Shown piece after piece: positions 1 to 54,654 of a DNA stretch of 54,654 nt (positions are counted from its first letter, which is position 1; every line of letters begins with the position of its first letter). The notes beneath the pieces were generated by a model, which saw only the letters and a program-made list of their open reading frames with translations, did no database searches and was not told the origin of the DNA. The stretch lies in assembly GCA_029940695.1 (NCBI GenBank), contig JAPYUP010000009.1, forward strand, positions 1 through 54,654, given 5' to 3'. The position numbers were made by a program, and so were the translations under genes. Source of the stretch: Candidatus Thalassarchaeaceae archaeon. GTDB taxonomy: Archaea > Thermoplasmatota > Poseidoniia > Poseidoniales > Thalassarchaeaceae.

Positions 1-1303
1 TACTGAGTGCGCCGGGCCCACCCAAGACGTGCTCGCCACGGGCGAGCTCGGTGAGTAGGTCCGGGTCCGCATGCGGTCGGACACCAGTCTCGGAAGGATG
101 CTGTTCTGGCTCGTCGAATACGCGGATGGAGGCCTGAAGAGAGAGGGAGCGCAGACCCTCAAGTGAGAATGCGTCGGGACCATGGGGCAAGTTTGCAAGC
201 GATGCGAGCCAATGTCCCAGTGAGTGGGAGGTGACGGGTGCCTGAGAGGGTGGCAACGGTATTCCGAGGTCGCGCAACGCACGCTCCCAACGAGGTCTGT
301 TGGACTCCAAGGCAGGATCTACGATGATGACTCGGTCTTTCTCACTCGACTCCAAGTGCTCGCGCGCTAGGCCGACAGCCGCATCGAAGGAATGGTCCTC
401 CCTCTTCAGAAGCAGGCGTCTGACGCTACCAGTCTGAACAGATGCGTCAGGCTCGTGGGACGGAACCCAACTCGGCAGCTCTGAGGAGGTCGTGATGGGG
501 TGCTCGTCCACCAGCAGGTGGCCGTGGTGGCCGAGCCTGAAGTTGCCCGGATGGGTCAATTGGTGGACAGGACAGTGCTTCGACAAGGCTAGCATGATCT
601 CTGCGTGGGCTCGGGGTATCTCGGGAGGGTGGTCCAGCATGATAATGCCGTCGGCATCTGCGATGGTGAACGGCTCAGAGCCGTCATCCAGACCTTCGAC
701 AATGCGAGAGGAGACCATGTCGGGGTGGGTTCCGCGGAGATTCTTCTCGAGCCTCCTGAGTATCATCCTGAAGGATCCGATTCCGGGACCGTCCCAGCTC
801 TTGGCAGCTGACTCACTGGACAGGAGGGAGTGCAGTCCGGCCAGAGCTGCTGTCTTGCCTCTGCCCCAATTCATGTCCGGCAGCGGGTTAATCACAGGGA
901 AGGCTAGCCCCGCCGCCTCCTTTCGGCACGCCTCGTGCAGAACCAAATCGAAGGCGCCCTCCTTCGATAACAGCCTAGGCAGGCGCAGATCCGCTACCAA
1001 GGAGGACTTCAGTGAGTCGATGGTGTGGTGCAGCGTCCGGTCGATAATCCCCTCAGCATCTATCATGGACAGAGTCTGCTTGCGGGATTCCTCAGTCGGA
1101 TATACCACCAGAATCAGTCCGGGGCCACCCGATTCTATGTTGGTCGGGTCCAGTGACTGTTGCATCATATGCTGTATGAGCCACGGCGGGATTGGCCCAC
1201 GGGAGACCTCTTCACTAGTCACGCATTGTTCCTCTGACGCTATCATGCCATCACCGAGCATATGCCATGCTCGGCCGGGGTTATTCAACCCAACTGAAAA
1301 CAT
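1..1303 (-). CDS. AddB/RecB-like recombination protein (partial, 3' end off window)
   Basis: An uninterrupted minus-strand reading frame enters from the left edge; about 430 N-terminal residues are visible and no stop is reached. I chose the ATG at 1303, 8 bases after the upstream stop; another in-frame ATG lies at 1261. The visible part is soluble and resembles the degenerate helicase half of AddB/RexB proteins: a LxxPRLLS segment followed by a helical insert, then a VIIVDP segment and a helix reading LRDLGIPLPPSQAPVTS, similar to the 'GIP' strand before the active region in AddB-like chains. No Walker A is seen. If right, a PD-(D/E)XK nuclease domain should follow beyond the edge. The assignment is by pattern only; a generic conserved hypothetical is the alternative. 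Confidence 0.45.
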   Translation of the reverse strand, partial: MFSVGLNNPGRAWHMLGDGMIASEEQCVTSEEVSRGPIPPWLIQHMMQQSLDPTNIESGGPGLILVVYPTEESRKQTLSMIDAEGIIDRTLHHTIDSLKSSLVADLRLPRLLSKEGAFDLVLHEACRKEAAGLAFPVINPLPDMNWGRGKTAALAGLHSLLSSESAAKSWDGPGIGSFRMILRRLEKNLRGTHPDMVSSRIVEGLDDGSEPFTIADADGIIMLDHPPEIPRAHAEIMLALSKHCPVHQLTHPGNFRLGHHGHLLVDEHPITTSSELPSWVPSHEPDASVQTGSVRRLLLKREDHSFDAAVGLAREHLESSEKDRVIIVDPALESNRPRWERALRDLGIPLPPSQAPVTSHSLGHWLASLANLPHGPDAFSLEGLRSLSLQASIRVFDEPEQHPSETGVRPHADPDLLTELARGEHVLGGPGALS

Positions 1304-1310
1304 CTCTGTC

Positions 1311-2246
1311 TCAGCGGGGTATAGACTTTCTTCGCAGTGGAGCCAGTGCGGCGAGCATACACAATAGGGTCGCGACGCCTGGGGCAGGGATTACATATCC
1401 ATCGTCGACCACCAAGATATCCGATTCCACTTCCCAATCTACCAAGAGAATCGCTGACATGTCGTTGCCGTCCCATGCCGTGGGGACGTCAATTGCAGTT
1501 GAGCCACTCATCCCATCGAGCTGGACTGCATCGTGCAGGACGTGGAGGTAGTCACCGACCTCGTTAGATCCCTCAGGGAAGTTGGCACTGTCCTCCACAA
1601 ATAGCAGCCAAGCAGTAAGGCTCTCGGTAGGGCAGTCGTCTGCGCATCTGTAACTCATTCCAGTGAGATCCCAAGAGAATTCAGTGGTGGCACCCGAAGT
1701 TGTCGCCGACAGGGACATCGTACCTTCGAACTCGTGGGTCGAGCCAATCCCCAGCGAGGCTATGTAGTCATTCAGGAGGCTATCTGACTTTGAGCTAGTG
1801 CCGAGGTGGAGCCTCTCACCGTCGAATACGGTTGTCGGGGCGAGTCGGGGAGCCCCGCCGATTGTCGTCGAAGCGGCCCCATAGATCGATTCCCAGCGCT
1901 CCTCGGTACCATTGCTGCCAAACGGGTCCTCGACCTCGAACTTGTGCCTGTGGTAGTGGATTCGAACGACGTCGGTATCTCCTATCGCTTCATCGAGGGC
2001 GTGTTCGGTCGTCACGCAGTTGGTGCACCATGTTGCCGTGTAGACCTCAATAACGCGCGAGAGTTCCATCACGTCCATCGAAGCCGAATACTCGGTCGCG
2101 CTCTCTGATAGCGATAGGGACAGGCCACCTATGGTTCCTCCCTGTACACCTTCGCGTGCGTCGTCCCACACACTCTCACTCGCCGCCGAGGCTTGTATTG
2201 GGAGAATTATGAGGCCGACCATCAGCAGGGCTGCGAGCGCTCTCAT
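1311..2246 (-). CDS. Secreted thioredoxin-fold protein with C-terminal anchor
   Basis: 311 residues. A signal peptide (residues about 1-22, ending ASAA) precedes a thioredoxin-like domain whose redox motif WCTNC sits near residue 73, after a VYTATWC strand typical of the fold. A cis-Pro-like RLAPTTVFDG segment lies near residue 135. The central part (170-290) is beta-rich and unassigned. The C-terminus has the layout PAPG, then a short hydrophobic helix, then an RRK cluster, which looks like a membrane-anchor or sorting tail. Likely role: thiol-disulfide exchange or disulfide-bond handling outside the cell; this is inferred from the fold. It follows threonine aldolase on the same strand after 39 bases. 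Confidence 0.7.
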   Translation of the reverse strand: MRALAALLMVGLIILPIQASAASESVWDDAREGVQGGTIGGLSLSLSESATEYSASMDVMELSRVIEVYTATWCTNCVTTEHALDEAIGDTDVVRIHYHRHKFEVEDPFGSNGTEERWESIYGAASTTIGGAPRLAPTTVFDGERLHLGTSSKSDSLLNDYIASLGIGSTHEFEGTMSLSATTSGATTEFSWDLTGMSYRCADDCPTESLTAWLLFVEDSANFPEGSNEVGDYLHVLHDAVQLDGMSGSTAIDVPTAWDGNDMSAILLVDWEVESDILVVDDGYVIPAPGVATLLCMLAALAPLRRKSIPR

Positions 2247-2285
2247 GGAAACCTCGAAGTGAGAGTGATATTGAACGCTTCCGGG

Positions 2286-3332
2286 TTATTGAGAGGCATC
2301 GAAAGCGGAAATCGCCCTGTCGATATCCTCGTCGGTGATGTGCAGGTGGGCGACGGCTCGGATTGTGGTGTCGTCGATCGTCAATGTGTCTACTCCGTGC
2401 CCCGAGAGGCGCGAGACCAAATCGTCGGCCCCATCCTCTTCGCAGGCGACGTAGACCATGTTCGTCTGGACCTGCTCCAGATCGACCGTGAAGGACGGCA
2501 TCGCGTCGATGGCCTCCGCCAGTCGCCTAGCGCGGGTGTGGTCCTCGGCCAGCCTGCCGATGTTGTTCTCCAAAGCGTAGATTCCCGCGGCGGCGATTAT
2601 CCCTGCTTGGCGCATGCCCCCACCGAACATCTTGCGCCACCGGTACGCGCGGGCAATCATCTCGGAGGAGCCCACCAGCACGCTTCCCACCGGGGCACCG
2701 AGGCCCTTGCTGAGGCAAATCGAAACCGAGTCGTAGTCCCTTGCAAGTCGTGCGGCGTCCTGCCCGGTGGCAACCGAGGCGTTGAAAATCCTCGCTCCGT
2801 CTACGTGGGACCTGCAGCTGTTTTCCCTCGCAACCGCTGCTATTGCGTCCATGGTCTCGAGCGGGTAGCAGGTGCCACCTCCCCTGTTCGATGTGTTCTC
2901 GACGCAAACCATTGAGCCGTTGGGGTAGTGGCCCAAGCTGCCGTCTCCCTTGCGGATTGCCTTCGCTACGTCCGCTGGCTCCATGATTCCCATATTACCA
3001 GAGACAAGGGCTACTGACACTCCCGAGAGAGCGGCGTAGCCCCCGCCCTCGTAGATGTATATGTGGCTGTAGCCCTCTGTGATGATCTCGTCACCTGGCT
3101 CGGTCTGGGCCCTGATTGCGGTGGCGTTGCACATCGTGCCTGAGGAAACGAACAGACCCTTCTCCTTGCCGAGCATCTCCGCCATGCGATTCTGCAGTTC
3201 TATGACCGTGGGATCGTCGCCGAGGACGTCGTCGCCAACGATGGCGGTGGCCATGGCCTCCCTCATCGCTGGCGTTGGCTGGGTAACCGTGTCGCTGCGT
3301 AGGTCGACTCGGTCGCTCGGGTAGTCGCGCAT
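2286..3332 (-). CDS. ltaE: Low-specificity L-threonine aldolase
   Basis: PLP-dependent fold-type I enzyme that cleaves L-threonine/allo-threonine to glycine and acetaldehyde in the cytoplasm. The family signature RSDTVTQPTPAMREAM is at the N-terminus, followed by VGDDVLGDDPT; the HVDGAR segment holds the Asp that contacts the PLP ring, and the Lys in LSKGLGAPVGS is the expected Schiff-base lysine. Length (348 residues from the ATG at 3332) is normal. The frame is open further upstream to a GTG at 3377 that abuts the preceding stop, but the conserved domain starts right after the ATG at 3332, so I prefer that start. It lies directly downstream of the large RCC1 protein gene on the same strand. 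Confidence 0.9.
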   Translation of the reverse strand: MRDYPSDRVDLRSDTVTQPTPAMREAMATAIVGDDVLGDDPTVIELQNRMAEMLGKEKGLFVSSGTMCNATAIRAQTEPGDEIITEGYSHIYIYEGGGYAALSGVSVALVSGNMGIMEPADVAKAIRKGDGSLGHYPNGSMVCVENTSNRGGGTCYPLETMDAIAAVARENSCRSHVDGARIFNASVATGQDAARLARDYDSVSICLSKGLGAPVGSVLVGSSEMIARAYRWRKMFGGGMRQAGIIAAAGIYALENNIGRLAEDHTRARRLAEAIDAMPSFTVDLEQVQTNMVYVACEEDGADDLVSRLSGHGVDTLTIDDTTIRAVAHLHITDEDIDRAISAFDASQ

Positions 3333-3377
3333 GGATGCCCTAGCGCTCTGTTTCACATAACTCGTGCGCTTCGGCAC

Positions 3378-6300
3378 TCATCGCTTGGATCTCACGTCCT
3401 CGGAGTACATGTAGGACCTCTTGCGGGAACTCTGTTCCTCCTTCTTCCTATTGGCCAGATACATGATTGCTAGGGAGCCGCCCAGCACGGCGGGAACGGC
3501 GAACATGAGGAAAGTGAGCCACAGCGGCCTATCCGGCTTGTTGCAGGCAGTCTGGCCGTCGAGCTCTTGGGTCTCCCCTGAGGGGCACTTCAGCTGCTCG
3601 ATAGCCCCGGCCTCGGGCACATAGTAGCCTGGTTCAGCATCATTGCAGGCCGTTCTTCCTGAGCCCTCTTGGTACTTGCCCGGCTGGCAGGGCATCTCAG
3701 ACATCGAGCCCGTATCGTTCACGAAGTTGCCGGGCGATGCATCGAAGCATCCCTCTTGGCCGCCCTCAGGCTGGAAGCTGCCGGGCTTGCAGGTGCTCTG
3801 GGACAATGCCCCTTCCTCGGGGACGTGATGCCCGGGCATGGCCTCGGTGCAGCTGTCCTGTCCCTCCGATGCCTGGAAGGTCCCCCCGGAGCATGGCGTT
3901 TGGCCCGCGGCGCCCTCGCCCGGGACGTGGCTTCCGGGGCTCGCCGGAACGCACTCGGACTGGCCCGGCTCTGATTGGTAGGAGCCCGGCGGGCACGGGG
4001 TCTGCTCCGTTGAGCCGGACTCGTTGACGAAGTGCCCGGGAGAAGCCTCCATGCAGGACGATTCGCCCTGGCCGGACTGATACTTCCCCGGAGGGCATGG
4101 GGACGGTGCAGAGGATCCGTCGGCGCTCACAACCTGCCCCGGAGGCGCCTGCTGGCACCCCTCTCCGCCCGAGCCCTCCTGGTACTCGCCCGTTGGGCAA
4201 GGGGTCTGGATGGTCGCACCGTCTAGGCTCACGTAGTTGCCCGGTTCGGCCTGTGTGCAGTTAGACTGTCCAGGTTCTGAGGAGAACGTGCCTGCCGAGC
4301 AGGGTGATTGGGAGGTCGCGCCAACGAGGGAAGAGTAGTTGCCCGGGTCCGCCTGAATGCAGGAGGTCTGCCCGGCCTCGGACTGGTACGTTCCAGGCTC
4401 GCAAGGAATCTGGTTCCCTGTTCCTTCGGCATCTGTGTAGTGGCCTTGCTCAACTGTTAAACAGGAGGTCTGACCGGTGTCTGGCTGGAATTGGCCCGGC
4501 AGGCATGGCGTCTGGGATGTCTGCTGTGAGCCAGATACGAAGTAGCCGGGAGATGCGTCCGCGCACTGCGCTTGGCCTGGTTCGGCCGAGAAGTTGCCGG
4601 GCCCACACGCCTCCTGAGCAGATGCGCCCGCAGATGGTGCCTGGAATCCGCGGGTGGTGTCGAAGCAAGAGGTCGCTCCCAACAAAAACTGGTAGGTCCC
4701 GGGGGAGCATGGGGTCTGGTTGTGGGCCCCCTCACCCACTACGAAGTGCCCGGCATCGGCTTGGATGCATCCAGTTGCGCCATGGTTGGGTTGGTAGTAA
4801 CCGGGTTGGCATTGGTACTGGAGGGTGGATGCGCTTGCCGAACTGTAGTTACCCGGGTCCGCCTGGAGGCAGGAGGTCTGGTTGCCCAGCGGTTGGTAGT
4901 AACCGGGTTGGCATTGGGTTTGGCTGGACGCTGCGGTCGTGTTGACAAAGTGGCCAGGGGTCGCTATGATGCAGTCTACCTGCCCCGAGTCCGGCTGGAA
5001 AGAGCCCACGTCGCAGGGGAACTGCTCGCTGTCCACGGCGTACCAGCCAGGGTCGGTCTCTATGCAAGTCACTCCTGAAGCGTAAGTCCCGACGGGGCAC
5101 CCATCGGGGAATGAATCGAAGAGGTTGACTATCCCATCGTCGTCATTGTCTCTCTCGCTCATCAGGGCGTGCCAACCGTACTCGGCCCCGATATCGACGT
5201 ATGCTGGGATATCACTGTCATTGCCTTCGCCGAGCCCGAGGGCTCCCTCTCCGTGCGCTCCCCAGCAGTAGACGGATGCGTTGGTCGCCACCGCGCAGGA
5301 GTGCTTGTTGCCTGTCGTTATCTCGGCTACCCCGAGTCCAGATGGCATCTGGACGCTGACGGGGGTTGAACTGTTGTTAGTGGTGCCGTCACCGAGCTGC
5401 CCGTAGTCGTTCCTCCCCCAGCAGTAAGCGCTACTGTCATCGAGAATCGCGCAGGTATGGAAGGTGCCCGCGTCTATCGAGATCGCCGTCCTCCCAGGGG
5501 GCAGAGATGCGGCCCTTGGGTAAATCGAGCTGTTGTTGGTGCCGTCACCGAATTGCCCTTGAGTATTGTTCCCCCAGCAATACACCAAACCGTCGTCGAG
5601 GATGCCACAGGTGTGCTTGAAGCCAATATCGAGCGCAACCAACGAGCGGTTCGCGGGGAGTACCGAAATAACCATGGGGGCGTCCACGCTTTCGTTGGTC
5701 CCAATACCGAGGTGGCCGTTCATGTTCAGACCCCAGCACATTCCGCTACCGTTGTCGAGGATGACACAGGACGCGTCCAAGGCAGCGTTGACCGCTACGG
5801 CGGTCCGTCCGGGAGGGAGTTCGATGTGGGTTGGGGTATGATGACCTCCAGTAGGAAAGCCATCGCCCACTTGTCCGTTGTCGTCCCTCCCCCAGCAGTA
5901 GAGGGTCTGGTCGACCGCTATGGCGCAAGTGTGGTGGATACCGGTGACAATAGTGAGGGCGGACTTCCCTCCCAATGTGCTTGGCCCGTGGGGGCTATTG
6001 CACCACCCGCCACAGGAGAAATGGCTGTGCCCGATCTGGCCGTTGAAGTCCTCCCCCCAGCAGTAGAAGGAGCCGTTTGACACTATCATGCAGCTGTGAT
6101 GGCCGTCGCCGCCACTCATCTCCACAGCGGTCGGTGGATAAGTTGGCATATTGACGGCTACAGGCTCATGTACGGTGTAAGAACCCCCGTTTCCGAGGTA
6201 TCCCGTCCCTCCCTTCCCCCAGCACTTCATCCCATTGGTGTCCATCACCACGCAGGTGTAGTTGTATCCTGCTCCGATTGCAGTCAGAGAGTATATGGAT

Positions 6301-6470
6301 CCATGGGTTGAGCCAGGGAAGTTCAGGCCCGAATGGGTATTGAGGGGGCTATCCTCTTCGGCCAGTTCGGCCCTATCATCAGAGTAGAACGTCGATGACG
6401 CTGACATGCCAAGAAGCAGGAGGACTAGGGCGATTGGCAGGGCGCTGTGGCGTCCGTCTCGCGCGCCCAT
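3378..6470 (-). CDS. Giant surface protein: RCC1 propeller plus GCC2/GCC3-like Cys repeats, membrane anchored
   Basis: 1030 residues. A signal peptide (about 1-28) is followed by seven RCC1-type repeats (about 55-445), each carrying a CWG....G.(L/I/V/F)G.G motif, enough for a complete 7-blade beta-propeller. A short DNDDDG Ca-binding-like loop follows near residue 443. Residues 455-975 hold 16 units of about 34 residues with the pattern C.PG.YQ...GQ..C..A.PG.(Y/F)V, resembling the ephrin-receptor-like GCC2/GCC3 module; the two cysteines per unit suggest disulfides outside the cell. One transmembrane helix (about 983-1005) and a short basic tail close the protein, so the ectodomain faces outward. 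Adhesion or partner binding is an inference; no catalytic site is visible. Confidence 0.8.
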   Translation of the reverse strand: MGARDGRHSALPIALVLLLLGMSASSTFYSDDRAELAEEDSPLNTHSGLNFPGSTHGSIYSLTAIGAGYNYTCVVMDTNGMKCWGKGGTGYLGNGGSYTVHEPVAVNMPTYPPTAVEMSGGDGHHSCMIVSNGSFYCWGEDFNGQIGHSHFSCGGWCNSPHGPSTLGGKSALTIVTGIHHTCAIAVDQTLYCWGRDDNGQVGDGFPTGGHHTPTHIELPPGRTAVAVNAALDASCVILDNGSGMCWGLNMNGHLGIGTNESVDAPMVISVLPANRSLVALDIGFKHTCGILDDGLVYCWGNNTQGQFGDGTNNSSIYPRAASLPPGRTAISIDAGTFHTCAILDDSSAYCWGRNDYGQLGDGTTNNSSTPVSVQMPSGLGVAEITTGNKHSCAVATNASVYCWGAHGEGALGLGEGNDSDIPAYVDIGAEYGWHALMSERDNDDDGIVNLFDSFPDGCPVGTYASGVTCIETDPGWYAVDSEQFPCDVGSFQPDSGQVDCIIATPGHFVNTTAASSQTQCQPGYYQPLGNQTSCLQADPGNYSSASASTLQYQCQPGYYQPNHGATGCIQADAGHFVVGEGAHNQTPCSPGTYQFLLGATSCFDTTRGFQAPSAGASAQEACGPGNFSAEPGQAQCADASPGYFVSGSQQTSQTPCLPGQFQPDTGQTSCLTVEQGHYTDAEGTGNQIPCEPGTYQSEAGQTSCIQADPGNYSSLVGATSQSPCSAGTFSSEPGQSNCTQAEPGNYVSLDGATIQTPCPTGEYQEGSGGEGCQQAPPGQVVSADGSSAPSPCPPGKYQSGQGESSCMEASPGHFVNESGSTEQTPCPPGSYQSEPGQSECVPASPGSHVPGEGAAGQTPCSGGTFQASEGQDSCTEAMPGHHVPEEGALSQSTCKPGSFQPEGGQEGCFDASPGNFVNDTGSMSEMPCQPGKYQEGSGRTACNDAEPGYYVPEAGAIEQLKCPSGETQELDGQTACNKPDRPLWLTFLMFAVPAVLGGSLAIMYLANRKKEEQSSRKRSYMYSEDVRSKR
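3540..5110 (-). repeat. Tandem ~102-bp repeats encoding 34-residue Cys-rich units
   Basis: Sixteen tandem units inside the surface-protein gene. Units in the 3' half (3600-4400) are closer to each other than those near 5000, for example CPPGKYQ, CPPGSYQ, CQPGKYQ starts. Such an array can expand or contract by recombination and is also a place where short-read assembly can miscount units. Confidence 0.75.
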
Positions 6471-6576
6471 GGGGCCTGACGCTCGCTGGGAGTATTAACG
6501 GTTGTTCGGAAATCCCATTGGGGATTCGTATGGAGGGGAAGGTCAAACTCATTTGTCCGTAGCGCCACGCGATTGC

Positions 6577-7815
6577 ATGGGTAGTGGGGGCGCGTTCCGC
6601 GAGGTCCCCTATATGGGGGTAATCTGGGTCGTGGCCGAGGCCCACAAGCGTGGTTTCTGGAACGGTAACCCGGACTGGTGCAACCTAGGCCAGGGGCAAC
6701 CCGAGATCGGTGAGATGGAAGGGGCGCCTGAGCGCCTGCGCTCGGTCGTGATAGAGCCTGAGGACCAAGCTTACGGGCCTATCAACGGCACCGACGAGAT
6801 GCGCCAGGCGGTCGCCGACCACTACAACCGACTCTACCGCCGAGGCAAGAAGTCGTACGGGGCCTCCAACGTCGGCATCGCTCAGGGGGGCCGCCTGATG
6901 CTGAGCCGAATCTTCGGTGCCGTCCAAGGCAGGATGGGGTACCAAGTTCCGGACTACACGGCCTATCAGGACATGATGGACTACGCCTCTAACCGACTTG
7001 AGCCAATGCTGATCCCAACGGTCGAGGAGAGTAACTTCTGCATTCCATCCGACGAGTTTGCCAATGCCGCCAAGGGCCTCGACTGCTATCTAGTCTCCAA
7101 CCCCTGCAACCCAACAGGCCACGTAATCCTAGGCGATGAGTTGGCCTCCTACTGCGAGACAGCTCGCAGAGAAGATTGCACCCTAATCATGGACGAGTTT
7201 TACTCCCACTTCATCTACGAGGGTGACCAACCTGGCAGCGGCCCGGTCTCATCGGCCCAGTACGTCGAAGACCCGGATACGGACCCAATCCTAGTGATTG
7301 ACGGGCTTACAAAGTCGTTCCGCTACCCTGGTTGGCGTCTGGGATGGGTGCTCGGGCCACCCGGAGTTATCGAAACGCTCGGCAGGGCGGCCAGCGCAAT
7401 TGATGGCGGTCCCAGCAGAATCGTCCAGAGGATAGCGTTGCGGGCTCTCGAGCCGGGCTATGCAGACCAAGAGACTAGCGCGCTGCGCGAAATATTCGCT
7501 ATGAAGCGGAACATGATGGTGGAGCGCTTGACTAAGATGGGGATGCGCTGCCTGCCGGGAGCCGGGACTTTCTACGTCTGGGCCTGCGTAGAGGAACTGC
7601 CCGAGCCGCTTAACGATGGCATGGGAATGTTCTGGGCCGCTCTCGATAGGAAGGTAATGACCGTCCCAGGTGAGTTCTTCGACGTCAACCCGGGAGGCGA
7701 GAGGAAGGGCGAGAGTCCGTTCCGCCAATGGGTGAGGTTCTCCTTCGGTCCTCCGATGGAGAATGTTGACCTAGGACTAAACCGTCTCGAAAATCTTCTC
7801 ATGGACAACAGTTGA
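6577..7815 (+). CDS. PLP-dependent aminotransferase, class I/II
   Basis: 412 residues from the ATG at 6577; the frame is open to 6502 but homology-like sequence (FREVPYMGVIWV) begins just after 6577. Fold-type I features are in order: NLGQGQPE near the N-terminus, the AYGPINGTDEMRQAVADHY substrate-loop region, SNPCNPTGHV (the NPxNPTG motif), MDEFYSHF with the Asp and Tyr that bind the cofactor, and GLTKSFRYPGWRLGW containing the PLP lysine and the conserved Arg region. The carboxylate-binding Arg is expected in WVRFSFG near the end. Substrate cannot be read from the sequence; aspartate- or aromatic-type amino donors are most usual. It is the first gene of the plus-strand pair with the coiled-coil protein downstream. 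Confidence 0.85.
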   Translation: MGSGGAFREVPYMGVIWVVAEAHKRGFWNGNPDWCNLGQGQPEIGEMEGAPERLRSVVIEPEDQAYGPINGTDEMRQAVADHYNRLYRRGKKSYGASNVGIAQGGRLMLSRIFGAVQGRMGYQVPDYTAYQDMMDYASNRLEPMLIPTVEESNFCIPSDEFANAAKGLDCYLVSNPCNPTGHVILGDELASYCETARREDCTLIMDEFYSHFIYEGDQPGSGPVSSAQYVEDPDTDPILVIDGLTKSFRYPGWRLGWVLGPPGVIETLGRAASAIDGGPSRIVQRIALRALEPGYADQETSALREIFAMKRNMMVERLTKMGMRCLPGAGTFYVWACVEELPEPLNDGMGMFWAALDRKVMTVPGEFFDVNPGGERKGESPFRQWVRFSFGPPMENVDLGLNRLENLLMDNS

Positions 7816-7826
7816 TTTGGTCAAAT

Positions 7827-7835
7827 CCTTAAGTG
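7827..7835 (+). promoter_or_regulatory. Candidate TATA element for the coiled-coil protein
   Basis: CCTTAAGTG centred about 26 bases before the GTG at 7857, the spacing of an archaeal TATA box to a start site, which would give a leaderless transcript. The assignment rests on spacing and AT content only. Confidence 0.35.
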
Positions 7836-7856
7836 ATGGTTTGACTCCAAGAGTCC

Positions 7857-9509
7857 GTGGCGAAGGGCCCGACCGCAGAGCAGGCTGCTAAGATTGCCAA
7901 GGCGACATACGAGGAGTTCCTAGAGGAACCCGAGCGCTCCAAACAGATTGCTAACATCCCTAAGCTCGTCAAGAAGTTTGAGGGCAACCACGGCAAGATG
8001 CTTAAGGCGCTTCAGTCGAAGTACGGGAAAATCACCTCTAAGAAGAAAGCGGCCGAGCCGGAGGTGGTCGAGGAGCCTCCTGAAGAAGAGATGGTCGAGG
8101 AAGCTCCGCCTAAGAAAAAGAAGGCTCCCGCCAAGAAGAAGAAGGCTCCCGCCAAGAAGGAAGAGAAGGTAGATCCCGCTGAGGCCAAGGCGAAGGCAAA
8201 GGCCGAAGTCGAGGCGGTGAAGGCCAAGGCGAAGGCGAAGGGAGCCGAGAACGCCCTGGCCGCAAAGGAGGCCAAGGCAGAGGCGAAGGCCAAGGTAGCC
8301 GAGAACGCCCTGGCCGCAAAGGAGGCCAAGGCAGAGGCCAAGGATGCGGCCAAGGCCCAAGTCCAAGAGCATAAGGCGGCCGCAAAGGAGGCCAAGGCGG
8401 TTGCGAAGGCCCAGATTGAGGCCAAGAAGGCCGAGGCAGGCAGAAAGGTCGCTGAAAAGCAAGCTAAGGCTGCTAAGAAAGCCCTCAAAGAGGCCAAGGA
8501 AGCTCCGAAGTTGTCACCAGACCAGCTTCGGGCGAAGGAGGTCGAACTGAAGGCGAAGGCGAAGGAGGAAGCGTCCGCTGCCAAAGAAGCCGAGAGGGAG
8601 GCCAAGGCTGCAATGGCCGAGACCAAGGCGGTTACCAAGGACCTCGCTCACGAGGCTAAGGCTGCAGCCAAGGCAGAGGCCGAGCTCAAGAAGGTCGAGA
8701 TGGAGCGAAAGGTTGCTGAGAAGAAGATTAAGGCGGCAGGTAAGGCCAAGGACACTGCAGCAGGGCAATTAGAGGATTTTCAGCAGAAGCGTGCTAAGGC
8801 GGAAGCGAAACTCGAGAAGGAGATGGTCGAGAAGAAGGAGGCTCTGGAGGAGGCTAAGGTTGAGGCCACCGAGACCAAGGAAGCGCTCTCCGGTGTCAAG
8901 GCGCAGATGAAGGAAGAGATGAGCGCTGCCAAGAGTCTCGTCAAGGATACCAAGGCAGCGAAGAAGGAGATAGCGGAGGTCAAGGCGGAGGCTGACAAAG
9001 CCGTGGCCCAGAAGGAGAAGCTCGAGCAGGAGATCGAAGATAGTCACAAGTTCCAGGATGAGGCCACCCGCAAGGCCAAGCAGGTCAAATCCGACATAGA
9101 ACGCATTCAAAGCGAGATGAAGAGAAGCGGAGATGAGCTCGTCGGCGTGGAGACTGAGGCTCAAATGGCAGAGCGGGAGGCCCACCAGGCTGATCTGAAG
9201 CTGAGGGCCGACCTGCTTGAAAGGGAGGACCTCATTATCGAGAGGGTTGGCCTCAGGGCCACTCAGGTCAACTGGGAGGTAATCGGTGAGGCAGAGTTCG
9301 AAGAGCCCGATGACCTGACTGGGATAGAGGGACTAGACGAATTTTCCCAGAAGAAATTAAACGCGCTTGGAATCATTACCTTGGAGCAGCTCTCTAAGAT
9401 GGACCCAGTCACTGCAGAGGTCGTCAACGACGCTTTGGAGTTCCCCCCAAGCAGAGTCAGGAAGATGATGTGGGCGGAGCAGGCCCGACAGTTGATGAGC
9501 GAGCAGTGA
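7857..9509 (+). CDS. Lys/Ala-rich coiled-coil protein with helix-hairpin-helix-like C-terminus
   Basis: 550 residues, GTG start. Residues 1-60 form a helical N-terminal domain (AAKIAKATYEEFLEEP...LVKKFEGNHGKMLKAL). Residues 80-105 hold repeated PAKKKKA tracts similar in composition to linker-histone tails. Residues 105-440 are an almost pure Ala/Lys/Glu coiled coil with short internal repeats (AKAEAKAKV, AENALAAKEAKAEAK). Residues 480-550 read LTGIEGLDEFSQKKLNALGIITLEQLSKM, the layout of a helix-hairpin-helix / DUF4332-like module that usually binds DNA or a partner. No signal peptide or membrane helix. I infer a nucleoid- or chromosome-associated structural role; function is not known. A cytoskeletal or cell-envelope rod is the alternative. 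Confidence 0.6.
   Translation: MAKGPTAEQAAKIAKATYEEFLEEPERSKQIANIPKLVKKFEGNHGKMLKALQSKYGKITSKKKAAEPEVVEEPPEEEMVEEAPPKKKKAPAKKKKAPAKKEEKVDPAEAKAKAKAEVEAVKAKAKAKGAENALAAKEAKAEAKAKVAENALAAKEAKAEAKDAAKAQVQEHKAAAKEAKAVAKAQIEAKKAEAGRKVAEKQAKAAKKALKEAKEAPKLSPDQLRAKEVELKAKAKEEASAAKEAEREAKAAMAETKAVTKDLAHEAKAAAKAEAELKKVEMERKVAEKKIKAAGKAKDTAAGQLEDFQQKRAKAEAKLEKEMVEKKEALEEAKVEATETKEALSGVKAQMKEEMSAAKSLVKDTKAAKKEIAEVKAEADKAVAQKEKLEQEIEDSHKFQDEATRKAKQVKSDIERIQSEMKRSGDELVGVETEAQMAEREAHQADLKLRADLLEREDLIIERVGLRATQVNWEVIGEAEFEEPDDLTGIEGLDEFSQKKLNALGIITLEQLSKMDPVTAEVVNDALEFPPSRVRKMMWAEQARQLMSEQ
8244..8338 (+). repeat. Perfect 41-bp direct repeat in the coiled-coil gene
   Basis: The 41 bases at 8244-8284 recur unchanged at 8298-8338, an offset of 54 bases (18 residues), encoding the AENALAAKEAKAEA unit twice. 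Identity at synonymous sites points to a recent slippage or duplication. Confidence 0.8.
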
Positions 9510-9513
9510 ACTA

Positions 9514-10065
9514 CTAATCGGCCGGCGTGTAGATGTTGATACCACTGAGAGGGGGCGTGTAGACGTGCAGGTTGATCAGATTACCACCAGTCTCGTTTGA
9601 GACCCTGTGGATGTCCGGCTCCTCGGCCGCGCAGACCTCTCCCGGGTGGTAATCCCTAGTCGCAACGGGGTAAGCAAGCCCCCGATCATCCGTTTGAAAT
9701 AGGGTCTCTGTGGAGATTCCTGCCAATATCAAGAACGCGCAATCGCTACCGGCGTGGTCGTGGATTGGTGTCTCCTGTCCTGGCGTCCAGCAGATTGCCA
9801 CGAGTTCGTAGTGCTCGTTCTTCTTGATGACGTTCCTCTGGTAACCATCACCCGAATAGCCAATGCAATTCCTCAGTGCGTTCAGGTTGACCTCTAGGTT
9901 CGAGAGCCGGTCGTCAAGTTCCGCTAGGCCGGGTCGTCGCTCCAATCCGTCCAGCCAGTCGGCCATACCCGACAGCCCAGAACATTCTGACAGCAGGTTC
10001 GAGCGCTCGTCGGACGATAGAAAGACCTGCGTTACCACGATTGGGCAGACTGGTGACTCGCTCAT
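9514..10065 (-). CDS. Cysteine dioxygenase-like cupin
   Basis: 183 residues. Cysteine dioxygenase type I oxidises L-cysteine to cysteine sulfinate using a mononuclear Fe(II) centre. The first cupin motif reads ETPIHDHAGSDCAFLIL, giving two of the three iron-binding histidines (HDH); the third is in EPDIHRVSNE. The Tyr in GINIYTP near the C-terminus is in the position of the conserved catalytic tyrosine. HYELVAICWTPGQ before the first motif is also typical. Length fits the short prokaryotic forms. It is convergent with the coiled-coil gene (4 bases apart) and is the last gene of a minus-strand run that includes Pth2. A related thiol dioxygenase with another substrate (for example 3-mercaptopropionate) cannot be excluded. 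Confidence 0.8.
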   Translation of the reverse strand: MSESPVCPIVVTQVFLSSDERSNLLSECSGLSGMADWLDGLERRPGLAELDDRLSNLEVNLNALRNCIGYSGDGYQRNVIKKNEHYELVAICWTPGQETPIHDHAGSDCAFLILAGISTETLFQTDDRGLAYPVATRDYHPGEVCAAEEPDIHRVSNETGGNLINLHVYTPPLSGINIYTPAD

Positions 10066-10083
10066 GACTCTTATGCAATCTGG

Positions 10084-10428
10084 CTAATTGACCAGAGAGA
10101 GGTCTCCTGTAATCTTGTCTATCACCTCTCTGGGGCCGGGGCCGATTCCGACCACCGTGACAGTGCCGGGAGGTATCTCAGTGTGCCCTGCGTCCGTGAC
10201 CATATGGCACACCAAACCGGATTTCTTCGCACGTCCGTGCACTTGCTTCAGGGAAACGAGGTCAGGGACCTTGCAAACTATCTTTCTGGCTCCGTGCTTG
10301 ATGTAGCGATCGAGGGCTCGGGAGTTCTTTCGCTTGGCTGCGAGGACGCATTCGGCTGCGGCGTGGGCGCATTGCGCCGCGAGCTTGCCCCTAGAAAGTT
10401 CGAGGTCCCGTCTGGTCACGAGGACCAT
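10084..10428 (-). CDS. pth2: Peptidyl-tRNA hydrolase, archaeal/eukaryotic type (Pth2)
   Basis: Releases peptides from prematurely dissociated peptidyl-tRNA in the cytoplasm. The protein shows the Pth2 signature: VLVTRRDLELSRGKLAAQCAHAA at the N-terminus (Lys and the Gln/His region form the active site), an invariant-looking KIVCKV strand, and the C-terminal DAGHTEIPPGTVTVVGIGPGP. With the ATG at 10428 the protein is 114 residues, the usual length; the frame is open to an ATG at 10452 that would overlap the upstream ECF gene by 14 bases, but the conserved domain begins at 10428. Diagnostic for an archaeal (or eukaryotic) genome. Confidence 0.92.
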   Translation of the reverse strand: MVLVTRRDLELSRGKLAAQCAHAAAECVLAAKRKNSRALDRYIKHGARKIVCKVPDLVSLKQVHGRAKKSGLVCHMVTDAGHTEIPPGTVTVVGIGPGPREVIDKITGDLSLVN

Positions 10429-10438
10429 GGTGAGTTCT

Positions 10439-11125
10439 TCAGTTCGCGACAACTTCGCTCACCACCTCAGCCGCAGGGACGACTCGGTGACGAGCTAGAA
10501 TCTCGCCGATTGGAACTGCCATCCATGCGACGAAGGCGAGGTTACCGGCTGCGTGATAGAGGTCGAAGACTAGCCCGTTGAGGAGAAACGGGACGAGCAT
10601 CGAAGGGTCTGTCTTGAGCAGAACGCTCAGGGAGACTATCCAGTCAAATACAAATCCAGCTGCTATCGCAACCACCGCAACGCGGTTAAGGTTCAACTTG
10701 CCATCTATCAACAACCAATCGACAAGCAAAGCGCCTGCCAGGCCAACTGAACCCCATCCGATAACCTGGAAAAGTGTCCAAGGACCGTGTCCAAGGACGA
10801 GGACGTTCGAGGCCATGGCGATGATGCCGGCAAGCGCAAATGCGCGGGGAGCACCGTAGTAGATGCCGGAAAGAAGAACGATTACCGTAACAGGCTGAAT
10901 GTTCGGAAGAGGTTCAAGCAAGATTCTGCCTGATACACCGAAAATTGCTAGAATTCCAAGCATCATCCATTGGCTGTCATTATCCAATCTGCGCTCCGCT
11001 CGATGAAGGGCCAGCAAGATCAATCCTAGAATCGAGGCATTCAGCAGAATGGCCTGACCAGAGGTCAAAGCGATATTGTGCAAGTCGGACACGTCAGAAC
11101 CCCGTATCTCTGGATGTGAGGTCAC
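10439..11125 (-). CDS. ECF transporter S component (cobalamin/vitamin type)
   Basis: 228 residues with about six membrane helices and no large soluble domain. The segment GRILLEPLPNIQPVTVIVLLSG followed by GPRAF-like helix and GHGPWTLFQVIGWGSVGLAG matches the layout of S components of energy-coupling-factor importers, closest in feel to CbrT/QrtT-type proteins. The S component binds a vitamin and docks on the EcfA-EcfT motor; no EcfA or EcfT gene lies in this window, so a shared motor elsewhere is expected (group II arrangement). The upstream gene encodes a secreted DUF4430 protein, a domain found in transcobalamin, which supports a corrinoid substrate. The substrate is inferred. Confidence 0.7.
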   Translation of the reverse strand: MTSHPEIRGSDVSDLHNIALTSGQAILLNASILGLILLALHRAERRLDNDSQWMMLGILAIFGVSGRILLEPLPNIQPVTVIVLLSGIYYGAPRAFALAGIIAMASNVLVLGHGPWTLFQVIGWGSVGLAGALLVDWLLIDGKLNLNRVAVVAIAAGFVFDWIVSLSVLLKTDPSMLVPFLLNGLVFDLYHAAGNLAFVAWMAVPIGEILARHRVVPAAEVVSEVVAN

Positions 11126-11151
11126 TATTCATCATTGCGAATAATACTGCC

Positions 11152-11703
11152 TCACCAAGTGCCTATGCTCCAGAGAATCACATCGCCCTCTGACAACACC
11201 AGATCGCCGATTCCCACCATAGACATCTCCCCATTGTGACCTAGATTCCAATATACCCCATTGAAATCTCCAGTGACCTGATTGTCATTCAGGCCCCCGA
11301 TTGTATGTACGAATGGCCCCCATTCTCCGACTTCGTAACCCACAGCGAGTCGCCCACCTGCCGCCCGAGTAGCGTCCATCATGAATCCCAACCCTTCACT
11401 GTAGCCTTCGAAGCCACCAATGCAGGCACCTGTGCCGTTGTAATTCTCGTTTACGCCGAGTGTGGTCCCATCAGAGTCAATCATAGTCACACCGTAGTTG
11501 AATTCGGCATGAGGATAGTCTGGCGGATAGAGGACGCAGATTACTTGGTCACCATTCCACTCTAAAGGAAGACCATGGTGAGCTGATTCATTATCACCAA
11601 CGAACTTCGCAGCCTCTTTAGAGAGTGCATCCTGAATCGAAGAGGCAAAGAGAACTAAGGTCACAAGTACCAGTATCGAGGCGGGTTTGAGTTTGTCCGA
11701 CAC
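11152..11703 (-). CDS. Secreted DUF4430 (transcobalamin C-terminal-like) protein
   Basis: 183 residues. An N-terminal hydrophobic segment (about 8-27) is a signal peptide or anchor; no lipobox cysteine is visible. The C-terminal third reads VYWNLGHNGEMSMVGIGDL then LSEGDVILWSIG, the typical end of DUF4430 domains, which fold like the C-terminal domain of transcobalamin/intrinsic factor and are often encoded beside ECF S components. Role inferred: capture of a cobalamin-like ligand outside the membrane and hand-over to the S component encoded 26 bases downstream. Two cysteines (about 56 and 94) may form a disulfide. Confidence 0.65.
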   Translation of the reverse strand: MSDKLKPASILVLVTLVLFASSIQDALSKEAAKFVGDNESAHHGLPLEWNGDQVICVLYPPDYPHAEFNYGVTMIDSDGTTLGVNENYNGTGACIGGFEGYSEGLGFMMDATRAAGGRLAVGYEVGEWGPFVHTIGGLNDNQVTGDFNGVYWNLGHNGEMSMVGIGDLVLSEGDVILWSIGTW

Positions 11704-11713
11704 GGAGTTTGAG

Positions 11714-11742
11714 GGCTAATTGATTAGCCTATCAACTTATCA
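11714..11742 (-). promoter_or_regulatory. Promoter and palindrome before the DUF4430-ECF genes
   Basis: On the minus strand a TATA-like TGATAAGTTG (11733-11742) is followed by a perfect 16-base palindrome GGCTAATCAATTAGCC (11714-11729) that covers the expected start site, just before the ATG at 11703. The position suggests a repressor operator. The palindrome also lies 22 bases after the gatE stop, so a 3'-end hairpin for gatE is the alternative. Confidence 0.35.
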
Positions 11743-11750
11743 TCATGTGA

Positions 11751-13814
11751 TTATTTTAGGGTCTCACCAATTTTCTCCTTGAGAACCTGATTTACTTTCT
11801 TTCCGTCTGCTGAGCCGCCTAACTTCTGCATCACGACTCCCATCAGTGGACCTATTGCGTTCAATCCTCGCTCGTTTACGAAGTCGGAACGCTCAGCTAG
11901 GACCTCGTCCACAGCCTTCTCGACCGCTCCTGTACCTGCTGGGGTGAAGCCACGGGCCTCGGCCTCACTAGACATCCAATCTAACAGAGCGTCGATGTCT
12001 GCGGTCTCGGCCTCCTCAATCAATGGCTCGACCCCCTCACGGGTCATCGTACCAGTCTCTCGAAGGTGGATAGCGGCGGCGAGGGCGCTCACCTTCTGCG
12101 TTCCGAACTCGAGCAGTGCGCTTGCCCACGCCTTTCCAGGGAGCTTGAGCTTCCCCTCCATGCCTTCGAAGAATAAGTCGTCCATCTCGCCGTTCAATAG
12201 TGCCTCGATCTGGTTCGGTGAGAGGTCGTGCCCCTGTAAACGACCCTCCCTCTCAGCTGTGGTCAAAGGCAGGTCGTTGCGAATGACATCCCATTGCTCC
12301 GACGTGATTTCAAGTACCGGGACGTCGGTTTCCGGGTACATTCGCGCTCTACCGGGAAGGGGCCTTAGAGCGGTCGTCGTCCCGTCCTCGGGCTGGCCCT
12401 TTCTGATGACTACATTCCTTACCTCCTTGGGAATCCTGTGGTATGCGAGCCTCGTCCTATTGACTACCGACTCGAGAGCAAGTTCCGCCTGCCAAGCCGG
12501 TGCCACGCACAAGGCGAAGGCATCGGACTCATCCAACGAGAGGTGGGAGCGAACCGAATCAACCTCTTCTTGCGAAATTCCGTAATCTGGGAGCTCATCG
12601 GATTGGAAGATACCAGCTACGCCCGCTAGCTTCGCTGCGCTAGCGAGCTCGCGGCCGAGTCTGGGAAGTTGGGGGGCATTTGCGTCGTCTGTCTTGATTC
12701 CAATCTTGCCGAGGAATCCCAGCAGGGCGACGCCGTGGACAGTGGCTCCTTCTTCCAGAGAGACACGGACCACTGTCGACTCGCAGGTACCGAAAAGTTC
12801 GGTCAGGTCATGGACCTCTAGGGGGATGCGGGAGGATGCTGCCAGCGCTACTCTGTTCTCGACGGGGGTGGCGTCGTCCGCCCTGTCAGATGGTAGCAGG
12901 GGCAGGTTGGCTTCCTTGCGCAACTCGTTGGCGAGGCGGTAGAAGTGGAGTTGTCGCGCCATTTCAAGCCTGATAATCCTTGGAATCCAATCGAGGTCCT
13001 GGCATCCCTTGATCTCGACTCGGTCACCGCAAGCTATGCTGACGTTGAGATCCTGCCTGATCGAGCCTAGGCCACGCCTGACCTGTCGGGTGTCCCTCAA
13101 GAGCCTGCCAAGTGCGATTGCTGTCTGCCTCGCGTGCTCTGGGGACTTGACATCGGGTGCGGTGGCAACCTCCACTAAGGGAATTCCCAACCTGTCAAGC
13201 GTATATATGACGGTCTCTCCATCATCCGATGCAAGGGTACCGAGCTTCCTCGCAGAGTCCTCCTCCAAGGAAATCAAATCAATGCCCACCTTGCCCGAGT
13301 CCGTATCTATTCTGCCCCCGGTCGCGATTAGTGTCGTCCTCTGGAATCCGCTAGTGTTCGAGCCGTCAACGACCGTCTTGCGCATCGTCTGGAGATTGGG
13401 GATTGGTTTGGCATCCATCATCGCAGTCATTGTCAGAGCCAAATCCACTGCATTGGCATCGTGTTTCATGGGTGGAGCCTCATCCAGCTCGATCAATCCA
13501 GCGTTCGGGGCCTGGACATACTCGAAGTCACGGTTTCTCCTTTGCTCGAAACGGGCTGCGACGTCTACTCTCCCGCCCTCCCCCTCTGAGGCTCTTAGCT
13601 TGCGACTAGTCCGATTCCACTCCTTCGGGATGCCGTCCAACTTGAAGTCGTACAATTCGCTTGGCATCCTCGAATGCAGCTTGTCGGTGGCGAGTTGTTG
13701 ATGAATCTCCAAGCCGCACATGAATCCCAACGCTACCGAATCTAGTGTGTCAGGCTTGCGTATGTCGCCGACGGGCTCCATGGTACCGTTCGCGGGGATG
13801 GGGGTGACGCTCAT
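11751..13814 (-). CDS. gatE: Glutamyl-tRNA(Gln) amidotransferase subunit E
   Basis: 687 residues from the ATG at 13814. GatE works with GatD to convert Glu-tRNA(Gln) to Gln-tRNA(Gln); GatDE is archaeal-specific. The N-terminal domain starts with LGFMCGLEIHQQLATDKLHS, followed by the GatB/E core (EYVQAPNAGLIELDE, RKTVVDGSNTSGFQRT, ISLEEDSARKL, IPLVEVATAPD, VRRGLGSIRQDLNVSI, EIKGCQDLDWIPRII). A GatE-specific AspRS-like insert follows (SRIPLEVHDLTELFGTCEST) and the C-terminus is the GatB/YqeY helical tail (GPLMGVVMQKLGG...VNQVLKEKI). The frame extends to 13865 inside mcm, but the ATG at 13814 leaves a 4-base gap and is preferred. gatD is not in this window. Confidence 0.93.
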   Translation of the reverse strand: MSVTPIPANGTMEPVGDIRKPDTLDSVALGFMCGLEIHQQLATDKLHSRMPSELYDFKLDGIPKEWNRTSRKLRASEGEGGRVDVAARFEQRRNRDFEYVQAPNAGLIELDEAPPMKHDANAVDLALTMTAMMDAKPIPNLQTMRKTVVDGSNTSGFQRTTLIATGGRIDTDSGKVGIDLISLEEDSARKLGTLASDDGETVIYTLDRLGIPLVEVATAPDVKSPEHARQTAIALGRLLRDTRQVRRGLGSIRQDLNVSIACGDRVEIKGCQDLDWIPRIIRLEMARQLHFYRLANELRKEANLPLLPSDRADDATPVENRVALAASSRIPLEVHDLTELFGTCESTVVRVSLEEGATVHGVALLGFLGKIGIKTDDANAPQLPRLGRELASAAKLAGVAGIFQSDELPDYGISQEEVDSVRSHLSLDESDAFALCVAPAWQAELALESVVNRTRLAYHRIPKEVRNVVIRKGQPEDGTTTALRPLPGRARMYPETDVPVLEITSEQWDVIRNDLPLTTAEREGRLQGHDLSPNQIEALLNGEMDDLFFEGMEGKLKLPGKAWASALLEFGTQKVSALAAAIHLRETGTMTREGVEPLIEEAETADIDALLDWMSSEAEARGFTPAGTGAVEKAVDEVLAERSDFVNERGLNAIGPLMGVVMQKLGGSADGKKVNQVLKEKIGETLK

Positions 13815-13818
13815 AGGG

Positions 13819-15981
13819 TCAGCGGACAAAGGAGAAGCGGCCTTCTCGGGGACTATACAACTCACCGCTGGTCAGCATCTTTGAGATGACCTCGTCGACC
13901 ATGCGCTCTGGTATGTTCATCGGCAGGGCCAGATTGTAAATGTCAATAATTTCTGCATGTCCCTTTTCCGAACAAACTTCTCTGAGCATGCCTCTAACTG
14001 AACCGCTAACACGCCTGCTCTTTGCCGAGACTCCGGAGTGCAACTCGGACTCGTCCTCAATCCCCGTTTCCTCCCTCCAGTGTTTGTAAATAGCGATGGC
14101 TAGGTCGGCATCTTCCTCCGTTGCAATGTCCCTAAGGTGTAATCTGGCATGGGCCTCTGTGAGTCTAATCAGGGACTCCAGTGCACGGGCCGTGATTGTA
14201 ATGACAGCTTCTTCATTATTATTCATAGAATCAAGATCATCCTTGTCGAAGGCCAGTCGTGCATCCCTGTAGAAATCCCGAATTTTTTTCTGGGCCTTCT
14301 CGTCTATGTCTGGGTGAACGTGTCTCTTGGCGAACGCTATGTACTTCCTAAGGAAGTTGATTGTGAGGTACTCCTTGTTGTCCACCCCAGTGGCGAAAAC
14401 CAAATCCTCCTGCTCCGAGGAGGGATCCAGTTGCATTCCTTCCTCAATCTTCGTCTCGGCCACTGCTAGAGTTCGAGTGTCTAGGATGTGTCTAGCGATT
14501 CTCTCATCGTCCTCGACTCTGACCTCGTCCCTGAGCAACCAAATGATATCAAATCTTGAGGCCAGTGGCACGGGCAAGCCAGTCTCTTTGAAGTTGTACA
14601 TCACGCTTCTTGTACGGTTGGCATGACGCGTAAAGCGGCCCTTAGTTGGGTTCGCAGCAGCTAGAATAGAGCACCGAGCCGGGAGAGTCGCAGTGATTCC
14701 ACCTTTAGCAATATAAATCTCCTGCTGCTCCATTGCGGGGTGCATCGTCCGGCGATCATCCTCTGAAATCTTGTCAAACTCGTCGATGGCCGCTAGCCCC
14801 CTGTCCGACAATGGCAATATTCCGGCTTCGAGTGCGAACCTCCCGTCACTGAAGGCGTCCTTTACTGCTGCGGCGGTCAAACCGGCCCCGGATACCCCGC
14901 CGCCGGAGGCGAGTTTACCGCGTGGGGATATCTTGGACATGTACTGCAGAAGCTGTGACTTTGCCACTCCGGGGTCACCCATCAGGAGGATGTGAATGTC
15001 ACCCCTCATTCGAGTTCTGTCGGGATTGATTCTAGCAACGCCTCCGAAGAGTTGCAGGGCAAGTGAGCGTTTTACGAAGGGCATGCGTCCTGTTGGGAAC
15101 ACTGCGGGTGCAATGGAGTCCTTCATTAGGGTGAATAAGTCATCCCTTTGTGACACGGACCTGATCATTTCCTTGTCCTCATCGCTGATTGAAATCTCGT
15201 TAAATGGGATGCTCTCGTGCTCTGAACTCACCATATGATAGATGATGTCGAATAGAGGGGTTTTCTTGCCCCTCTTGACCTCAGAGTGTATGACTGGAAT
15301 CACGTTAGCGGTAATTCTCTGTCCTGGGAGGTGCTTGTTTACTTGGTCTCCTTCTATCAACACCATCCCCCTTCCCGGTTGGCCCCCGCTAGGGATGTTC
15401 TCTGGCAACTCTTGGATTTCCATCCACTGGTTGTTGACCAACCCAGAGGTATCGAGCACGAGTTCGAATCTGGTTTCACGCCTAGAGCTGCCGCATCCTC
15501 CTGATGCCTGGGGACAAGAGAGGGGTTCCTTGAGTTCCCTCTCGTTCTTCTGAATTACTTCGATGAGTTCACCGCAGGCCTCGCACCTGAATGTCGCCCT
15601 GTGAATACGTGGCTTGATATCTGAGACCTTGGTAACGATTACCTCAACACTACAGAGAGTGTTGACTTGCACTCTTCCTATGTCACGGAGAGCAATACGG
15701 CTATCCCTTGGCAACTCGCTGACTCGGAGAACGGTCTCCAAGTCTTCCCCCCTTTCTCTGCAAATCTGCTTCAGTGCGTGAGAGCCTCTTTCAAGTATGG
15801 AAGACGGCTCCCTGAGCAAATCCTCAGCAAAATCTGGATCGAAGCTCTGTAGCTCGTGGAAGGGGACTTCGAGGAAAGGATAGGGGCTCTGCTTGGATAA
15901 GAGCATGATTACCTCTGATTCCTTGGCCTCCTCCAAGAAGGTCCTCCATCTCGCGGAGGCATCATGTGTTGCCATTGTCAA
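13819..15981 (-). CDS. mcm: Replicative MCM helicase
   Basis: 720 residues, the normal length for the archaeal homohexameric 3'-5' replicative helicase. The N-terminal domain carries a zinc site (CEAC near residue 131, then CPQASGGCG near 166) and an OB-fold. The AAA+ core follows: MCM box with Walker A GDPGVAKSQ (about 333-341), Walker B AIDEFDK (about 396-402), sensor 1 in AAANPTKGR and the arginine finger in LASRFDIIW. The C-terminus ends in a winged-helix (EIIDIYNLALPMNIPERMVDEVISKM). It precedes gatE on the same strand. No intein interrupts it. Confidence 0.96.
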   Translation of the reverse strand: MTMATHDASARWRTFLEEAKESEVIMLLSKQSPYPFLEVPFHELQSFDPDFAEDLLREPSSILERGSHALKQICRERGEDLETVLRVSELPRDSRIALRDIGRVQVNTLCSVEVIVTKVSDIKPRIHRATFRCEACGELIEVIQKNERELKEPLSCPQASGGCGSSRRETRFELVLDTSGLVNNQWMEIQELPENIPSGGQPGRGMVLIEGDQVNKHLPGQRITANVIPVIHSEVKRGKKTPLFDIIYHMVSSEHESIPFNEISISDEDKEMIRSVSQRDDLFTLMKDSIAPAVFPTGRMPFVKRSLALQLFGGVARINPDRTRMRGDIHILLMGDPGVAKSQLLQYMSKISPRGKLASGGGVSGAGLTAAAVKDAFSDGRFALEAGILPLSDRGLAAIDEFDKISEDDRRTMHPAMEQQEIYIAKGGITATLPARCSILAAANPTKGRFTRHANRTRSVMYNFKETGLPVPLASRFDIIWLLRDEVRVEDDERIARHILDTRTLAVAETKIEEGMQLDPSSEQEDLVFATGVDNKEYLTINFLRKYIAFAKRHVHPDIDEKAQKKIRDFYRDARLAFDKDDLDSMNNNEEAVITITARALESLIRLTEAHARLHLRDIATEEDADLAIAIYKHWREETGIEDESELHSGVSAKSRRVSGSVRGMLREVCSEKGHAEIIDIYNLALPMNIPERMVDEVISKMLTSGELYSPREGRFSFVR

Positions 15982-16008
15982 GTGATTTCACCGCCCGGCT
16001 TTGTCACT

Positions 16009-16179
16009 CTAATAGTGCGGCCTATCAACAGTCCGGTGCTCGAATCCAACCCCATTGCTTCCAGTGGAAGAAAGTGACCCTCTCAGGTACTCAATCAGAG
16101 TACTGAACGCTTCTACTGCAACCTCTCGATTGATTTCGCCAACCCGAAGGAAGTCACGCTTGGGTGAGTTTGAAGTCAC
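16009..16179 (-). CDS. Possible small protein upstream of mcm
   Basis: A 56-residue frame from a GTG at 16179 to a TAG at 16009 fills most of the 216-base space between mcm and the PPC gene. The product (KRDFLRVGEINREVAVEAFS then LIEYLRGSLSS) has balanced, helix-forming composition unlike a random frame, no membrane helix and no recognised domain. It would be read just ahead of mcm. The longer frame reaching 16287 overlaps the PPC gene on the other strand and is not favoured. Confidence 0.35.
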   Translation of the reverse strand: MTSNSPKRDFLRVGEINREVAVEAFSTLIEYLRGSLSSTGSNGVGFEHRTVDRPHY

Positions 16180-16197
16180 GGTGGTCAATCGAGACCC

Positions 16198-16632
16198 ATG
16201 GAGCACAGGCGGGTCGGGCGCGATGTTTTCGTAAGGCTGGACCTTGGTGACGAGATGCACGCCTCCATCAGGGAGTTGAGCGAGCATGGCATTTCCGCGG
16301 CTGCGATTACTAGCGGAATCGGGAGGATTCGCAATACAGTAATCGGTTATCTGGATACAGATGGCGTCTACCAGAAGAAAGTTCTCGAGGCGCCGGTGGA
16401 GCTTCTGTCAGTCCAAGGCAACCTCGCTCCCGGTCCTGACGGGGCGTTCACCCACATTCACATCGTCGCCTCTGATGACGAGCACGCAGTCCATGGTGGT
16501 CACCTATTCGAGGCCACAGTAGAGGTTACCGCTGAAATGCACCTGCGTGTCTTGGGAGACCAGGGTCCCCCCTTCAAGCGAGAGGTAACAGACAGCGAGT
16601 TCCTCCGACTTTCCTTCTGCGATCTGGGGTAA
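16198..16632 (+). CDS. PPC/DUF296 domain protein
   Basis: 144 residues covering a single PPC (plant and prokaryote conserved) domain, as in AT-hook proteins of plants and stand-alone archaeal and bacterial proteins that form trimers. Visible signatures: AAAITSGIGRIRNTVIGYLD, then PVELLSVQGNLA, then THIHIVASDDEHAVHGGHL with the conserved His cluster, and EATVEVTAEMHLRVL. In other PPC proteins the histidines bind a metal or ligand. Role is unknown; DNA binding is often assumed but is not shown by the sequence. The next gene starts 5 bases downstream on the same strand. Confidence 0.85.
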   Translation: MEHRRVGRDVFVRLDLGDEMHASIRELSEHGISAAAITSGIGRIRNTVIGYLDTDGVYQKKVLEAPVELLSVQGNLAPGPDGAFTHIHIVASDDEHAVHGGHLFEATVEVTAEMHLRVLGDQGPPFKREVTDSEFLRLSFCDLG

Positions 16633-16636
16633 ACTC

Positions 16637-17245
16637 GTGAGGGTGCTCTGGGCGCATGGCCTCTGGGGCAGGCCCGACGGCTCGAAGCCCACTCACATCT
16701 CTGAGGATCTCGGTTGGGAGGTTGAGGGGTTAGTCATGTCACGGCTCGGCTGGTCGATTGATAATCAGACATCGCTAATCCTAGAAGCGATTGGGGACGG
16801 TTGTCAGCACGACGTCCTGATGGGGTCGTCCTACGGGGCGCTAGCGCTCGCCAACGCGTCGGAGTTGCTTCCTGAATCGGACTTGAGGCTAGTCCTCATG
16901 GCCCCGGCGTTCGGCATGCGAGAGGGCTTCGAGAGGTTCATCGGGGAGAATTTAATCTCCCGATGGGAACTCGACGGTTCGCTGCCATTCACCCACGAGG
17001 GCACTGGGGAGAAGGTGGTGCTGTCTTGGGGGTTCATGGAGGCCATTGGACGCAGATCGTGGCCCGAGTTGAGGCATCCCACCGTCATAATCCATGGCTC
17101 TGGCGACGACGTTGTTCCCCTGGCGAACTCCCGTGAGGTGGCCCAATCGCCACTAGTGGAGCTGATAGAGGTCGAGGACGACCATCGCCTGCATGGCTCT
17201 CTGAGCATCATTCCAGCGGCCGTCGAGATGGTTCTCGGCATGTAG
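16637..17245 (+). CDS. Small alpha/beta hydrolase (YqiA/UPF0227-like)
   Basis: 202 residues. The chain begins VLWAHGLWGRPDGSK (oxyanion-hole strand), has a nucleophile elbow GSSYGALAL near residue 73, an acid in IHGSGDDVVP near residue 157 and the catalytic His in VEDDHRLHG near residue 183: a complete Ser-Asp-His triad. This is the pattern of YqiA/UPF0227 and RBBP9-like esterases. Cytoplasmic, no signal peptide. Substrate unknown. It starts 5 bases after the PPC gene, so the two are probably cotranscribed, and ends 2 bases before the convergent livF. Confidence 0.75.
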   Translation: MRVLWAHGLWGRPDGSKPTHISEDLGWEVEGLVMSRLGWSIDNQTSLILEAIGDGCQHDVLMGSSYGALALANASELLPESDLRLVLMAPAFGMREGFERFIGENLISRWELDGSLPFTHEGTGEKVVLSWGFMEAIGRRSWPELRHPTVIIHGSGDDVVPLANSREVAQSPLVELIEVEDDHRLHGSLSIIPAAVEMVLGM

Positions 17246-17246
17246 G

Positions 17247-17963
17247 CTAGTGCGTTGATCCGAGGAAGTACTCCCCAATCTCAGGGTCGGTCAGGATATG
17301 CTGGGCATCGCCAGTGTGGACCATCTTGCCGTTGGCTAGGATGTACCCGCGGTCCGAGCGCGCGAGCGAGAGGCGAGCATTCTGCTCGACGATAAGTATG
17401 GTAATCCCGTCCTCGCGCAGAGAGTCGATACGTTCGATAATCTGCTGCTGGTAAAGCGGCGAGAGCGCGGCGGTGGGCTCATCGAGGAGCAGGAACTTGG
17501 GGTCGGAGATTAGGGCGCGGGAGATTGCGAGCATCTGCCTCTCGCCGCCCGATAGAGAGGCGGCGAGGTCGTGCTCGCGTGAGCGCAGGTCCGGAAACAT
17601 CTCGAGCGAGCGCTCGATACGCTCGTTGAGGATGTTGTTGGGGAGCGTGTTGCCGCCCATCTGCAGGTTCTCCTCGACGGAGAGAGACGGGAACACGTTG
17701 TCAATCTGGGGGACGTATGCAATCCCGTGGTTGACTAGCTGGTCGGTGCGCCATCCGGAAACATCCTGGCCCATGTACTCGATATCGCCGCCGTAGTAAG
17801 TGGCGATGCCGAAGATTGTCTTGATCAGAGTCGACTTGCCACAGCCGTTGGGCCCGATGATGGTGACGAACTCGCCCTCGTCGACGTGCATGTCTATCTC
17901 GTACAGGATCTGTACTGATCCGTAGCCGCCCTCGAGGCCTCTCACTTCGAGGACCCGTGTCAT
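17247..17963 (-). CDS. livF: Branched-chain amino acid ABC transporter ATP-binding protein LivF
   Basis: 238 residues, the usual LivF length. Walker A GPNGCGKSTL, Q-loop in YVPQIDNVFP, signature LSGGERQMLAISRAL, Walker B FLLLDEPTAAL and the switch His region IVEQNARLSL are all present. The replacement of His by Gln/Asn context in IVEQNA is normal for LivF. Its ATG overlaps the livG stop by 4 bases, so translation is coupled. With LivG it powers the fused permease encoded upstream. Confidence 0.93.
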   Translation of the reverse strand: MTRVLEVRGLEGGYGSVQILYEIDMHVDEGEFVTIIGPNGCGKSTLIKTIFGIATYYGGDIEYMGQDVSGWRTDQLVNHGIAYVPQIDNVFPSLSVEENLQMGGNTLPNNILNERIERSLEMFPDLRSREHDLAASLSGGERQMLAISRALISDPKFLLLDEPTAALSPLYQQQIIERIDSLREDGITILIVEQNARLSLARSDRGYILANGKMVHTGDAQHILTDPEIGEYFLGSTH

Positions 17964-18748
17964 TCCTCCTCACCCCCGCTGTCCCCGGCTGCACCGAGGT
18001 ACGCCTCTATCACGGCTCTGTTGCCGCGGACCTCGTCGGGGGTGCCCTGCATCAGGACCTCGCCCTCTTTCATCACGATGATGCGATCGACCCCCTGCCT
18101 CAGGATGAAGTCCATGTTGTGCTCGATGATGAGCACGGATATCCCGGTTTCGTCGACCGTCTTCCTGAGGTTGTTGAAGATCTTCAGTGCTAGCGGTCCC
18201 GCTACCCCTGCCACTGGCTCATCGAGCAGCAGGAGCGCGGGGTCTCCCATCATCGAGCGACCTATGTCCACCAGCTTGCTCTGGCCGCCCGAGAGCTCGC
18301 TGGTCAGGTTTTCCGCCATGTGGGGCACCTCGAGCTGGTCGAGCACGGCGTAGGCATTGCTCAGGCGCTCCTGCTCGGCGGGACGGCTGTTCGGCTGTAG
18401 GAAGGCTAGGAAGGGGTTGGGGGAGAACTGGCGCCTCGGTGGCACTAGCAGGTTCTCTATCACCGTCATCTGCCTCCATAGCCGGGTGTGCTGGAAGGTG
18501 CGTGTAACTCCCAGTTGCTGAATCTGGTCGGGTCGCATCTCGGAGGCGTCCATTCCGAAGACCTCGACCGATCCGGCCGTCTGGTCAAGGAGGCCGCTGA
18601 TGCAGTTGAAGGTGGTCGACTTACCACAGCCGTTGGGACCGATCAAACCAACGAACTCCCCCACTCCGACGTCGAACGAGACGTCGTTGACGGCCACCAG
18701 CCCGCCGAACTCCATACGGAGGCCCTCGACCTTGAGCACGGACTTCAT
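17960..18748 (-). CDS. livG: Branched-chain amino acid ABC transporter ATP-binding protein LivG
   Basis: 262 residues. Walker A GPNGCGKSTTFNCISG, TFQHTRLWRQMTVIENLLV after the Q-loop, signature ELSGGQSKLVDIGRSM, Walker B LLLLDEPVAGV and the IEHNMDFI switch His are typical of LivG. The Ser-Lys in the signature (LSGGQSK) replaces the common QQ/QR. It overlaps livF and the permease gene by 4 bases on each side, showing a tightly coupled operon. Confidence 0.93.
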   Translation of the reverse strand: MKSVLKVEGLRMEFGGLVAVNDVSFDVGVGEFVGLIGPNGCGKSTTFNCISGLLDQTAGSVEVFGMDASEMRPDQIQQLGVTRTFQHTRLWRQMTVIENLLVPPRRQFSPNPFLAFLQPNSRPAEQERLSNAYAVLDQLEVPHMAENLTSELSGGQSKLVDIGRSMMGDPALLLLDEPVAGVAGPLALKIFNNLRKTVDETGISVLIIEHNMDFILRQGVDRIIVMKEGEVLMQGTPDEVRGNRAVIEAYLGAAGDSGGEEE

Positions 18749-21700
18749 TCGGAATTACCTCCCAAGTGATCTGGACGGGGTGGCCTGCTCGGAACCTCTG
18801 GCAGCAGACCCTTGGGGTTGTACTTGAGCGAGAATAGGATCAGACAACCGATCAGAAAGACCTTGATGTAGGCCATGTCGGCCTGCAGATTGCCACCAGC
18901 GAAGGACTCCTCGATCGACCTCTCCCCCATCATCGCTCCGGTGAAGGCGAAAACAATCACTCCAGACACTCCGATCTCCGAGAGGGGTTTCCATCCGACC
19001 GCAATGCCAAGCAGCGCGATGAGAGCGAAGTATGCCGCTAGATCCCAAGGTTGGGTTACCAGCCAATTGAAGAGCTCGTCGATTGCGGCTGAGGTTTCAT
19101 GTAGGGGAAGGTCGGATGACCCTTGACCGGCTACGAGGACGTTGAAGACGAACTCCATCAGCACGATGATGAACGCGCCGATAACCATCCCCTTGTTATT
19201 GGCCGCACCACCGACTACGAAGGCGGCCCACACTAGGAAAGTCGTTTTGGCTGGTGACATAAAGCTCGGCTGGAAGCCCGTCAGTTTCCAAGCCCAAAGT
19301 GCCCCAGCCATACCAGCAATCGCAGCGCCGAGGGCGAGGCTCGCAGCCTTGTGGGTGAGCACGTCGTGACCGTGGTGCTGTGCTACATCCTCATCCTCCC
19401 TGATGGCCTTCAGGATCCTTCCCCAAGGCGACTTCAGCACCGTTTCGAGCAGCCACCAAACGAGCAACAGGACGATTATACCAATCAATGCTAGAGCCAT
19501 CATGTATGGGGCTGGCTCCCCGAGGTTCAGAAGATCGCCGATGCGCTCGGCGATGCTTCCAATCCCCGCAACGTCACTGCACTCATCTGGGCTCAGTGCG
19601 ACGCCCGAGTCGCTCAGGGGAGGTTCGCTTCCGCAGAACCACCAACTCTGCATGGGCAGGGCATACCTAGAGATGCCGATTGAGGAGCCCCAAGAGCCCG
19701 CCCTGAGTAATGGCTCCCCCATCAGCAGGATCCTTAAGATCTCTCCAAGGGATATCGTAACTATGGCGAAGTAGTCCATCCTGAGCCTTGCCGTCGGGTA
19801 AGCGAGCATCCAACCGAAGCCGGCGGCGAGGAGCACGGCCATCACAGTGGCCCATAGGACCGGCCAGTCGTAGCCATGAAGGTCCTTGGGCGCAGTCAGG
19901 ATGCCGACCGTGATGGCGCCAATGCCAGCGAAGAATATCACACCGAAGTTGACCATCCCCGTGATTCCAGTATGGAGATTGAGTGAGAACGACATCAGTG
20001 CGAAGACGGATAGCGTAACCAAGACATTGGATACCTGTAGCACCTTGATGAAGCGGGCACCCTCTTGGTCAGCCACGGGAAGCCACCAGACGAACAGGAG
20101 TAGGAAGGCCAGTAGCAATGCAAAGAGAGCCCAAGAGCCGCGCGGGCTCTCCCTACCGTACGGGGCCCATTCGCGGAATCTCTCGAACGAGCCGCTCTGG
20201 CTCTCCTTCATCGATGACTTGGCGCTTTCTATGGAAGCGGCTAGTTTGCTCTGAAATCCGCTGAGAGCAGCATTGGCCACCTTAGATGAGTCGATTATGG
20301 CCACCGATGCGCTGTTTCTCATTCTCATCACCATCGACGAGAAAGAGTCCATTGCCTCGATGGCGGGTCGCAGTGGGTCGTCCTCGCGTCCCTGGAGGAT
20401 GTAGGCGCCCTCCGCAATGGCAATCAGCCAGACCAGAATGGGCACAGCAGGCCAAATCAGGTCGCCGAGGGAGATTACCGCGTTTAGGAAGTCGAGCTCT
20501 AGGCTCATTAGGTCAAACCAGGACCTAGTCATTCTCTCGAACGCATCCGCTGTCCAGTCCGAGTGGTAGAAGGGCGCCAGATCAGAGGGTGGGCTGGGCA
20601 GGTTGCCAATTGTCAACGGCGAGTCTTCGAGCAACAGGGTCCCGTCGGACCTGCCGGTGAGAACCTCTAGGTTGGATGACACTGACTCATTGGCTTTGCA
20701 AGCCTCGGAGCACGAGCCCTCGGCGAATGAGTTGCCGGAGATGAACCTGGTAATTCTGCTGAAGAAGAAAGACGCCACTGTGACGATGAGCATCGATTCT
20801 CCACGAGACGACTTCCTCTGCTGGAAGTTGTGTAGCCCGAGCGCACCCAAGGGAGAGAATGCGAGAACGGCGCCTATTTGCCTCGACGGTACTTCTTCTC
20901 TCTCAGCGCGAGTGCGCAGTCTCTCCACCTTCCATTTCTCGAAGGCGTCGCCTATGCCTTCAGGCATAATCATCAGAATCGCGACGAGGAAGATATACGG
21001 CATCACGCCATCCAACACGGTGTAGTTCGCTCGTCCCATGGGGTGCCCTATTCCAATCAGAATCGGGGAGGACAGTGCCCTGACGAAGCCGACTATCAGA
21101 GCCCCGACGATTACCCCCTCGATCGAGCCTATGGTACCAAGGACGATGATGGCAAATGAGGGGAGCAGGAGAGTGAAGGGGATCTCTGGAGTGAACCTGA
21201 GCGTCATAGCGAAGATCGCGCCGCCCATTCCGGAGATTCCGGCCGAGAGGAAGGCACTGGTCATCTGGATGCGTTCCACGTTTATTCCGCTGCTGGCGGC
21301 GAGGTCGGGGTTGTCGGCGACCGCCCTCATCCTGCGGCCAAGCCTAGTCTTCCTGAGCAGCACCATCAGCAGGAGGACCGAACTGAAAATCACCACGGGC
21401 ATGGCGCCCTTGTAGTAAGCGTAACCGGTGGTCCACTCGGTGGTGCAGTCGGTCATCTTGTTGTAGACCTCGAAGAGGGGTTTACTGCCCTCGTGGATAA
21501 TTTTCTCCCCGCCCTCGCACACTAAGCCAGTGTAGGTCTGCCCATCTTCGATGTCACGCACCCCTAGATTGAGTCTGATTTTCTGCGTTGGCAGGTCCCA
21601 CCTCAGGGTCGGGAGCCTCCAGTCGGCGTCAGGCTCGAACATGTTCCTACTGGCACCGAATCTGAGGTAGACGATGGCTCGGAGTATCAGAGCCACGCCC

Positions 21701-22401
21701 AGAGAAGCAATCATCATTATCTGGGGAGTTGCGCTTTTCTCTCGGAAGCCGCGGTAGACCAAGCGGTCGATTAGCACGCCCGCGATTCCTGTGAAGACGA
21801 AGGCTGCCAGAACCGTCCATACCAGCAGGGACCACACCAGCACGCCGTCACCGGGAGCATCGTACAGGGGGAAGAAGTGATCGCTCCAGACCATCACCAT
21901 GGATAGGTACATGCCAAGCATGAACAGCTCGCTCTGGGCGAAGTTGCCGTAACGCTGCACCTTGTATGTGAGCGTCAGACCCACCGCGATGGCGAGGTAC
22001 GTCGATGACCAGGTCAGGGTGCCCACTCCGATCGAGGCCGCATCGAGCGTTACCCTTGCATCGTCTTGCATGCCCTTGAACAGGAAGTCGAGGGTCATCC
22101 ATACGATGAAGAGCAGGAACAATGGGGACAAGGCAATCGCTGTCGATCTGGCATTGCTCACTGGGATGTCGTCGAACAGGATCTTGACCAGAAAGAACCC
22201 GCCCGATATCGACTCGACCGATTGTAGCAGCCAGACCATATCGTCGGGGATATTGCCGCCCACGAGGTGGTCGAGCATATTGAGCGAGCCGGACTGGTAC
22301 AGCAGGCCCACGCTCGCATCGAGGATGATGGCCAGGGCGATGACGGTCCTGCGCGCCAAACGAGAACGGGATTTCCACTGTGCTCGCAAGTTATCGAGCA
22401 T
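18745..22401 (-). CDS. Fused LivH-LivM branched-chain amino acid permease with TM2-like insert
   Basis: 1218 residues, against about 300 (LivH) and 300-420 (LivM) for the separate proteins. Residues 1-125 add three or four extra membrane helices. LivH follows (about 125-500): LTYKVQRYGNFAQSELFMLG, then GRRMRAVADNPDLAASSGIN and GTIGSIEGVIVGALIVGF. A segment near 505-555 (LAFSPLGALGLHNFQQRKSS) resembles a TM2 domain. A linker with one or two helices and a long amphipathic stretch spans 560-750. LivM takes about 757-1200: LNLHTGITGMVNFG, GWMLAYPTARLRMDYFAIVTISLGEI, KAIREDEDVAQHHGHDV and a conserved FVVGGAANNKG. Both half-permeases look intact, so one chain should form the whole membrane pore. 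It sits between the binding protein and livG. Confidence 0.9.
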   Translation of the reverse strand: MLDNLRAQWKSRSRLARRTVIALAIILDASVGLLYQSGSLNMLDHLVGGNIPDDMVWLLQSVESISGGFFLVKILFDDIPVSNARSTAIALSPLFLLFIVWMTLDFLFKGMQDDARVTLDAASIGVGTLTWSSTYLAIAVGLTLTYKVQRYGNFAQSELFMLGMYLSMVMVWSDHFFPLYDAPGDGVLVWSLLVWTVLAAFVFTGIAGVLIDRLVYRGFREKSATPQIMMIASLGVALILRAIVYLRFGASRNMFEPDADWRLPTLRWDLPTQKIRLNLGVRDIEDGQTYTGLVCEGGEKIIHEGSKPLFEVYNKMTDCTTEWTTGYAYYKGAMPVVIFSSVLLLMVLLRKTRLGRRMRAVADNPDLAASSGINVERIQMTSAFLSAGISGMGGAIFAMTLRFTPEIPFTLLLPSFAIIVLGTIGSIEGVIVGALIVGFVRALSSPILIGIGHPMGRANYTVLDGVMPYIFLVAILMIMPEGIGDAFEKWKVERLRTRAEREEVPSRQIGAVLAFSPLGALGLHNFQQRKSSRGESMLIVTVASFFFSRITRFISGNSFAEGSCSEACKANESVSSNLEVLTGRSDGTLLLEDSPLTIGNLPSPPSDLAPFYHSDWTADAFERMTRSWFDLMSLELDFLNAVISLGDLIWPAVPILVWLIAIAEGAYILQGREDDPLRPAIEAMDSFSSMVMRMRNSASVAIIDSSKVANAALSGFQSKLAASIESAKSSMKESQSGSFERFREWAPYGRESPRGSWALFALLLAFLLLFVWWLPVADQEGARFIKVLQVSNVLVTLSVFALMSFSLNLHTGITGMVNFGVIFFAGIGAITVGILTAPKDLHGYDWPVLWATVMAVLLAAGFGWMLAYPTARLRMDYFAIVTISLGEILRILLMGEPLLRAGSWGSSIGISRYALPMQSWWFCGSEPPLSDSGVALSPDECSDVAGIGSIAERIGDLLNLGEPAPYMMALALIGIIVLLLVWWLLETVLKSPWGRILKAIREDEDVAQHHGHDVLTHKAASLALGAAIAGMAGALWAWKLTGFQPSFMSPAKTTFLVWAAFVVGGAANNKGMVIGAFIIVLMEFVFNVLVAGQGSSDLPLHETSAAIDELFNWLVTQPWDLAAYFALIALLGIAVGWKPLSEIGVSGVIVFAFTGAMMGERSIEESFAGGNLQADMAYIKVFLIGCLILFSLKYNPKGLLPEVPSRPPRPDHLGGNSE

Positions 22402-22471
22402 ATTTCATCACCGGTGGCCTCACAGCCACACTGACGCCGACGAACTGCGGTAATCACTCTGTTGGGGGGCA

Positions 22472-22497
22472 CCTCGACGGGCAGAAGCCCGTCGAGG
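22472..22497 (-). promoter_or_regulatory. Intercistronic hairpin between the binding-protein and permease genes
   Basis: A perfect 11-bp stem (CCTCGACGGGC / GCCCGTCGAGG) with a 4-base loop sits in the 128-base gap between the binding-protein stop and the permease start. There is no T-run after it on the minus strand, so it is less likely a full terminator than a 3'-end stabiliser or attenuator that lets the binding protein be made in excess. Confidence 0.5.
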
Positions 22498-22529
22498 CGC
22501 TTTACGTCCCTGCTATCCTATCTAATCAC

Positions 22530-25500
22530 TCAAACAGAGGTGATTCCGTTATAGAAATCCCAGTGCTGGGTGCAGTCATAGGAGGCCGTTCCGGCCGTGA
22601 CGGTGAAGTCACCAACGCAGTATCCCGAGCCACCGACGTCACCATCGGCGTTGAACGAGTGGACGCCGCTGGCGCCCACGAAGCCTTGTCCGACCACGGC
22701 GATCATCGAGGCCAGTGGGGTTCCCGGAGGGCTTCCGGCCTGAGCGAACACAGAGTAGGCGATGATGATGAGCGCATCGAAGGTCTCAGCGGTGTAGATG
22801 CCGTCAGCGCAATAGCTGTTCGCGCCGCAGAGCATGCCGAAGGCCACCGAACGCTCGCTGGGCGTCCCTGCTGCTGGCTTGGTGGCAACGATTCCAGCGC
22901 ATGTGGCGTTGGTTGCCATCGAGGTGCACAGTCCCTCCTCCGCTATTCCGTCGCCGCCGTAGATGGCGCCGGTGAAGCTCTGGGATGCCAGTTCCTCGAC
23001 GATTGCAGCGCCGTCAGCGGCGTAGGAGATCAACACGACGCTGTCGCAGCCTTCGCTGACGACCGCAGACACCTGAGAGGTGAAGTCGGTAGTTGTCTCC
23101 TCGTAACCAATCTTGGTGCACAGGTTGTCTGTGCCCCAAGCCGCCTCGAAGGCGTCGGCGAAGCCGGAGCCGTAGTCGTTGGTCATGTACAGCAGCGCCG
23201 GGTTGGAGCTTCCCCTGTTGGTCACAACATCAGACAGGGCGGGACCCTGGATTGCGTCACTTGGCACAACTCGGAAGAAATTCGGGTAGGCCGTCGAGTC
23301 GCTCAGACCGGGGTTTGTGCTCGCGTACGATATCATCGGAATCCCAGCGGCCGAGAGGACTGCGTTGGCGCCCATCGTCGCACCGGAGCAGGCTGCTCCT
23401 GCGACTGCTACCACGCCCGCGTCGACGAGAGTCTGCGCGGCTGTGGCGGCTACAGTACCATCGCAGCCGGAGTCGGCTGTGATCAGTTCGAACTGGAGGC
23501 CGCTGCCGTATCCAGCGACGTTAATCAACTGCATCGCGATTGCAGCGGCGGCAGTGAAGCCGGGCGCGTAGACCGCGATTGGTCCGGTCAGCGGGTTGAG
23601 TAACCCGATCTTGACAGTGGTCCCGGTGAACTCGCTGGCGGCAATTCCGCCCTCGAGGGTCCAGTAGGCCCGGCAGCTGAAGAACACGTCAGTCGACGAA
23701 AGCGCGTCAAAGCGGCAGATGTCGTAGCCCGCCCCGCCGACGTCTCCGTCGGCGGTGAAGGTGTGGGTCCCGCTAGCGCCCGCGTATGCGGTGCCGACCA
23801 TGTTGAGGTGGTCCGCCATGTCGTCGCCGGCCATGTTGTGCGCGGCACCGATCATCATCATCGCGTCGTAGGTCTCGCCGGTGTAAATGCCACCAGCGCA
23901 GGTCGTGTCAGCAGCACAGCGGTCGTTGAAGTCGCCAGCGCTGGATCCAGCACGGGGCTTCGTGGCCTGCACGCCGTTGGCGGCGCCGGGCGCGCTGAAG
24001 TCGTCTAGGAAGGCAGAATCGGCGATCCCGTCAGCGCCGAACACCGGCACTGAGACGCCAAGGACTGCCATCGTCTCGAGGATGGCCGCTCCGTCGGTGG
24101 AGTAGGTGACCATCACGACTGAGCCGCAGCTCGCATCGGCGATTGCCTGTACCTGGGCGGCGAAATCGGTCGTGGTGTCCTCGTAGCCAATCTTGGTGCA
24201 CAGGTTGGCTGTGCCCCAAGCGCCCTCGAAGGCGTCGGCGAGACCGGAGCCGTAGTCGTTGGTCATGTGCAGCAGGGCCGGGTTGGTGGCGCCTGCGGCG
24301 GTGACCATGTCGGCCATGGCCGGCCCTTGGATGGCGTCGCTGGGCACGACTCGCCAGAATCCTGGGTAGGCCGTGGAGTCGCTCAGACCGGGGTTGGTGC
24401 TCGCGTAGGAGACTTGCACGACGCCGGCGGCGTTCAGAACCGCGTTGGCGGCCATGGAGGCGCCGGAGCAGGCTGCTCCTGCGACACCGACCACGCCCGC
24501 GTCCACAAGGGACTGGGCGGCTGCGCCGGCGACGTCGCCGCTGCAGCCGGAGTCGGCCTCGATGAGCTCGAAGTTGCCGCCCGCCGCGTTCAGGTCGTCA
24601 ATCGCCATCTGCGCGGCCACCGTGAAGGCCGGTGCGTAGACGGCAATCGGGCCGGTCAGAGGGTTGAGCAGACCGATCTTGGTGGTTGCAGCAACGCACG
24701 ACCCGTCGTCGGAGTTGGCCGCGGAGTTGTAGTTGGCCGCGGTCGAATCGGTGCATCCCGCGACTACGGGAGGCGTGTACGTCGGGTTGGCGGTGCCCAT
24801 GTAGTGGGCAGCGATCTCGTCAACGATTGCATTCCCCAAATCGACGGAGAAACCTTCTGCATTCCCATCAGCATCCAAATTCTCAAATGGAGGGTATGAT
24901 GTGTCTGAACAGAATTTTAGGTTACCAGATTCCAGAACTGCAGTCAGCGTGCTACCTTCGGTTGGTGTGGGGTAAGCAGTCGCTGTATCAGCGGTAGTGT
25001 CGTCCACAATTGGTGCTGCTAGATCCCATGCACCAGCAATCAGATCGTGCTCACCGGAATCTATCACAGCGGAAATGGCTACGTTTAGTGCGTCAAGCAA
25101 CTCACCATTGTCGTCTTCTGCTACGGCTATTCCGTAGTTCTCATCGGAGAACACGGCAAGAATAGTTCCTGCTAGAGCCAGAACTGGAGCATCGCCCAAT
25201 GCGTAGTCCGCATCTCCGTTGTCGACAGCTGCGATTACGGACGGGAAGTCCGCGAAAGCGACAATCGTCGCAGCAGCGAGGTTGTCCGCCGCGTAAAGGT
25301 CCGAGGTGGTCCCGGACTGCAACGCAATCGTGGTGCCAGCCGCATTCAAGTCGGCCACACTGGTGATAGTTGCCGCGCTGGATCCGCCGATAACACCCTG
25401 GCTACTGGTGTAGTAGCCTCTGGTGAAGTCGACAACTTCCTCTCTCGCTGCCGTGATGGTCATGGTTGAGAGGATGGCCTCGCACATTGTTCCGTCGTTC

Positions 25501-25673
25501 AGGTTGGGGATAATGGGATCCCAATCAGAGGTCACATACACTGCGCTGACATCAGCTGCAGGTGTAAGTGCCCACTCTTCCTCGGGTTCATCGTCTCCGC
25601 CCAAGCAACCGGCGAACGCTGCCGCCAGCATGCTCAGGGTAAGCATCATTGCAATCATTTTATTTTTGAACAT
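22530..25673 (-). CDS. Lipoprotein with a circularly permuted SBP_bac_3 domain and two tandem LivJ domains
   Basis: 1047 residues from the ATG at 25673. The signal peptide ends in a lipobox (AAAFAGC near residue 22). Residues 40-215 match the second two thirds of an SBP_bac_3 polar-amino-acid receptor (VTSDWDPIIPNLNDG, MTITAAREEVVDFTRGYY, then the C-terminal lobe and closing helix). Residues 228-275 then match the first third (LKFCSDTSYPPFENLDADG, GFSVDLGNAI), so the order is circularly permuted. A Cys-rich linker GCTDSTAANYNSAANSDDGS follows (305-325), then two Peripla_BP_6/LivJ domains (about 331-687 and 688-1047), each starting KIGLLNPLTGPIAVYAP. It should capture substrates for the fused permease encoded next. 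The open frame to 26153 lies over purM and is rejected as start. Confidence 0.85.
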   Translation of the reverse strand: MFKNKMIAMMLTLSMLAAAFAGCLGGDDEPEEEWALTPAADVSAVYVTSDWDPIIPNLNDGTMCEAILSTMTITAAREEVVDFTRGYYTSSQGVIGGSSAATITSVADLNAAGTTIALQSGTTSDLYAADNLAAATIVAFADFPSVIAAVDNGDADYALGDAPVLALAGTILAVFSDENYGIAVAEDDNGELLDALNVAISAVIDSGEHDLIAGAWDLAAPIVDDTTADTATAYPTPTEGSTLTAVLESGNLKFCSDTSYPPFENLDADGNAEGFSVDLGNAIVDEIAAHYMGTANPTYTPPVVAGCTDSTAANYNSAANSDDGSCVAATTKIGLLNPLTGPIAVYAPAFTVAAQMAIDDLNAAGGNFELIEADSGCSGDVAGAAAQSLVDAGVVGVAGAACSGASMAANAVLNAAGVVQVSYASTNPGLSDSTAYPGFWRVVPSDAIQGPAMADMVTAAGATNPALLHMTNDYGSGLADAFEGAWGTANLCTKIGYEDTTTDFAAQVQAIADASCGSVVMVTYSTDGAAILETMAVLGVSVPVFGADGIADSAFLDDFSAPGAANGVQATKPRAGSSAGDFNDRCAADTTCAGGIYTGETYDAMMMIGAAHNMAGDDMADHLNMVGTAYAGASGTHTFTADGDVGGAGYDICRFDALSSTDVFFSCRAYWTLEGGIAASEFTGTTVKIGLLNPLTGPIAVYAPGFTAAAAIAMQLINVAGYGSGLQFELITADSGCDGTVAATAAQTLVDAGVVAVAGAACSGATMGANAVLSAAGIPMISYASTNPGLSDSTAYPNFFRVVPSDAIQGPALSDVVTNRGSSNPALLYMTNDYGSGFADAFEAAWGTDNLCTKIGYEETTTDFTSQVSAVVSEGCDSVVLISYAADGAAIVEELASQSFTGAIYGGDGIAEEGLCTSMATNATCAGIVATKPAAGTPSERSVAFGMLCGANSYCADGIYTAETFDALIIIAYSVFAQAGSPPGTPLASMIAVVGQGFVGASGVHSFNADGDVGGSGYCVGDFTVTAGTASYDCTQHWDFYNGITSV
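22540..24690 (-). repeat. Tandem duplication of the LivJ domain
   Basis: The two domains lie about 1080 bases apart; for instance 23101-23206 and 24181-24286 align without gaps and differ at only a handful of positions. Identity is highest around the ligand-cleft strand GLSDSTAYP, SDAIQGPA and TNDYGSG, and lower in the C-terminal halves, as expected after duplication with patchy gene conversion. Confidence 0.85.
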
Positions 25674-25712
25674 AGCGATCTCACTATCCGTGCCCCTGCG
25701 GACAACGAGCAC

Positions 25713-25773
25713 GTTATAGAGATTGTTGAATGTTTCCTTTATAAGCAACATACGAAATATCAACCATTTAAGG
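25713..25773. promoter_or_regulatory. Divergent promoter region between the Liv operon and purM
   Basis: This AT-rich spacer holds a TATA-like CTTATAAAG on the minus strand (25737-25745) and a second TCTATAACG (25712-25720), both suitably placed for the binding-protein start at 25673, and a plus-strand ATTTAAGG (25766-25773) about 45 bases before the purM ATG at 25814. Confidence 0.45.
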
Positions 25774-25813
25774 TGATTTTTCTTATTATTCCATAGATTG
25801 CTTCTCCGAGAGG

Positions 25814-26965
25814 ATGAAGTCTTTGATTTCACTCGCTCGGGTCGTGGCAGAGCCCATGGACTACGCTTCGAGCGGAGTCGATACCGAGCGGGAGGGTTTG
25901 GCCGTGGCCAGCCTGATTGAGGCAGTGGGAGCCTCTGGAAGGCTGTCAGGCCAACTTGGGGCCCCAGTTCCACTGCCTGGGGGTTTCGGGGGGGTCGTTG
26001 AGTTCGGTGACTCCTGCTTGGCATTGGCAACGGACGGAGTCGGCTCCAAACTCCAAATCGCAAACCAACTAGGTCGCCTAGAGGGCGTAGGCATCGATTG
26101 CGTGGCGATGAACGTGAACGATCTGATTTGCGTTGGGGCAGAACCACTGGCATTCGTGGACTACGTCGCCGTCCCCGAGACGGACCCCGCCGTGCACAAA
26201 GTGCTGGGCGCCTCGCTATCCGAGGGTTGCTCGAGGGCGCGCGTCACCCTTGCCGGAGGCGAGACCGCGACCCTCCCGGGAATCGTCAATGAGCTCGACC
26301 TTTCTGGCACCGCCCTAGGTTGGTTCTCCCGCGGGTGTGGGATTACGGGCGAGAGATTGGAGGCGGGTGACGTTCTCATCGGCCTGCCCAGCAGCGGCCT
26401 TCACTCCAACGGCTACACCCTAGTTCGAGCGGTCCTGGAGAGGTCGAATTGCTCGTTGGAAGATGTGGCTCCGTTCGATGTCGAACACCCATCTAGGGAG
26501 ATCGAGCGCTTTCCCAATAACAGTGGCAAGACGTCTCTTGGAGAAGTTATATTGAATCCGACCCGAATCTACGTCGACCCGGTGGTTGACCTGATAATGG
26601 AGTCTAGGGGGGAGGGCGGCGTTTGCCCGGAGGATAGCATCAAGGCCATCGCTCACATTACCGGAGGAGGACTCTCGAACCTGCTGAGGCTCCATGACTC
26701 CCTCGGTTGGCACATTGGCGAGCCACTGTCAGCGCAGCCAGAGTTCGAGTGGATAGCAGAGATCGGTTCTGTGAACAGCAAGGAGATGCACCGAACCTTC
26801 AACATGGGGATGGGGATGGTAGTGGCTGTCTCTGCAGCTGCCGCAGATCCGGTTGCATATTGGCTTGAGGAGCGGCTGTCCGGAAGTAGGGTCGTGGGTG
26901 AAGTGGTCGATCAAGGCAGGGTGGTGACTCACTCGGATTCCGGAGTGAGGTTCGTTCGCTACTGA
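25814..26965 (+). CDS. purM: Phosphoribosylformylglycinamidine cyclo-ligase (AIR synthetase)
   Basis: Forms AIR from FGAM and ATP in purine synthesis, cytoplasmic. The family start MDYASSGVDTEREG is at residues 15-28, so an ATG at 25856 may be the true start (369 residues); 25814 is the most upstream ATG. Other signatures: LATDGVGSKLQIA (the DGVGTK-type ATP loop), MNVNDLICVGAEPLAFVDYVA, LAGGETATLPGIV, SSGLHSNGYTLVR, ILNPTRIYVDPV, IAHITGGGLSNLLR and NMGMGMVVAV. All expected catalytic loops are present. Other pur genes are not adjacent. Confidence 0.93.
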   Translation: MKSLISLARVVAEPMDYASSGVDTEREGLAVASLIEAVGASGRLSGQLGAPVPLPGGFGGVVEFGDSCLALATDGVGSKLQIANQLGRLEGVGIDCVAMNVNDLICVGAEPLAFVDYVAVPETDPAVHKVLGASLSEGCSRARVTLAGGETATLPGIVNELDLSGTALGWFSRGCGITGERLEAGDVLIGLPSSGLHSNGYTLVRAVLERSNCSLEDVAPFDVEHPSREIERFPNNSGKTSLGEVILNPTRIYVDPVVDLIMESRGEGGVCPEDSIKAIAHITGGGLSNLLRLHDSLGWHIGEPLSAQPEFEWIAEIGSVNSKEMHRTFNMGMGMVVAVSAAAADPVAYWLEERLSGSRVVGEVVDQGRVVTHSDSGVRFVRY

Positions 26966-27013
26966 TTCCCCCCCCTTCATCAATGCCTTTTGAGGTGGGG
27001 CCCTCCGCAAACC

Positions 27014-28345
27014 ATGGCCGAGGGCGGTGCGGGCGGATGGCCCGGAGTGGTACACCGCGAGGGGCGTACCCTGATGCGGCTGCCAAATGCGCCGGAAATC
27101 ACAGGGCAGGGGCCGAGAGCCAAGGGCTCAGGTTCGGTCTTTCACAATCCGGCTATGGCGGGAAGCAGGACCCGTAGTGTACTCCTGCTGAGGCACGCAA
27201 TCGAGACGGGAATTCTTGGAGACGGTGCCATCTACGCCCTAGATGGACTCTCGGCGACTGGCATAAGAGCGCGCAGGTGGCTCAACGAGTTGCCTCCAGA
27301 CTTAGCCGAGAGGATGAGGATTACGATTGTCGACCTAGACCCGAGCGCCCTAGTATGGGCAAAAGGATCCCATGAGGAGTTTCCCCCCGCACATGGTTGC
27401 GGACAAATCAATCCGGTCGAGGGGGATCTCAGGAGCGTTGTGCTCGAGAGCGGCAGGCACTGGGTCGACATTGACCCCTACGGGTCACCCGTTCCCTTCA
27501 TCGACACCGCGATCCAATCTCTGGCCCGGAGCAGCGTCATCGAGGTCAGTGCGACCGACACAGCAGCCCTGACGGGGTCGTCTAGGCATCCGTTGTTGAG
27601 GCGTTACGGCGCGCGCGTCAGGACAGATCGGCTAGCACACGACTCGGGCCTGAGGGTCATGCTTGCGATGGTGGCCAAGGCAGCTGCGCGACACGACCGT
27701 GCAATCGAACCATTGCTCTCGGTATGGGACTCGCATCACCTCAGGGTCTCAACTCGGGTCATCAGGAGCGTGGAGGCGGCTAACAGGGTCGAGGGTGGCC
27801 TTGGATGGAGGATGCATTCACCCACGGCGGAGGAGGTCGAGGCGTCGATGGCCTCGGGGCTGCACCACGGGACCTCGCTCGAGCAGTTACCGATGAACTG
27901 CCTGCTCCCTCTCAATTACCCACTGAATCAAAGTGATTCGAGAGTCTCCGGTCCACTCTGGGTCGGTGCGATGGGCGAAGCCTCAGCAATGTCCTCAATG
28001 ACCGTCGAGCGTGCAATCGAGGCTTGTGGGCCTCCTGCCATCGGGAACGACCCCGTAGGCTGGACCGAGCGGGAATTTGATCTCGAACGCAGGCGGGTTG
28101 CGAGGAGCGTTCGAAACATCAGCGAGGAGGCAGGAGCGATAGATGCTCACCACCACATCGTCGTCGACGACCTAGCCACTTGGCTAGGTGTTGGTGCACC
28201 GCCCAGCCCCCGAAGAATGGTCGAGGCTCTGCAGAAATCGGGTCACAGGGCTGGGCTGACTCACTACGGACGGCCGTCATTCAGGACCGATTCCCCATGG
28301 GAGGACGTCGCAGAGGCAGCGAGGTCTCTTCAGCCGCCGATGTAA
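27014..28345 (+). CDS. trm1: tRNA (guanine(26)-N2)-dimethyltransferase Trm1
   Basis: 443 residues. SAM-dependent enzyme methylating G26 in tRNA, found in archaea and eukaryotes. Signatures: GSVFHNPAMAGSRTRSV at the N-terminus, ALDGLSATGIRARRWL (motif I), IVDLDPSALVWA, the catalytic HWVDIDPYGSPVPFID (motif IV), EVSATDTAALTGS and RYGARV. The C-terminal domain is also present with WVGAMGEAS. The usual cysteine pair of the C-terminal zinc ribbon is not visible; the region reads HHLRVSTRVIR directly into the next part, as in the shorter archaeal forms. Its 3' end overlaps the convergent moaA by 16 bases. I chose the ATG at 27014 because the earlier frame start is in a G/C-rich leader. Confidence 0.92.
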   Translation: MAEGGAGGWPGVVHREGRTLMRLPNAPEITGQGPRAKGSGSVFHNPAMAGSRTRSVLLLRHAIETGILGDGAIYALDGLSATGIRARRWLNELPPDLAERMRITIVDLDPSALVWAKGSHEEFPPAHGCGQINPVEGDLRSVVLESGRHWVDIDPYGSPVPFIDTAIQSLARSSVIEVSATDTAALTGSSRHPLLRRYGARVRTDRLAHDSGLRVMLAMVAKAAARHDRAIEPLLSVWDSHHLRVSTRVIRSVEAANRVEGGLGWRMHSPTAEEVEASMASGLHHGTSLEQLPMNCLLPLNYPLNQSDSRVSGPLWVGAMGEASAMSSMTVERAIEACGPPAIGNDPVGWTEREFDLERRRVARSVRNISEEAGAIDAHHHIVVDDLATWLGVGAPPSPRRMVEALQKSGHRAGLTHYGRPSFRTDSPWEDVAEAARSLQPPM

Positions 28346-29328
28346 GACATCTCAATCCGCGGCAGGGACGAGGTCTCCGATGAACGCATTTCGCTGTATC
28401 TATCCGTCCTTCGACTCCAGACCGCGGCAATCGCATCGGTCAGCTCATCTATTGCTCCTCCATCGTGAATTATTGCCCTGAGATCGTGCCCTCCTGAAGC
28501 GAACAAGCAAGTGAAGAGATGCCCGTCTGCGGAGAGGCGCGCACGCACGCAATCGCCGCAGAACGGCTCCGAGACGGATGAGATGAAGCCGATTTCTCCC
28601 GAGCCATCTGAGTGGGCCCACCTAGTCGCGACGTCGCTCGGTGACTCGCCCTCTATAGGAACAAAATCGAACTCCCTCTGAAGCTCCTTGAGCAGGTCCA
28701 TCGAGTGGACGACCTGCCCCGGGCTCCATCCGTTGGTCCTACCGACGTCCATGTACTCGATGAATCGGACGATGACCCCGGTCCCCTGAAAGTGTCCAAC
28801 TAGAGCGGGAACCTCGGATTCGTTGACGCCGCGTTGTACAACACAGTTGACCTTCACGGGACCGAGGTCGTTCTCGAGTGCGGCCTCGATGCCCTCTAGC
28901 ACGGTCTCGACCGGGATGGTACAATCGGCCATGCTCGCGTGAGTCTGCGGGTCGATGGCGTCTAGACTGACTGTCACCCTATCCAGGCCGGAATCTGCCA
29001 GCAGCGGTGCCTGATCCCTGAGAAGAGAGGCGTTGGTTGTAAGCGCCGTCTCGACGCCGAGAGTCGAGAGCCGTTGTACGAGAGCGGGAACGCCGGGTCT
29101 CAGAAGGGGCTCTCCGCCGGTGATTCTGACCTTGCTTAGGCCCAGTGGAAGGCACGCGCTAACGAACCTCTCAATCTCCTCGAACGATAGCAGGGCCCGT
29201 CGGGGAAGGAACGTGTGCTGCTCACCGAAGCGCTCCCTAGGCATGCAGTACCGGCATCTGAAGTTGCACCTATCGGTAACGGAGATTCTCAGATCTCTCA
29301 GGGGCCTGTCAAACCTGTCCCTCACCAC
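28330..29328 (-). CDS. moaA: GTP 3',8-cyclase MoaA
   Basis: 332 residues, GTG start. Radical-SAM enzyme for the first step of molybdenum cofactor synthesis. The N-terminal cluster motif is CNFRCRYC (CX3CX2C) after LRISVTDR; VRITGGEPLLRPG binds SAM; NASLL and DRVTVSLDA follow; the C-terminal cluster uses EPFCGDCVRARLSADGHLFTC (CX2CX13C). The protein ends in Gly-Gly (YIGG), the motif needed for turnover. Everything expected is present. No other moa gene is adjacent. Confidence 0.95.
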   Translation of the reverse strand: MVRDRFDRPLRDLRISVTDRCNFRCRYCMPRERFGEQHTFLPRRALLSFEEIERFVSACLPLGLSKVRITGGEPLLRPGVPALVQRLSTLGVETALTTNASLLRDQAPLLADSGLDRVTVSLDAIDPQTHASMADCTIPVETVLEGIEAALENDLGPVKVNCVVQRGVNESEVPALVGHFQGTGVIVRFIEYMDVGRTNGWSPGQVVHSMDLLKELQREFDFVPIEGESPSDVATRWAHSDGSGEIGFISSVSEPFCGDCVRARLSADGHLFTCLFASGGHDLRAIIHDGGAIDELTDAIAAVWSRRTDRYSEMRSSETSSLPRIEMSYIGG

Positions 29329-29412
29329 ACCTCCACGGTGCGGCTGATGGTGAAGAGGTTGTCGAGGGAGAACAGGTTGAAGAGAGGGCAGTCGTAGCGC
29401 TGCCTGAGCCAG

Positions 29413-29976
29413 ATGCTGGAGATTACTGAGAAGGCTAGGGAAATGCTCAACCAGTTCGCCGAACAGGCTGAGAACGAAGGTGAGTTGGCCCTCAAGGTGG
29501 ATATCGTCGGACGAGGCCCCAAGGGCTTCAATTATGACCTCCAGCTAGTCGACAAGAACGATGCTCAAGAGGATGACATAGAGATTGAAGTCAATGGGAT
29601 GGCAGTCTTCGTGGGTGCTCGCAGTGCTCTGTATCTCGACGGTACCACGCTCGACTACAAGGAGACACTGATGGGTGGTGGGTTCAGTTTCGAGAACCCC
29701 AATCCGCTGTGGATTGACGATTTGTCGAAAGCGGTCGCAGAGATCATCGCTGAGCAGGTTAATCCGGTAGTGGCCACTCACGGCGGCCACGTGGATCTGA
29801 TTGGGGTCGATGACGGCAAGGCGATTATCGCATTCGGAGGCGGTTGCCAAGGCTGTGGCATGGTTGATGTAACACTCAAGCAGGGTGTCGAGGTCATGAT
29901 CACGGAGGGCGTTCCCGGGGTCTCCGAAGTCGTGGATGCCACTGATCACGCTGCCGGCACTGACCCATTCTACTAG
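29413..29976 (+). CDS. nfuA: NfuA-like Fe-S carrier (degenerate A-type plus Nfu domain)
   Basis: 187 residues. Residues 1-95 form an A-type/HesB-like domain (MLEITEKAREMLNQFAE...FVGARSALYLDGTTLDY) with none of the three cluster cysteines of IscA, as in E. coli NfuA. Residues 105-175 are the Nfu domain: PVVATHGGHVDLIGVDDGKA then FGGGCQGCGMVDVTL with the CxxC that holds a 4Fe-4S cluster at the dimer interface, and VPGVSEVVDATDH. It carries Fe-S clusters to target enzymes; MoaA next door (divergent) is one possible client, but that is only proximity. Confidence 0.88.
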   Translation: MLEITEKAREMLNQFAEQAENEGELALKVDIVGRGPKGFNYDLQLVDKNDAQEDDIEIEVNGMAVFVGARSALYLDGTTLDYKETLMGGGFSFENPNPLWIDDLSKAVAEIIAEQVNPVVATHGGHVDLIGVDDGKAIIAFGGGCQGCGMVDVTLKQGVEVMITEGVPGVSEVVDATDHAAGTDPFY

Positions 29977-29977
29977 G

Positions 29978-30748
29978 CTAGTAGACCATCGGGACGTCGT
30001 CATCGTCGTCATCTAGATCCGGCGCAGGAAGAGCCGTCGCCTGTGCACGCTCGAATGCCTCTCTGACTCGTTCCTCGATGTTCTTTGCGTCCTCGAGCAG
30101 CCCCTTCACTGGGATTTCAATGTCCATCAAATCGCTCAGTCCCTCAATGGCGATTAGCGCGGCCCTCGCATCGGGGTACATCGGATTGCACTCGGCCAGC
30201 AGGGCTGTCACGTCAAGCCCCCTTCGCTCGCCCTCTGCGATGAGATAGCCGGCGATTCCAGCGACCACGCCCTGCTGGATACGCTGAATGTCGGAGTTGT
30301 CAAGTTGGTCGCGCCCGATGCTCGTCGATGCCACCCCCCAAAGCTCGCTGTCCTCCTTGATGCCGAGGTCGTTGCTTACTACGCCATCGATTACCACCAG
30401 TCGGTCGAAGCCTCCCTTGGTGAACCACTCCAGCACGGTGTTAGCGAAGTAGACGTCGTGCTCGCCGGGGAACTGTATCTCCGCGGTGAAGACACCGATG
30501 CCCTCGCCTTGGTAGACACGGACCGGATGCTTAGGCACCGAGTCGTGAATCAGTGCCACGGCGGGGAACTTCGGGTGGAGCACGGTTCCCATCGGGCTGA
30601 GGTCGAGGGACTTGATTAGGTGAGAAGTTGCAATCACACCGACGGAACCAACGGTTGAGAATCCGCATATCGCTGTCCCACCGAGGCGAGACGGGTCGGC
30701 TTCGGTGTGGAGGACGAGCGGGTAGCCGTCGCTCGAATCGTGACTCAT
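29978..30748 (-). CDS. PAC2-family protein (proteasome assembly chaperone-like), first paralogue
   Basis: 256 residues from the ATG at 30748. PAC2/DUF75 fold: GGTAICGFSTVGSVGVIATSHL with a Gly-rich first helix, VLHPKFPAVALIHDS, IGVFTAEIQFPG, DRLVVIDGVVSND and GVVAGIAGYLIAEGERRGLDVTALLAE, then YPDARAALIAIEGL and a helical end. Archaeal PbaA and PbaB of this family help build or cap the 20S proteasome. The C-terminus is an acidic run (DDDDDD) ending PMVY, so Tyr is the last residue and no HbYX motif is formed, unlike the paralogue at 36883. The earlier frame start at 30823 has no conserved sequence. Confidence 0.82.
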   Translation of the reverse strand: MSHDSSDGYPLVLHTEADPSRLGGTAICGFSTVGSVGVIATSHLIKSLDLSPMGTVLHPKFPAVALIHDSVPKHPVRVYQGEGIGVFTAEIQFPGEHDVYFANTVLEWFTKGGFDRLVVIDGVVSNDLGIKEDSELWGVASTSIGRDQLDNSDIQRIQQGVVAGIAGYLIAEGERRGLDVTALLAECNPMYPDARAALIAIEGLSDLMDIEIPVKGLLEDAKNIEERVREAFERAQATALPAPDLDDDDDDVPMVY

Positions 30749-30799
30749 GCTTCGGCCCTGTGGGGAGCCGCTTTGAATCTCACGGCTTCTGGGTGTGAG

Positions 30800-30840
30800 A
30801 ATTTGTGTTAAGGAATATACCAAAAAAATAACCTGATAAG
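30800..30840. promoter_or_regulatory. AT-rich divergent promoter between PAC2 gene and unknown gene
   Basis: GGAATATAC (30812-30820) is a near-palindromic TATA-like element that could serve either strand: about 46 bases before the plus ATG at 30862 and about 65 bases before the minus ATG at 30748. A run of A follows (30822-30828). Confidence 0.4.
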
Positions 30841-30861
30841 CAACAATCCCCCGGCATTAGC

Positions 30862-31419
30862 ATGGCTGCCAGCATTCCCAAGGACCTTGGGAGAATGTAC
30901 CTCGTGCTGGGCTCACAGGAGATTAGTCTCTCCGATTACACTAGGGAGGCGAATGAGAGATGGCTCAGAGTAACCCCCCAAGACACATGGTCATCCACTC
31001 TATCGAGAGTTAGGATAGCACGCCAAGAGGCATTAGAGAGAACGCTGGAGATTATTCGGAGCAGCGGTTTCCCCGACCGGGGCTCAGCGTTCGCCAAGCT
31101 GCTCGACGCTTGTGGCATCGAGAAGAAGGCTGACGTGGTACTCGCAGCTATCCAATACATGAGGTCGGTGGAGAAGGAGAGTGTCACACCGCCGAGGGAG
31201 CTCAAGAGGCTGATTGAGGAGACAAGGAAGTGGCCTAGGGGCAGAGTGGGAAAATGGAATATCTCTCTCTACATCAGCAGGATGCTCGAGGGTAGTTCCC
31301 CGAAGAGGCACAGTACTCCGTTTCTCGAACATCCCCGCAGGAGACCGCGGAAGAACGGCTACGTGGTCCTGACAGACGCCGGAAGGGACCATCTCGATCA
31401 CTTGTCCCTGAATAGGTGA
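30862..31419 (+). CDS. Unknown helical protein with a winged-helix-like end
   Basis: 185 residues; no family recognised. The N-terminus reads PKDLGRMYLVLGSQEISLSD; the middle is helical with an LDACGIEKKADVVLAAIQYM segment; the end NGYVVLTDAGRDHLDHL resembles the last strand and helix of a winged-helix DNA-binding domain, and the preceding stretch is Arg/Lys-rich (HPRRRPRKN). No signal peptide or membrane helix. A DNA-binding or regulatory role is an inference from these traits. The next gene starts 5 bases downstream, so the two are likely cotranscribed. Confidence 0.7.
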   Translation: MAASIPKDLGRMYLVLGSQEISLSDYTREANERWLRVTPQDTWSSTLSRVRIARQEALERTLEIIRSSGFPDRGSAFAKLLDACGIEKKADVVLAAIQYMRSVEKESVTPPRELKRLIEETRKWPRGRVGKWNISLYISRMLEGSSPKRHSTPFLEHPRRRPRKNGYVVLTDAGRDHLDHLSLNR

Positions 31420-31424
31420 GCACC

Positions 31425-31811
31425 ATGTCAGGGGAATCGAGGGACTGGTCATACACCTCCCACGTCGGCGAGGATCTGAGGAAGGCCGACCTCGTGGGTG
31501 TTGACCTGCGCAGGGCTATTCTTGACAGAGCTGATCTCGAAGGCGCGAACCTCTCGGGGGCCGATCTTCGCAACGCCTCGCTCAGGGGAGCGAATCTGAT
31601 GAAGGCCGCATTGGACGGCGCCGACCTGAGGGGGGCACGCCTGATTAAGGCGAGGCTTGGGCTCTCCAATCTGCAGGGCGCGCGCCTTAACGGTACTGAC
31701 CTGCGCGGCGTCCGCGGCAAGTATGCGGTCTGGCGCGATGCCAACTGGTGGGATGCGACGATGGACGACTCGCTTCGCATGGCACTGGAGAAGAAGTGGC
31801 CGAGGGAGTAG
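31425..31811 (+). CDS. Pentapeptide-repeat protein
   Basis: 128 residues from the ATG at 31425 (a GTG at 31416 overlaps the previous stop). Residues 17-95 form about 16 consecutive A(D/N)LXX repeats (RKADLVGVDLRRAIL, then ADLEGANLSGADL and so on), which fold as a right-handed quadrilateral beta-helix. The C-terminus (WRDANWWDATMDDSLRMALE) may be a capping helix. Such folds can mimic DNA or serve as scaffolds; no specific role is visible. Adjacent to the unknown helical gene, with which it may act. Confidence 0.85.
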   Translation: MSGESRDWSYTSHVGEDLRKADLVGVDLRRAILDRADLEGANLSGADLRNASLRGANLMKAALDGADLRGARLIKARLGLSNLQGARLNGTDLRGVRGKYAVWRDANWWDATMDDSLRMALEKKWPRE

Positions 31812-32228
31812 TCACTCGGGTGCGAGGCTGACGAGGCCCTCGCGCAGCCACTCGGGAACGGGTACCTTCTGCTTGACGTCGTTCATGTCCACACACACAG
31901 TTACTTGGTCAGAGGTCCAGCACAGCACGCCGTCCTGGTTGCGGAACTCGTAGCGCCACGAGATCGAGGTGTTGCCGATTCTCGGTACGGTGATGGTGCA
32001 GTGGACGGTGTCGCCGTAAGCCAGAGGGTGGAGGAATTGGGCATCGCTGTGGACCAGGGGGAATCCTATGCCGTGCTCGTGCAGTATGGCGTTGTAGTGC
32101 ATACTGCACGAATGCTCCCAGGACTCCTCGAAGAACCTGTGCGCGAGGTCCCAGAACTCGGGGTAGTAGACGATGCCCGCTATGTCTATCATTGGGAAGT
32201 CGATTCGTCGCACGGCGGTGAACACCAT
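31812..32228 (-). CDS. Acyl-CoA thioesterase, 4HBT hot-dog family
   Basis: 138 residues from the ATG at 32228. Hot-dog fold signatures: RRIDFPMIDIAGIVYYPEFWDLAHRF, where the Asp in the DxAG segment corresponds to the catalytic Asp of 4-hydroxybenzoyl-CoA thioesterases, followed by HEHGIGFPLVHSDAQFLHPLAYGDTV and the VTVCVDM strand. The open frame upstream to 32282 runs into the tRNA-Arg gene and is not used. It likely hydrolyses an acyl-CoA in the cytoplasm; the acyl group is unknown. It converges with the pentapeptide gene (1 base between stops). Confidence 0.82.
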   Translation of the reverse strand: MVFTAVRRIDFPMIDIAGIVYYPEFWDLAHRFFEESWEHSCSMHYNAILHEHGIGFPLVHSDAQFLHPLAYGDTVHCTITVPRIGNTSISWRYEFRNQDGVLCWTSDQVTVCVDMNDVKQKVPVPEWLREGLVSLAPE

Positions 32229-32270
32229 GGCATTGGGTCGGGCAACAGGTGCTTGAACGCTGTGACGAAG

Positions 32271-32347
32271 TGGCGGACCCACCGCGATTCGAACACGGGT
32301 TTCCAGCTCCGGAGGCTAGAGTGATATCCAGGCTACACTATGGGTCC
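32271..32347 (-). tRNA. tRNA-Arg (CCG)
   Basis: Minus-strand cloverleaf: acceptor GGACCCA pairs with TGGGTCC, D-arm GTG/CAC, anticodon stem CTAGC/GCTGG around the loop CTCCGGA (anticodon CCG), T-arm CCGTG/CGCGG with TTCGAAT. The 3' CCA is encoded (32271-32273). No intron. Confidence 0.95.
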
Positions 32348-32392
32348 AGTGGCGCCTCCAAGGACCCTTCCTAATTGAATAGGTCGCTTGCG

Positions 32393-33193
32393 TCAACGGG
32401 GATGGATTACTGGGAACAGAGGATGGTCCATCTCCGCCCCAGCAGGCAATTCGTCCACCAACCCCTCGAACTCGGGAGAGGTGCGCCACTTGCGTGGTTC
32501 GTGACGGATGTCGTCCCCAATCACCCGGACGGAGAAGGCGCGACGACGCGCGGTCGAGCCTGCGCTGCCATGCAATGTCAGCATGTGGAAGGCGACGGCG
32601 TCTCCTGGAGCCAACTCCCATCCAAGCACCTCGTATGAGTCGGACTCGCTGTTGACGTCGGGAACCTCTGCGAGGGTGCCTTCTGGGAACCACTTGGCCT
32701 GTTCGGACAAGAAGGTCTTGGGCATGTACCATGTGCCATCGTTAGAACTGGCGACGAATTCTAGCGTGGAGTCTCGTGAGACGTGGTCGACGGGAATCCA
32801 GAAGCTGATGTTCTGCTTGCCCGAGATGTTGTAGTATGGCTGGTCCTGATGCCACGGGGTCGGCTGCTTGGTCTTGGGCTCTTTGACCAGCATGTGATCG
32901 TGGTACAGCCGCACCGTCTCGCTCCCCATGAGCCTAGCCGCCATCTCCGGGAGGGCCGACTCGAAGATGATGTCACGATAGGCTGGGATACGCTGCCAAT
33001 TGCAGAAGTCCTCGAAGAACCTGCCTGGGTCCGTGTTGCGGCTCGCTGTCGCTCCCAGTGGACCCGGGTTGGCGATGTTCCAGTCGATTGCCTTACGCAG
33101 CGAGTCCACCTCATCGGTTGTCAGCAGATTACGGATGGCAACCGCGCCGTTGCACTGGTAGAACTCAACGTCTGCGTAGGTCACCTCCGGCAT
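32393..33193 (-). CDS. PhyH-family Fe(II)/2-oxoglutarate dioxygenase
   Basis: 266 residues, full length. Phytanoyl-CoA dioxygenase fold: an N-terminal FYQCNGAVAIRNLLTTDEVDSL, then LYHDHMLVKEPKTKQPTPWHQDQPYY containing the first iron ligands (the HxD motif in WHQD), ISFWIPVDHVSRDSTLEF, and the distal His in AVAFHMLTLHGSAG followed by RRRAFSVRVIGDD, where the Arg binds 2-oxoglutarate. The metal triad is complete. Substrate unknown; the family hydroxylates acyl chains, osmolytes and other small molecules. The gene lies alone between two tRNA-Arg genes on the same strand. A small inverted repeat (TTGAGG/CCTCAA, 33218-33232) sits just before the start. Confidence 0.88.
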   Translation of the reverse strand: MPEVTYADVEFYQCNGAVAIRNLLTTDEVDSLRKAIDWNIANPGPLGATASRNTDPGRFFEDFCNWQRIPAYRDIIFESALPEMAARLMGSETVRLYHDHMLVKEPKTKQPTPWHQDQPYYNISGKQNISFWIPVDHVSRDSTLEFVASSNDGTWYMPKTFLSEQAKWFPEGTLAEVPDVNSESDSYEVLGWELAPGDAVAFHMLTLHGSAGSTARRRAFSVRVIGDDIRHEPRKWRTSPEFEGLVDELPAGAEMDHPLFPVIHPR

Positions 33194-33285
33194 GGTGGCC
33201 GGTTAATCTGATTGAAATTGAGGTTTCCTCAACGATAGAGGGCCGAATCCTCGTGGTTCCACTCTAGAATCCACTGGGGGTCGAA

Positions 33286-33362
33286 TGGCGGACCCACCGC
33301 GATTCGAACACGGGTTACAAGCTCCGCAAGCTCATGTGATATCCAGGCTACACTATGGGTCC
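33286..33362 (-). tRNA. tRNA-Arg (GCG)
   Basis: Minus-strand cloverleaf nearly identical to the tRNA-Arg 1 kb downstream: same acceptor, D-arm and T-arm, anticodon stem TGAGC/GCTTG around TTGCGGA (anticodon GCG). Two of the stem pairs are G-T wobbles. The CCA end is encoded (33286-33288). Confidence 0.93.
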
Positions 33363-33412
33363 AGCGATGTTTCGACGGAAGTCATGTGCTTAATCCCGAC
33401 GGTTTTCGGGAT

Positions 33413-33766
33413 TCAGAGCACCAGAGGGAGTAACGTCTTCCACCTCGGCTCTGCCAGCTTCTTCGCGTTGGGTGCGATTCTGGTGTTCTTCGTCTTGTGC
33501 GTCAGCACTCCGTGCATGCCCTCCACCGAGAATTTCACGCGTAGTTCCAGCATCCTGTCACGCTCCGCGGTGGTCATCTGATCCGAATCCAACTCAAAGT
33601 TTGTCGCAGCCTCCTCGTCACCCTCATTGCGCAGGCTGAGGGTGCTGCCATCGATGCTCGCTCTGGGTGAGAAGTCGAAGTCCTGTGGGTCCGACATGCG
33701 GACGTCAGCATCGACGACCAGCCGGTCGCGGATGGACACCTTCGTTATCTCAATCGCTTTGACCAC
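33413..33766 (-). CDS. Unknown small protein
   Basis: 117 residues. Beta-rich N-terminus (EITKVSIRDRLVVDADVRMSD), a Glu/Asp-rich middle and an FSVEGMHGVLTHKTKN segment. No signal peptide, membrane helix or recognised motif. It lies between tRNA-Arg(GCG) and the PKD lipoprotein on the same strand, 52 bases after the latter. I do not recognise a family. Confidence 0.65.
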   Translation of the reverse strand: MVKAIEITKVSIRDRLVVDADVRMSDPQDFDFSPRASIDGSTLSLRNEGDEEAATNFELDSDQMTTAERDRMLELRVKFSVEGMHGVLTHKTKNTRIAPNAKKLAEPRWKTLLPLVL

Positions 33767-33818
33767 GCTATTGCCAGCGTCAGGTGGTTGAAAGGCCTTC
33801 GCACACGGATATGAGAGC

Positions 33819-34988
33819 TCAGACTCCGATCTCGCTGATTCTGAGGATCATCACAACGAACTGGACCTTTAGCCTCCAGTCGTTCCCCTCGTCCGGGTCG
33901 ACGCCGTCGATTGGAAGGTCCGGGTCACAGTCGACCGCAGTTATGGTCCACTCCCAGGATCCTTCGCCGAACCTCTGACCGGGTTGGTTGAGCAGGGAGG
34001 CAGCGAGCGACTCGGAGGATTCCGCGGTCGTCGTGAATCCTGACTCTGGGTTGTCGTTCATCTCACCCCGCTCGAGGGTTGCGGAGGCATTCTCGGTGAT
34101 GTTGTCGTGGATAGTGATGACCGATGTCCTCCAACCGGCCAGCGGTACGTCCAGTTCCAAGGTGAAGTTGTCCTCGGGCCACTGAATTGGCAATAGGTCC
34201 CTCGCGAGTGTGAGGGTCGCAATGACCTGGATAATCCTAGCTCCCTCCCCGGGAATGTGCTCGATCTCGTATGAGGCTCCCTGCTCGAGGTAACCAGACC
34301 ACTCAAAGTCGACGTGGACCTCCTCCCAAACCACCCTGAAGGTCCGGGGGATTACCCGCAGCGTCCAGAGGGCGGTCGCCGTCTCGCCGTTGTCGTCGAC
34401 CACGGTGATGGCCCCTGTGTGGTTCCCCGACTTCGTGAGCATCAACTCGGCGACGGCCCCGTTGTGGTCGGCGTCGTTGGTGGGGTCACTATCTCCGTTT
34501 GAGTCGAGGATTGCATCGAAGTCCCACAGGAACTCCAGGGCCCCCCCCTCGAGATCCGTGGAGTCACTGGCATCGAGAGTGGCTGTGTCACCAGTCCTGA
34601 TGAAGTCAGGAATGACGAGCACGATAGTGGGGGGTGCGTTGACGAACACGCTCAGGCTCGCCGTGTCCGTGGAGCCTTCGTCGTTCGCGACGATGACCTG
34701 GACCTCGTAGTTCCCAGCGTGGCTGAACATGTGGCTGACTATGCCCTGCTTGGTCGTCTTGGTCTCTCCGTCGCCAAAGTGCCAACGGTACTCATCGATG
34801 ATGGTGGGCTCGGGACTGGTGGAGTCCCTCGCATCGAAGTTTACCGTCTCGCCGACGTTGATGCTGTCGGTGTCCGCGACAATTCTGGCACTCGGGTTTC
34901 CAGGCCCGAGCCCGCTGCACCCGGTGAGCATCTGGCATAGGAGCAGGATTGCGATTGCCGTAGCAGCACTCCGAGAGCCTGTATTCAT
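33819..34988 (-). CDS. PKD-domain surface lipoprotein
   Basis: 389 residues from the ATG at 34988, which places a signal peptide with lipobox (QMLTGCSG) at the N-terminus. Two PKD-like Ig folds follow: residues about 32-115 (VNFDARDSTSP...YRWHFGDGETKT...SHMFSHAGNYEVQV) and about 118-210 (ATLDASDSTD...LEFLWDFDA...). The C-terminal 180 residues are beta-rich and unassigned. Likely anchored outside the membrane by lipidation and exposed for protein or glycan contact; partner unknown. The frame is open to 35042. Confidence 0.78.
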   Translation of the reverse strand: MNTGSRSAATAIAILLLCQMLTGCSGLGPGNPSARIVADTDSINVGETVNFDARDSTSPEPTIIDEYRWHFGDGETKTTKQGIVSHMFSHAGNYEVQVIVANDEGSTDTASLSVFVNAPPTIVLVIPDFIRTGDTATLDASDSTDLEGGALEFLWDFDAILDSNGDSDPTNDADHNGAVAELMLTKSGNHTGAITVVDDNGETATALWTLRVIPRTFRVVWEEVHVDFEWSGYLEQGASYEIEHIPGEGARIIQVIATLTLARDLLPIQWPEDNFTLELDVPLAGWRTSVITIHDNITENASATLERGEMNDNPESGFTTTAESSESLAASLLNQPGQRFGEGSWEWTITAVDCDPDLPIDGVDPDEGNDWRLKVQFVVMILRISEIGV

Positions 34989-35099
34989 CGCTACCAGTAC
35001 GAAACGGTCCCTCATAGGTATGTTGGATGCGGGGAGTGTCATGTTCGTGTTGAGAGAGTTGATGGACGATGTCGTGTGGGGAGGGGCGTGACTGTAGGG

Positions 35100-35666
35100 A
35101 TGCTATCCGGATATCGCGTCTTGGGATTCGACCTCGAGACCACGGGCTTCAATCCAAGGTCGGACAGGGTGGTGCAGTACGCGTTGGTGGGCAGCGATGC
35201 GGACGGGTCTCACATCAACCTGCAGTCGCTGGTGAATCCAGGAATGAGCATCCCTGAGGGGTCGATTAGAGTGCATGGAATCACGAACGATGATGTTAGA
35301 GGACGTGGTGAGTTTGGAAATCACATCGCTGATATGGCTTCCTTGATGGAGAACTCAATCGTCGTTGGACACAACGTCATCGACTTCGACTGGAGGTTTG
35401 TCGAGATGGAGTGCATGAGAATAGGGGTTGAGGTTCCACGTCCCCATGCAATCATCGACACTCTGGTTATCGCGAGGAGGTTCGTGATTCCGGGCAGCCA
35501 CAAGTTGGGGAGTCTGTGCGATCGCTTCGACATCCGTCTGGAGAAGGCGCACAGGGCTGACGTCGATGCCGGAGCAACGCTGCTTCTGCTATGGAAGATG
35601 ATGCAGACCTACCCCCGGAAGTTCAGGGGTACGGTGGACGAGTTCATCGGCTCACTGGCTCGCTGA
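35100..35666 (+). CDS. DnaQ-like 3'-5' exonuclease (DEDDh)
   Basis: 188 residues from the ATG at 35100. Exo I motif VLGFDLETTGFNP (Asp, Glu), exo II in VVGHNVIDFDWRFVE (Asp), and exo III HRADVDAGATLLLL with the His and Asp of the DEDDh type. Related to the epsilon subunit and RNase T; acts on DNA or RNA 3' ends in repair or turnover. Archaeal replication does not use a Pol III, so it is a stand-alone nuclease. It is divergent from the PKD gene and its 3' end overlaps the convergent nuclease gene by 15 bases. Confidence 0.85.
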   Translation: MLSGYRVLGFDLETTGFNPRSDRVVQYALVGSDADGSHINLQSLVNPGMSIPEGSIRVHGITNDDVRGRGEFGNHIADMASLMENSIVVGHNVIDFDWRFVEMECMRIGVEVPRPHAIIDTLVIARRFVIPGSHKLGSLCDRFDIRLEKAHRADVDAGATLLLLWKMMQTYPRKFRGTVDEFIGSLAR

Positions 35667-36809
35667 TCTCAGCATCGGAGACCACGGCAGGACTTCGGAC
35701 CAGTCGCCCAAGTGCATAATCTTGCCATCGACTCTCGCGCTACCGAGGAACAGCACCCCATCGGAATCAGAGGAGGCGAGTGCCCTAAGTTGCTCTAGCG
35801 CCTGACCACGGAGTATTGCTCCGAACCGGTGATCAGAGCCTGACAGTTCGCCATCGTCTCCCACAGGTGGAGTTCGCTCGAACAGAGCGGCCCCGGATTC
35901 CTCGTCGAACCTCACGAGGCGAACGACCTCGTCTCGGAACCTGCTTCCGGGGGAGAGTTCGCCGTCCCTGCGCGCTACCCACCAAGTCGGGCACCACGCC
36001 TTCCACTCGCAGAATGCGCAGGCGGTGTTGCTTGGCGTGCCCTGCAAGGGCTCCTCGGTCGGCTTCATACCTCCCCAAGCTTCGAAGGCGTCATCCAAGA
36101 TCGATGGGCCATCGGCGCGGTGGACGGTCTGGTTCGCTGAGTACCAGCCTTCGGCGTGGACTGGGGGATGATCAGGATTGTTCTGTTTGAGCAGATCGCG
36201 ATAAAACCTCAACTGTCTGCTGACCTTCTCGTTTAGATGGACCTTAGGGGGGTTCCCGGTCTTGAGGTCGGCCACAATCCATCCTACCGACTTGCCATCC
36301 TGAATGTCTGAGATTAGTAGATCGAGGCGTCCAATCAAGCGACCACACTCCGAGGAGAGGGTACTCTCGTTTGCCAGAACGATTTCCTGCAATTCCCTCC
36401 AAGTGCCGATAGAGATCTGAGAGAGTTGGGTCGGAGGGATGTGAGCCTTCATGAAGAGTATGTTGAGCGCGCCGACCAGCCCATTGTGAGCCTTTGTAAT
36501 CAGTTCCGGCTTCCACCTCGGGTGTCTTGGGGTCTCAAAGAAGAGGTCGTGTTCAATTTGCCAGTGCTGGTCGAGCACTGTCTTGGCGGTTGATGGCAGC
36601 CAGCCGGTCTCTTCGTCATTCTTCCCCGTGAGTTCCAGATTGCACAGATCCTCGACCGAGTTGTGGATCGCGTTCCCCATCGAGGCTGGCATGCTCGCCT
36701 TGCGTGGTAGACTTTGACGTGAGAGCCAGTACTTCCTCGGGCATTCCTCGAATCTGTTCCAAGAGGACGGTGACAACAGGTGCGTCCGGGACCCTTCTTC
36801 GATTGTCAT
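35652..36809 (-). CDS. PD-(D/E)XK nuclease, RecB/Cas4-like, probably Fe-S containing
   Basis: 385 residues from the ATG at 36809. The domain opens with SPSSWNRFEECPRKYWLSR (the family's SxxxxFxxCPxxY start, with the first cysteine), has HNSVEDL, then GRLDLLISD (catalytic Asp), VADLKTG (the D-L-K of the motif) and SRQLRFYRDLL (QxxxY). A cysteine group CAFCEWKAWCP near residue 268 completes a likely 4Fe-4S cluster as in AddB and Cas4. A C-terminal region (about 290-385) with a small beta domain is extra. Likely a 5'-3' DNA end-processing nuclease. No cas genes or helicase lie beside it; the partial AddB-like gene at the left edge is a possible functional partner. Confidence 0.8.
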   Translation of the reverse strand: MTIEEGSRTHLLSPSSWNRFEECPRKYWLSRQSLPRKASMPASMGNAIHNSVEDLCNLELTGKNDEETGWLPSTAKTVLDQHWQIEHDLFFETPRHPRWKPELITKAHNGLVGALNILFMKAHIPPTQLSQISIGTWRELQEIVLANESTLSSECGRLIGRLDLLISDIQDGKSVGWIVADLKTGNPPKVHLNEKVSRQLRFYRDLLKQNNPDHPPVHAEGWYSANQTVHRADGPSILDDAFEAWGGMKPTEEPLQGTPSNTACAFCEWKAWCPTWWVARRDGELSPGSRFRDEVVRLVRFDEESGAALFERTPPVGDDGELSGSDHRFGAILRGQALEQLRALASSDSDGVLFLGSARVDGKIMHLGDWSEVLPWSPMLRSASQ

Positions 36810-36882
36810 CCCACCAACACCCAGCGCTATCAGAGATAGGCAGGGTGACAACGGTTAACAGCATTGAGTAACATTGTCAATC

Positions 36883-37686
36883 ATGGGAGAGGGGCCCGCA
36901 GTCGAAGTTGACGAGGATGTCAATGCCTCCGGTGCCCTACTCGTCAGCTGCTTCCCCTCCGTTGGCTTCGTGAGCAGCATCGTCGCCCACTATCTGGTTG
37001 ACAAATTGGAGTTGGAGTTGGTGGGGGGGGTCCGCCATCCCAAACTCCCCCCCGTCTGCCTGGTCCAAGATGGTAAGCCGTTGCCACCACTGAGATTCTA
37101 CGCCGGTGAGCCGATTTGCAACATGGAGCGCTGCGACAAGGTCGTACTAATCGTCTCCGAGATTCAGGTGTCGTCGGAACTGAGCCTGCCTCTAGCGACT
37201 AGCCTAATCGACTGGATCGTCGAATCCGGCATCAGTTCAACGATAATGGTGGACTCCTTCGCCCACGGCACGGACAGTGCCCACAGCATCTTCGACGATG
37301 ATGAGGGGATGGAGTCGATGCTCGGCATCGGCTCGACTGATATGGCTCACGAGTTGCTGAAGAAGATCGGTCTGCCTCTGCTCAAGCAGGGTGTCGTCGG
37401 TGGAATGACCGGTGTGGTGATGGGCGAGTGCAGGAGAAGGCGGATTGATGCGATGGCGATTCTCGCGGAGACGGATGGGGAGATTGGTCAGGGCGTGATA
37501 CCGGATGCGCGCGCAGCGGCTAGGATAATCTCCTGTATGGACGGATTGCTGCCTGCGGTTCAATTGGATCCAGAGCCACTGCTGGAGGAAGCCCAGAGGA
37601 TCGAAGGACAGATTCGTGACATGATGGCACTGCAACTCAATCCCCCGAAAGATAGTGGTAGCGCCCCTAGTGGGATGTACGGGTGA
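36883..37686 (+). CDS. PAC2-family protein ending in an HbYX motif, second paralogue
   Basis: 267 residues from the ATG at 36883 (a TTG start at 36874 is possible). PAC2 fold: GALLVSCFPSVGFVSSIVAHYLVD, GGVRHPKLPPVCLVQDG, VVLIVSEIQV, TIMVDSFAH, KQGVVGGMTGVVMGECRRRRIDAMAILAET, IPDARAAARIIS and a helical end. The last residues are Met-Tyr-Gly, which fits hydrophobic-Tyr-any (HbYX), the tail that proteasome activators and archaeal PbaA insert into pockets of the 20S alpha ring. This suggests direct proteasome docking, whereas the first paralogue (29978) lacks the motif. The two may form a PbaA/PbaB pair; that is an inference. Confidence 0.83.
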   Translation: MGEGPAVEVDEDVNASGALLVSCFPSVGFVSSIVAHYLVDKLELELVGGVRHPKLPPVCLVQDGKPLPPLRFYAGEPICNMERCDKVVLIVSEIQVSSELSLPLATSLIDWIVESGISSTIMVDSFAHGTDSAHSIFDDDEGMESMLGIGSTDMAHELLKKIGLPLLKQGVVGGMTGVVMGECRRRRIDAMAILAETDGEIGQGVIPDARAAARIISCMDGLLPAVQLDPEPLLEEAQRIEGQIRDMMALQLNPPKDSGSAPSGMYG

Positions 37687-39798
37687 TTAGTATTCTCCAA
37701 GGGTCGCCTGCTGCTCCTCGGGAAGATCTTCAAGCATCTTACCACCTAGGAGTTCGGCCAGTTCGGACTCCGAAATGACGCGGACGCCAAGTCTGTTGGC
37801 CTTGTCGAGCTTCGAGCCTGCAGACCTCCCGGACACTAGGTAATCGAGTTTCCCGGACACGGAGGATACTACTTTGCCGCCCTCGGACTTGATAGAGAGC
37901 GCGACCTCCTTGCGAGGACGGTTTAGTGTACCTGTGATGCAGAACGTCGTGCCGACGAGCGGTCCTTCGACCGACTTGGTTTCCTCTTCGCCGATCTCAA
38001 TCTGCCCATACAGATCGAGGATCGTCTCCTCTCTCTCTGAAATCCCGTCTAGGAGGAGGTTTGCAACAGTCTCTCCTATTCTGTCGATAGCGACCAGCCG
38101 CTCAATTGCTCTTTCCCGATTGGAGGTCATCCTCATCAGGTCGTCCATCGTTCTGACTTCCGAGCAGACTAGGGATGCTATCTCCGGGCCGATTCTGGGT
38201 AGGCCCAAAGCCGAGATGAAGGTGCTGAGCGTCATAGAGCGGCTCGCCTCCAGCTCCTCGAGGATGTTGCTGGCCGATTTTTCGGCCATTCGGTCCAAGC
38301 TCAGTAATTCGATCTCCCTATCCTTGAGTCTATACAGGTCAGCGAGGCTTTCCACGAGTCCGGTCGAGCATAGCTGCTCGGCCAGCTTCTCCCCAATTCC
38401 GTCCATTCCGAGCTTTCTGCACCAATACAGTATGGCACGCTCGAGGCGAGCGGGGCAACCGAGGTTGGTACAGCGGATGAAAGCCCCATCCTCGATTAGT
38501 TCCGTGGCGCAGCGAGGGCAGTCAGTGGGAGTGGTTATCTTCAATCTGTTCGGCAGGGTATCTTCGAAGGGGGTCCCGTCTGAATGAAGCCTGCCATGCA
38601 GGTCTGATTCCTCAGCAGGTCCGATGACCTCGATGATTTTCGGTATGACGTCTCCTCGACGCACGATTCTGACCTTGTCGCCAAGCATGATTCCCAAGCG
38701 CTCGACCTCCCCGCGATTGTGGAGCGTCGTGTTCTCCACGGTCACGCCAGAGACCATGACAGGGGCCACTCTGGACACCGGTGTCACGTTCCCGGTCCTC
38801 CCTGTCTGCCAGAATACGTCCATTAGGACGGTGACCACTTCCTCAGGTGGAAACTTCCACGCTAACGCCCATCGGGGATGGTGGGCGGTCATTCCGAGGA
38901 GTTTTCGCTTGTCCAGACGGTCGAGTTTCACCACCACGCCGTCTATCTCCCATTCGACGGAGTCACGTGATTCGTACCAGTGGTCCGTGGCGGACAAGAT
39001 TTTCTTCGTCGTCGCTTCGTCGTCGTCGCCGGAGACCACGGAGTTGCCAGCGACCCCAATACCGACCTCCTCCAACCAGGATATGGCTTCGGAATCGAGA
39101 TTGAACGATGGGGGGTCGGGGCTCTCCGGATGGCGGTCGGAGCCGGTGGGGAACTCGGCACCGTAGGCTAGGAAGACAAGGTCCTCAGGGCTCCCCTTGC
39201 CTGCATCTGCGTGTTTCTGGCGTAAGGAGCCGGCTGCTAGATTCCTTGGGTTGGGTGCCACGTCGGAGTACTTGTTCCTGAAAACTGCCAGTGGCATCAC
39301 CACTTCGCCCCTGACGTGGCAGTCACCCCCCCAACCAATCGACTCCGGGAGGTTCGGCAGGCGTCTCGCGTTGGCAGTGACGTCCTCCCCCCTGACTCCG
39401 TTGCCCCTTGTCACTGCCCTTACCAGTCGTCCTCTCCTGTACTCAAGGGAGAGTGCGGAGCCATCCAACTTAGGTTGGCACACAAATCTCCTGCCTTGCG
39501 CGGTGGTCTCGGAGACGAAGTGAGCGACCGCATCTTCGGTGCTGGCCTTATCGAGGCTCAGCATGGGAAACCGGTGATTTACCTTGATGGAGCCGGGAGG
39601 GGGGTCCGAGCCTACTCTGCTCAGTTGCGGATGGTCTGGCGAGAGGTGTCTCAACTCGTCCCAGAGCTCATCGAACTCGGTGTCAGAGATCTCTGGCTCG
39701 GCCTTGTTGTAATACAGGTCTGAATGACGTTCGACCTGCTCTGCGAGCCATATGATTCGGGTGCGATTACCGTCCTCGGTGGAAGGCTCCGCTACCAT
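37687..39798 (-). CDS. ligA: NAD-dependent DNA ligase LigA
   Basis: 703 residues from the ATG at 39798. Domains in order: Ia NAD-binding (YYNKAEPEISDTEFDELWDEL), adenylation with the catalytic lysine in CQPKLDGSALSLEY, RGNGVRGEDVT and VRGEVVMP, an OB-fold (TGNVTPVSRVAPV), a four-cysteine zinc finger (CPRC...CTNLGC), HhH repeats (LPRIGPEIASL, IDRIGETVANLL) and a BRCT domain at the C-terminus (GTTFCITGTLNRPRKEV). It is complete and of normal length. This is the bacterial replicative ligase type; most archaea use ATP ligases, so it was probably acquired from bacteria. No ATP-ligase gene is seen in this window. Confidence 0.95.
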   Translation of the reverse strand: MVAEPSTEDGNRTRIIWLAEQVERHSDLYYNKAEPEISDTEFDELWDELRHLSPDHPQLSRVGSDPPPGSIKVNHRFPMLSLDKASTEDAVAHFVSETTAQGRRFVCQPKLDGSALSLEYRRGRLVRAVTRGNGVRGEDVTANARRLPNLPESIGWGGDCHVRGEVVMPLAVFRNKYSDVAPNPRNLAAGSLRQKHADAGKGSPEDLVFLAYGAEFPTGSDRHPESPDPPSFNLDSEAISWLEEVGIGVAGNSVVSGDDDEATTKKILSATDHWYESRDSVEWEIDGVVVKLDRLDKRKLLGMTAHHPRWALAWKFPPEEVVTVLMDVFWQTGRTGNVTPVSRVAPVMVSGVTVENTTLHNRGEVERLGIMLGDKVRIVRRGDVIPKIIEVIGPAEESDLHGRLHSDGTPFEDTLPNRLKITTPTDCPRCATELIEDGAFIRCTNLGCPARLERAILYWCRKLGMDGIGEKLAEQLCSTGLVESLADLYRLKDREIELLSLDRMAEKSASNILEELEASRSMTLSTFISALGLPRIGPEIASLVCSEVRTMDDLMRMTSNRERAIERLVAIDRIGETVANLLLDGISEREETILDLYGQIEIGEEETKSVEGPLVGTTFCITGTLNRPRKEVALSIKSEGGKVVSSVSGKLDYLVSGRSAGSKLDKANRLGVRVISESELAELLGGKMLEDLPEEQQATLGEY

Positions 39799-39857
39799 GA
39801 TGTCCCAAACAGGGTGACACCCTTCAAACTGACCTCTGAGCATGGGAAAAGGGCAAA

Positions 39858-39935
39858 TGGTGGGCCTGCCAGGATTTGAACCTGGGTCGCGCGGCCCCCA
39901 GCCGCGAAGTATAGGCCAAACTAACCTACAGGCCC
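39858..39935 (-). tRNA. tRNA-Pro (GGG)
   Basis: Acceptor GGGCCTG pairs with CAGGCCC; anticodon stem CGCGG/CCGCG around CTGGGGG (anticodon GGG); T-arm with TTCAAAT. CCA is encoded (39858-39860). It lies just after rpoN, as tRNA-Pro does near this cluster in many archaea. Confidence 0.95.
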
Positions 39936-39983
39936 TTGGGCTTACCTTGGGAGTGGGTTCACGGTCAAAGCCCTGACGGATGA

Positions 39984-40193
39984 TCAGATTGCCTGCCGAG
40001 CAATGCTGAAGGGAGCGACTTCGTCAATTAGGTCGATGTGTCCCACGAACATCCTCCTGCAGCAGTATCGCTCGAATCCTAGTTCGTCCAGAGTTTTTCC
40101 TGGATCATTGCCGGCATCCACCGAGTCCTTGAACTCCTGGTACTTGTGAGCGATGACCTTGCCGCAACTCCAACACCTGACTGGAATCAACAT
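39984..40193 (-). CDS. rpoN: DNA-directed RNA polymerase subunit N
   Basis: 69 residues from the ATG at 40193. The archaeal Rpb10 homologue, part of the RNA polymerase assembly platform. The zinc-binding set is visible as CWSCGK at the N-terminus and the YCCRRM pair, matching the atypical CX2C...CC site of Rpb10. Length is normal. It follows rps9 by 10 bases. Confidence 0.95.
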   Translation of the reverse strand: MLIPVRCWSCGKVIAHKYQEFKDSVDAGNDPGKTLDELGFERYCCRRMFVGHIDLIDEVAPFSIARQAI

Positions 40194-40203
40194 GCCTTGC
40201 CAC

Positions 40204-40641
40204 CTACCTGTACGACTTCTGCCACTTCTTGCGAGCACCGCGGCCCATTTGATGCTTGGGTTCCTTGCGGCGGGGGTCGTTCACAAGCAGAGTGCGGTCG
40301 AAATCAAGGTACATATCCCTCAGTTCCTCATCCTCTCCCTCGGCTCCGTCGTTGTAGTGGACTAGTCCTCGGGCGATTGCGGTTCTGATAGCATCCACCT
40401 GGCCCATCTGGCCGCCTCCCTTCACGTCAACGGCTATATCGACCCTGTCGAATCGGTTCATCGCCTCTGCAATCTTGATTGGTTCCAAGGCCTTCCTTCG
40501 TGCTAGCGTTGGCTCCATGATGTGGATTGGCTTACCGTTGACTCGGACTCTTCCCTTGCCCGCCTTGACTGTGGCGCGGGCAATGGCGGTCTTGCGCTTG
40601 CCGCTCGAGTTGACGACCTTCGGTGCCTTCTTCTTCGCCAT
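40204..40641 (-). CDS. rps9: Small ribosomal subunit protein uS9
   Basis: 145 residues from the ATG at 40641. Archaeal/eukaryotic-type uS9: SSGKRKTAIARATVKAGKGRVRVNGKPI at the start, VDVKGGGQMGQVDAIRTAIARGLV and the basic end RRKEPKHQMGRGARKKWQKSYR, whose last residues contact tRNA in the P site. It lies 2 bases after uL13. Confidence 0.96.
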   Translation of the reverse strand: MAKKKAPKVVNSSGKRKTAIARATVKAGKGRVRVNGKPIHIMEPTLARRKALEPIKIAEAMNRFDRVDIAVDVKGGGQMGQVDAIRTAIARGLVHYNDGAEGEDEELRDMYLDFDRTLLVNDPRRKEPKHQMGRGARKKWQKSYR

Positions 40642-40643
40642 GT

Positions 40644-41126
40644 TCACTCACCGCCCCATCTGGTCCCGTCGACCCCCAAGTGTGAACTGATTTCACCCAA
40701 GCGCACGAACTTGTTGGGAAACTTGCGCTCGATGTTCGCGGTGTCGCCCCACGCGTGTTCGTCTGGTAGCTCGTCGCCGGATAGGTTGGACGGTGTGCCA
40801 ATCATGACGCGCAGGTCCCTCAGTGCGCCTCGACCGCTGCTGTTCTTTTGATATGGGAGCATTCCACGAACGGTCCGCTTGATTATCTTGTCAGGCATCC
40901 TAGGGAAGAATGGGCCCTTCCTTGGGTGGTTGAGATTGTACTTCGCCCTATAGTCGCTGAGCACCATAGCTCTAGGGCCGGATACGATGGCCTCCTCAGC
41001 GTTGATGACGATGACGCGCTGCTGCTTGCCTGACTTACGAGCTGAGATCATCTCCTTTGCAACTTGGCTAGCTAGACGCCCCAAGACTTTGTCCTTGGCA
41101 TCATAGACGGTGGTCGAATCAGCCAA
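40644..41126 (-). CDS. rpl13: Large ribosomal subunit protein uL13
   Basis: 160 residues with a TTG start. uL13 signatures: VLGRLASQVAKEMI, VIVINAEEAIVSGPR, HPRKGPFFPRMPDKIIKRTVRGMLPYQKNSSGRGAL. It overlaps the eL18 stop by 8 bases, so translation is probably coupled and the TTG is used. Confidence 0.95.
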   Translation of the reverse strand: MADSTTVYDAKDKVLGRLASQVAKEMISARKSGKQQRVIVINAEEAIVSGPRAMVLSDYRAKYNLNHPRKGPFFPRMPDKIIKRTVRGMLPYQKNSSGRGALRDLRVMIGTPSNLSGDELPDEHAWGDTANIERKFPNKFVRLGEISSHLGVDGTRWGGE

Positions 41127-41484
41127 GGATTCTCACCCCCCCACCATTGGGATTCTCTTCCATGAGCTCGCGGATGCTGAGGGTCCTGCCACCGGAGGCC
41201 TCTATCTTGGTTCTGGCTCCGCTGCTGAAGCTGTACGCTGCGACCGTCTGCCCTGTATTGATTTCGCCACTGCCGAGGACCTTGCCAGGAACAAGGAGCG
41301 TGTCCTTCTCGGCGGCGTGCCTAGAGAGGTGGCTCAGGTTTGGCTCAGCCCAGTTCTTGCGGCTCGATTCGAGCCTACGTGCTATGTCGCGCCACAGCGC
41401 GGAACCGGTCGACCTGCTTTGGTCTCTCAAATCATCGATTAGCGCCACCAGAGCCTGATTGGACTTACTGGTGGTTTTACTCAC
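41119..41484 (-). CDS. rpl18e: Large ribosomal subunit protein eL18
   Basis: 121 residues with a GTG start at 41484; the frame is open to 41607 but the GTG gives the normal eL18 length and begins right before SKTTSKSNQALVALIDDLR. Other signatures: WRDIARRLE, VNLSHLSRHA-like, LVPGKVLGSGEI and VAAYSFSSGARTKIEASGG. eL18 occurs only in archaea and eukaryotes. First gene of the eL18-uL13-uS9-rpoN operon. Confidence 0.93.
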   Translation of the reverse strand: MSKTTSKSNQALVALIDDLRDQSRSTGSALWRDIARRLESSRKNWAEPNLSHLSRHAAEKDTLLVPGKVLGSGEINTGQTVAAYSFSSGARTKIEASGGRTLSIRELMEENPNGGGVRILG

Positions 41485-41607
41485 AGCAATCGCTCTCCTT
41501 GGATGGGTAGCGCGGCCACCCGAGTCGGTGTTATGAATCCTACGGGACGCCCCAGAGGGGCGACTGGGCTCATCCGAGAAGAGCGGGCACCCTGCCCCCG
41601 CAGTCAA

Positions 41608-44600
41608 TCAGATTCTGAAACCTTCATCATCAACCGAATCGTCGATCCCTGCAAACCTGAGCTGGCCCTCGGAATCCACGAACTGGCCTGCCTTAGTGGC
41701 AGACTCGTAGAGCTTGGACTCGGTGGACGCAGTCCTCGAGAGCATGCTGGCTCCCAACGCGTTGTTCATACGGCCAATGATTGATTGGAAGACTTGGATG
41801 GAACGGTCCCGCTGGCCTGACCCGATGTCGTGGTCCGAGTACCTAGCCTCCTCGAATAACGAGAAGAAGAGGTCGAGTTCTTCTGGCGGTAGGACCCCCC
41901 CGAGCATGTTGTAGATGACGTCCTCGAATTCCCTAGTGGTCTCGAAGACCTTCTTCATGGCCCCTCTCGATCTGAAGTACTTGATTAGGTCCTTGTAGCA
42001 TTTGAAAATAGTCTCGATGTAGTCGTTGGAGGCCTTCAAGGACATCAGGGAATCGGTCAGTATGCCCCTTAGGATCTCAATCTTGCGACGTTCGCGGTAA
42101 TTCTGGTACATTATCGCGCTAACTAGCAGCAGAGCTGCTGACGCGATACCGGAGAATACTATCACTTGGGTCGTTAGGAAATTTGCTCTTTCATCCACAA
42201 TGGGGTCGCCTAGGAAGACGATCGGGGTGCTGTTGAGGTACTGCTCAACGAAGAATGGGCGATTGGCGTCTGCCGACTGGAAGTGTACAAGAATGCGCCA
42301 TTTGCCATCGACAGCCACGATGTCGGTTCCCTCTCCTGGCACCACGGTAGCGGTGTAAGGTAGTGTGAAGTTAGCAGAGCCGCGCTCGTTCGTAGTTACT
42401 ATGCGGACTTCGTAGGTAGCCCATCCAGAACCGTTCCAGTACTGGATGATGAAGTCGACTCTCTGGCCCTCGACGACTAGGTCGAGCCTGTCCCGCCAGA
42501 TAGTGACCTCGCCTTCGATGACGTCCCCGTCTTGATATCCAAGAGGACTAGCCCAGTGCTCTTTCAGGAGGATGTCAATCTTGCTCCTGACGAGGATCTC
42601 GATGTCCATATGAGACCCGTTGACCACAGGGTTCGCCTCAGCCCTGCAACCCCCGGGAATCTCCCTGTCAGGCTCATAGGCGACCCTGATGGTTCTGAAA
42701 CCCTCGAGCTGGTTTCCGCTTGGTTCGACGCCCCGCCTGCTTGGGTTGTCATCGGGATCGGCGGAGTACCACTCGAACTGGCCGGTTCCATCGGTCGTAA
42801 TCGCGGTCGCGACCGGACGAGTGTTGATAGTGGGGTCGAGGTAGATGTTGAGGCACTTGCCGCCAATCGGTTTGCCGTTGGTCTGGCTCAGCTTGGCGTT
42901 GATGTGGAAGGCCTCCTTGAGGTAGAGAATCTCAAAGGTGGATCCGTTCGGGAAGGTGTAGGTGATGTAATCCGACCTGAAGGGACCGACCTCGGAGACC
43001 ACCACGCTCGAGTTCGAGAACACTGGGAAGAGTTTCGTAACGCTGGCATTGTGGTAGCGATACCGGTCGTTGTTCTCGTACGAGTTGAACTCGACCCTGA
43101 CCTTAGCCTGTCCAGCCTCCACGCCGGAGAGGGGACAGATGATCTCGAAGAAGCCGTTTTCGTCCGAGATGCCAGGGATGCAGGACGAAATTCCTCTATT
43201 GCCGGTGTCCATCTCGTACGTCACCCGAATAATCCTGTTCGAGAGGTTGCCTCCCAACTCATCGAGGAGCTGTCCGGTGACTATCATGGGCTTTTCGATG
43301 GGCTGCCCGGTATTCGGATCGATCTCAGAGGTGTAGACTATCTGTTCGTCGACTTTGAGGCTGGTCCTGCCAATTAGGCTGAAGCCGTCGACCTGGAACT
43401 GCATGACCTTCCTGAAGTGATCGCTGTTCTGGATAGTGACGCATGGGTCCCACGCGCCAGACGTAGCCAGCATGTCGCTGTTCAGAGGTTCGCAACCCTC
43501 GTGAGGAAGGTTCTCCTCGAACCTGAGAATGACATTGACGGGCCCGAAGCCATCTGGGAGGAAGGAGAACGGGTCGTCTCTGAGTAGTTGGGGGTCCAGT
43601 GTCTTCTCATGATGGATTGTGCCCGCGACCGGGCACAGGGTATCTACAATCTGCCTATACGTCCTGTCCTCGAAGTCTATGCCCTCGAGAATGATTGAGA
43701 CGTTTCCCCCAAGCTCTCCGCAGCCGGAGAGCGCTTGGCCGAGGTCCTTCTCGAAAGCGGTTCTGTTATCGTCGGTGACTTGGGCGGTGAACTCCCAGAT
43801 GTCACCGCTCGACCTGATGTTCGGGGTGGTGCTAACGATGCTAATGTACGTACGCGATACGACCCACAGGTGTATCTGCGCGGAGTTGCCCTGCCTGAAG
43901 ACGTCACCGAGGTAGGAGAAACCGAGAGTGAAGTTACCGAGATCGTGAAGGCCGTCGATGGTCAGATTGACCCTGAAGACCCCGTTGTTGTCGGTGATGG
44001 AAATGCCGCTTGAACCATCAGCAGACCAAGTGTAGTTCACTGGGACCTCCCTGACTGGTTGGTAGGCGTTGTCGATCAGTCGTGCCTCCACGGATGTGTT
44101 TTGCCCGCGATAGAGGCGTGGAACGGTGTTTAGCTGGAAGTCCGTCGTACCAATCACAGTCACGTTCGCATACGCACCCGTGGCTGCTAGGGAGGCTGAC
44201 TGGTTACCCGTGAAGTAGTAGTCGGACATGGTGAAGTCTGCCTTGACGCCGAATGTGCCAGCGGGATAATGGGAGTACCAAGTCCAGTTGTAATCGAACC
44301 TTGCCTCCCCTTCAATCATACTCGGTCTTCGAGAGTAGGCCGTCTCCAAGCTTCCGGCGAAGACTCCGTTCTTATCTACGTCCACTTGCAGGGCCAATGA
44401 GTCCTGAGCCCACGGGAAGAGTGTCCTGTTCCAAACAGAGCCGACGACCCTGAACGTCTCACCTGTGAACATCTCGGGGACTATCTCGCACCTGATTTCG
44501 CTATTAGGATCCAACGGATTGACCGGCCCGCAGGGTGGGGAGTCGAAATCCGCTCCGTTCTGCATAGCAATAGTCCAATGAGTTCCGTTTGAGTCGAGGA

Positions 44601-47600
44601 AGGGCATGAGGCTGCCTCCCGCTATGCCAGCGAGTCCCTGAGGTGTGCCGTCCCAGAGGATGGGGTATGGCTTGCCGAGGCTCGCCTCAGTGTAGACCAG
44701 CCCAGCATTCTCCAAGGATGGGGCGTGGAATAGAGCTCGCCATGCACCGAAGGAGGAGCCTGTGAACTGGGTCCCGTCCCAGAAGTAGACGGGCCTGAAG
44801 GATGATACTATCAACTCTGCTTCTACGTACATGCGATGCATCGAGCGAATGAAGAAAGAATCCGTCTTGGAGCCCTCGAGAAATGGCCACGGCCACTCTT
44901 GACCGAGGTCTGGCCTCGAGAATCCAGTGAAGCTGTAGTCGCCTACTGGAAGACTTGTGTTAGAGTAGACGTATGGTCCCAAAACGGTGTGCCGCTTCGA
45001 AACATTATCCCAGACTATCTCCTCATACCCACCCGTCGGTATGCCGGGTCCGTTGTCCATGGTCGAGTTCCATTGCACCTGCTTCCAGATTCCCTGAGTG
45101 CCACTGGTCTGGACGAATGAGAGGGACACCCAGCCACCTGAATCGGCCCGGTACCCATATCCGTAGCCATCGTAGACAGTGGGATGAGTGGTGTTGCCGA
45201 AGAGGCCTCCGTTGACGGTGAAGGAGACGGGCGCGTGTATCAGCCTGTTGTCGAATATCCCTCGCTCGTAGTCGGCCGTGTAATGGACCTTGAAGTCGAG
45301 CTTGAGGGGTTGTTCGTCGGACCTGAACCTTTGACCGGCAACGAATCCGACGGTAGTGTTGGCCCTGACCTCGACGGGGAATTTGTCGGTGACGCTGTAG
45401 TTGTGGAGGAACATCTCGGTGACCTCCGCATAGACATTGTAAGTCGTGTTCGGGCCGACGCTCAGGTCCTCTGGGAAGAGGAACTGCCCGACGATGAACC
45501 TGCCGATATCGTCTGTGAGCACGTCTACCGTCTCGAGTGCGGTTGTCATGTTCCTCGTGTATTCAATATGAACCTGGACTGGTATCTGAGGTGCTGGAAC
45601 GAACGATGAGGTGTCGATATCCAGCCAGTACACGGAACCGTTGAATATCGCCGGCCTGTTCTGGTCCAGCCATAACACGGGTTGCGTAGTCAAAGTGATT
45701 CGGGTGGCGATCTTGTCATCGTCATCGAGATAGCCATCGTTGTCCGAGTCCCAGTCAGAGCTGCCTCCGTCAAACTCCTCGAACTTGTTGTCAGCATTGG
45801 GTTGGTTCCCGATGGAAGGGTCGTTCCAATCGAGGTCAAGCCTGCCGTCGGAGTCGTCGTCCATATCGATTGCGTCTGGGCCGGTGGTGTTGTTCGTTGG
45901 GTTGGCGATGCCGAAGCCATCGCCGAAGTCATCGTGGTCCCACGGATTGGTAGATTCCTTGTCGAACCTAGAAGGCCATAGCATGACCTCGTCCTCATCC
46001 TTCATTCCATCAGCATCGTCGTCATCATCGATGTCGTCTCGAATACCGTCGTTGTCGTGGTCCCACGCTGAGACTAGCGGTACTGTGAATTGCAACTCGA
46101 GGCTGTTGGGAATTCCGTCCCCGTCCCAGTCGTCGTCGGCCCAGTTGAGGACGCCGTCGTTGTCGTGGTCCCACGTTCTCTGCTCCTCGCCGGTGAAGCA
46201 ACCCTCGTACTCCTCTTGAACGGCATCTGGTTGACCGTTGTTATCGTCGTCATAGTCCTCGCCGTCGGGGACGCCGTCGTTGTCGTTGTCGACGTCGTAG
46301 TATTCCGGGAACATCAAGCCCTGCCCCAGCACGCCCTTGTCCCAAACCGCTTGGTACCACCCGTCCCCATCGGGGTCGGTGTCCAAGCCGTCGTCGTCCG
46401 CGTCCTCGCAGTTTGTGCCGGTGAAGTAGTAGGGCTCGTATACTCCATGGAGCTCCCAATCGTCGTCGTCGAAGTCGTCGTTGAGATCGACCTCGAAGTA
46501 GTCCCAAAGGCCGTCGTTGTCATCGTCGACGTCGTAGTGATCGTACACCATGTCCCAATCGTCGTCGAGGTCGTTGGTGTTGTTGAACATGCAACTCGGT
46601 GTGAAGGAGAAGGCCGGCATAGGTTGCCCGCAGTCGATGTCAGGGTCCTCGAAGTCGTCCAGCCTGTCCGCGACCTCGTCGGGAAACAGGTTGCCGTTGG
46701 TGTCTGAGTTCCAGCTGAATAGACCACGGTTCAGTCCGACGTAGGCAATCCACAGGTCTCGGTTGTTCTTGATTTCGTTGTAAGAAACTGCAGCGGATGG
46801 GGCGGGGTTGCTGCCCGGGTCGAAGGTGAACCAGAAGCAGTTGCTATCGCAATCGTTCGCTCCCTGGGAGTTGCCTCCATCGTAAGCGCCATCATCGTGC
46901 TGTGAGTCGGGCCTGGAGCTGTAGGGCACGGTGAAGAGGTTCTGGTTGGCATAGGTGGGGGTCAATATGGGGTACCCGAACAGCCAAGCGTAGTCCAGGC
47001 CGCAGGCGCGCTCGATTCCAGGACCGATGTAGAGGATGGGGAACAGGGTGGTGCCGCACGAGTTGCCATCGAAGGTTCCGCCCATCTTGATGTCGTTGAT
47101 ATCGAGCACGCCGTCGTTGCCCTCGTCTTGATCCCACCAGTCAGGCAGTCCATCCCCGTCCTGATCGACGTCGATGCCATTGACTAGCGAGTCACCGTCG
47201 GTGTCGATGTCGAAGAAATTGTTACCGTTGTACGGACTCCACCTCATTATGAGGTACCAGTAGAACTCCGGTACCTTGCCGTTAATCCGAGGGAATGAGA
47301 GGTCTCCCGAGTAGCCGTTGAAATTCAGCAGGAAGTTGTTGTCCTCGTTGAACGGGTTGAATCCCCATGTCATGTTCCAGTAGTAGGAGTAAGCGACGTC
47401 GTCGGGGTATGGGCGGAGTTGGCTGCCGTCCTCAGAGCCATCGATTGCCTCGCCGTCGTCCTGTGGGTAGTTCCAACCGCCGTTGAACGGGTCGGTGTTG
47501 TCCGAGTCGACGAAGCCACAGTTGCCGTCATCGGGATCGTAGTAGTCGTTGATGCCATCGTTGTCGTCGTCCCAGTCCTCGTCATTCTGCAGTCCGTCCC

Positions 47601-49398
47601 CGTCGATGTCCGTGTCGAGGTCGTTGGTGCCGTCGTCACGGTACTTAGAGCCGTTCAGCTCGTGCAGGTCGGCATCGTTGTCCAAGTCGCAGTCAGGGTC
47701 TATGTCCAGCCAATCGAGGATGCCGTCGTTGTCGTCGTCGACGTCGACCCAGTTGTTTATTCCATCGCCGTCCCAGTCGTTGAAGCCGGTGTACGACTTC
47801 CTCCATAGGAAGCAGTTGTCACTCGGGTCGATGGGGTTGGGGTTGTCGATGCTGGGGCAGTCCCAAGTCTCAACCTCAGCCGTCGAGTTTAGGGGGAAGG
47901 GGTCCGCTTCGTTCTCAATCCCATCGTTGTCGGAGTCCCAAGGGACGTCGGAGCTGTCAATCGCCCAACGAGTGGGGTTGTCGGGGTATTCCGTACCACC
48001 CATGTCGGTGTCCAGCCAGTCCCAGACCAAGTCGTAGTCCTTATCGATCGGCCTGAACCGATCGTCGTCCAAGTCACCATCGTAGTCAATCTCGCAGTCC
48101 GTGCCGGGGGTCTGGAAATCCAATGATGCGATGGGGTAATCGCCTTGGCCGTCGTTGTTGGTATCAATCTGGTGGCAGGTGTCTGGAATGCCATCGTTGT
48201 CGTCGTCGACGTCATACATGTCGGCTAGACCGTCGTTGTCGTCGTCCGTGTCCGAGGAGTCAGGGGATCCGTCACCGTCGTTGTCCGGATCTAGGAAGTT
48301 GGGGATTCCGTCACCATCGAGATCTCCGTCGTAGATTACAGTGAAGCTCTGGTTCCTAGGATGGTTGAGTGCCTCGAGTGCGACGTAGTCCAATCCGTCG
48401 ACGTAATCCGAGTAATCTGAGTGGGACCATACTCTCCAGTCATCCCACATTATTCCCTCGGCACTGTCCATCCTGATTACGGGGTCGTCGTACCTCCAAG
48501 GGTGGATGTCGTCGATATCGTTCAATCCATCTCCGTCATCATCTAGGTCAAAGTAGTCCTGCAGGCCATCAGAGTCGAAGTCGCAGGGCCAGGTGAACTG
48601 GTCAATGCGGCCGTCGTTGTCATCGTCCTCATCGTAGGAGCCCCTGCCCGTGCCGTCAATATCTTCATCGGGAACGCCGTCGTTGTCGTGGTCCATGGGG
48701 TTCTGGTCGACCCTGTATCCAGAACCGACTGCGCCTCCGGTCCATGGGTGGATCACGGACGTGACGACGTAGCGGTCCATGCTTACATTACGGGGGTCGA
48801 TTCCCTGCGTGTAGTCGATTGGCCCCTCAAGGATGCCGTCGTTGTCGTCGTCCCAGTCGAACTCGTCCAGAACTCCGTCGTTGTCGTGGTCATGGGGGTC
48901 GGTCCCGTAGCAGCCATCGAACCGCTCGATCAGGTCGTTAATTCCGTCGTTGTCGTCGTCGAGGTCGTTCAGGTCGTCGATGCCGTCGTTGTCGTGGTCT
49001 TCGGTGTTGGTCTCCTCGAGGAAGAATCCGTAACTCGGATCGAGGGTGAGGGCTGACAGATCGGAAATCTTGCCGTAATATGACGCCGGATCGTGGTAGA
49101 ACGGGTCCTGGAACGCCGCCTCTTGGAATGGGTTGGTCGCTGCAGGTTGGTTATGGTTGGTTCCTTGAGTAGGGCCCGAGACCTGATTGAGTTGCTGATA
49201 GGCTGTTCTCTTGGGAATTTTTTCTAGGCCGGTCTCGGTCGTGCCTTCGTCATCTTCCCCTAGGAAAAACAGCAGTTGCGCACTGAGCATCATCAAGGCG
49301 ACCATGAAGATTGCTGGCAGTTGCCCCCGTGTCCCATCGCTTGTGTCTCGTATCGGCATTGTATCCCTGCTTGCTCTCGGGGAGAGTGTCTCGGCCAA
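41608..49398 (-). CDS. Giant surface protein: TSP3 Ca-binding array, Ig-like domains, DUF4129-like tail
   Basis: 2596 residues. An N-terminal hydrophobic helix (about 29-46) acts as signal/anchor. Residues about 110-1235 hold dozens of thrombospondin-type-3 Ca-binding motifs (DxDxDG, commonly DNDNDG and DDDNDGI), interrupted near 640-900 by Asn/aromatic-rich stretches. Residues about 1240-2390 are beta-rich and look like successive Ig/carboxypeptidase-regulatory folds (for example NTTYNVYAEVTEM). One membrane helix (about 2410-2430) leads to a cytoplasmic part (2440-2535) with ASNDYIETIFKCYKDLIKYF, TTREFEDVIYNML and LFFSLFEEARYSDHDI, the layout of DUF4129 tails of transglutaminase-like proteins. 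A Ca-dependent stalk or adhesin is inferred. An ATG at 49359 is an alternative start. Confidence 0.85.
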   Translation of the reverse strand: MAETLSPRASRDTMPIRDTSDGTRGQLPAIFMVALMMLSAQLLFFLGEDDEGTTETGLEKIPKRTAYQQLNQVSGPTQGTNHNQPAATNPFQEAAFQDPFYHDPASYYGKISDLSALTLDPSYGFFLEETNTEDHDNDGIDDLNDLDDDNDGINDLIERFDGCYGTDPHDHDNDGVLDEFDWDDDNDGILEGPIDYTQGIDPRNVSMDRYVVTSVIHPWTGGAVGSGYRVDQNPMDHDNDGVPDEDIDGTGRGSYDEDDDNDGRIDQFTWPCDFDSDGLQDYFDLDDDGDGLNDIDDIHPWRYDDPVIRMDSAEGIMWDDWRVWSHSDYSDYVDGLDYVALEALNHPRNQSFTVIYDGDLDGDGIPNFLDPDNDGDGSPDSSDTDDDNDGLADMYDVDDDNDGIPDTCHQIDTNNDGQGDYPIASLDFQTPGTDCEIDYDGDLDDDRFRPIDKDYDLVWDWLDTDMGGTEYPDNPTRWAIDSSDVPWDSDNDGIENEADPFPLNSTAEVETWDCPSIDNPNPIDPSDNCFLWRKSYTGFNDWDGDGINNWVDVDDDNDGILDWLDIDPDCDLDNDADLHELNGSKYRDDGTNDLDTDIDGDGLQNDEDWDDDNDGINDYYDPDDGNCGFVDSDNTDPFNGGWNYPQDDGEAIDGSEDGSQLRPYPDDVAYSYYWNMTWGFNPFNEDNNFLLNFNGYSGDLSFPRINGKVPEFYWYLIMRWSPYNGNNFFDIDTDGDSLVNGIDVDQDGDGLPDWWDQDEGNDGVLDINDIKMGGTFDGNSCGTTLFPILYIGPGIERACGLDYAWLFGYPILTPTYANQNLFTVPYSSRPDSQHDDGAYDGGNSQGANDCDSNCFWFTFDPGSNPAPSAAVSYNEIKNNRDLWIAYVGLNRGLFSWNSDTNGNLFPDEVADRLDDFEDPDIDCGQPMPAFSFTPSCMFNNTNDLDDDWDMVYDHYDVDDDNDGLWDYFEVDLNDDFDDDDWELHGVYEPYYFTGTNCEDADDDGLDTDPDGDGWYQAVWDKGVLGQGLMFPEYYDVDNDNDGVPDGEDYDDDNNGQPDAVQEEYEGCFTGEEQRTWDHDNDGVLNWADDDWDGDGIPNSLELQFTVPLVSAWDHDNDGIRDDIDDDDDADGMKDEDEVMLWPSRFDKESTNPWDHDDFGDGFGIANPTNNTTGPDAIDMDDDSDGRLDLDWNDPSIGNQPNADNKFEEFDGGSSDWDSDNDGYLDDDDKIATRITLTTQPVLWLDQNRPAIFNGSVYWLDIDTSSFVPAPQIPVQVHIEYTRNMTTALETVDVLTDDIGRFIVGQFLFPEDLSVGPNTTYNVYAEVTEMFLHNYSVTDKFPVEVRANTTVGFVAGQRFRSDEQPLKLDFKVHYTADYERGIFDNRLIHAPVSFTVNGGLFGNTTHPTVYDGYGYGYRADSGGWVSLSFVQTSGTQGIWKQVQWNSTMDNGPGIPTGGYEEIVWDNVSKRHTVLGPYVYSNTSLPVGDYSFTGFSRPDLGQEWPWPFLEGSKTDSFFIRSMHRMYVEAELIVSSFRPVYFWDGTQFTGSSFGAWRALFHAPSLENAGLVYTEASLGKPYPILWDGTPQGLAGIAGGSLMPFLDSNGTHWTIAMQNGADFDSPPCGPVNPLDPNSEIRCEIVPEMFTGETFRVVGSVWNRTLFPWAQDSLALQVDVDKNGVFAGSLETAYSRRPSMIEGEARFDYNWTWYSHYPAGTFGVKADFTMSDYYFTGNQSASLAATGAYANVTVIGTTDFQLNTVPRLYRGQNTSVEARLIDNAYQPVREVPVNYTWSADGSSGISITDNNGVFRVNLTIDGLHDLGNFTLGFSYLGDVFRQGNSAQIHLWVVSRTYISIVSTTPNIRSSGDIWEFTAQVTDDNRTAFEKDLGQALSGCGELGGNVSIILEGIDFEDRTYRQIVDTLCPVAGTIHHEKTLDPQLLRDDPFSFLPDGFGPVNVILRFEENLPHEGCEPLNSDMLATSGAWDPCVTIQNSDHFRKVMQFQVDGFSLIGRTSLKVDEQIVYTSEIDPNTGQPIEKPMIVTGQLLDELGGNLSNRIIRVTYEMDTGNRGISSCIPGISDENGFFEIICPLSGVEAGQAKVRVEFNSYENNDRYRYHNASVTKLFPVFSNSSVVVSEVGPFRSDYITYTFPNGSTFEILYLKEAFHINAKLSQTNGKPIGGKCLNIYLDPTINTRPVATAITTDGTGQFEWYSADPDDNPSRRGVEPSGNQLEGFRTIRVAYEPDREIPGGCRAEANPVVNGSHMDIEILVRSKIDILLKEHWASPLGYQDGDVIEGEVTIWRDRLDLVVEGQRVDFIIQYWNGSGWATYEVRIVTTNERGSANFTLPYTATVVPGEGTDIVAVDGKWRILVHFQSADANRPFFVEQYLNSTPIVFLGDPIVDERANFLTTQVIVFSGIASAALLLVSAIMYQNYRERRKIEILRGILTDSLMSLKASNDYIETIFKCYKDLIKYFRSRGAMKKVFETTREFEDVIYNMLGGVLPPEELDLFFSLFEEARYSDHDIGSGQRDRSIQVFQSIIGRMNNALGASMLSRTASTESKLYESATKAGQFVDSEGQLRFAGIDDSVDDEGFRI
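45700..49020 (-). repeat. Degenerate GTC/GTT trinucleotide array from TSP3 codons
   Basis: Strings such as CCGTCGTTGTCGTCGTC recur many times on the plus strand because the repeated Asp/Asn/Gly motifs reuse the same codons. Blocks cluster near 45990-46300, 47490-47760, 48190-48330 and 48830-49010. Likely prone to recombination. Confidence 0.75.
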
Positions 49399-49508
49399 AT
49401 CGGCCTGCTTATCAATGGATTCCTACACATGGCCTGAATCGTATCACACAGGCTCTGTAGTATCAAGGACGGGCGGTCTACTCGGAAATGGTGCCTGCTC
49501 GGGATTCC

Positions 49509-49943
49509 CTATGCCCTGTGATACGGTGTGCCACGGTTAATCTCGGACGCCCTGTATAGTTGCTCCATCAGAACTGCGGCAGCTAGTTCGTGGGACATGG
49601 TCAAGGCAGAGAGTGATATCAGGGAGTCTGCACGATTCTTGAGGGAGTCGCTGAAGCCGTCGCTAGATCCTATGGCTAGATGGGTCGGGCCGTTATCGAG
49701 TTCCGCGGAAGAGAGCCACGAGGCGATCTCCAGACTCGTGTTCGTCTCGCCGTTCTCGTCGAGCAGGGCCAGCGAGCCGGTCAGGCCTGACAGTTTCCTC
49801 TCGTAGGCTTCTGGACCTCGGCGCTCTGGGTGAATCTCCAGACTGATGCCCCTGCCTCTGACTCTGCTCTCGTAATCGCTGACGATTGCCGCGATGGACT
49901 TGTCTTTGGGTGCTCCGTGCAGATGAACCACCACGCGTCCCAT
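49509..49943 (-). CDS. rlmH: RlmH-like 23S rRNA pseudouridine methyltransferase (SPOUT)
   Basis: 144 residues from the ATG at 49943. SPOUT fold; RlmH methylates pseudouridine 1915 of 23S rRNA. Signatures: VVVHLHGAPKDKSI at the start, a YERKLSGL-like segment, LALLDENGETNTS, THLAIGSSDGFS (the Gly-rich SAM knot), and the C-terminal LSALTMSHELAAAVLMEQLYRASEINRGTPYH, which matches the RlmH end closely. It is typical of bacteria and found in only part of the archaea. The gene is on the same strand as, and 110 bases upstream of, the giant protein. Confidence 0.88.
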   Translation of the reverse strand: MGRVVVHLHGAPKDKSIAAIVSDYESRVRGRGISLEIHPERRGPEAYERKLSGLTGSLALLDENGETNTSLEIASWLSSAELDNGPTHLAIGSSDGFSDSLKNRADSLISLSALTMSHELAAAVLMEQLYRASEINRGTPYHRA

Positions 49944-50020
49944 GTTTGTTCGTGGCGAACGCTCCACTTAGCGATTCGCAAACCATCAAGACTGTCGGCT
50001 GCGGCGTTCACTTGAGAATC

Positions 50021-50344
50021 ATGGGTTGGTCGCCGTTTAAGCGCAAGTCTGGCTCGTTCGACAACGAGCCTCACATTCGCGGATCGAGGTTGTGGATCCA
50101 AGACCTGCGGGAGGCCTGTGAGTTGTGCTTCGACAACCGTGCGGAGGGACAGAGGAGAATCAGGCAGATGCAAATCGAATGGCGGGACGCGCACGCGGAG
50201 GGTGAGGTCGATGATGCACTACTGCAAGGGCTCGACAGGCGCGCGTTCAGGCTTCTCAGAGCCGATGAATCGGAGTGGGTGAGGTGGTTGGACGAAGATG
50301 GTTTCTGGAAGCCCGGTTGGGGTAGCGGCGAGGCGGCGGAGTGA
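50021..50344 (+). CDS. Unknown small acidic/basic mixed protein
   Basis: 107 residues from the ATG at 50021; the frame upstream overlaps rlmH on the other strand. It opens MGWSPFKRKSG, has a helical middle (LREACELCFDNRAEGQRRIRQMQIEW) and ends Trp-rich (WVRWLDEDGFWKPGWG). No recognised domain, signal or membrane helix. Five bases before the next membrane-protein gene, so probably cotranscribed. Confidence 0.6.
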   Translation: MGWSPFKRKSGSFDNEPHIRGSRLWIQDLREACELCFDNRAEGQRRIRQMQIEWRDAHAEGEVDDALLQGLDRRAFRLLRADESEWVRWLDEDGFWKPGWGSGEAAE

Positions 50345-50348
50345 GGGG

Positions 50349-51047
50349 ATGCTGTTCTGGATCGGGTTCTTCCTAGGTGTGGGATGCGTCACCTACTACC
50401 TTAGCAGGCTGCAGCCGTTCCCCGAAATCAGCGGCAGATTTGCGGGGATCGTCCTTGTGTTCGCACTGATTTTATGGATCTCAAGCACAAGCCCTAGGCA
50501 AGGCTCTGATCAGTTTCCCGCTGTGCTCTCAGTCGTTGTCGGAGGAGCGGCTGTTGTTTTTGGGGTTGGGAACATGGGGGTCACCAAGCAAGACGTGATT
50601 CTAGCTCCCCTAGGTGGCGTGCTATTCTGTGTGGGGGGGGTTTCACTGCTCGCAGGGCGCTGGGAATACTCTGGGCAGGCCGAGCAGATTGGTTCTTTCA
50701 TCCTAGCGAGCACCATCGTGCTGCTCGAGATCTACCTAGTTTTCCGAGGGCTGGTAATCGGGGTACCCGGAATCACTTGGTCGAAATCAGGACTGAGGCA
50801 GATTCACCGAGGTCTGATTCATGGTCCTAACGGCGCCATCTCACACTTCGAGCGCTCTTGGGACATGGAGTATCCATGGATCAATTCGATGAGTCACGCA
50901 GCATTGGTGCTGATACATAGGGAACTTGGAAACTCGGATGACGAGAAGTCTCATCTCAGGGAGCTGGAGAAGGAGGGGGGGTGGGATTCGGTAGATTCGT
51001 CATGGACGGAAGCCATCGAGTCGGCGCTCTCCAAACTCGCCCTTTGA
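50349..51047 (+). CDS. Unknown membrane protein with soluble C-terminal part
   Basis: 232 residues from the ATG at 50349. About five hydrophobic helices span residues 1-140; the C-terminal 90 residues are soluble and helical (LRQIHRGLIHGPNGAISHFERSW, ALVLIHRELGNSDDEKSHLRELEKEGG), reminiscent of a short TPR-like pair. No family recognised. It lies between the small unknown gene and the cobalamin adenosyltransferase on the same strand. Confidence 0.65.
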   Translation: MLFWIGFFLGVGCVTYYLSRLQPFPEISGRFAGIVLVFALILWISSTSPRQGSDQFPAVLSVVVGGAAVVFGVGNMGVTKQDVILAPLGGVLFCVGGVSLLAGRWEYSGQAEQIGSFILASTIVLLEIYLVFRGLVIGVPGITWSKSGLRQIHRGLIHGPNGAISHFERSWDMEYPWINSMSHAALVLIHRELGNSDDEKSHLRELEKEGGWDSVDSSWTEAIESALSKLAL

Positions 51048-51091
51048 TGCTCTGAGTACGATTGAAAGCGTCTAACCCCTCGCAGCCTTCA

Positions 51092-51700
51092 ATGGTCCGA
51101 ATCAATAGGGTCCATACCGGAGCCGGCGATGGTGGGGAGACCTCGTTGCTGGATGGGTCGAGGGTCGGCAAGCAAGATGACAGAGTGGGACTGTTCGGAA
51201 CAATTGACGAGTTGAACTCACAGATTGGGGTTGTCAGGATGGAAATTTCCCGATCTGAGACGTTACAGAGTGACCACAGTACCTCTGCTGATGGTGCCCT
51301 GGACCTCGTGCAGCAGGAGCTATTCGACATCGGTGGGGAGTGTTCGTGCCCGCCCAACTCAATCCCCTTGAACGTGGCTCTCGTAGGAAGTGAGCAGGCA
51401 GACCGCCTCGTCTCCGAGATGGACGGTTGGCTGAGGGACCTCGGGCCGCTGGAGTCGTTCATACTTCCAACTGGCTCGGCGCCAGTGGCAACTATGCACG
51501 TCGCTAGGACAGTAGCGAGAAGAGCAGAGAGGGAAGCCTGCGCGCTGCGTGAGAAGGAGGGAGGGAGGGCCGTGCGGCCTGAGGTGATAGCTTACCTCAA
51601 CCGGCTTTCGGACTGGCTGTTCGTCCTCGCAAGGTGGATTGCGCATAGTACAGGCGAGGTCGAGATGCCATGGATCCCGCTAGGCGAGCGTGAGTCCTGA
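51092..51700 (+). CDS. PduO-type cob(I)alamin adenosyltransferase
   Basis: 202 residues from the ATG at 51092. Converts cob(I)alamin and ATP to adenosylcobalamin. Signatures: RVHTGAGDGGETSLLDGSRV (the TGxGDxGxTSLxxG ATP loop), KQDDRVGLFGTIDELNSQIG, LVQQELFDIGGECS and the C-terminal ESFILPTGSAPVATMHVARTVARRAER followed by VIAYLNRLSDWLFVLAR, which includes the Arg and Asn/Asp residues of the active site. All are present. It shows that the cell uses B12 and fits the ECF/DUF4430 pair at 10-12 kb. An expected client is methylmalonyl-CoA mutase or a class II ribonucleotide reductase; neither is in the window. Confidence 0.93.
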   Translation: MVRINRVHTGAGDGGETSLLDGSRVGKQDDRVGLFGTIDELNSQIGVVRMEISRSETLQSDHSTSADGALDLVQQELFDIGGECSCPPNSIPLNVALVGSEQADRLVSEMDGWLRDLGPLESFILPTGSAPVATMHVARTVARRAEREACALREKEGGRAVRPEVIAYLNRLSDWLFVLARWIAHSTGEVEMPWIPLGERES

Positions 51701-51701
51701 G

Positions 51702-52115
51702 TCAGACTCTGCGATTAGTGCTCTTCAGGTGCTCGCAGGCCGAGCGGAGAAGGTCCTTCTCTTGCTCGAAGGTGATTTGCTGCTCGGCTTCCTCGAATTC
51801 GAGCCACAGGTAGTTCCTGTGCTCGTGGGAGAGGGACACTTCGAGTTGGTCTGTCTCTGCGAGATACCAGAAGACCTGTTTCGGTATTTGCTTGCCCTTC
51901 TTCCGGAAGGTGTACTGAGTCCTCTGGCTCCAACTCTCGTTTATCGTTACGTTGGTGATGCCCGTTTCCTCAGTCAGCTCCCTAACAGCAGTGGAGTGGT
52001 GGTCGGGGTCCCCCTCTTCGACGTGACCCTTGGGAAAGCTCCAGTGGCCTTGTGGGTACTGCAGGAGCAGGATGCTGTCGAAGTTGACTAGGACGAAGCC
52101 GCAGGATGTCTCCAT
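51702..52115 (-). CDS. Nudix hydrolase, Ap4A-hydrolase-like
   Basis: 137 residues from the ATG at 52115. Like NUDT2 it starts with a CGFVLVN strand and LLLQYPQGHWSFPKGHVEEGD. The Nudix helix follows as STAVRELTEETGI with the metal-binding RE and EE. Between the conserved GHVEEG and the RE there is one residue more than in the standard 23-residue box, and Asp replaces the first Glu. The QVFWYLAE and HEHRNYLWLEFEEAEQQITF segments fit diadenosine tetraphosphate hydrolases. The upstream frame to 52208 has no conserved sequence. Convergent with the adenosyltransferase gene. Confidence 0.85.
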   Translation of the reverse strand: METSCGFVLVNFDSILLLQYPQGHWSFPKGHVEEGDPDHHSTAVRELTEETGITNVTINESWSQRTQYTFRKKGKQIPKQVFWYLAETDQLEVSLSHEHRNYLWLEFEEAEQQITFEQEKDLLRSACEHLKSTNRRV

Positions 52116-52234
52116 ACCCCCTTCGCCTGCGTCGTGCACACTTCGCTGTGCTGTGGTCGTGGGTGAAAACCTTGCCTCGGCCCGAGCACTGTGTTGCGAA
52201 ACCACCATTGAGGGGATGCTAGGGCTCCCTTTGG

Positions 52235-53215
52235 ATGGACCCCGCCCCGCTTGACCTAGACATCCGTCGCATTGTCACCGACAGCGACTTGGATGGAGTT
52301 GTCACCGCCGCTATCCTGCGTCGATGGTGGCCGAAGGCTGCGGTCGTCTTCGGTCACCCAGGGGAGTTACGAGCTGGCCTTCTCGACAACTGCATTGATC
52401 GATGGACGGCTGTCTGTGACCTGCCACACCACCCTGATTGTGGGCTGAGCATCGACCACCACCAATCCAACGCGCCCTCCGGGAATGGTAGCCCGGGCAC
52501 GACCACCGTCTGGCGGGACACGCCCTCGGCTGCGAGAATCGCCTATGAATTGGTGTCCGAGCGGATGGATTTGTCCGACCTCGACGATCTCCTTGACTGG
52601 GTGGACAAGCTCGATAGCGGTGGAATCACTAGGAAGGAGTATCTCTCAGACCACCCCGCAATCTGGTTGGGTCGCGTGATTGATGTCGGCGAGGGTACAG
52701 CAATGAGCGCCCTCGAGTCTTTACAAAGAGGGGAAGATATCGAGGCGATCCTCTGTGAGGCGAACATCGCTGCTAGGCTCGCTGAGCGTCGGGCCCAGCG
52801 CGTGGTCCTCTCGCAGGCCATTCTGGAGCGGGTATACGTGAACGATAGGTTGGCAATCGCGCGCCTCGAAGATCTCGGAATGCGCTCAAATGGTTACCAC
52901 GTGACTGCGATTGTAGGTGATGCCTGCGATGCCTGCGTGATCGTTCATGGCAACATCGGAGCGAATTTCGGCGACAAGGGTCAATATCCCGTCTCAGCCT
53001 CGTTTTACACGAACTCGTTCCTTCACCCAGAAGGTGGGATCTGCGATCTCACTCGCTTAGCCACCCGCTTCGACCCAGATGGAGGAGGTCACGCCAACGC
53101 ATGCGGTTGCAGAATCCAGCCATTGAAGGACGATGAGAGAGATTCGAGGAAGGTGGTAGAGTCCGACATCGATGCTAATCTGGCTGCTTGGCTTGGTATG
53201 TGGGCAGAACGCTAG
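52235..53215 (+). CDS. DHH-family phosphoesterase with DHHA1 domain
   Basis: 326 residues. DHH motifs: RIVTDSDLDGVVTAA (first Asp pair), AVCDLPHHPDCGLSIDHHQSN (the DHH), and the C-terminal DHHA1 signature FDPDGGGHANACGCRI. The middle is helical with an AARIAYELVSERMDL segment. It hydrolyses a phosphodiester or nanoRNA; related proteins include NrnA-like nucleases and cyclic di-AMP phosphodiesterases, which cannot be told apart here. Cytoplasmic. The stop is 1 base before the convergent membrane-protein gene. Confidence 0.88.
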   Translation: MDPAPLDLDIRRIVTDSDLDGVVTAAILRRWWPKAAVVFGHPGELRAGLLDNCIDRWTAVCDLPHHPDCGLSIDHHQSNAPSGNGSPGTTTVWRDTPSAARIAYELVSERMDLSDLDDLLDWVDKLDSGGITRKEYLSDHPAIWLGRVIDVGEGTAMSALESLQRGEDIEAILCEANIAARLAERRAQRVVLSQAILERVYVNDRLAIARLEDLGMRSNGYHVTAIVGDACDACVIVHGNIGANFGDKGQYPVSASFYTNSFLHPEGGICDLTRLATRFDPDGGGHANACGCRIQPLKDDERDSRKVVESDIDANLAAWLGMWAER

Positions 53216-53683
53216 TCACAGAATCGTCAGCAAGTAGAGGAAGCCCAGGAATGCATGAATCACGACGAGCAGGGCCATTAGGTCGCTGAACTTACCGTGC
53301 AACTCCCTCTGCCTAGCAAAAGGTTCGCTGGAGACCCTCGCATCATGGGTTCTCCGTCCTAGCCTCCAAAGAACGAGCATCAGTATCAGTCCTAGGAGGC
53401 CAGCCCAGCCGTGGAAGTGCCCGGGAAGCAAAAACGAGGTTGCATCGTTGGCATCGATTAAGCCCCTTGCCCCATTGGAGCCGAAGGCCAGTGCGACGAC
53501 GCAAAGAGTTGCTACTGTGATCCTGTCGCCCATCCGTTCGTGGCGCTTGAGGGAAGTCTTTCTGTCGTCTCCCTTGAGCTTGCGAGAGTCCTGGCGCCAC
53601 CGTCGCTGGCCATAGAACACCCAGATTAGAGTGAGAGCGGCCAGAGGATGAATTAGCACAACGACGGTGCGAACTGGGTCCAC
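53216..53683 (-). CDS. Four-helix membrane protein, DUF4079/b561-like
   Basis: 155 residues with four predicted helices. Conserved-looking histidines lie in helix 1 (VVLIHPLAAL), before helix 2 (LKRHERMGDR), at helix 3 (PGHFHGWAGLLGL) and around helix 4 (RELHGKF and VVIHAFLGFLYLL). This spacing is like DUF4079 or small b-type cytochrome b561 proteins, so heme binding is possible but not shown. No partner genes nearby. Confidence 0.5.
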   Translation of the reverse strand: MDPVRTVVVLIHPLAALTLIWVFYGQRRWRQDSRKLKGDDRKTSLKRHERMGDRITVATLCVVALAFGSNGARGLIDANDATSFLLPGHFHGWAGLLGLILMLVLWRLGRRTHDARVSSEPFARQRELHGKFSDLMALLVVIHAFLGFLYLLTIL

Positions 53684-53729
53684 GCTCCATGGTGGGGTCA
53701 GCCTGACTTAGTAATCGCCCTGTCACCGG

Positions 53730-54654
53730 CTAGTCGGATGTGATTGAAATCGACTCGCCGAGGCGTCGCATTATGGTGGTGGCCGACTCGATGCTACGCA
53801 CCGTCTCGACACTCTTGCCAGCAGAGTAGAATTTCTTCTTCTTCGCCGTGTTCTTGCTCTTGCTCCTCGATAGGTATTTCAAGCGGAAGAACGAGTTCGC
53901 GTTCAGCATCATTCGGGCTGGGTGCTTGAACCGACTATTCAGGAGTTTGCGCATCGGCCATGAGTTCTCCTGCTTGAAGCCGGGGGACTTAATCACCGAG
54001 ATTGGCACTCCAGTCAAGCGATTGGTCCATGTGATGTCATCCTCTACGGCATCGACGATGGCGTCTTTGTAGTCCTCAGGGGTGTTGCACTCGGTAGTGG
54101 CGATGAACCTCGTTCCCATCTGAACACCATCGTAGCCTATCTCCAAGGCCCTGTTCAGTTCCACCTCGCTGCCTATGCCCCCAGCGCAAATCAATGGGAG
54201 TCCCATGTCGTACAGCTCCTCGTACATCTCCCCCATGGACATCGATCCGAGATGCCCGCCAGCACGGTCGTTGACGCATATCAGGCCATCTACCCCACAC
54301 TCCTTCCCCTTCTGGGCCCACTTGCGGTTGGTGACATCGTGGTAGACCACGCCACCGTAGGTGTGGACCTTCTCGCACACCCAGTCGGGTTTGCCCAAGG
54401 AGGTAACGAAGAAACGGATTCCCTCCTCAAGCGCGATGTCAATCCAGCCGGACATTTTCTCGAAATACTTCTTGCTGCCTTTCTCGATGAGGGCGTTGAA
54501 CCCGATTGACTTGTCAGTAAGCGAGCGCATGAGTTGTATCCCCTCGCGAAGTTCGTGCCCATGCACGTATGTCATTGAGACAGGTTGCATGATTGCCATA
54601 CCGCCGCCTTCGGCTGCCGCGGCTACTAGCTCCGGATTGGAGCACGGGTACATA
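53730..54654 (-). CDS. Nitronate monooxygenase / 2-nitropropane dioxygenase-like, partial (5' end off window)
   Basis: The C-terminal 307 residues are visible; the frame runs off the right edge. The first visible residues (MYPCSNPELVAAAAEGGGMAIMQP) are an internal part of the family's N-terminal barrel, so the real start is upstream. FMN-binding segments LPLICAGGIGSEVELNRAL and GVQMGTRFIATTECN are present, as is an AGGHLG loop. The last 60 residues form a Lys-rich tail (SRSKSKNTAKKKKFYS) not usual in the family. FMN-dependent oxidation of nitronates or an enoyl-reductase-like function is expected; the exact substrate is open. Confidence 0.82.
   Translation of the reverse strand, partial: MYPCSNPELVAAAAEGGGMAIMQPVSMTYVHGHELREGIQLMRSLTDKSIGFNALIEKGSKKYFEKMSGWIDIALEEGIRFFVTSLGKPDWVCEKVHTYGGVVYHDVTNRKWAQKGKECGVDGLICVNDRAGGHLGSMSMGEMYEELYDMGLPLICAGGIGSEVELNRALEIGYDGVQMGTRFIATTECNTPEDYKDAIVDAVEDDITWTNRLTGVPISVIKSPGFKQENSWPMRKLLNSRFKHPARMMLNANSFFRLKYLSRSKSKNTAKKKKFYSAGKSVETVRSIESATTIMRRLGESISITSD

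Follow-up and report, generated by a model that had tools for sequence, protein, structure and literature searches.

SBP_bac_3 receptors are normally paired with HisM/GlnP-type permeases. The natural permutants that we found in print concern other receptor families: the accessible portions of the respective papers describe MglB-2 (Tp0684) of Treponema pallidum as a tethered, ligand-binding lipoprotein with a naturally occurring circular permutation (PMC4990184), and the glycine-betaine/molybdate-binding protein permutation family as permuted solute-binding proteins in which the ligand pocket was kept (PMC2395249). Our literature search, which covered open-licence PMC papers mostly as search listings, returned no report of a natural SBP_bac_3 permutant, and permutation terms are absent from PMC2861598. 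The livK gene of Thalassarchaeaceae, located beside its transporter in MGIIb, is given as highly transcribed in the available text of PMC9723583, and possibly is the same locus as, or a relative of, the gene described here.

The window, the whole stretch of 54,654 nucleotides that was analysed, comes from a marine MGIIb archaeon. It encodes a putative lipoprotein, judged by eye from a likely lipobox after the signal peptide, whose residues 1-1047 run from 25673 to 22530 on the minus strand. Translation and Pfam show that it consists of a permuted SBP_bac_3 domain, a GCTD-type repeat and two Peripla_BP_6 domains. The gene lies upstream of livHM-G-F, and its Peripla_BP_6 domains and Liv operon (Pfam, ORFs, relatives) mark it as a LivK-type receptor. 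The features are as follows.

22530 to 25673, minus strand: whole gene, putative lipoprotein of 1047 amino acids (translation, Pfam)
25605 to 25673, minus strand: putative signal peptide with lipobox (..LAAAFAGC), Cys23 (read by eye from the sequence; relatives similar)
24993 to 25541, minus strand: first segment, canonical residues 66-248, strand B to C-terminal helix (BLAST map, Pfam profile 37-129)
25482 to 25484, minus strand: Cys64 (domain position 31) in segment 1, possible disulphide partner (64 of 64 rows)
24951 to 25025, minus strand: linker from old C-terminus to old N-terminus (..VDDTTADTATAYPTPTEGS), overlapping the end of the first BLAST segment (linker comparison)
24798 to 24950, minus strand: second segment, strand 1 and helix A, canonical residues to about 59 (BLAST map, Pfam profile 1-37)
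24909 to 24911, minus strand: Cys255 (domain position 222) in segment 2 (64 of 64 rows)
24696 to 24758, minus strand: GCTDSTAANYNSAANSDDGSC repeat (read from the sequence; comparable repeats elsewhere in these genomes)
23634 to 24680, minus strand: first Peripla_BP_6/LivK domain, approximate limits (Pfam)
22533 to 23618, minus strand: second Peripla_BP_6/LivK domain, approximate limits (Pfam)
18745 to 22401, minus strand: fused LivH-LivM permease ORF of 1218 amino acids (assigned by sequence)
17960 to 18748, minus strand: LivG ATPase (ORF; order in relatives; assigned by sequence and position)
17247 to 17963, minus strand: LivF ATPase (ORF; order in relatives; assigned by sequence and position)

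The initial annotation had placed an SBP_bac_3 domain in swapped order at the N-terminus of a Liv binding protein, and translation and Pfam confirm both the gene and its coordinates. SBP_bac_3 (PF00497) scored 67.7 bits against a curated cut-off of 26.4, with profile stretches 1-37 and 37-129 covered, and both Pfam and BLASTP place them in an order that is not the canonical one. Profile 37-129 matches protein residues 41-216; on the DNA it lies at 25026-25553, and profile 1-37 comes next on the minus strand, at 24810-24920. BLASTP against a paralogue of canonical order aligned domain residues 12-194 with 66-248 (E 2e-56) and 201-258 with 2-59 (E 5e-17); chance is excluded as the source of these swapped matches. 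Neither aligned part is repeated, residues 60-65, the six at the cut, stay unaligned, and the domain also goes once round PDB 5t0w (AncCDT-1), which bears out the original view of one whole receptor with its later part placed before its first part, except that the first segment makes up about three quarters of the receptor and not two thirds. The whole domain, apart from the six residues at the cut, occurs once, as in a circular permutant; a short conserved linker bridges the former termini, and the new ones lie between helix A and strand B.

Conservation was followed in 64 Liv-fused rows, namely the window and 63 rows from 76 public loci; 12 loci without a match to the extraction pattern and L077, which runs past its contig end, were dropped. 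Ser36, Thr39, Arg44, Gly88, Thr89 and Asp128 in segment 1 and Asp224 and Tyr227 in segment 2 are invariant in 64/64 rows, and these eight match amino-acid contact positions of LAO/HisJ. By the correspondence with LAO, the Arg, Ser/Thr and Asp residues that bind the backbone of the amino acid are likewise invariant in all 64 rows, and we infer that the permuted domain binds an amino acid. Cys64 and Cys255, one in each segment, are invariant as well; in each of 40 compared rows the two cysteines are either both there or both missing, and they may form a disulphide. In the linker comparison, the score of the Liv-fused proteins against relatives in the class and against the Heimdall permutant L121 was reached by 0 to 2 of 2000 shuffles. 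A structure prediction, proposed in the initial annotation, gave a confident single domain (AlphaFold, pLDDT 91.5, pTM 0.86); its Foldseek alignment with 5t0w spans 176 columns only, and the two segments may fold as one unit in the canonical manner. L121 was modelled poorly (pLDDT 60.1, from a shallow alignment), and that model was left out of the argument.

The same swapped order was found in 32 of 60 genomes of the family, the window's own included, and in the public loci (63 rows from 76 loci), in a search of related genomes of the kind that the initial annotation had proposed. Close relatives with the normal order in the same gene would have spoken against the first reading; among the Liv-fused genes read there is none, and the normal-order paralogue occurs in other, unrelated genes (L034, L119). 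Where the sequence extended far enough, Peripla_BP_6 followed the domain in 61/63 loci and LivHM in 53/54; the loci that break this pattern are L119 and L121, neither of which is a Liv-fused gene. We consider a true circular permutation well supported on these comparisons, because the segments cover one receptor once, contacts and the Cys pair are conserved across both, the single-domain model is confident and the order recurs in relatives.

Permuted relatives also occur in Heimdall-group archaea and in another family of the class; they are cut at two other points, and their genes adjoin an ABC permease with a YCF48-like propeller. Stand-alone permuted relatives were read beside a propeller permease of the HisM/GlnP type and an ATPase at L194-L196, L121 and L232-L234, whereas the domain in the window lies in a Liv operon. 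In these organisms the permuted receptor is a protein of its own, apparently anchored in the membrane. Pfam found PSII_BNR together with BPD_transp_1 in all five propeller permeases scanned (L207, L195, L121, L232, L233); the two permeases scanned that adjoin canonical receptors (L235, L236) have BPD_transp_1 only. The reading of the Heimdall group covered 11 of the 13 genomes with a match, all but G448 and G442. AapJ-like genes of about 400 amino acids were considered as permuted relatives and rejected, as all eight that were read have the canonical order.

The genome of the window encodes a propeller permease (C38), beside which no receptor ORF was seen, its open frame lying 26 nt from the next; a search at E 0.001 gave no SBP_bac_3 gene other than the fused one. 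Permease loci of MGIIb were read in 19 of the 34 genomes with the permease, considering frames of at least 160 amino acids. At ten of the 19 there was no neighbouring receptor ORF of this size (L213 ends at a contig end and L211 has about 0.8 kb unassigned). The other nine carry a 335-aa relative beside the permease, and this relative is degenerate: Arg and both segment-2 contacts are lost in 9/9.

In the sample of genomes from the taxonomic order, domain and permease were concordant save for 8 of 191 genomes (54 had both, 3 the domain alone, 5 the permease alone and 129 neither, with 2 further ambiguous; counts without phylogenetic correction). Within the 76 LivHM-bearing genomes, 48 had both, 2 the domain only, none the permease only and 26 neither. 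These are incomplete MAGs, and the domain without a detected permease was seen in G026 (86% complete), G164 (73%) and G181 (79%). G186 and G194 were set aside, G044 was counted from a fragment, and the remaining contig-end fragments scored as present. In G144, of the same genus and 76% complete, LivK lacks the domain and no permease was detected; its locus L217 has only the GCTD-type repeat where relatives carry the domain. Most of the co-occurrence could reflect one gain.

With somewhat better than even confidence, we propose that a complete permuted amino-acid receptor was relocated to the LivK chain and that one lipoprotein serves two importers. In this proposal the N-terminal part of the LivK lipoprotein is one complete circularly permuted SBP_bac_3 amino-acid receptor, and the transporter proper to its family would be an amino-acid (HisM/GlnP-like) ABC importer with a permease fused to a YCF48-type propeller. 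In Thalassarchaeaceae the receptor, permuted at another point, now sits on the putatively lipid-anchored LivK chain, and its place at the importer is empty or occupied by a degenerate relative. Two kinds of amino acid would be taken up through the fused protein, its LivK domains feeding the neighbouring LivHMGF and its permuted domain presumably delivering in trans to the propeller importer encoded elsewhere. If true, such delivery would alter the way in which uptake is deduced from operons of common ocean archaea, and an importer without an adjacent receptor gene may use a domain hidden in the receptor of another transporter.

The position beside the Liv genes fits delivery to LivHM equally. 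The domain and two LivK domains form part of one chain, encoded upstream of livHM, and GlnPQ, in the accessible part of PMC8025302, is a known case of tandem receptors feeding one importer. A working receptor that delivers to the adjacent LivHM and widens its uptake, with only a historical link to the propeller importer, is nonetheless rather unlikely: such a pairing departs from the usual partnership of SBP_bac_3, 26 of the 76 LivHM-bearing genomes lack the domain and all of these lack the propeller permease, and the permease is present in 48 of the 50 LivHM-bearing genomes that have the domain (both counts without phylogenetic correction). Quite improbable is a domain that no longer delivers substrate and acts as a ligand-holding spacer or sensor on the LivK lipoprotein; it would suit the location between lipid anchor and LivK domains and the bare GCTD-type repeat of G144, but the contact positions are conserved and the domain is associated with an importer.

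The succession of permutations was approached with trees. A first tree with nine rows of the 335-aa relatives had long branches flagged; in a second, without these rows, the permuted rows and the canonical paralogue form one clade (98/94). Either serial or parallel permutation would be compatible with the topology tests: neither a single hinge-cut clade (p 0.575) nor a single Liv-fused clade (p 0.724) was rejected, and the permuted rows together without the paralogue were rejected only weakly (p-AU 0.039; a group named after the tree was seen). Sampling of the canonical Heimdall rows is biased, as they were found with permuted L121 as query. We tentatively suggest, at somewhat less than even confidence, that a receptor family of pelagic archaea underwent permutation more than once, at the hinge, at two other sites and perhaps back into canonical order in the paralogue with a linker-like N-terminal stretch, and that in one lineage the receptor moved from its own importer into the receptor of another, giving one lipoprotein for two ABC importers of different families.

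The initial annotation had offered the remains of two tandem SBP_bac_3 domains after a deletion as the alternative to a permutation. As an account of origin this stands up well: the order is the tail of one receptor followed by the head of the next, as the profile falls on the GlnPQ tandem 6h30, and duplication is a recognised route to permutation in the accessible part of PMC3320104. As a description of the present protein, two incomplete receptors with no complete working domain are very improbable, since the aligned parts occur once each and jointly make a whole receptor minus a few residues at the cut, contacts and cysteines of both parts are invariant over 64 sequences and the single-domain model is confident; as a description of the protein today it was rejected on these grounds. 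None of the loci read has a tandem form, and a junction query against 292 genomes of the phylum gave a 1607-aa match (L203; first 60 residues read).

A change of composition near 24830 had also been pointed out, and the analysis bears it out: codons 161-280 have a GC3 of about 0.40, and from codon 281 on (24833 downwards) it is about 0.8. The observation has to be amended in that there is an earlier fall to 0.4 as well, from a GC3 of about 0.7 in codons 61-160, and that the identity break with the nearest relative sits at the end of the domain, 24740-24767. A misjoin near 24830 or a chimeric contig might explain the sharp GC3 change, the drop in identity from 82.5% to 65% at 24740-24767 and the atypical direction of that change (GC3 of the Peripla_BP_6 part exceeds that of segment 1 in only 14/51 relatives), but as the source of the domain order it is ruled out, and as a reading of the locus its probability is negligible, for the order is shared by those 32 family genomes and the public loci, some apparently single-cell genomes by their AG-/AH- names, and the nearest relative's genome matches further along at the expected place (74% over 4.2 kb). 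Because the order is shared with relatives and collinearity with the genome of the nearest relative continues past the point, the edge is best read as, probably, homologous recombination near 24750.

Compared with the described systems, the available text on the transcribed livK mentions no permuted or fused SBP_bac_3 domain (PMC9723583). MglB-2 (Tp0684) is a Type I sugar receptor with another fold family and another cut and has no second receptor fused, as far as the accessible text goes (PMC4990184); the domain in the window matches SBP_bac_3 and amino-acid receptors and not that 'Type Ic' fold. GlnPQ resembles the fused protein in carrying several receptors per chain, and its tandem (6h30) shows how the order could arise; unlike in the fused protein, SBD1 and SBD2 are both canonical and both feed one importer (available part of PMC8025302). 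With the canonical SBP_bac_3 receptors (LAO/HisJ, GlnH, AncCDT-1 5t0w) the permuted domain shares family and contact positions and matches them when read as a circle, but its chain is rotated and fused to two Peripla_BP_6 domains. The glycine-betaine/molybdate proteins belong to other families, with less than 24% identity to each other in the accessible part of PMC2395249, whereas the permuted and canonical relatives compared here are about 30-60% identical by segment. Since the canonical order and three cut points coexist among these receptors, with related linkers and readable gene contexts, the route and the functional effect of permutation are directly testable here.

The window is one entire contig (C39) of a 44-contig MAG of 1.42 Mb that is 94.1% complete, and it encodes a permuted SBP_bac_3 receptor fused to a LivK chain:

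22530-25673, minus strand: permuted-receptor/LivK gene, 1047 residues in translation
N-terminus of the protein: signal with lipobox, by eye
SBP_bac_3 domain: matched as two stretches, order swapped
C-terminal part: two Peripla_BP_6 domains
3' of the gene: LivH-LivM (one fused ORF), LivG and LivF

A search at E 0.001 turned up no SBP_bac_3 gene in this genome other than the fused one. LivH and LivM (18745-22401) appear as a single 1218-aa ORF with a long stretch separating them, and similar frame lengths occur in many relatives.

The initial annotation proposed that the two stretches together cover one receptor in swapped order, and this is borne out by a BLAST map on the canonical paralogue and by a profile match to PDB 5t0w. 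Residues 12-194 of the window domain align with 66-248 of the paralogue (51% identity, E 2e-56) and residues 201-258 with 2-59 (52% identity, E 5e-17), leaving paralogue residues 60-65 unaligned; in relative L109, 3-191 fall on 58-246 and then 199-256 on 2-59. A 64-sequence profile places its positions 205-253 on residues 12-60 of the 5t0w chain and 8-183 on 62-246, with a gap of one residue. We regard it as practically certain that the window domain is a true, conserved circular permutant.

The same domain order was also sought in related genomes and was found whole in 32 of the 60 genomes of family f1, taken to be Candidatus Thalassarchaeaceae (MGIIb), while 50 contain some match (the window's own included in both counts) and two further genomes (G057 and G044) contain fragments at contig ends. 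A scan of the genome collection gave 169 stretches, of which 87 encode a relative; the best 80 of these 87 represent 76 loci, and 63 of the 76 were aligned with the window domain. Going by their AG- and AH- names, some of the public records with relatives appear to be single-cell genomes. Peripla_BP_6 follows the domain in 61 of 63 loci with more than 1200 nt downstream (exceptions L119, a canonical paralogue, and L121, from a record of Heimdallarchaeota) and LivHM in 53 of 54 loci with more than 3500 nt (exception L119).

Structure prediction likewise gave a confident AlphaFold2 model on this alignment (pLDDT 91.5, pTM 0.86). Its top Foldseek match in the PDB is 5t0w, with 176 columns at 2.3 A and a TM-score of 0.56 by query length; a partial match is expected, because Foldseek aligns in sequence order. 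The positions that we take to pair with LAO/HisJ ligand contacts are Ser36, Thr39, Arg44, Gly88, Thr89 and Asp128 in segment 1 (the later part of the receptor) and Asp224 and Tyr227 in segment 2. All eight are invariant in 64 of 64 rows, as are Cys31 and Cys222, one per segment. In a re-ordered alignment, three relatives from the class, L121 and the canonical paralogue L034 agree at the contact positions; the paralogue L119 deviates at two, with Gln for Gly88 and His for Asp128. Both cysteines are present in all Liv-fused (17/17), canonical-paralogue (2/2) and 335-aa (9/9) rows and absent from the class (3), L121 (1) and outgroup (8) rows, L121 being the one Heimdall row tabulated. The domain is very probably a working amino-acid receptor.

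GC3 values confirm a composition shift inside the permuted fragment, earlier judged by eye: around codon 281 they climb from 0.40 to 0.80. This is unusual, because the Peripla_BP_6 part exceeds segment 1 in GC3 in just 14 of 51 relatives. Between 24767 and 29000 the window is 82.5% identical to its nearest relative, L046; below 24740 the figure is about 65%, and the break (24740-24767) falls at the end of the permuted domain. Since the GC3 jump lies near this break and a 74% match to the L046 genome resumes further along (11751-15981; contig 5, taken as the same record), the LivK-LivHM part was probably exchanged between lineages at the module boundary by homologous replacement.

Relatives with other cut points were also found:

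L194-L196 (family f3, same class): stand-alone proteins, frames of 320-347 aa, starting at the hinge

In BLAST, L195 aligns over 27-148 with 133-248 of the canonical paralogue and then over 155-284 with 1-131. In the class of L121, 13 of 58 genomes have a match. The L121 cut lies before the last helices: 86-298 fall on 6-211, and a weaker stretch, 16-72, which begins with signal-peptide residues, on 192-248 (E 6e-5). Among the Heimdall-group loci read, L225, L226 and L234 are hinge-cut, their BLAST ranges overlapping there by no more than 25 residues; canonical order was seen in L223, L224 and L227-L231. Nine full-length 335-aa proteins in the 60 genomes (E 1e-6) are hinge-cut as well; their first halves match weakly, that of L123 without a BLAST match, and they are degenerate, with the Arg and both segment-2 contacts gone in 9/9. 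These ORFs (L122-L129, L172) adjoin the propeller permease, have lost contact residues and keep the Cys pair; they are possibly non-binding subunits. When joining linkers were compared, with L121 alone taken from the Heimdall rows, 0 to 2 of 2000 shuffles reached the score among Liv-fused, class and L121 linkers and 0 of 2000 for Liv-fused against 335-aa; class against 335-aa linkers showed no excess similarity (174 to 621 of 2000).

Beside the stand-alone permuted receptors lies an ABC permease that begins with a YCF48/BNR-like propeller; five such propeller permeases were scanned:

L207 (window's genome), 4429-6957, minus strand: propeller permease
L121, 2976-4742, minus strand: propeller permease
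L195, 897-2735, minus strand: propeller permease
L232 and L233: propeller permeases

All five have Pfam PSII_BNR and BPD_transp_1; L235 and L236, the two scanned permeases that neighbour canonical receptors of the Heimdall group, are without propeller. At L234 (6249-7984), in one Heimdall-group genome, the permease is split in two overlapping frames, and in genus g6 (G027, G036, G046, G056, G192) the permease match crosses a TGA, in frame, at its C-terminus. The window's genome encodes its propeller permease with an ATPase on contig C38, where no receptor ORF lies beside the permease, whose frame is 26 nt from the next. Among the 19 permease loci read, out of 34 family genomes with the permease, nine have a 335-aa protein beside it and ten (L207-L216) have no receptor ORF of at least 160 aa there; of these ten, L213 is truncated by the contig end, and in L211 roughly 0.8 kb contains no ORF of that size.

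Domain and permease also occur together. With fragments included, 34 of the 60 family genomes have the domain; 34 have the permease, and 33 have both. In the order sample (193 genomes, two set aside), 54 have both, three only the domain (G026, G164, G181), five only the permease (G016, G114, G133, G158, G183) and 129 neither; in the 76 LivHM-bearing genomes the counts are 48, 2, 0 and 26. The Fisher values of 8e-38 (order) and 2e-18 (LivHM-bearing) take no account of phylogeny and make the support look stronger than it is. Most informative are contrast genomes such as G144, from the window's genus and 76% complete, where LivK consists of lipobox, repeat and Peripla_BP_6 domains without SBP_bac_3 and no propeller permease was detected. 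LivK without the permuted domain was also read in G021 and G031 (both g10), G015 and G060 (family f2). In L035 of G026 (3819-7709), by reading, the permuted and LivK domains are preceded not by a lipoprotein signal but by a zinc-ribbon-like N-terminus, then a membrane helix and repeats rich in acidic residues. It is plausible that the receptor was relocated from the propeller importer to the LivK chain, and we somewhat favour delivery by the permuted domain to that importer.

The canonical paralogues sit within large, secreted-looking proteins:

L034, minus strand: 894-aa ORF, canonical order, DGxxDCxDGSDE repeats
L119, 3591-7247: canonical order, DGxxDCxDGSDE repeats

A tree of re-ordered domains, built with the 335-aa rows removed, joins the canonical paralogue and the permuted rows in a single clade (98/94) next to the canonical Heimdall rows. 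Because of this place and its linker-like N-terminus (YPEPSEGS/FPTPTEGS), the canonical order of the paralogue may be secondary, a return. A grouping of the permuted rows that leaves out the paralogue is rejected only narrowly (p-AU 0.039), and the hinge-cut rows may form a single clade (p 0.575). Three cut points require at least two permutation events.

A literature search, mostly of title listings and of open-licence PMC papers only, found no earlier report of a natural SBP_bac_3 permutant. The 64-sequence profile also fits the GlnPQ tandem (6h30), where it matches the tail of one receptor domain and, with a weak match, the head of the following one.
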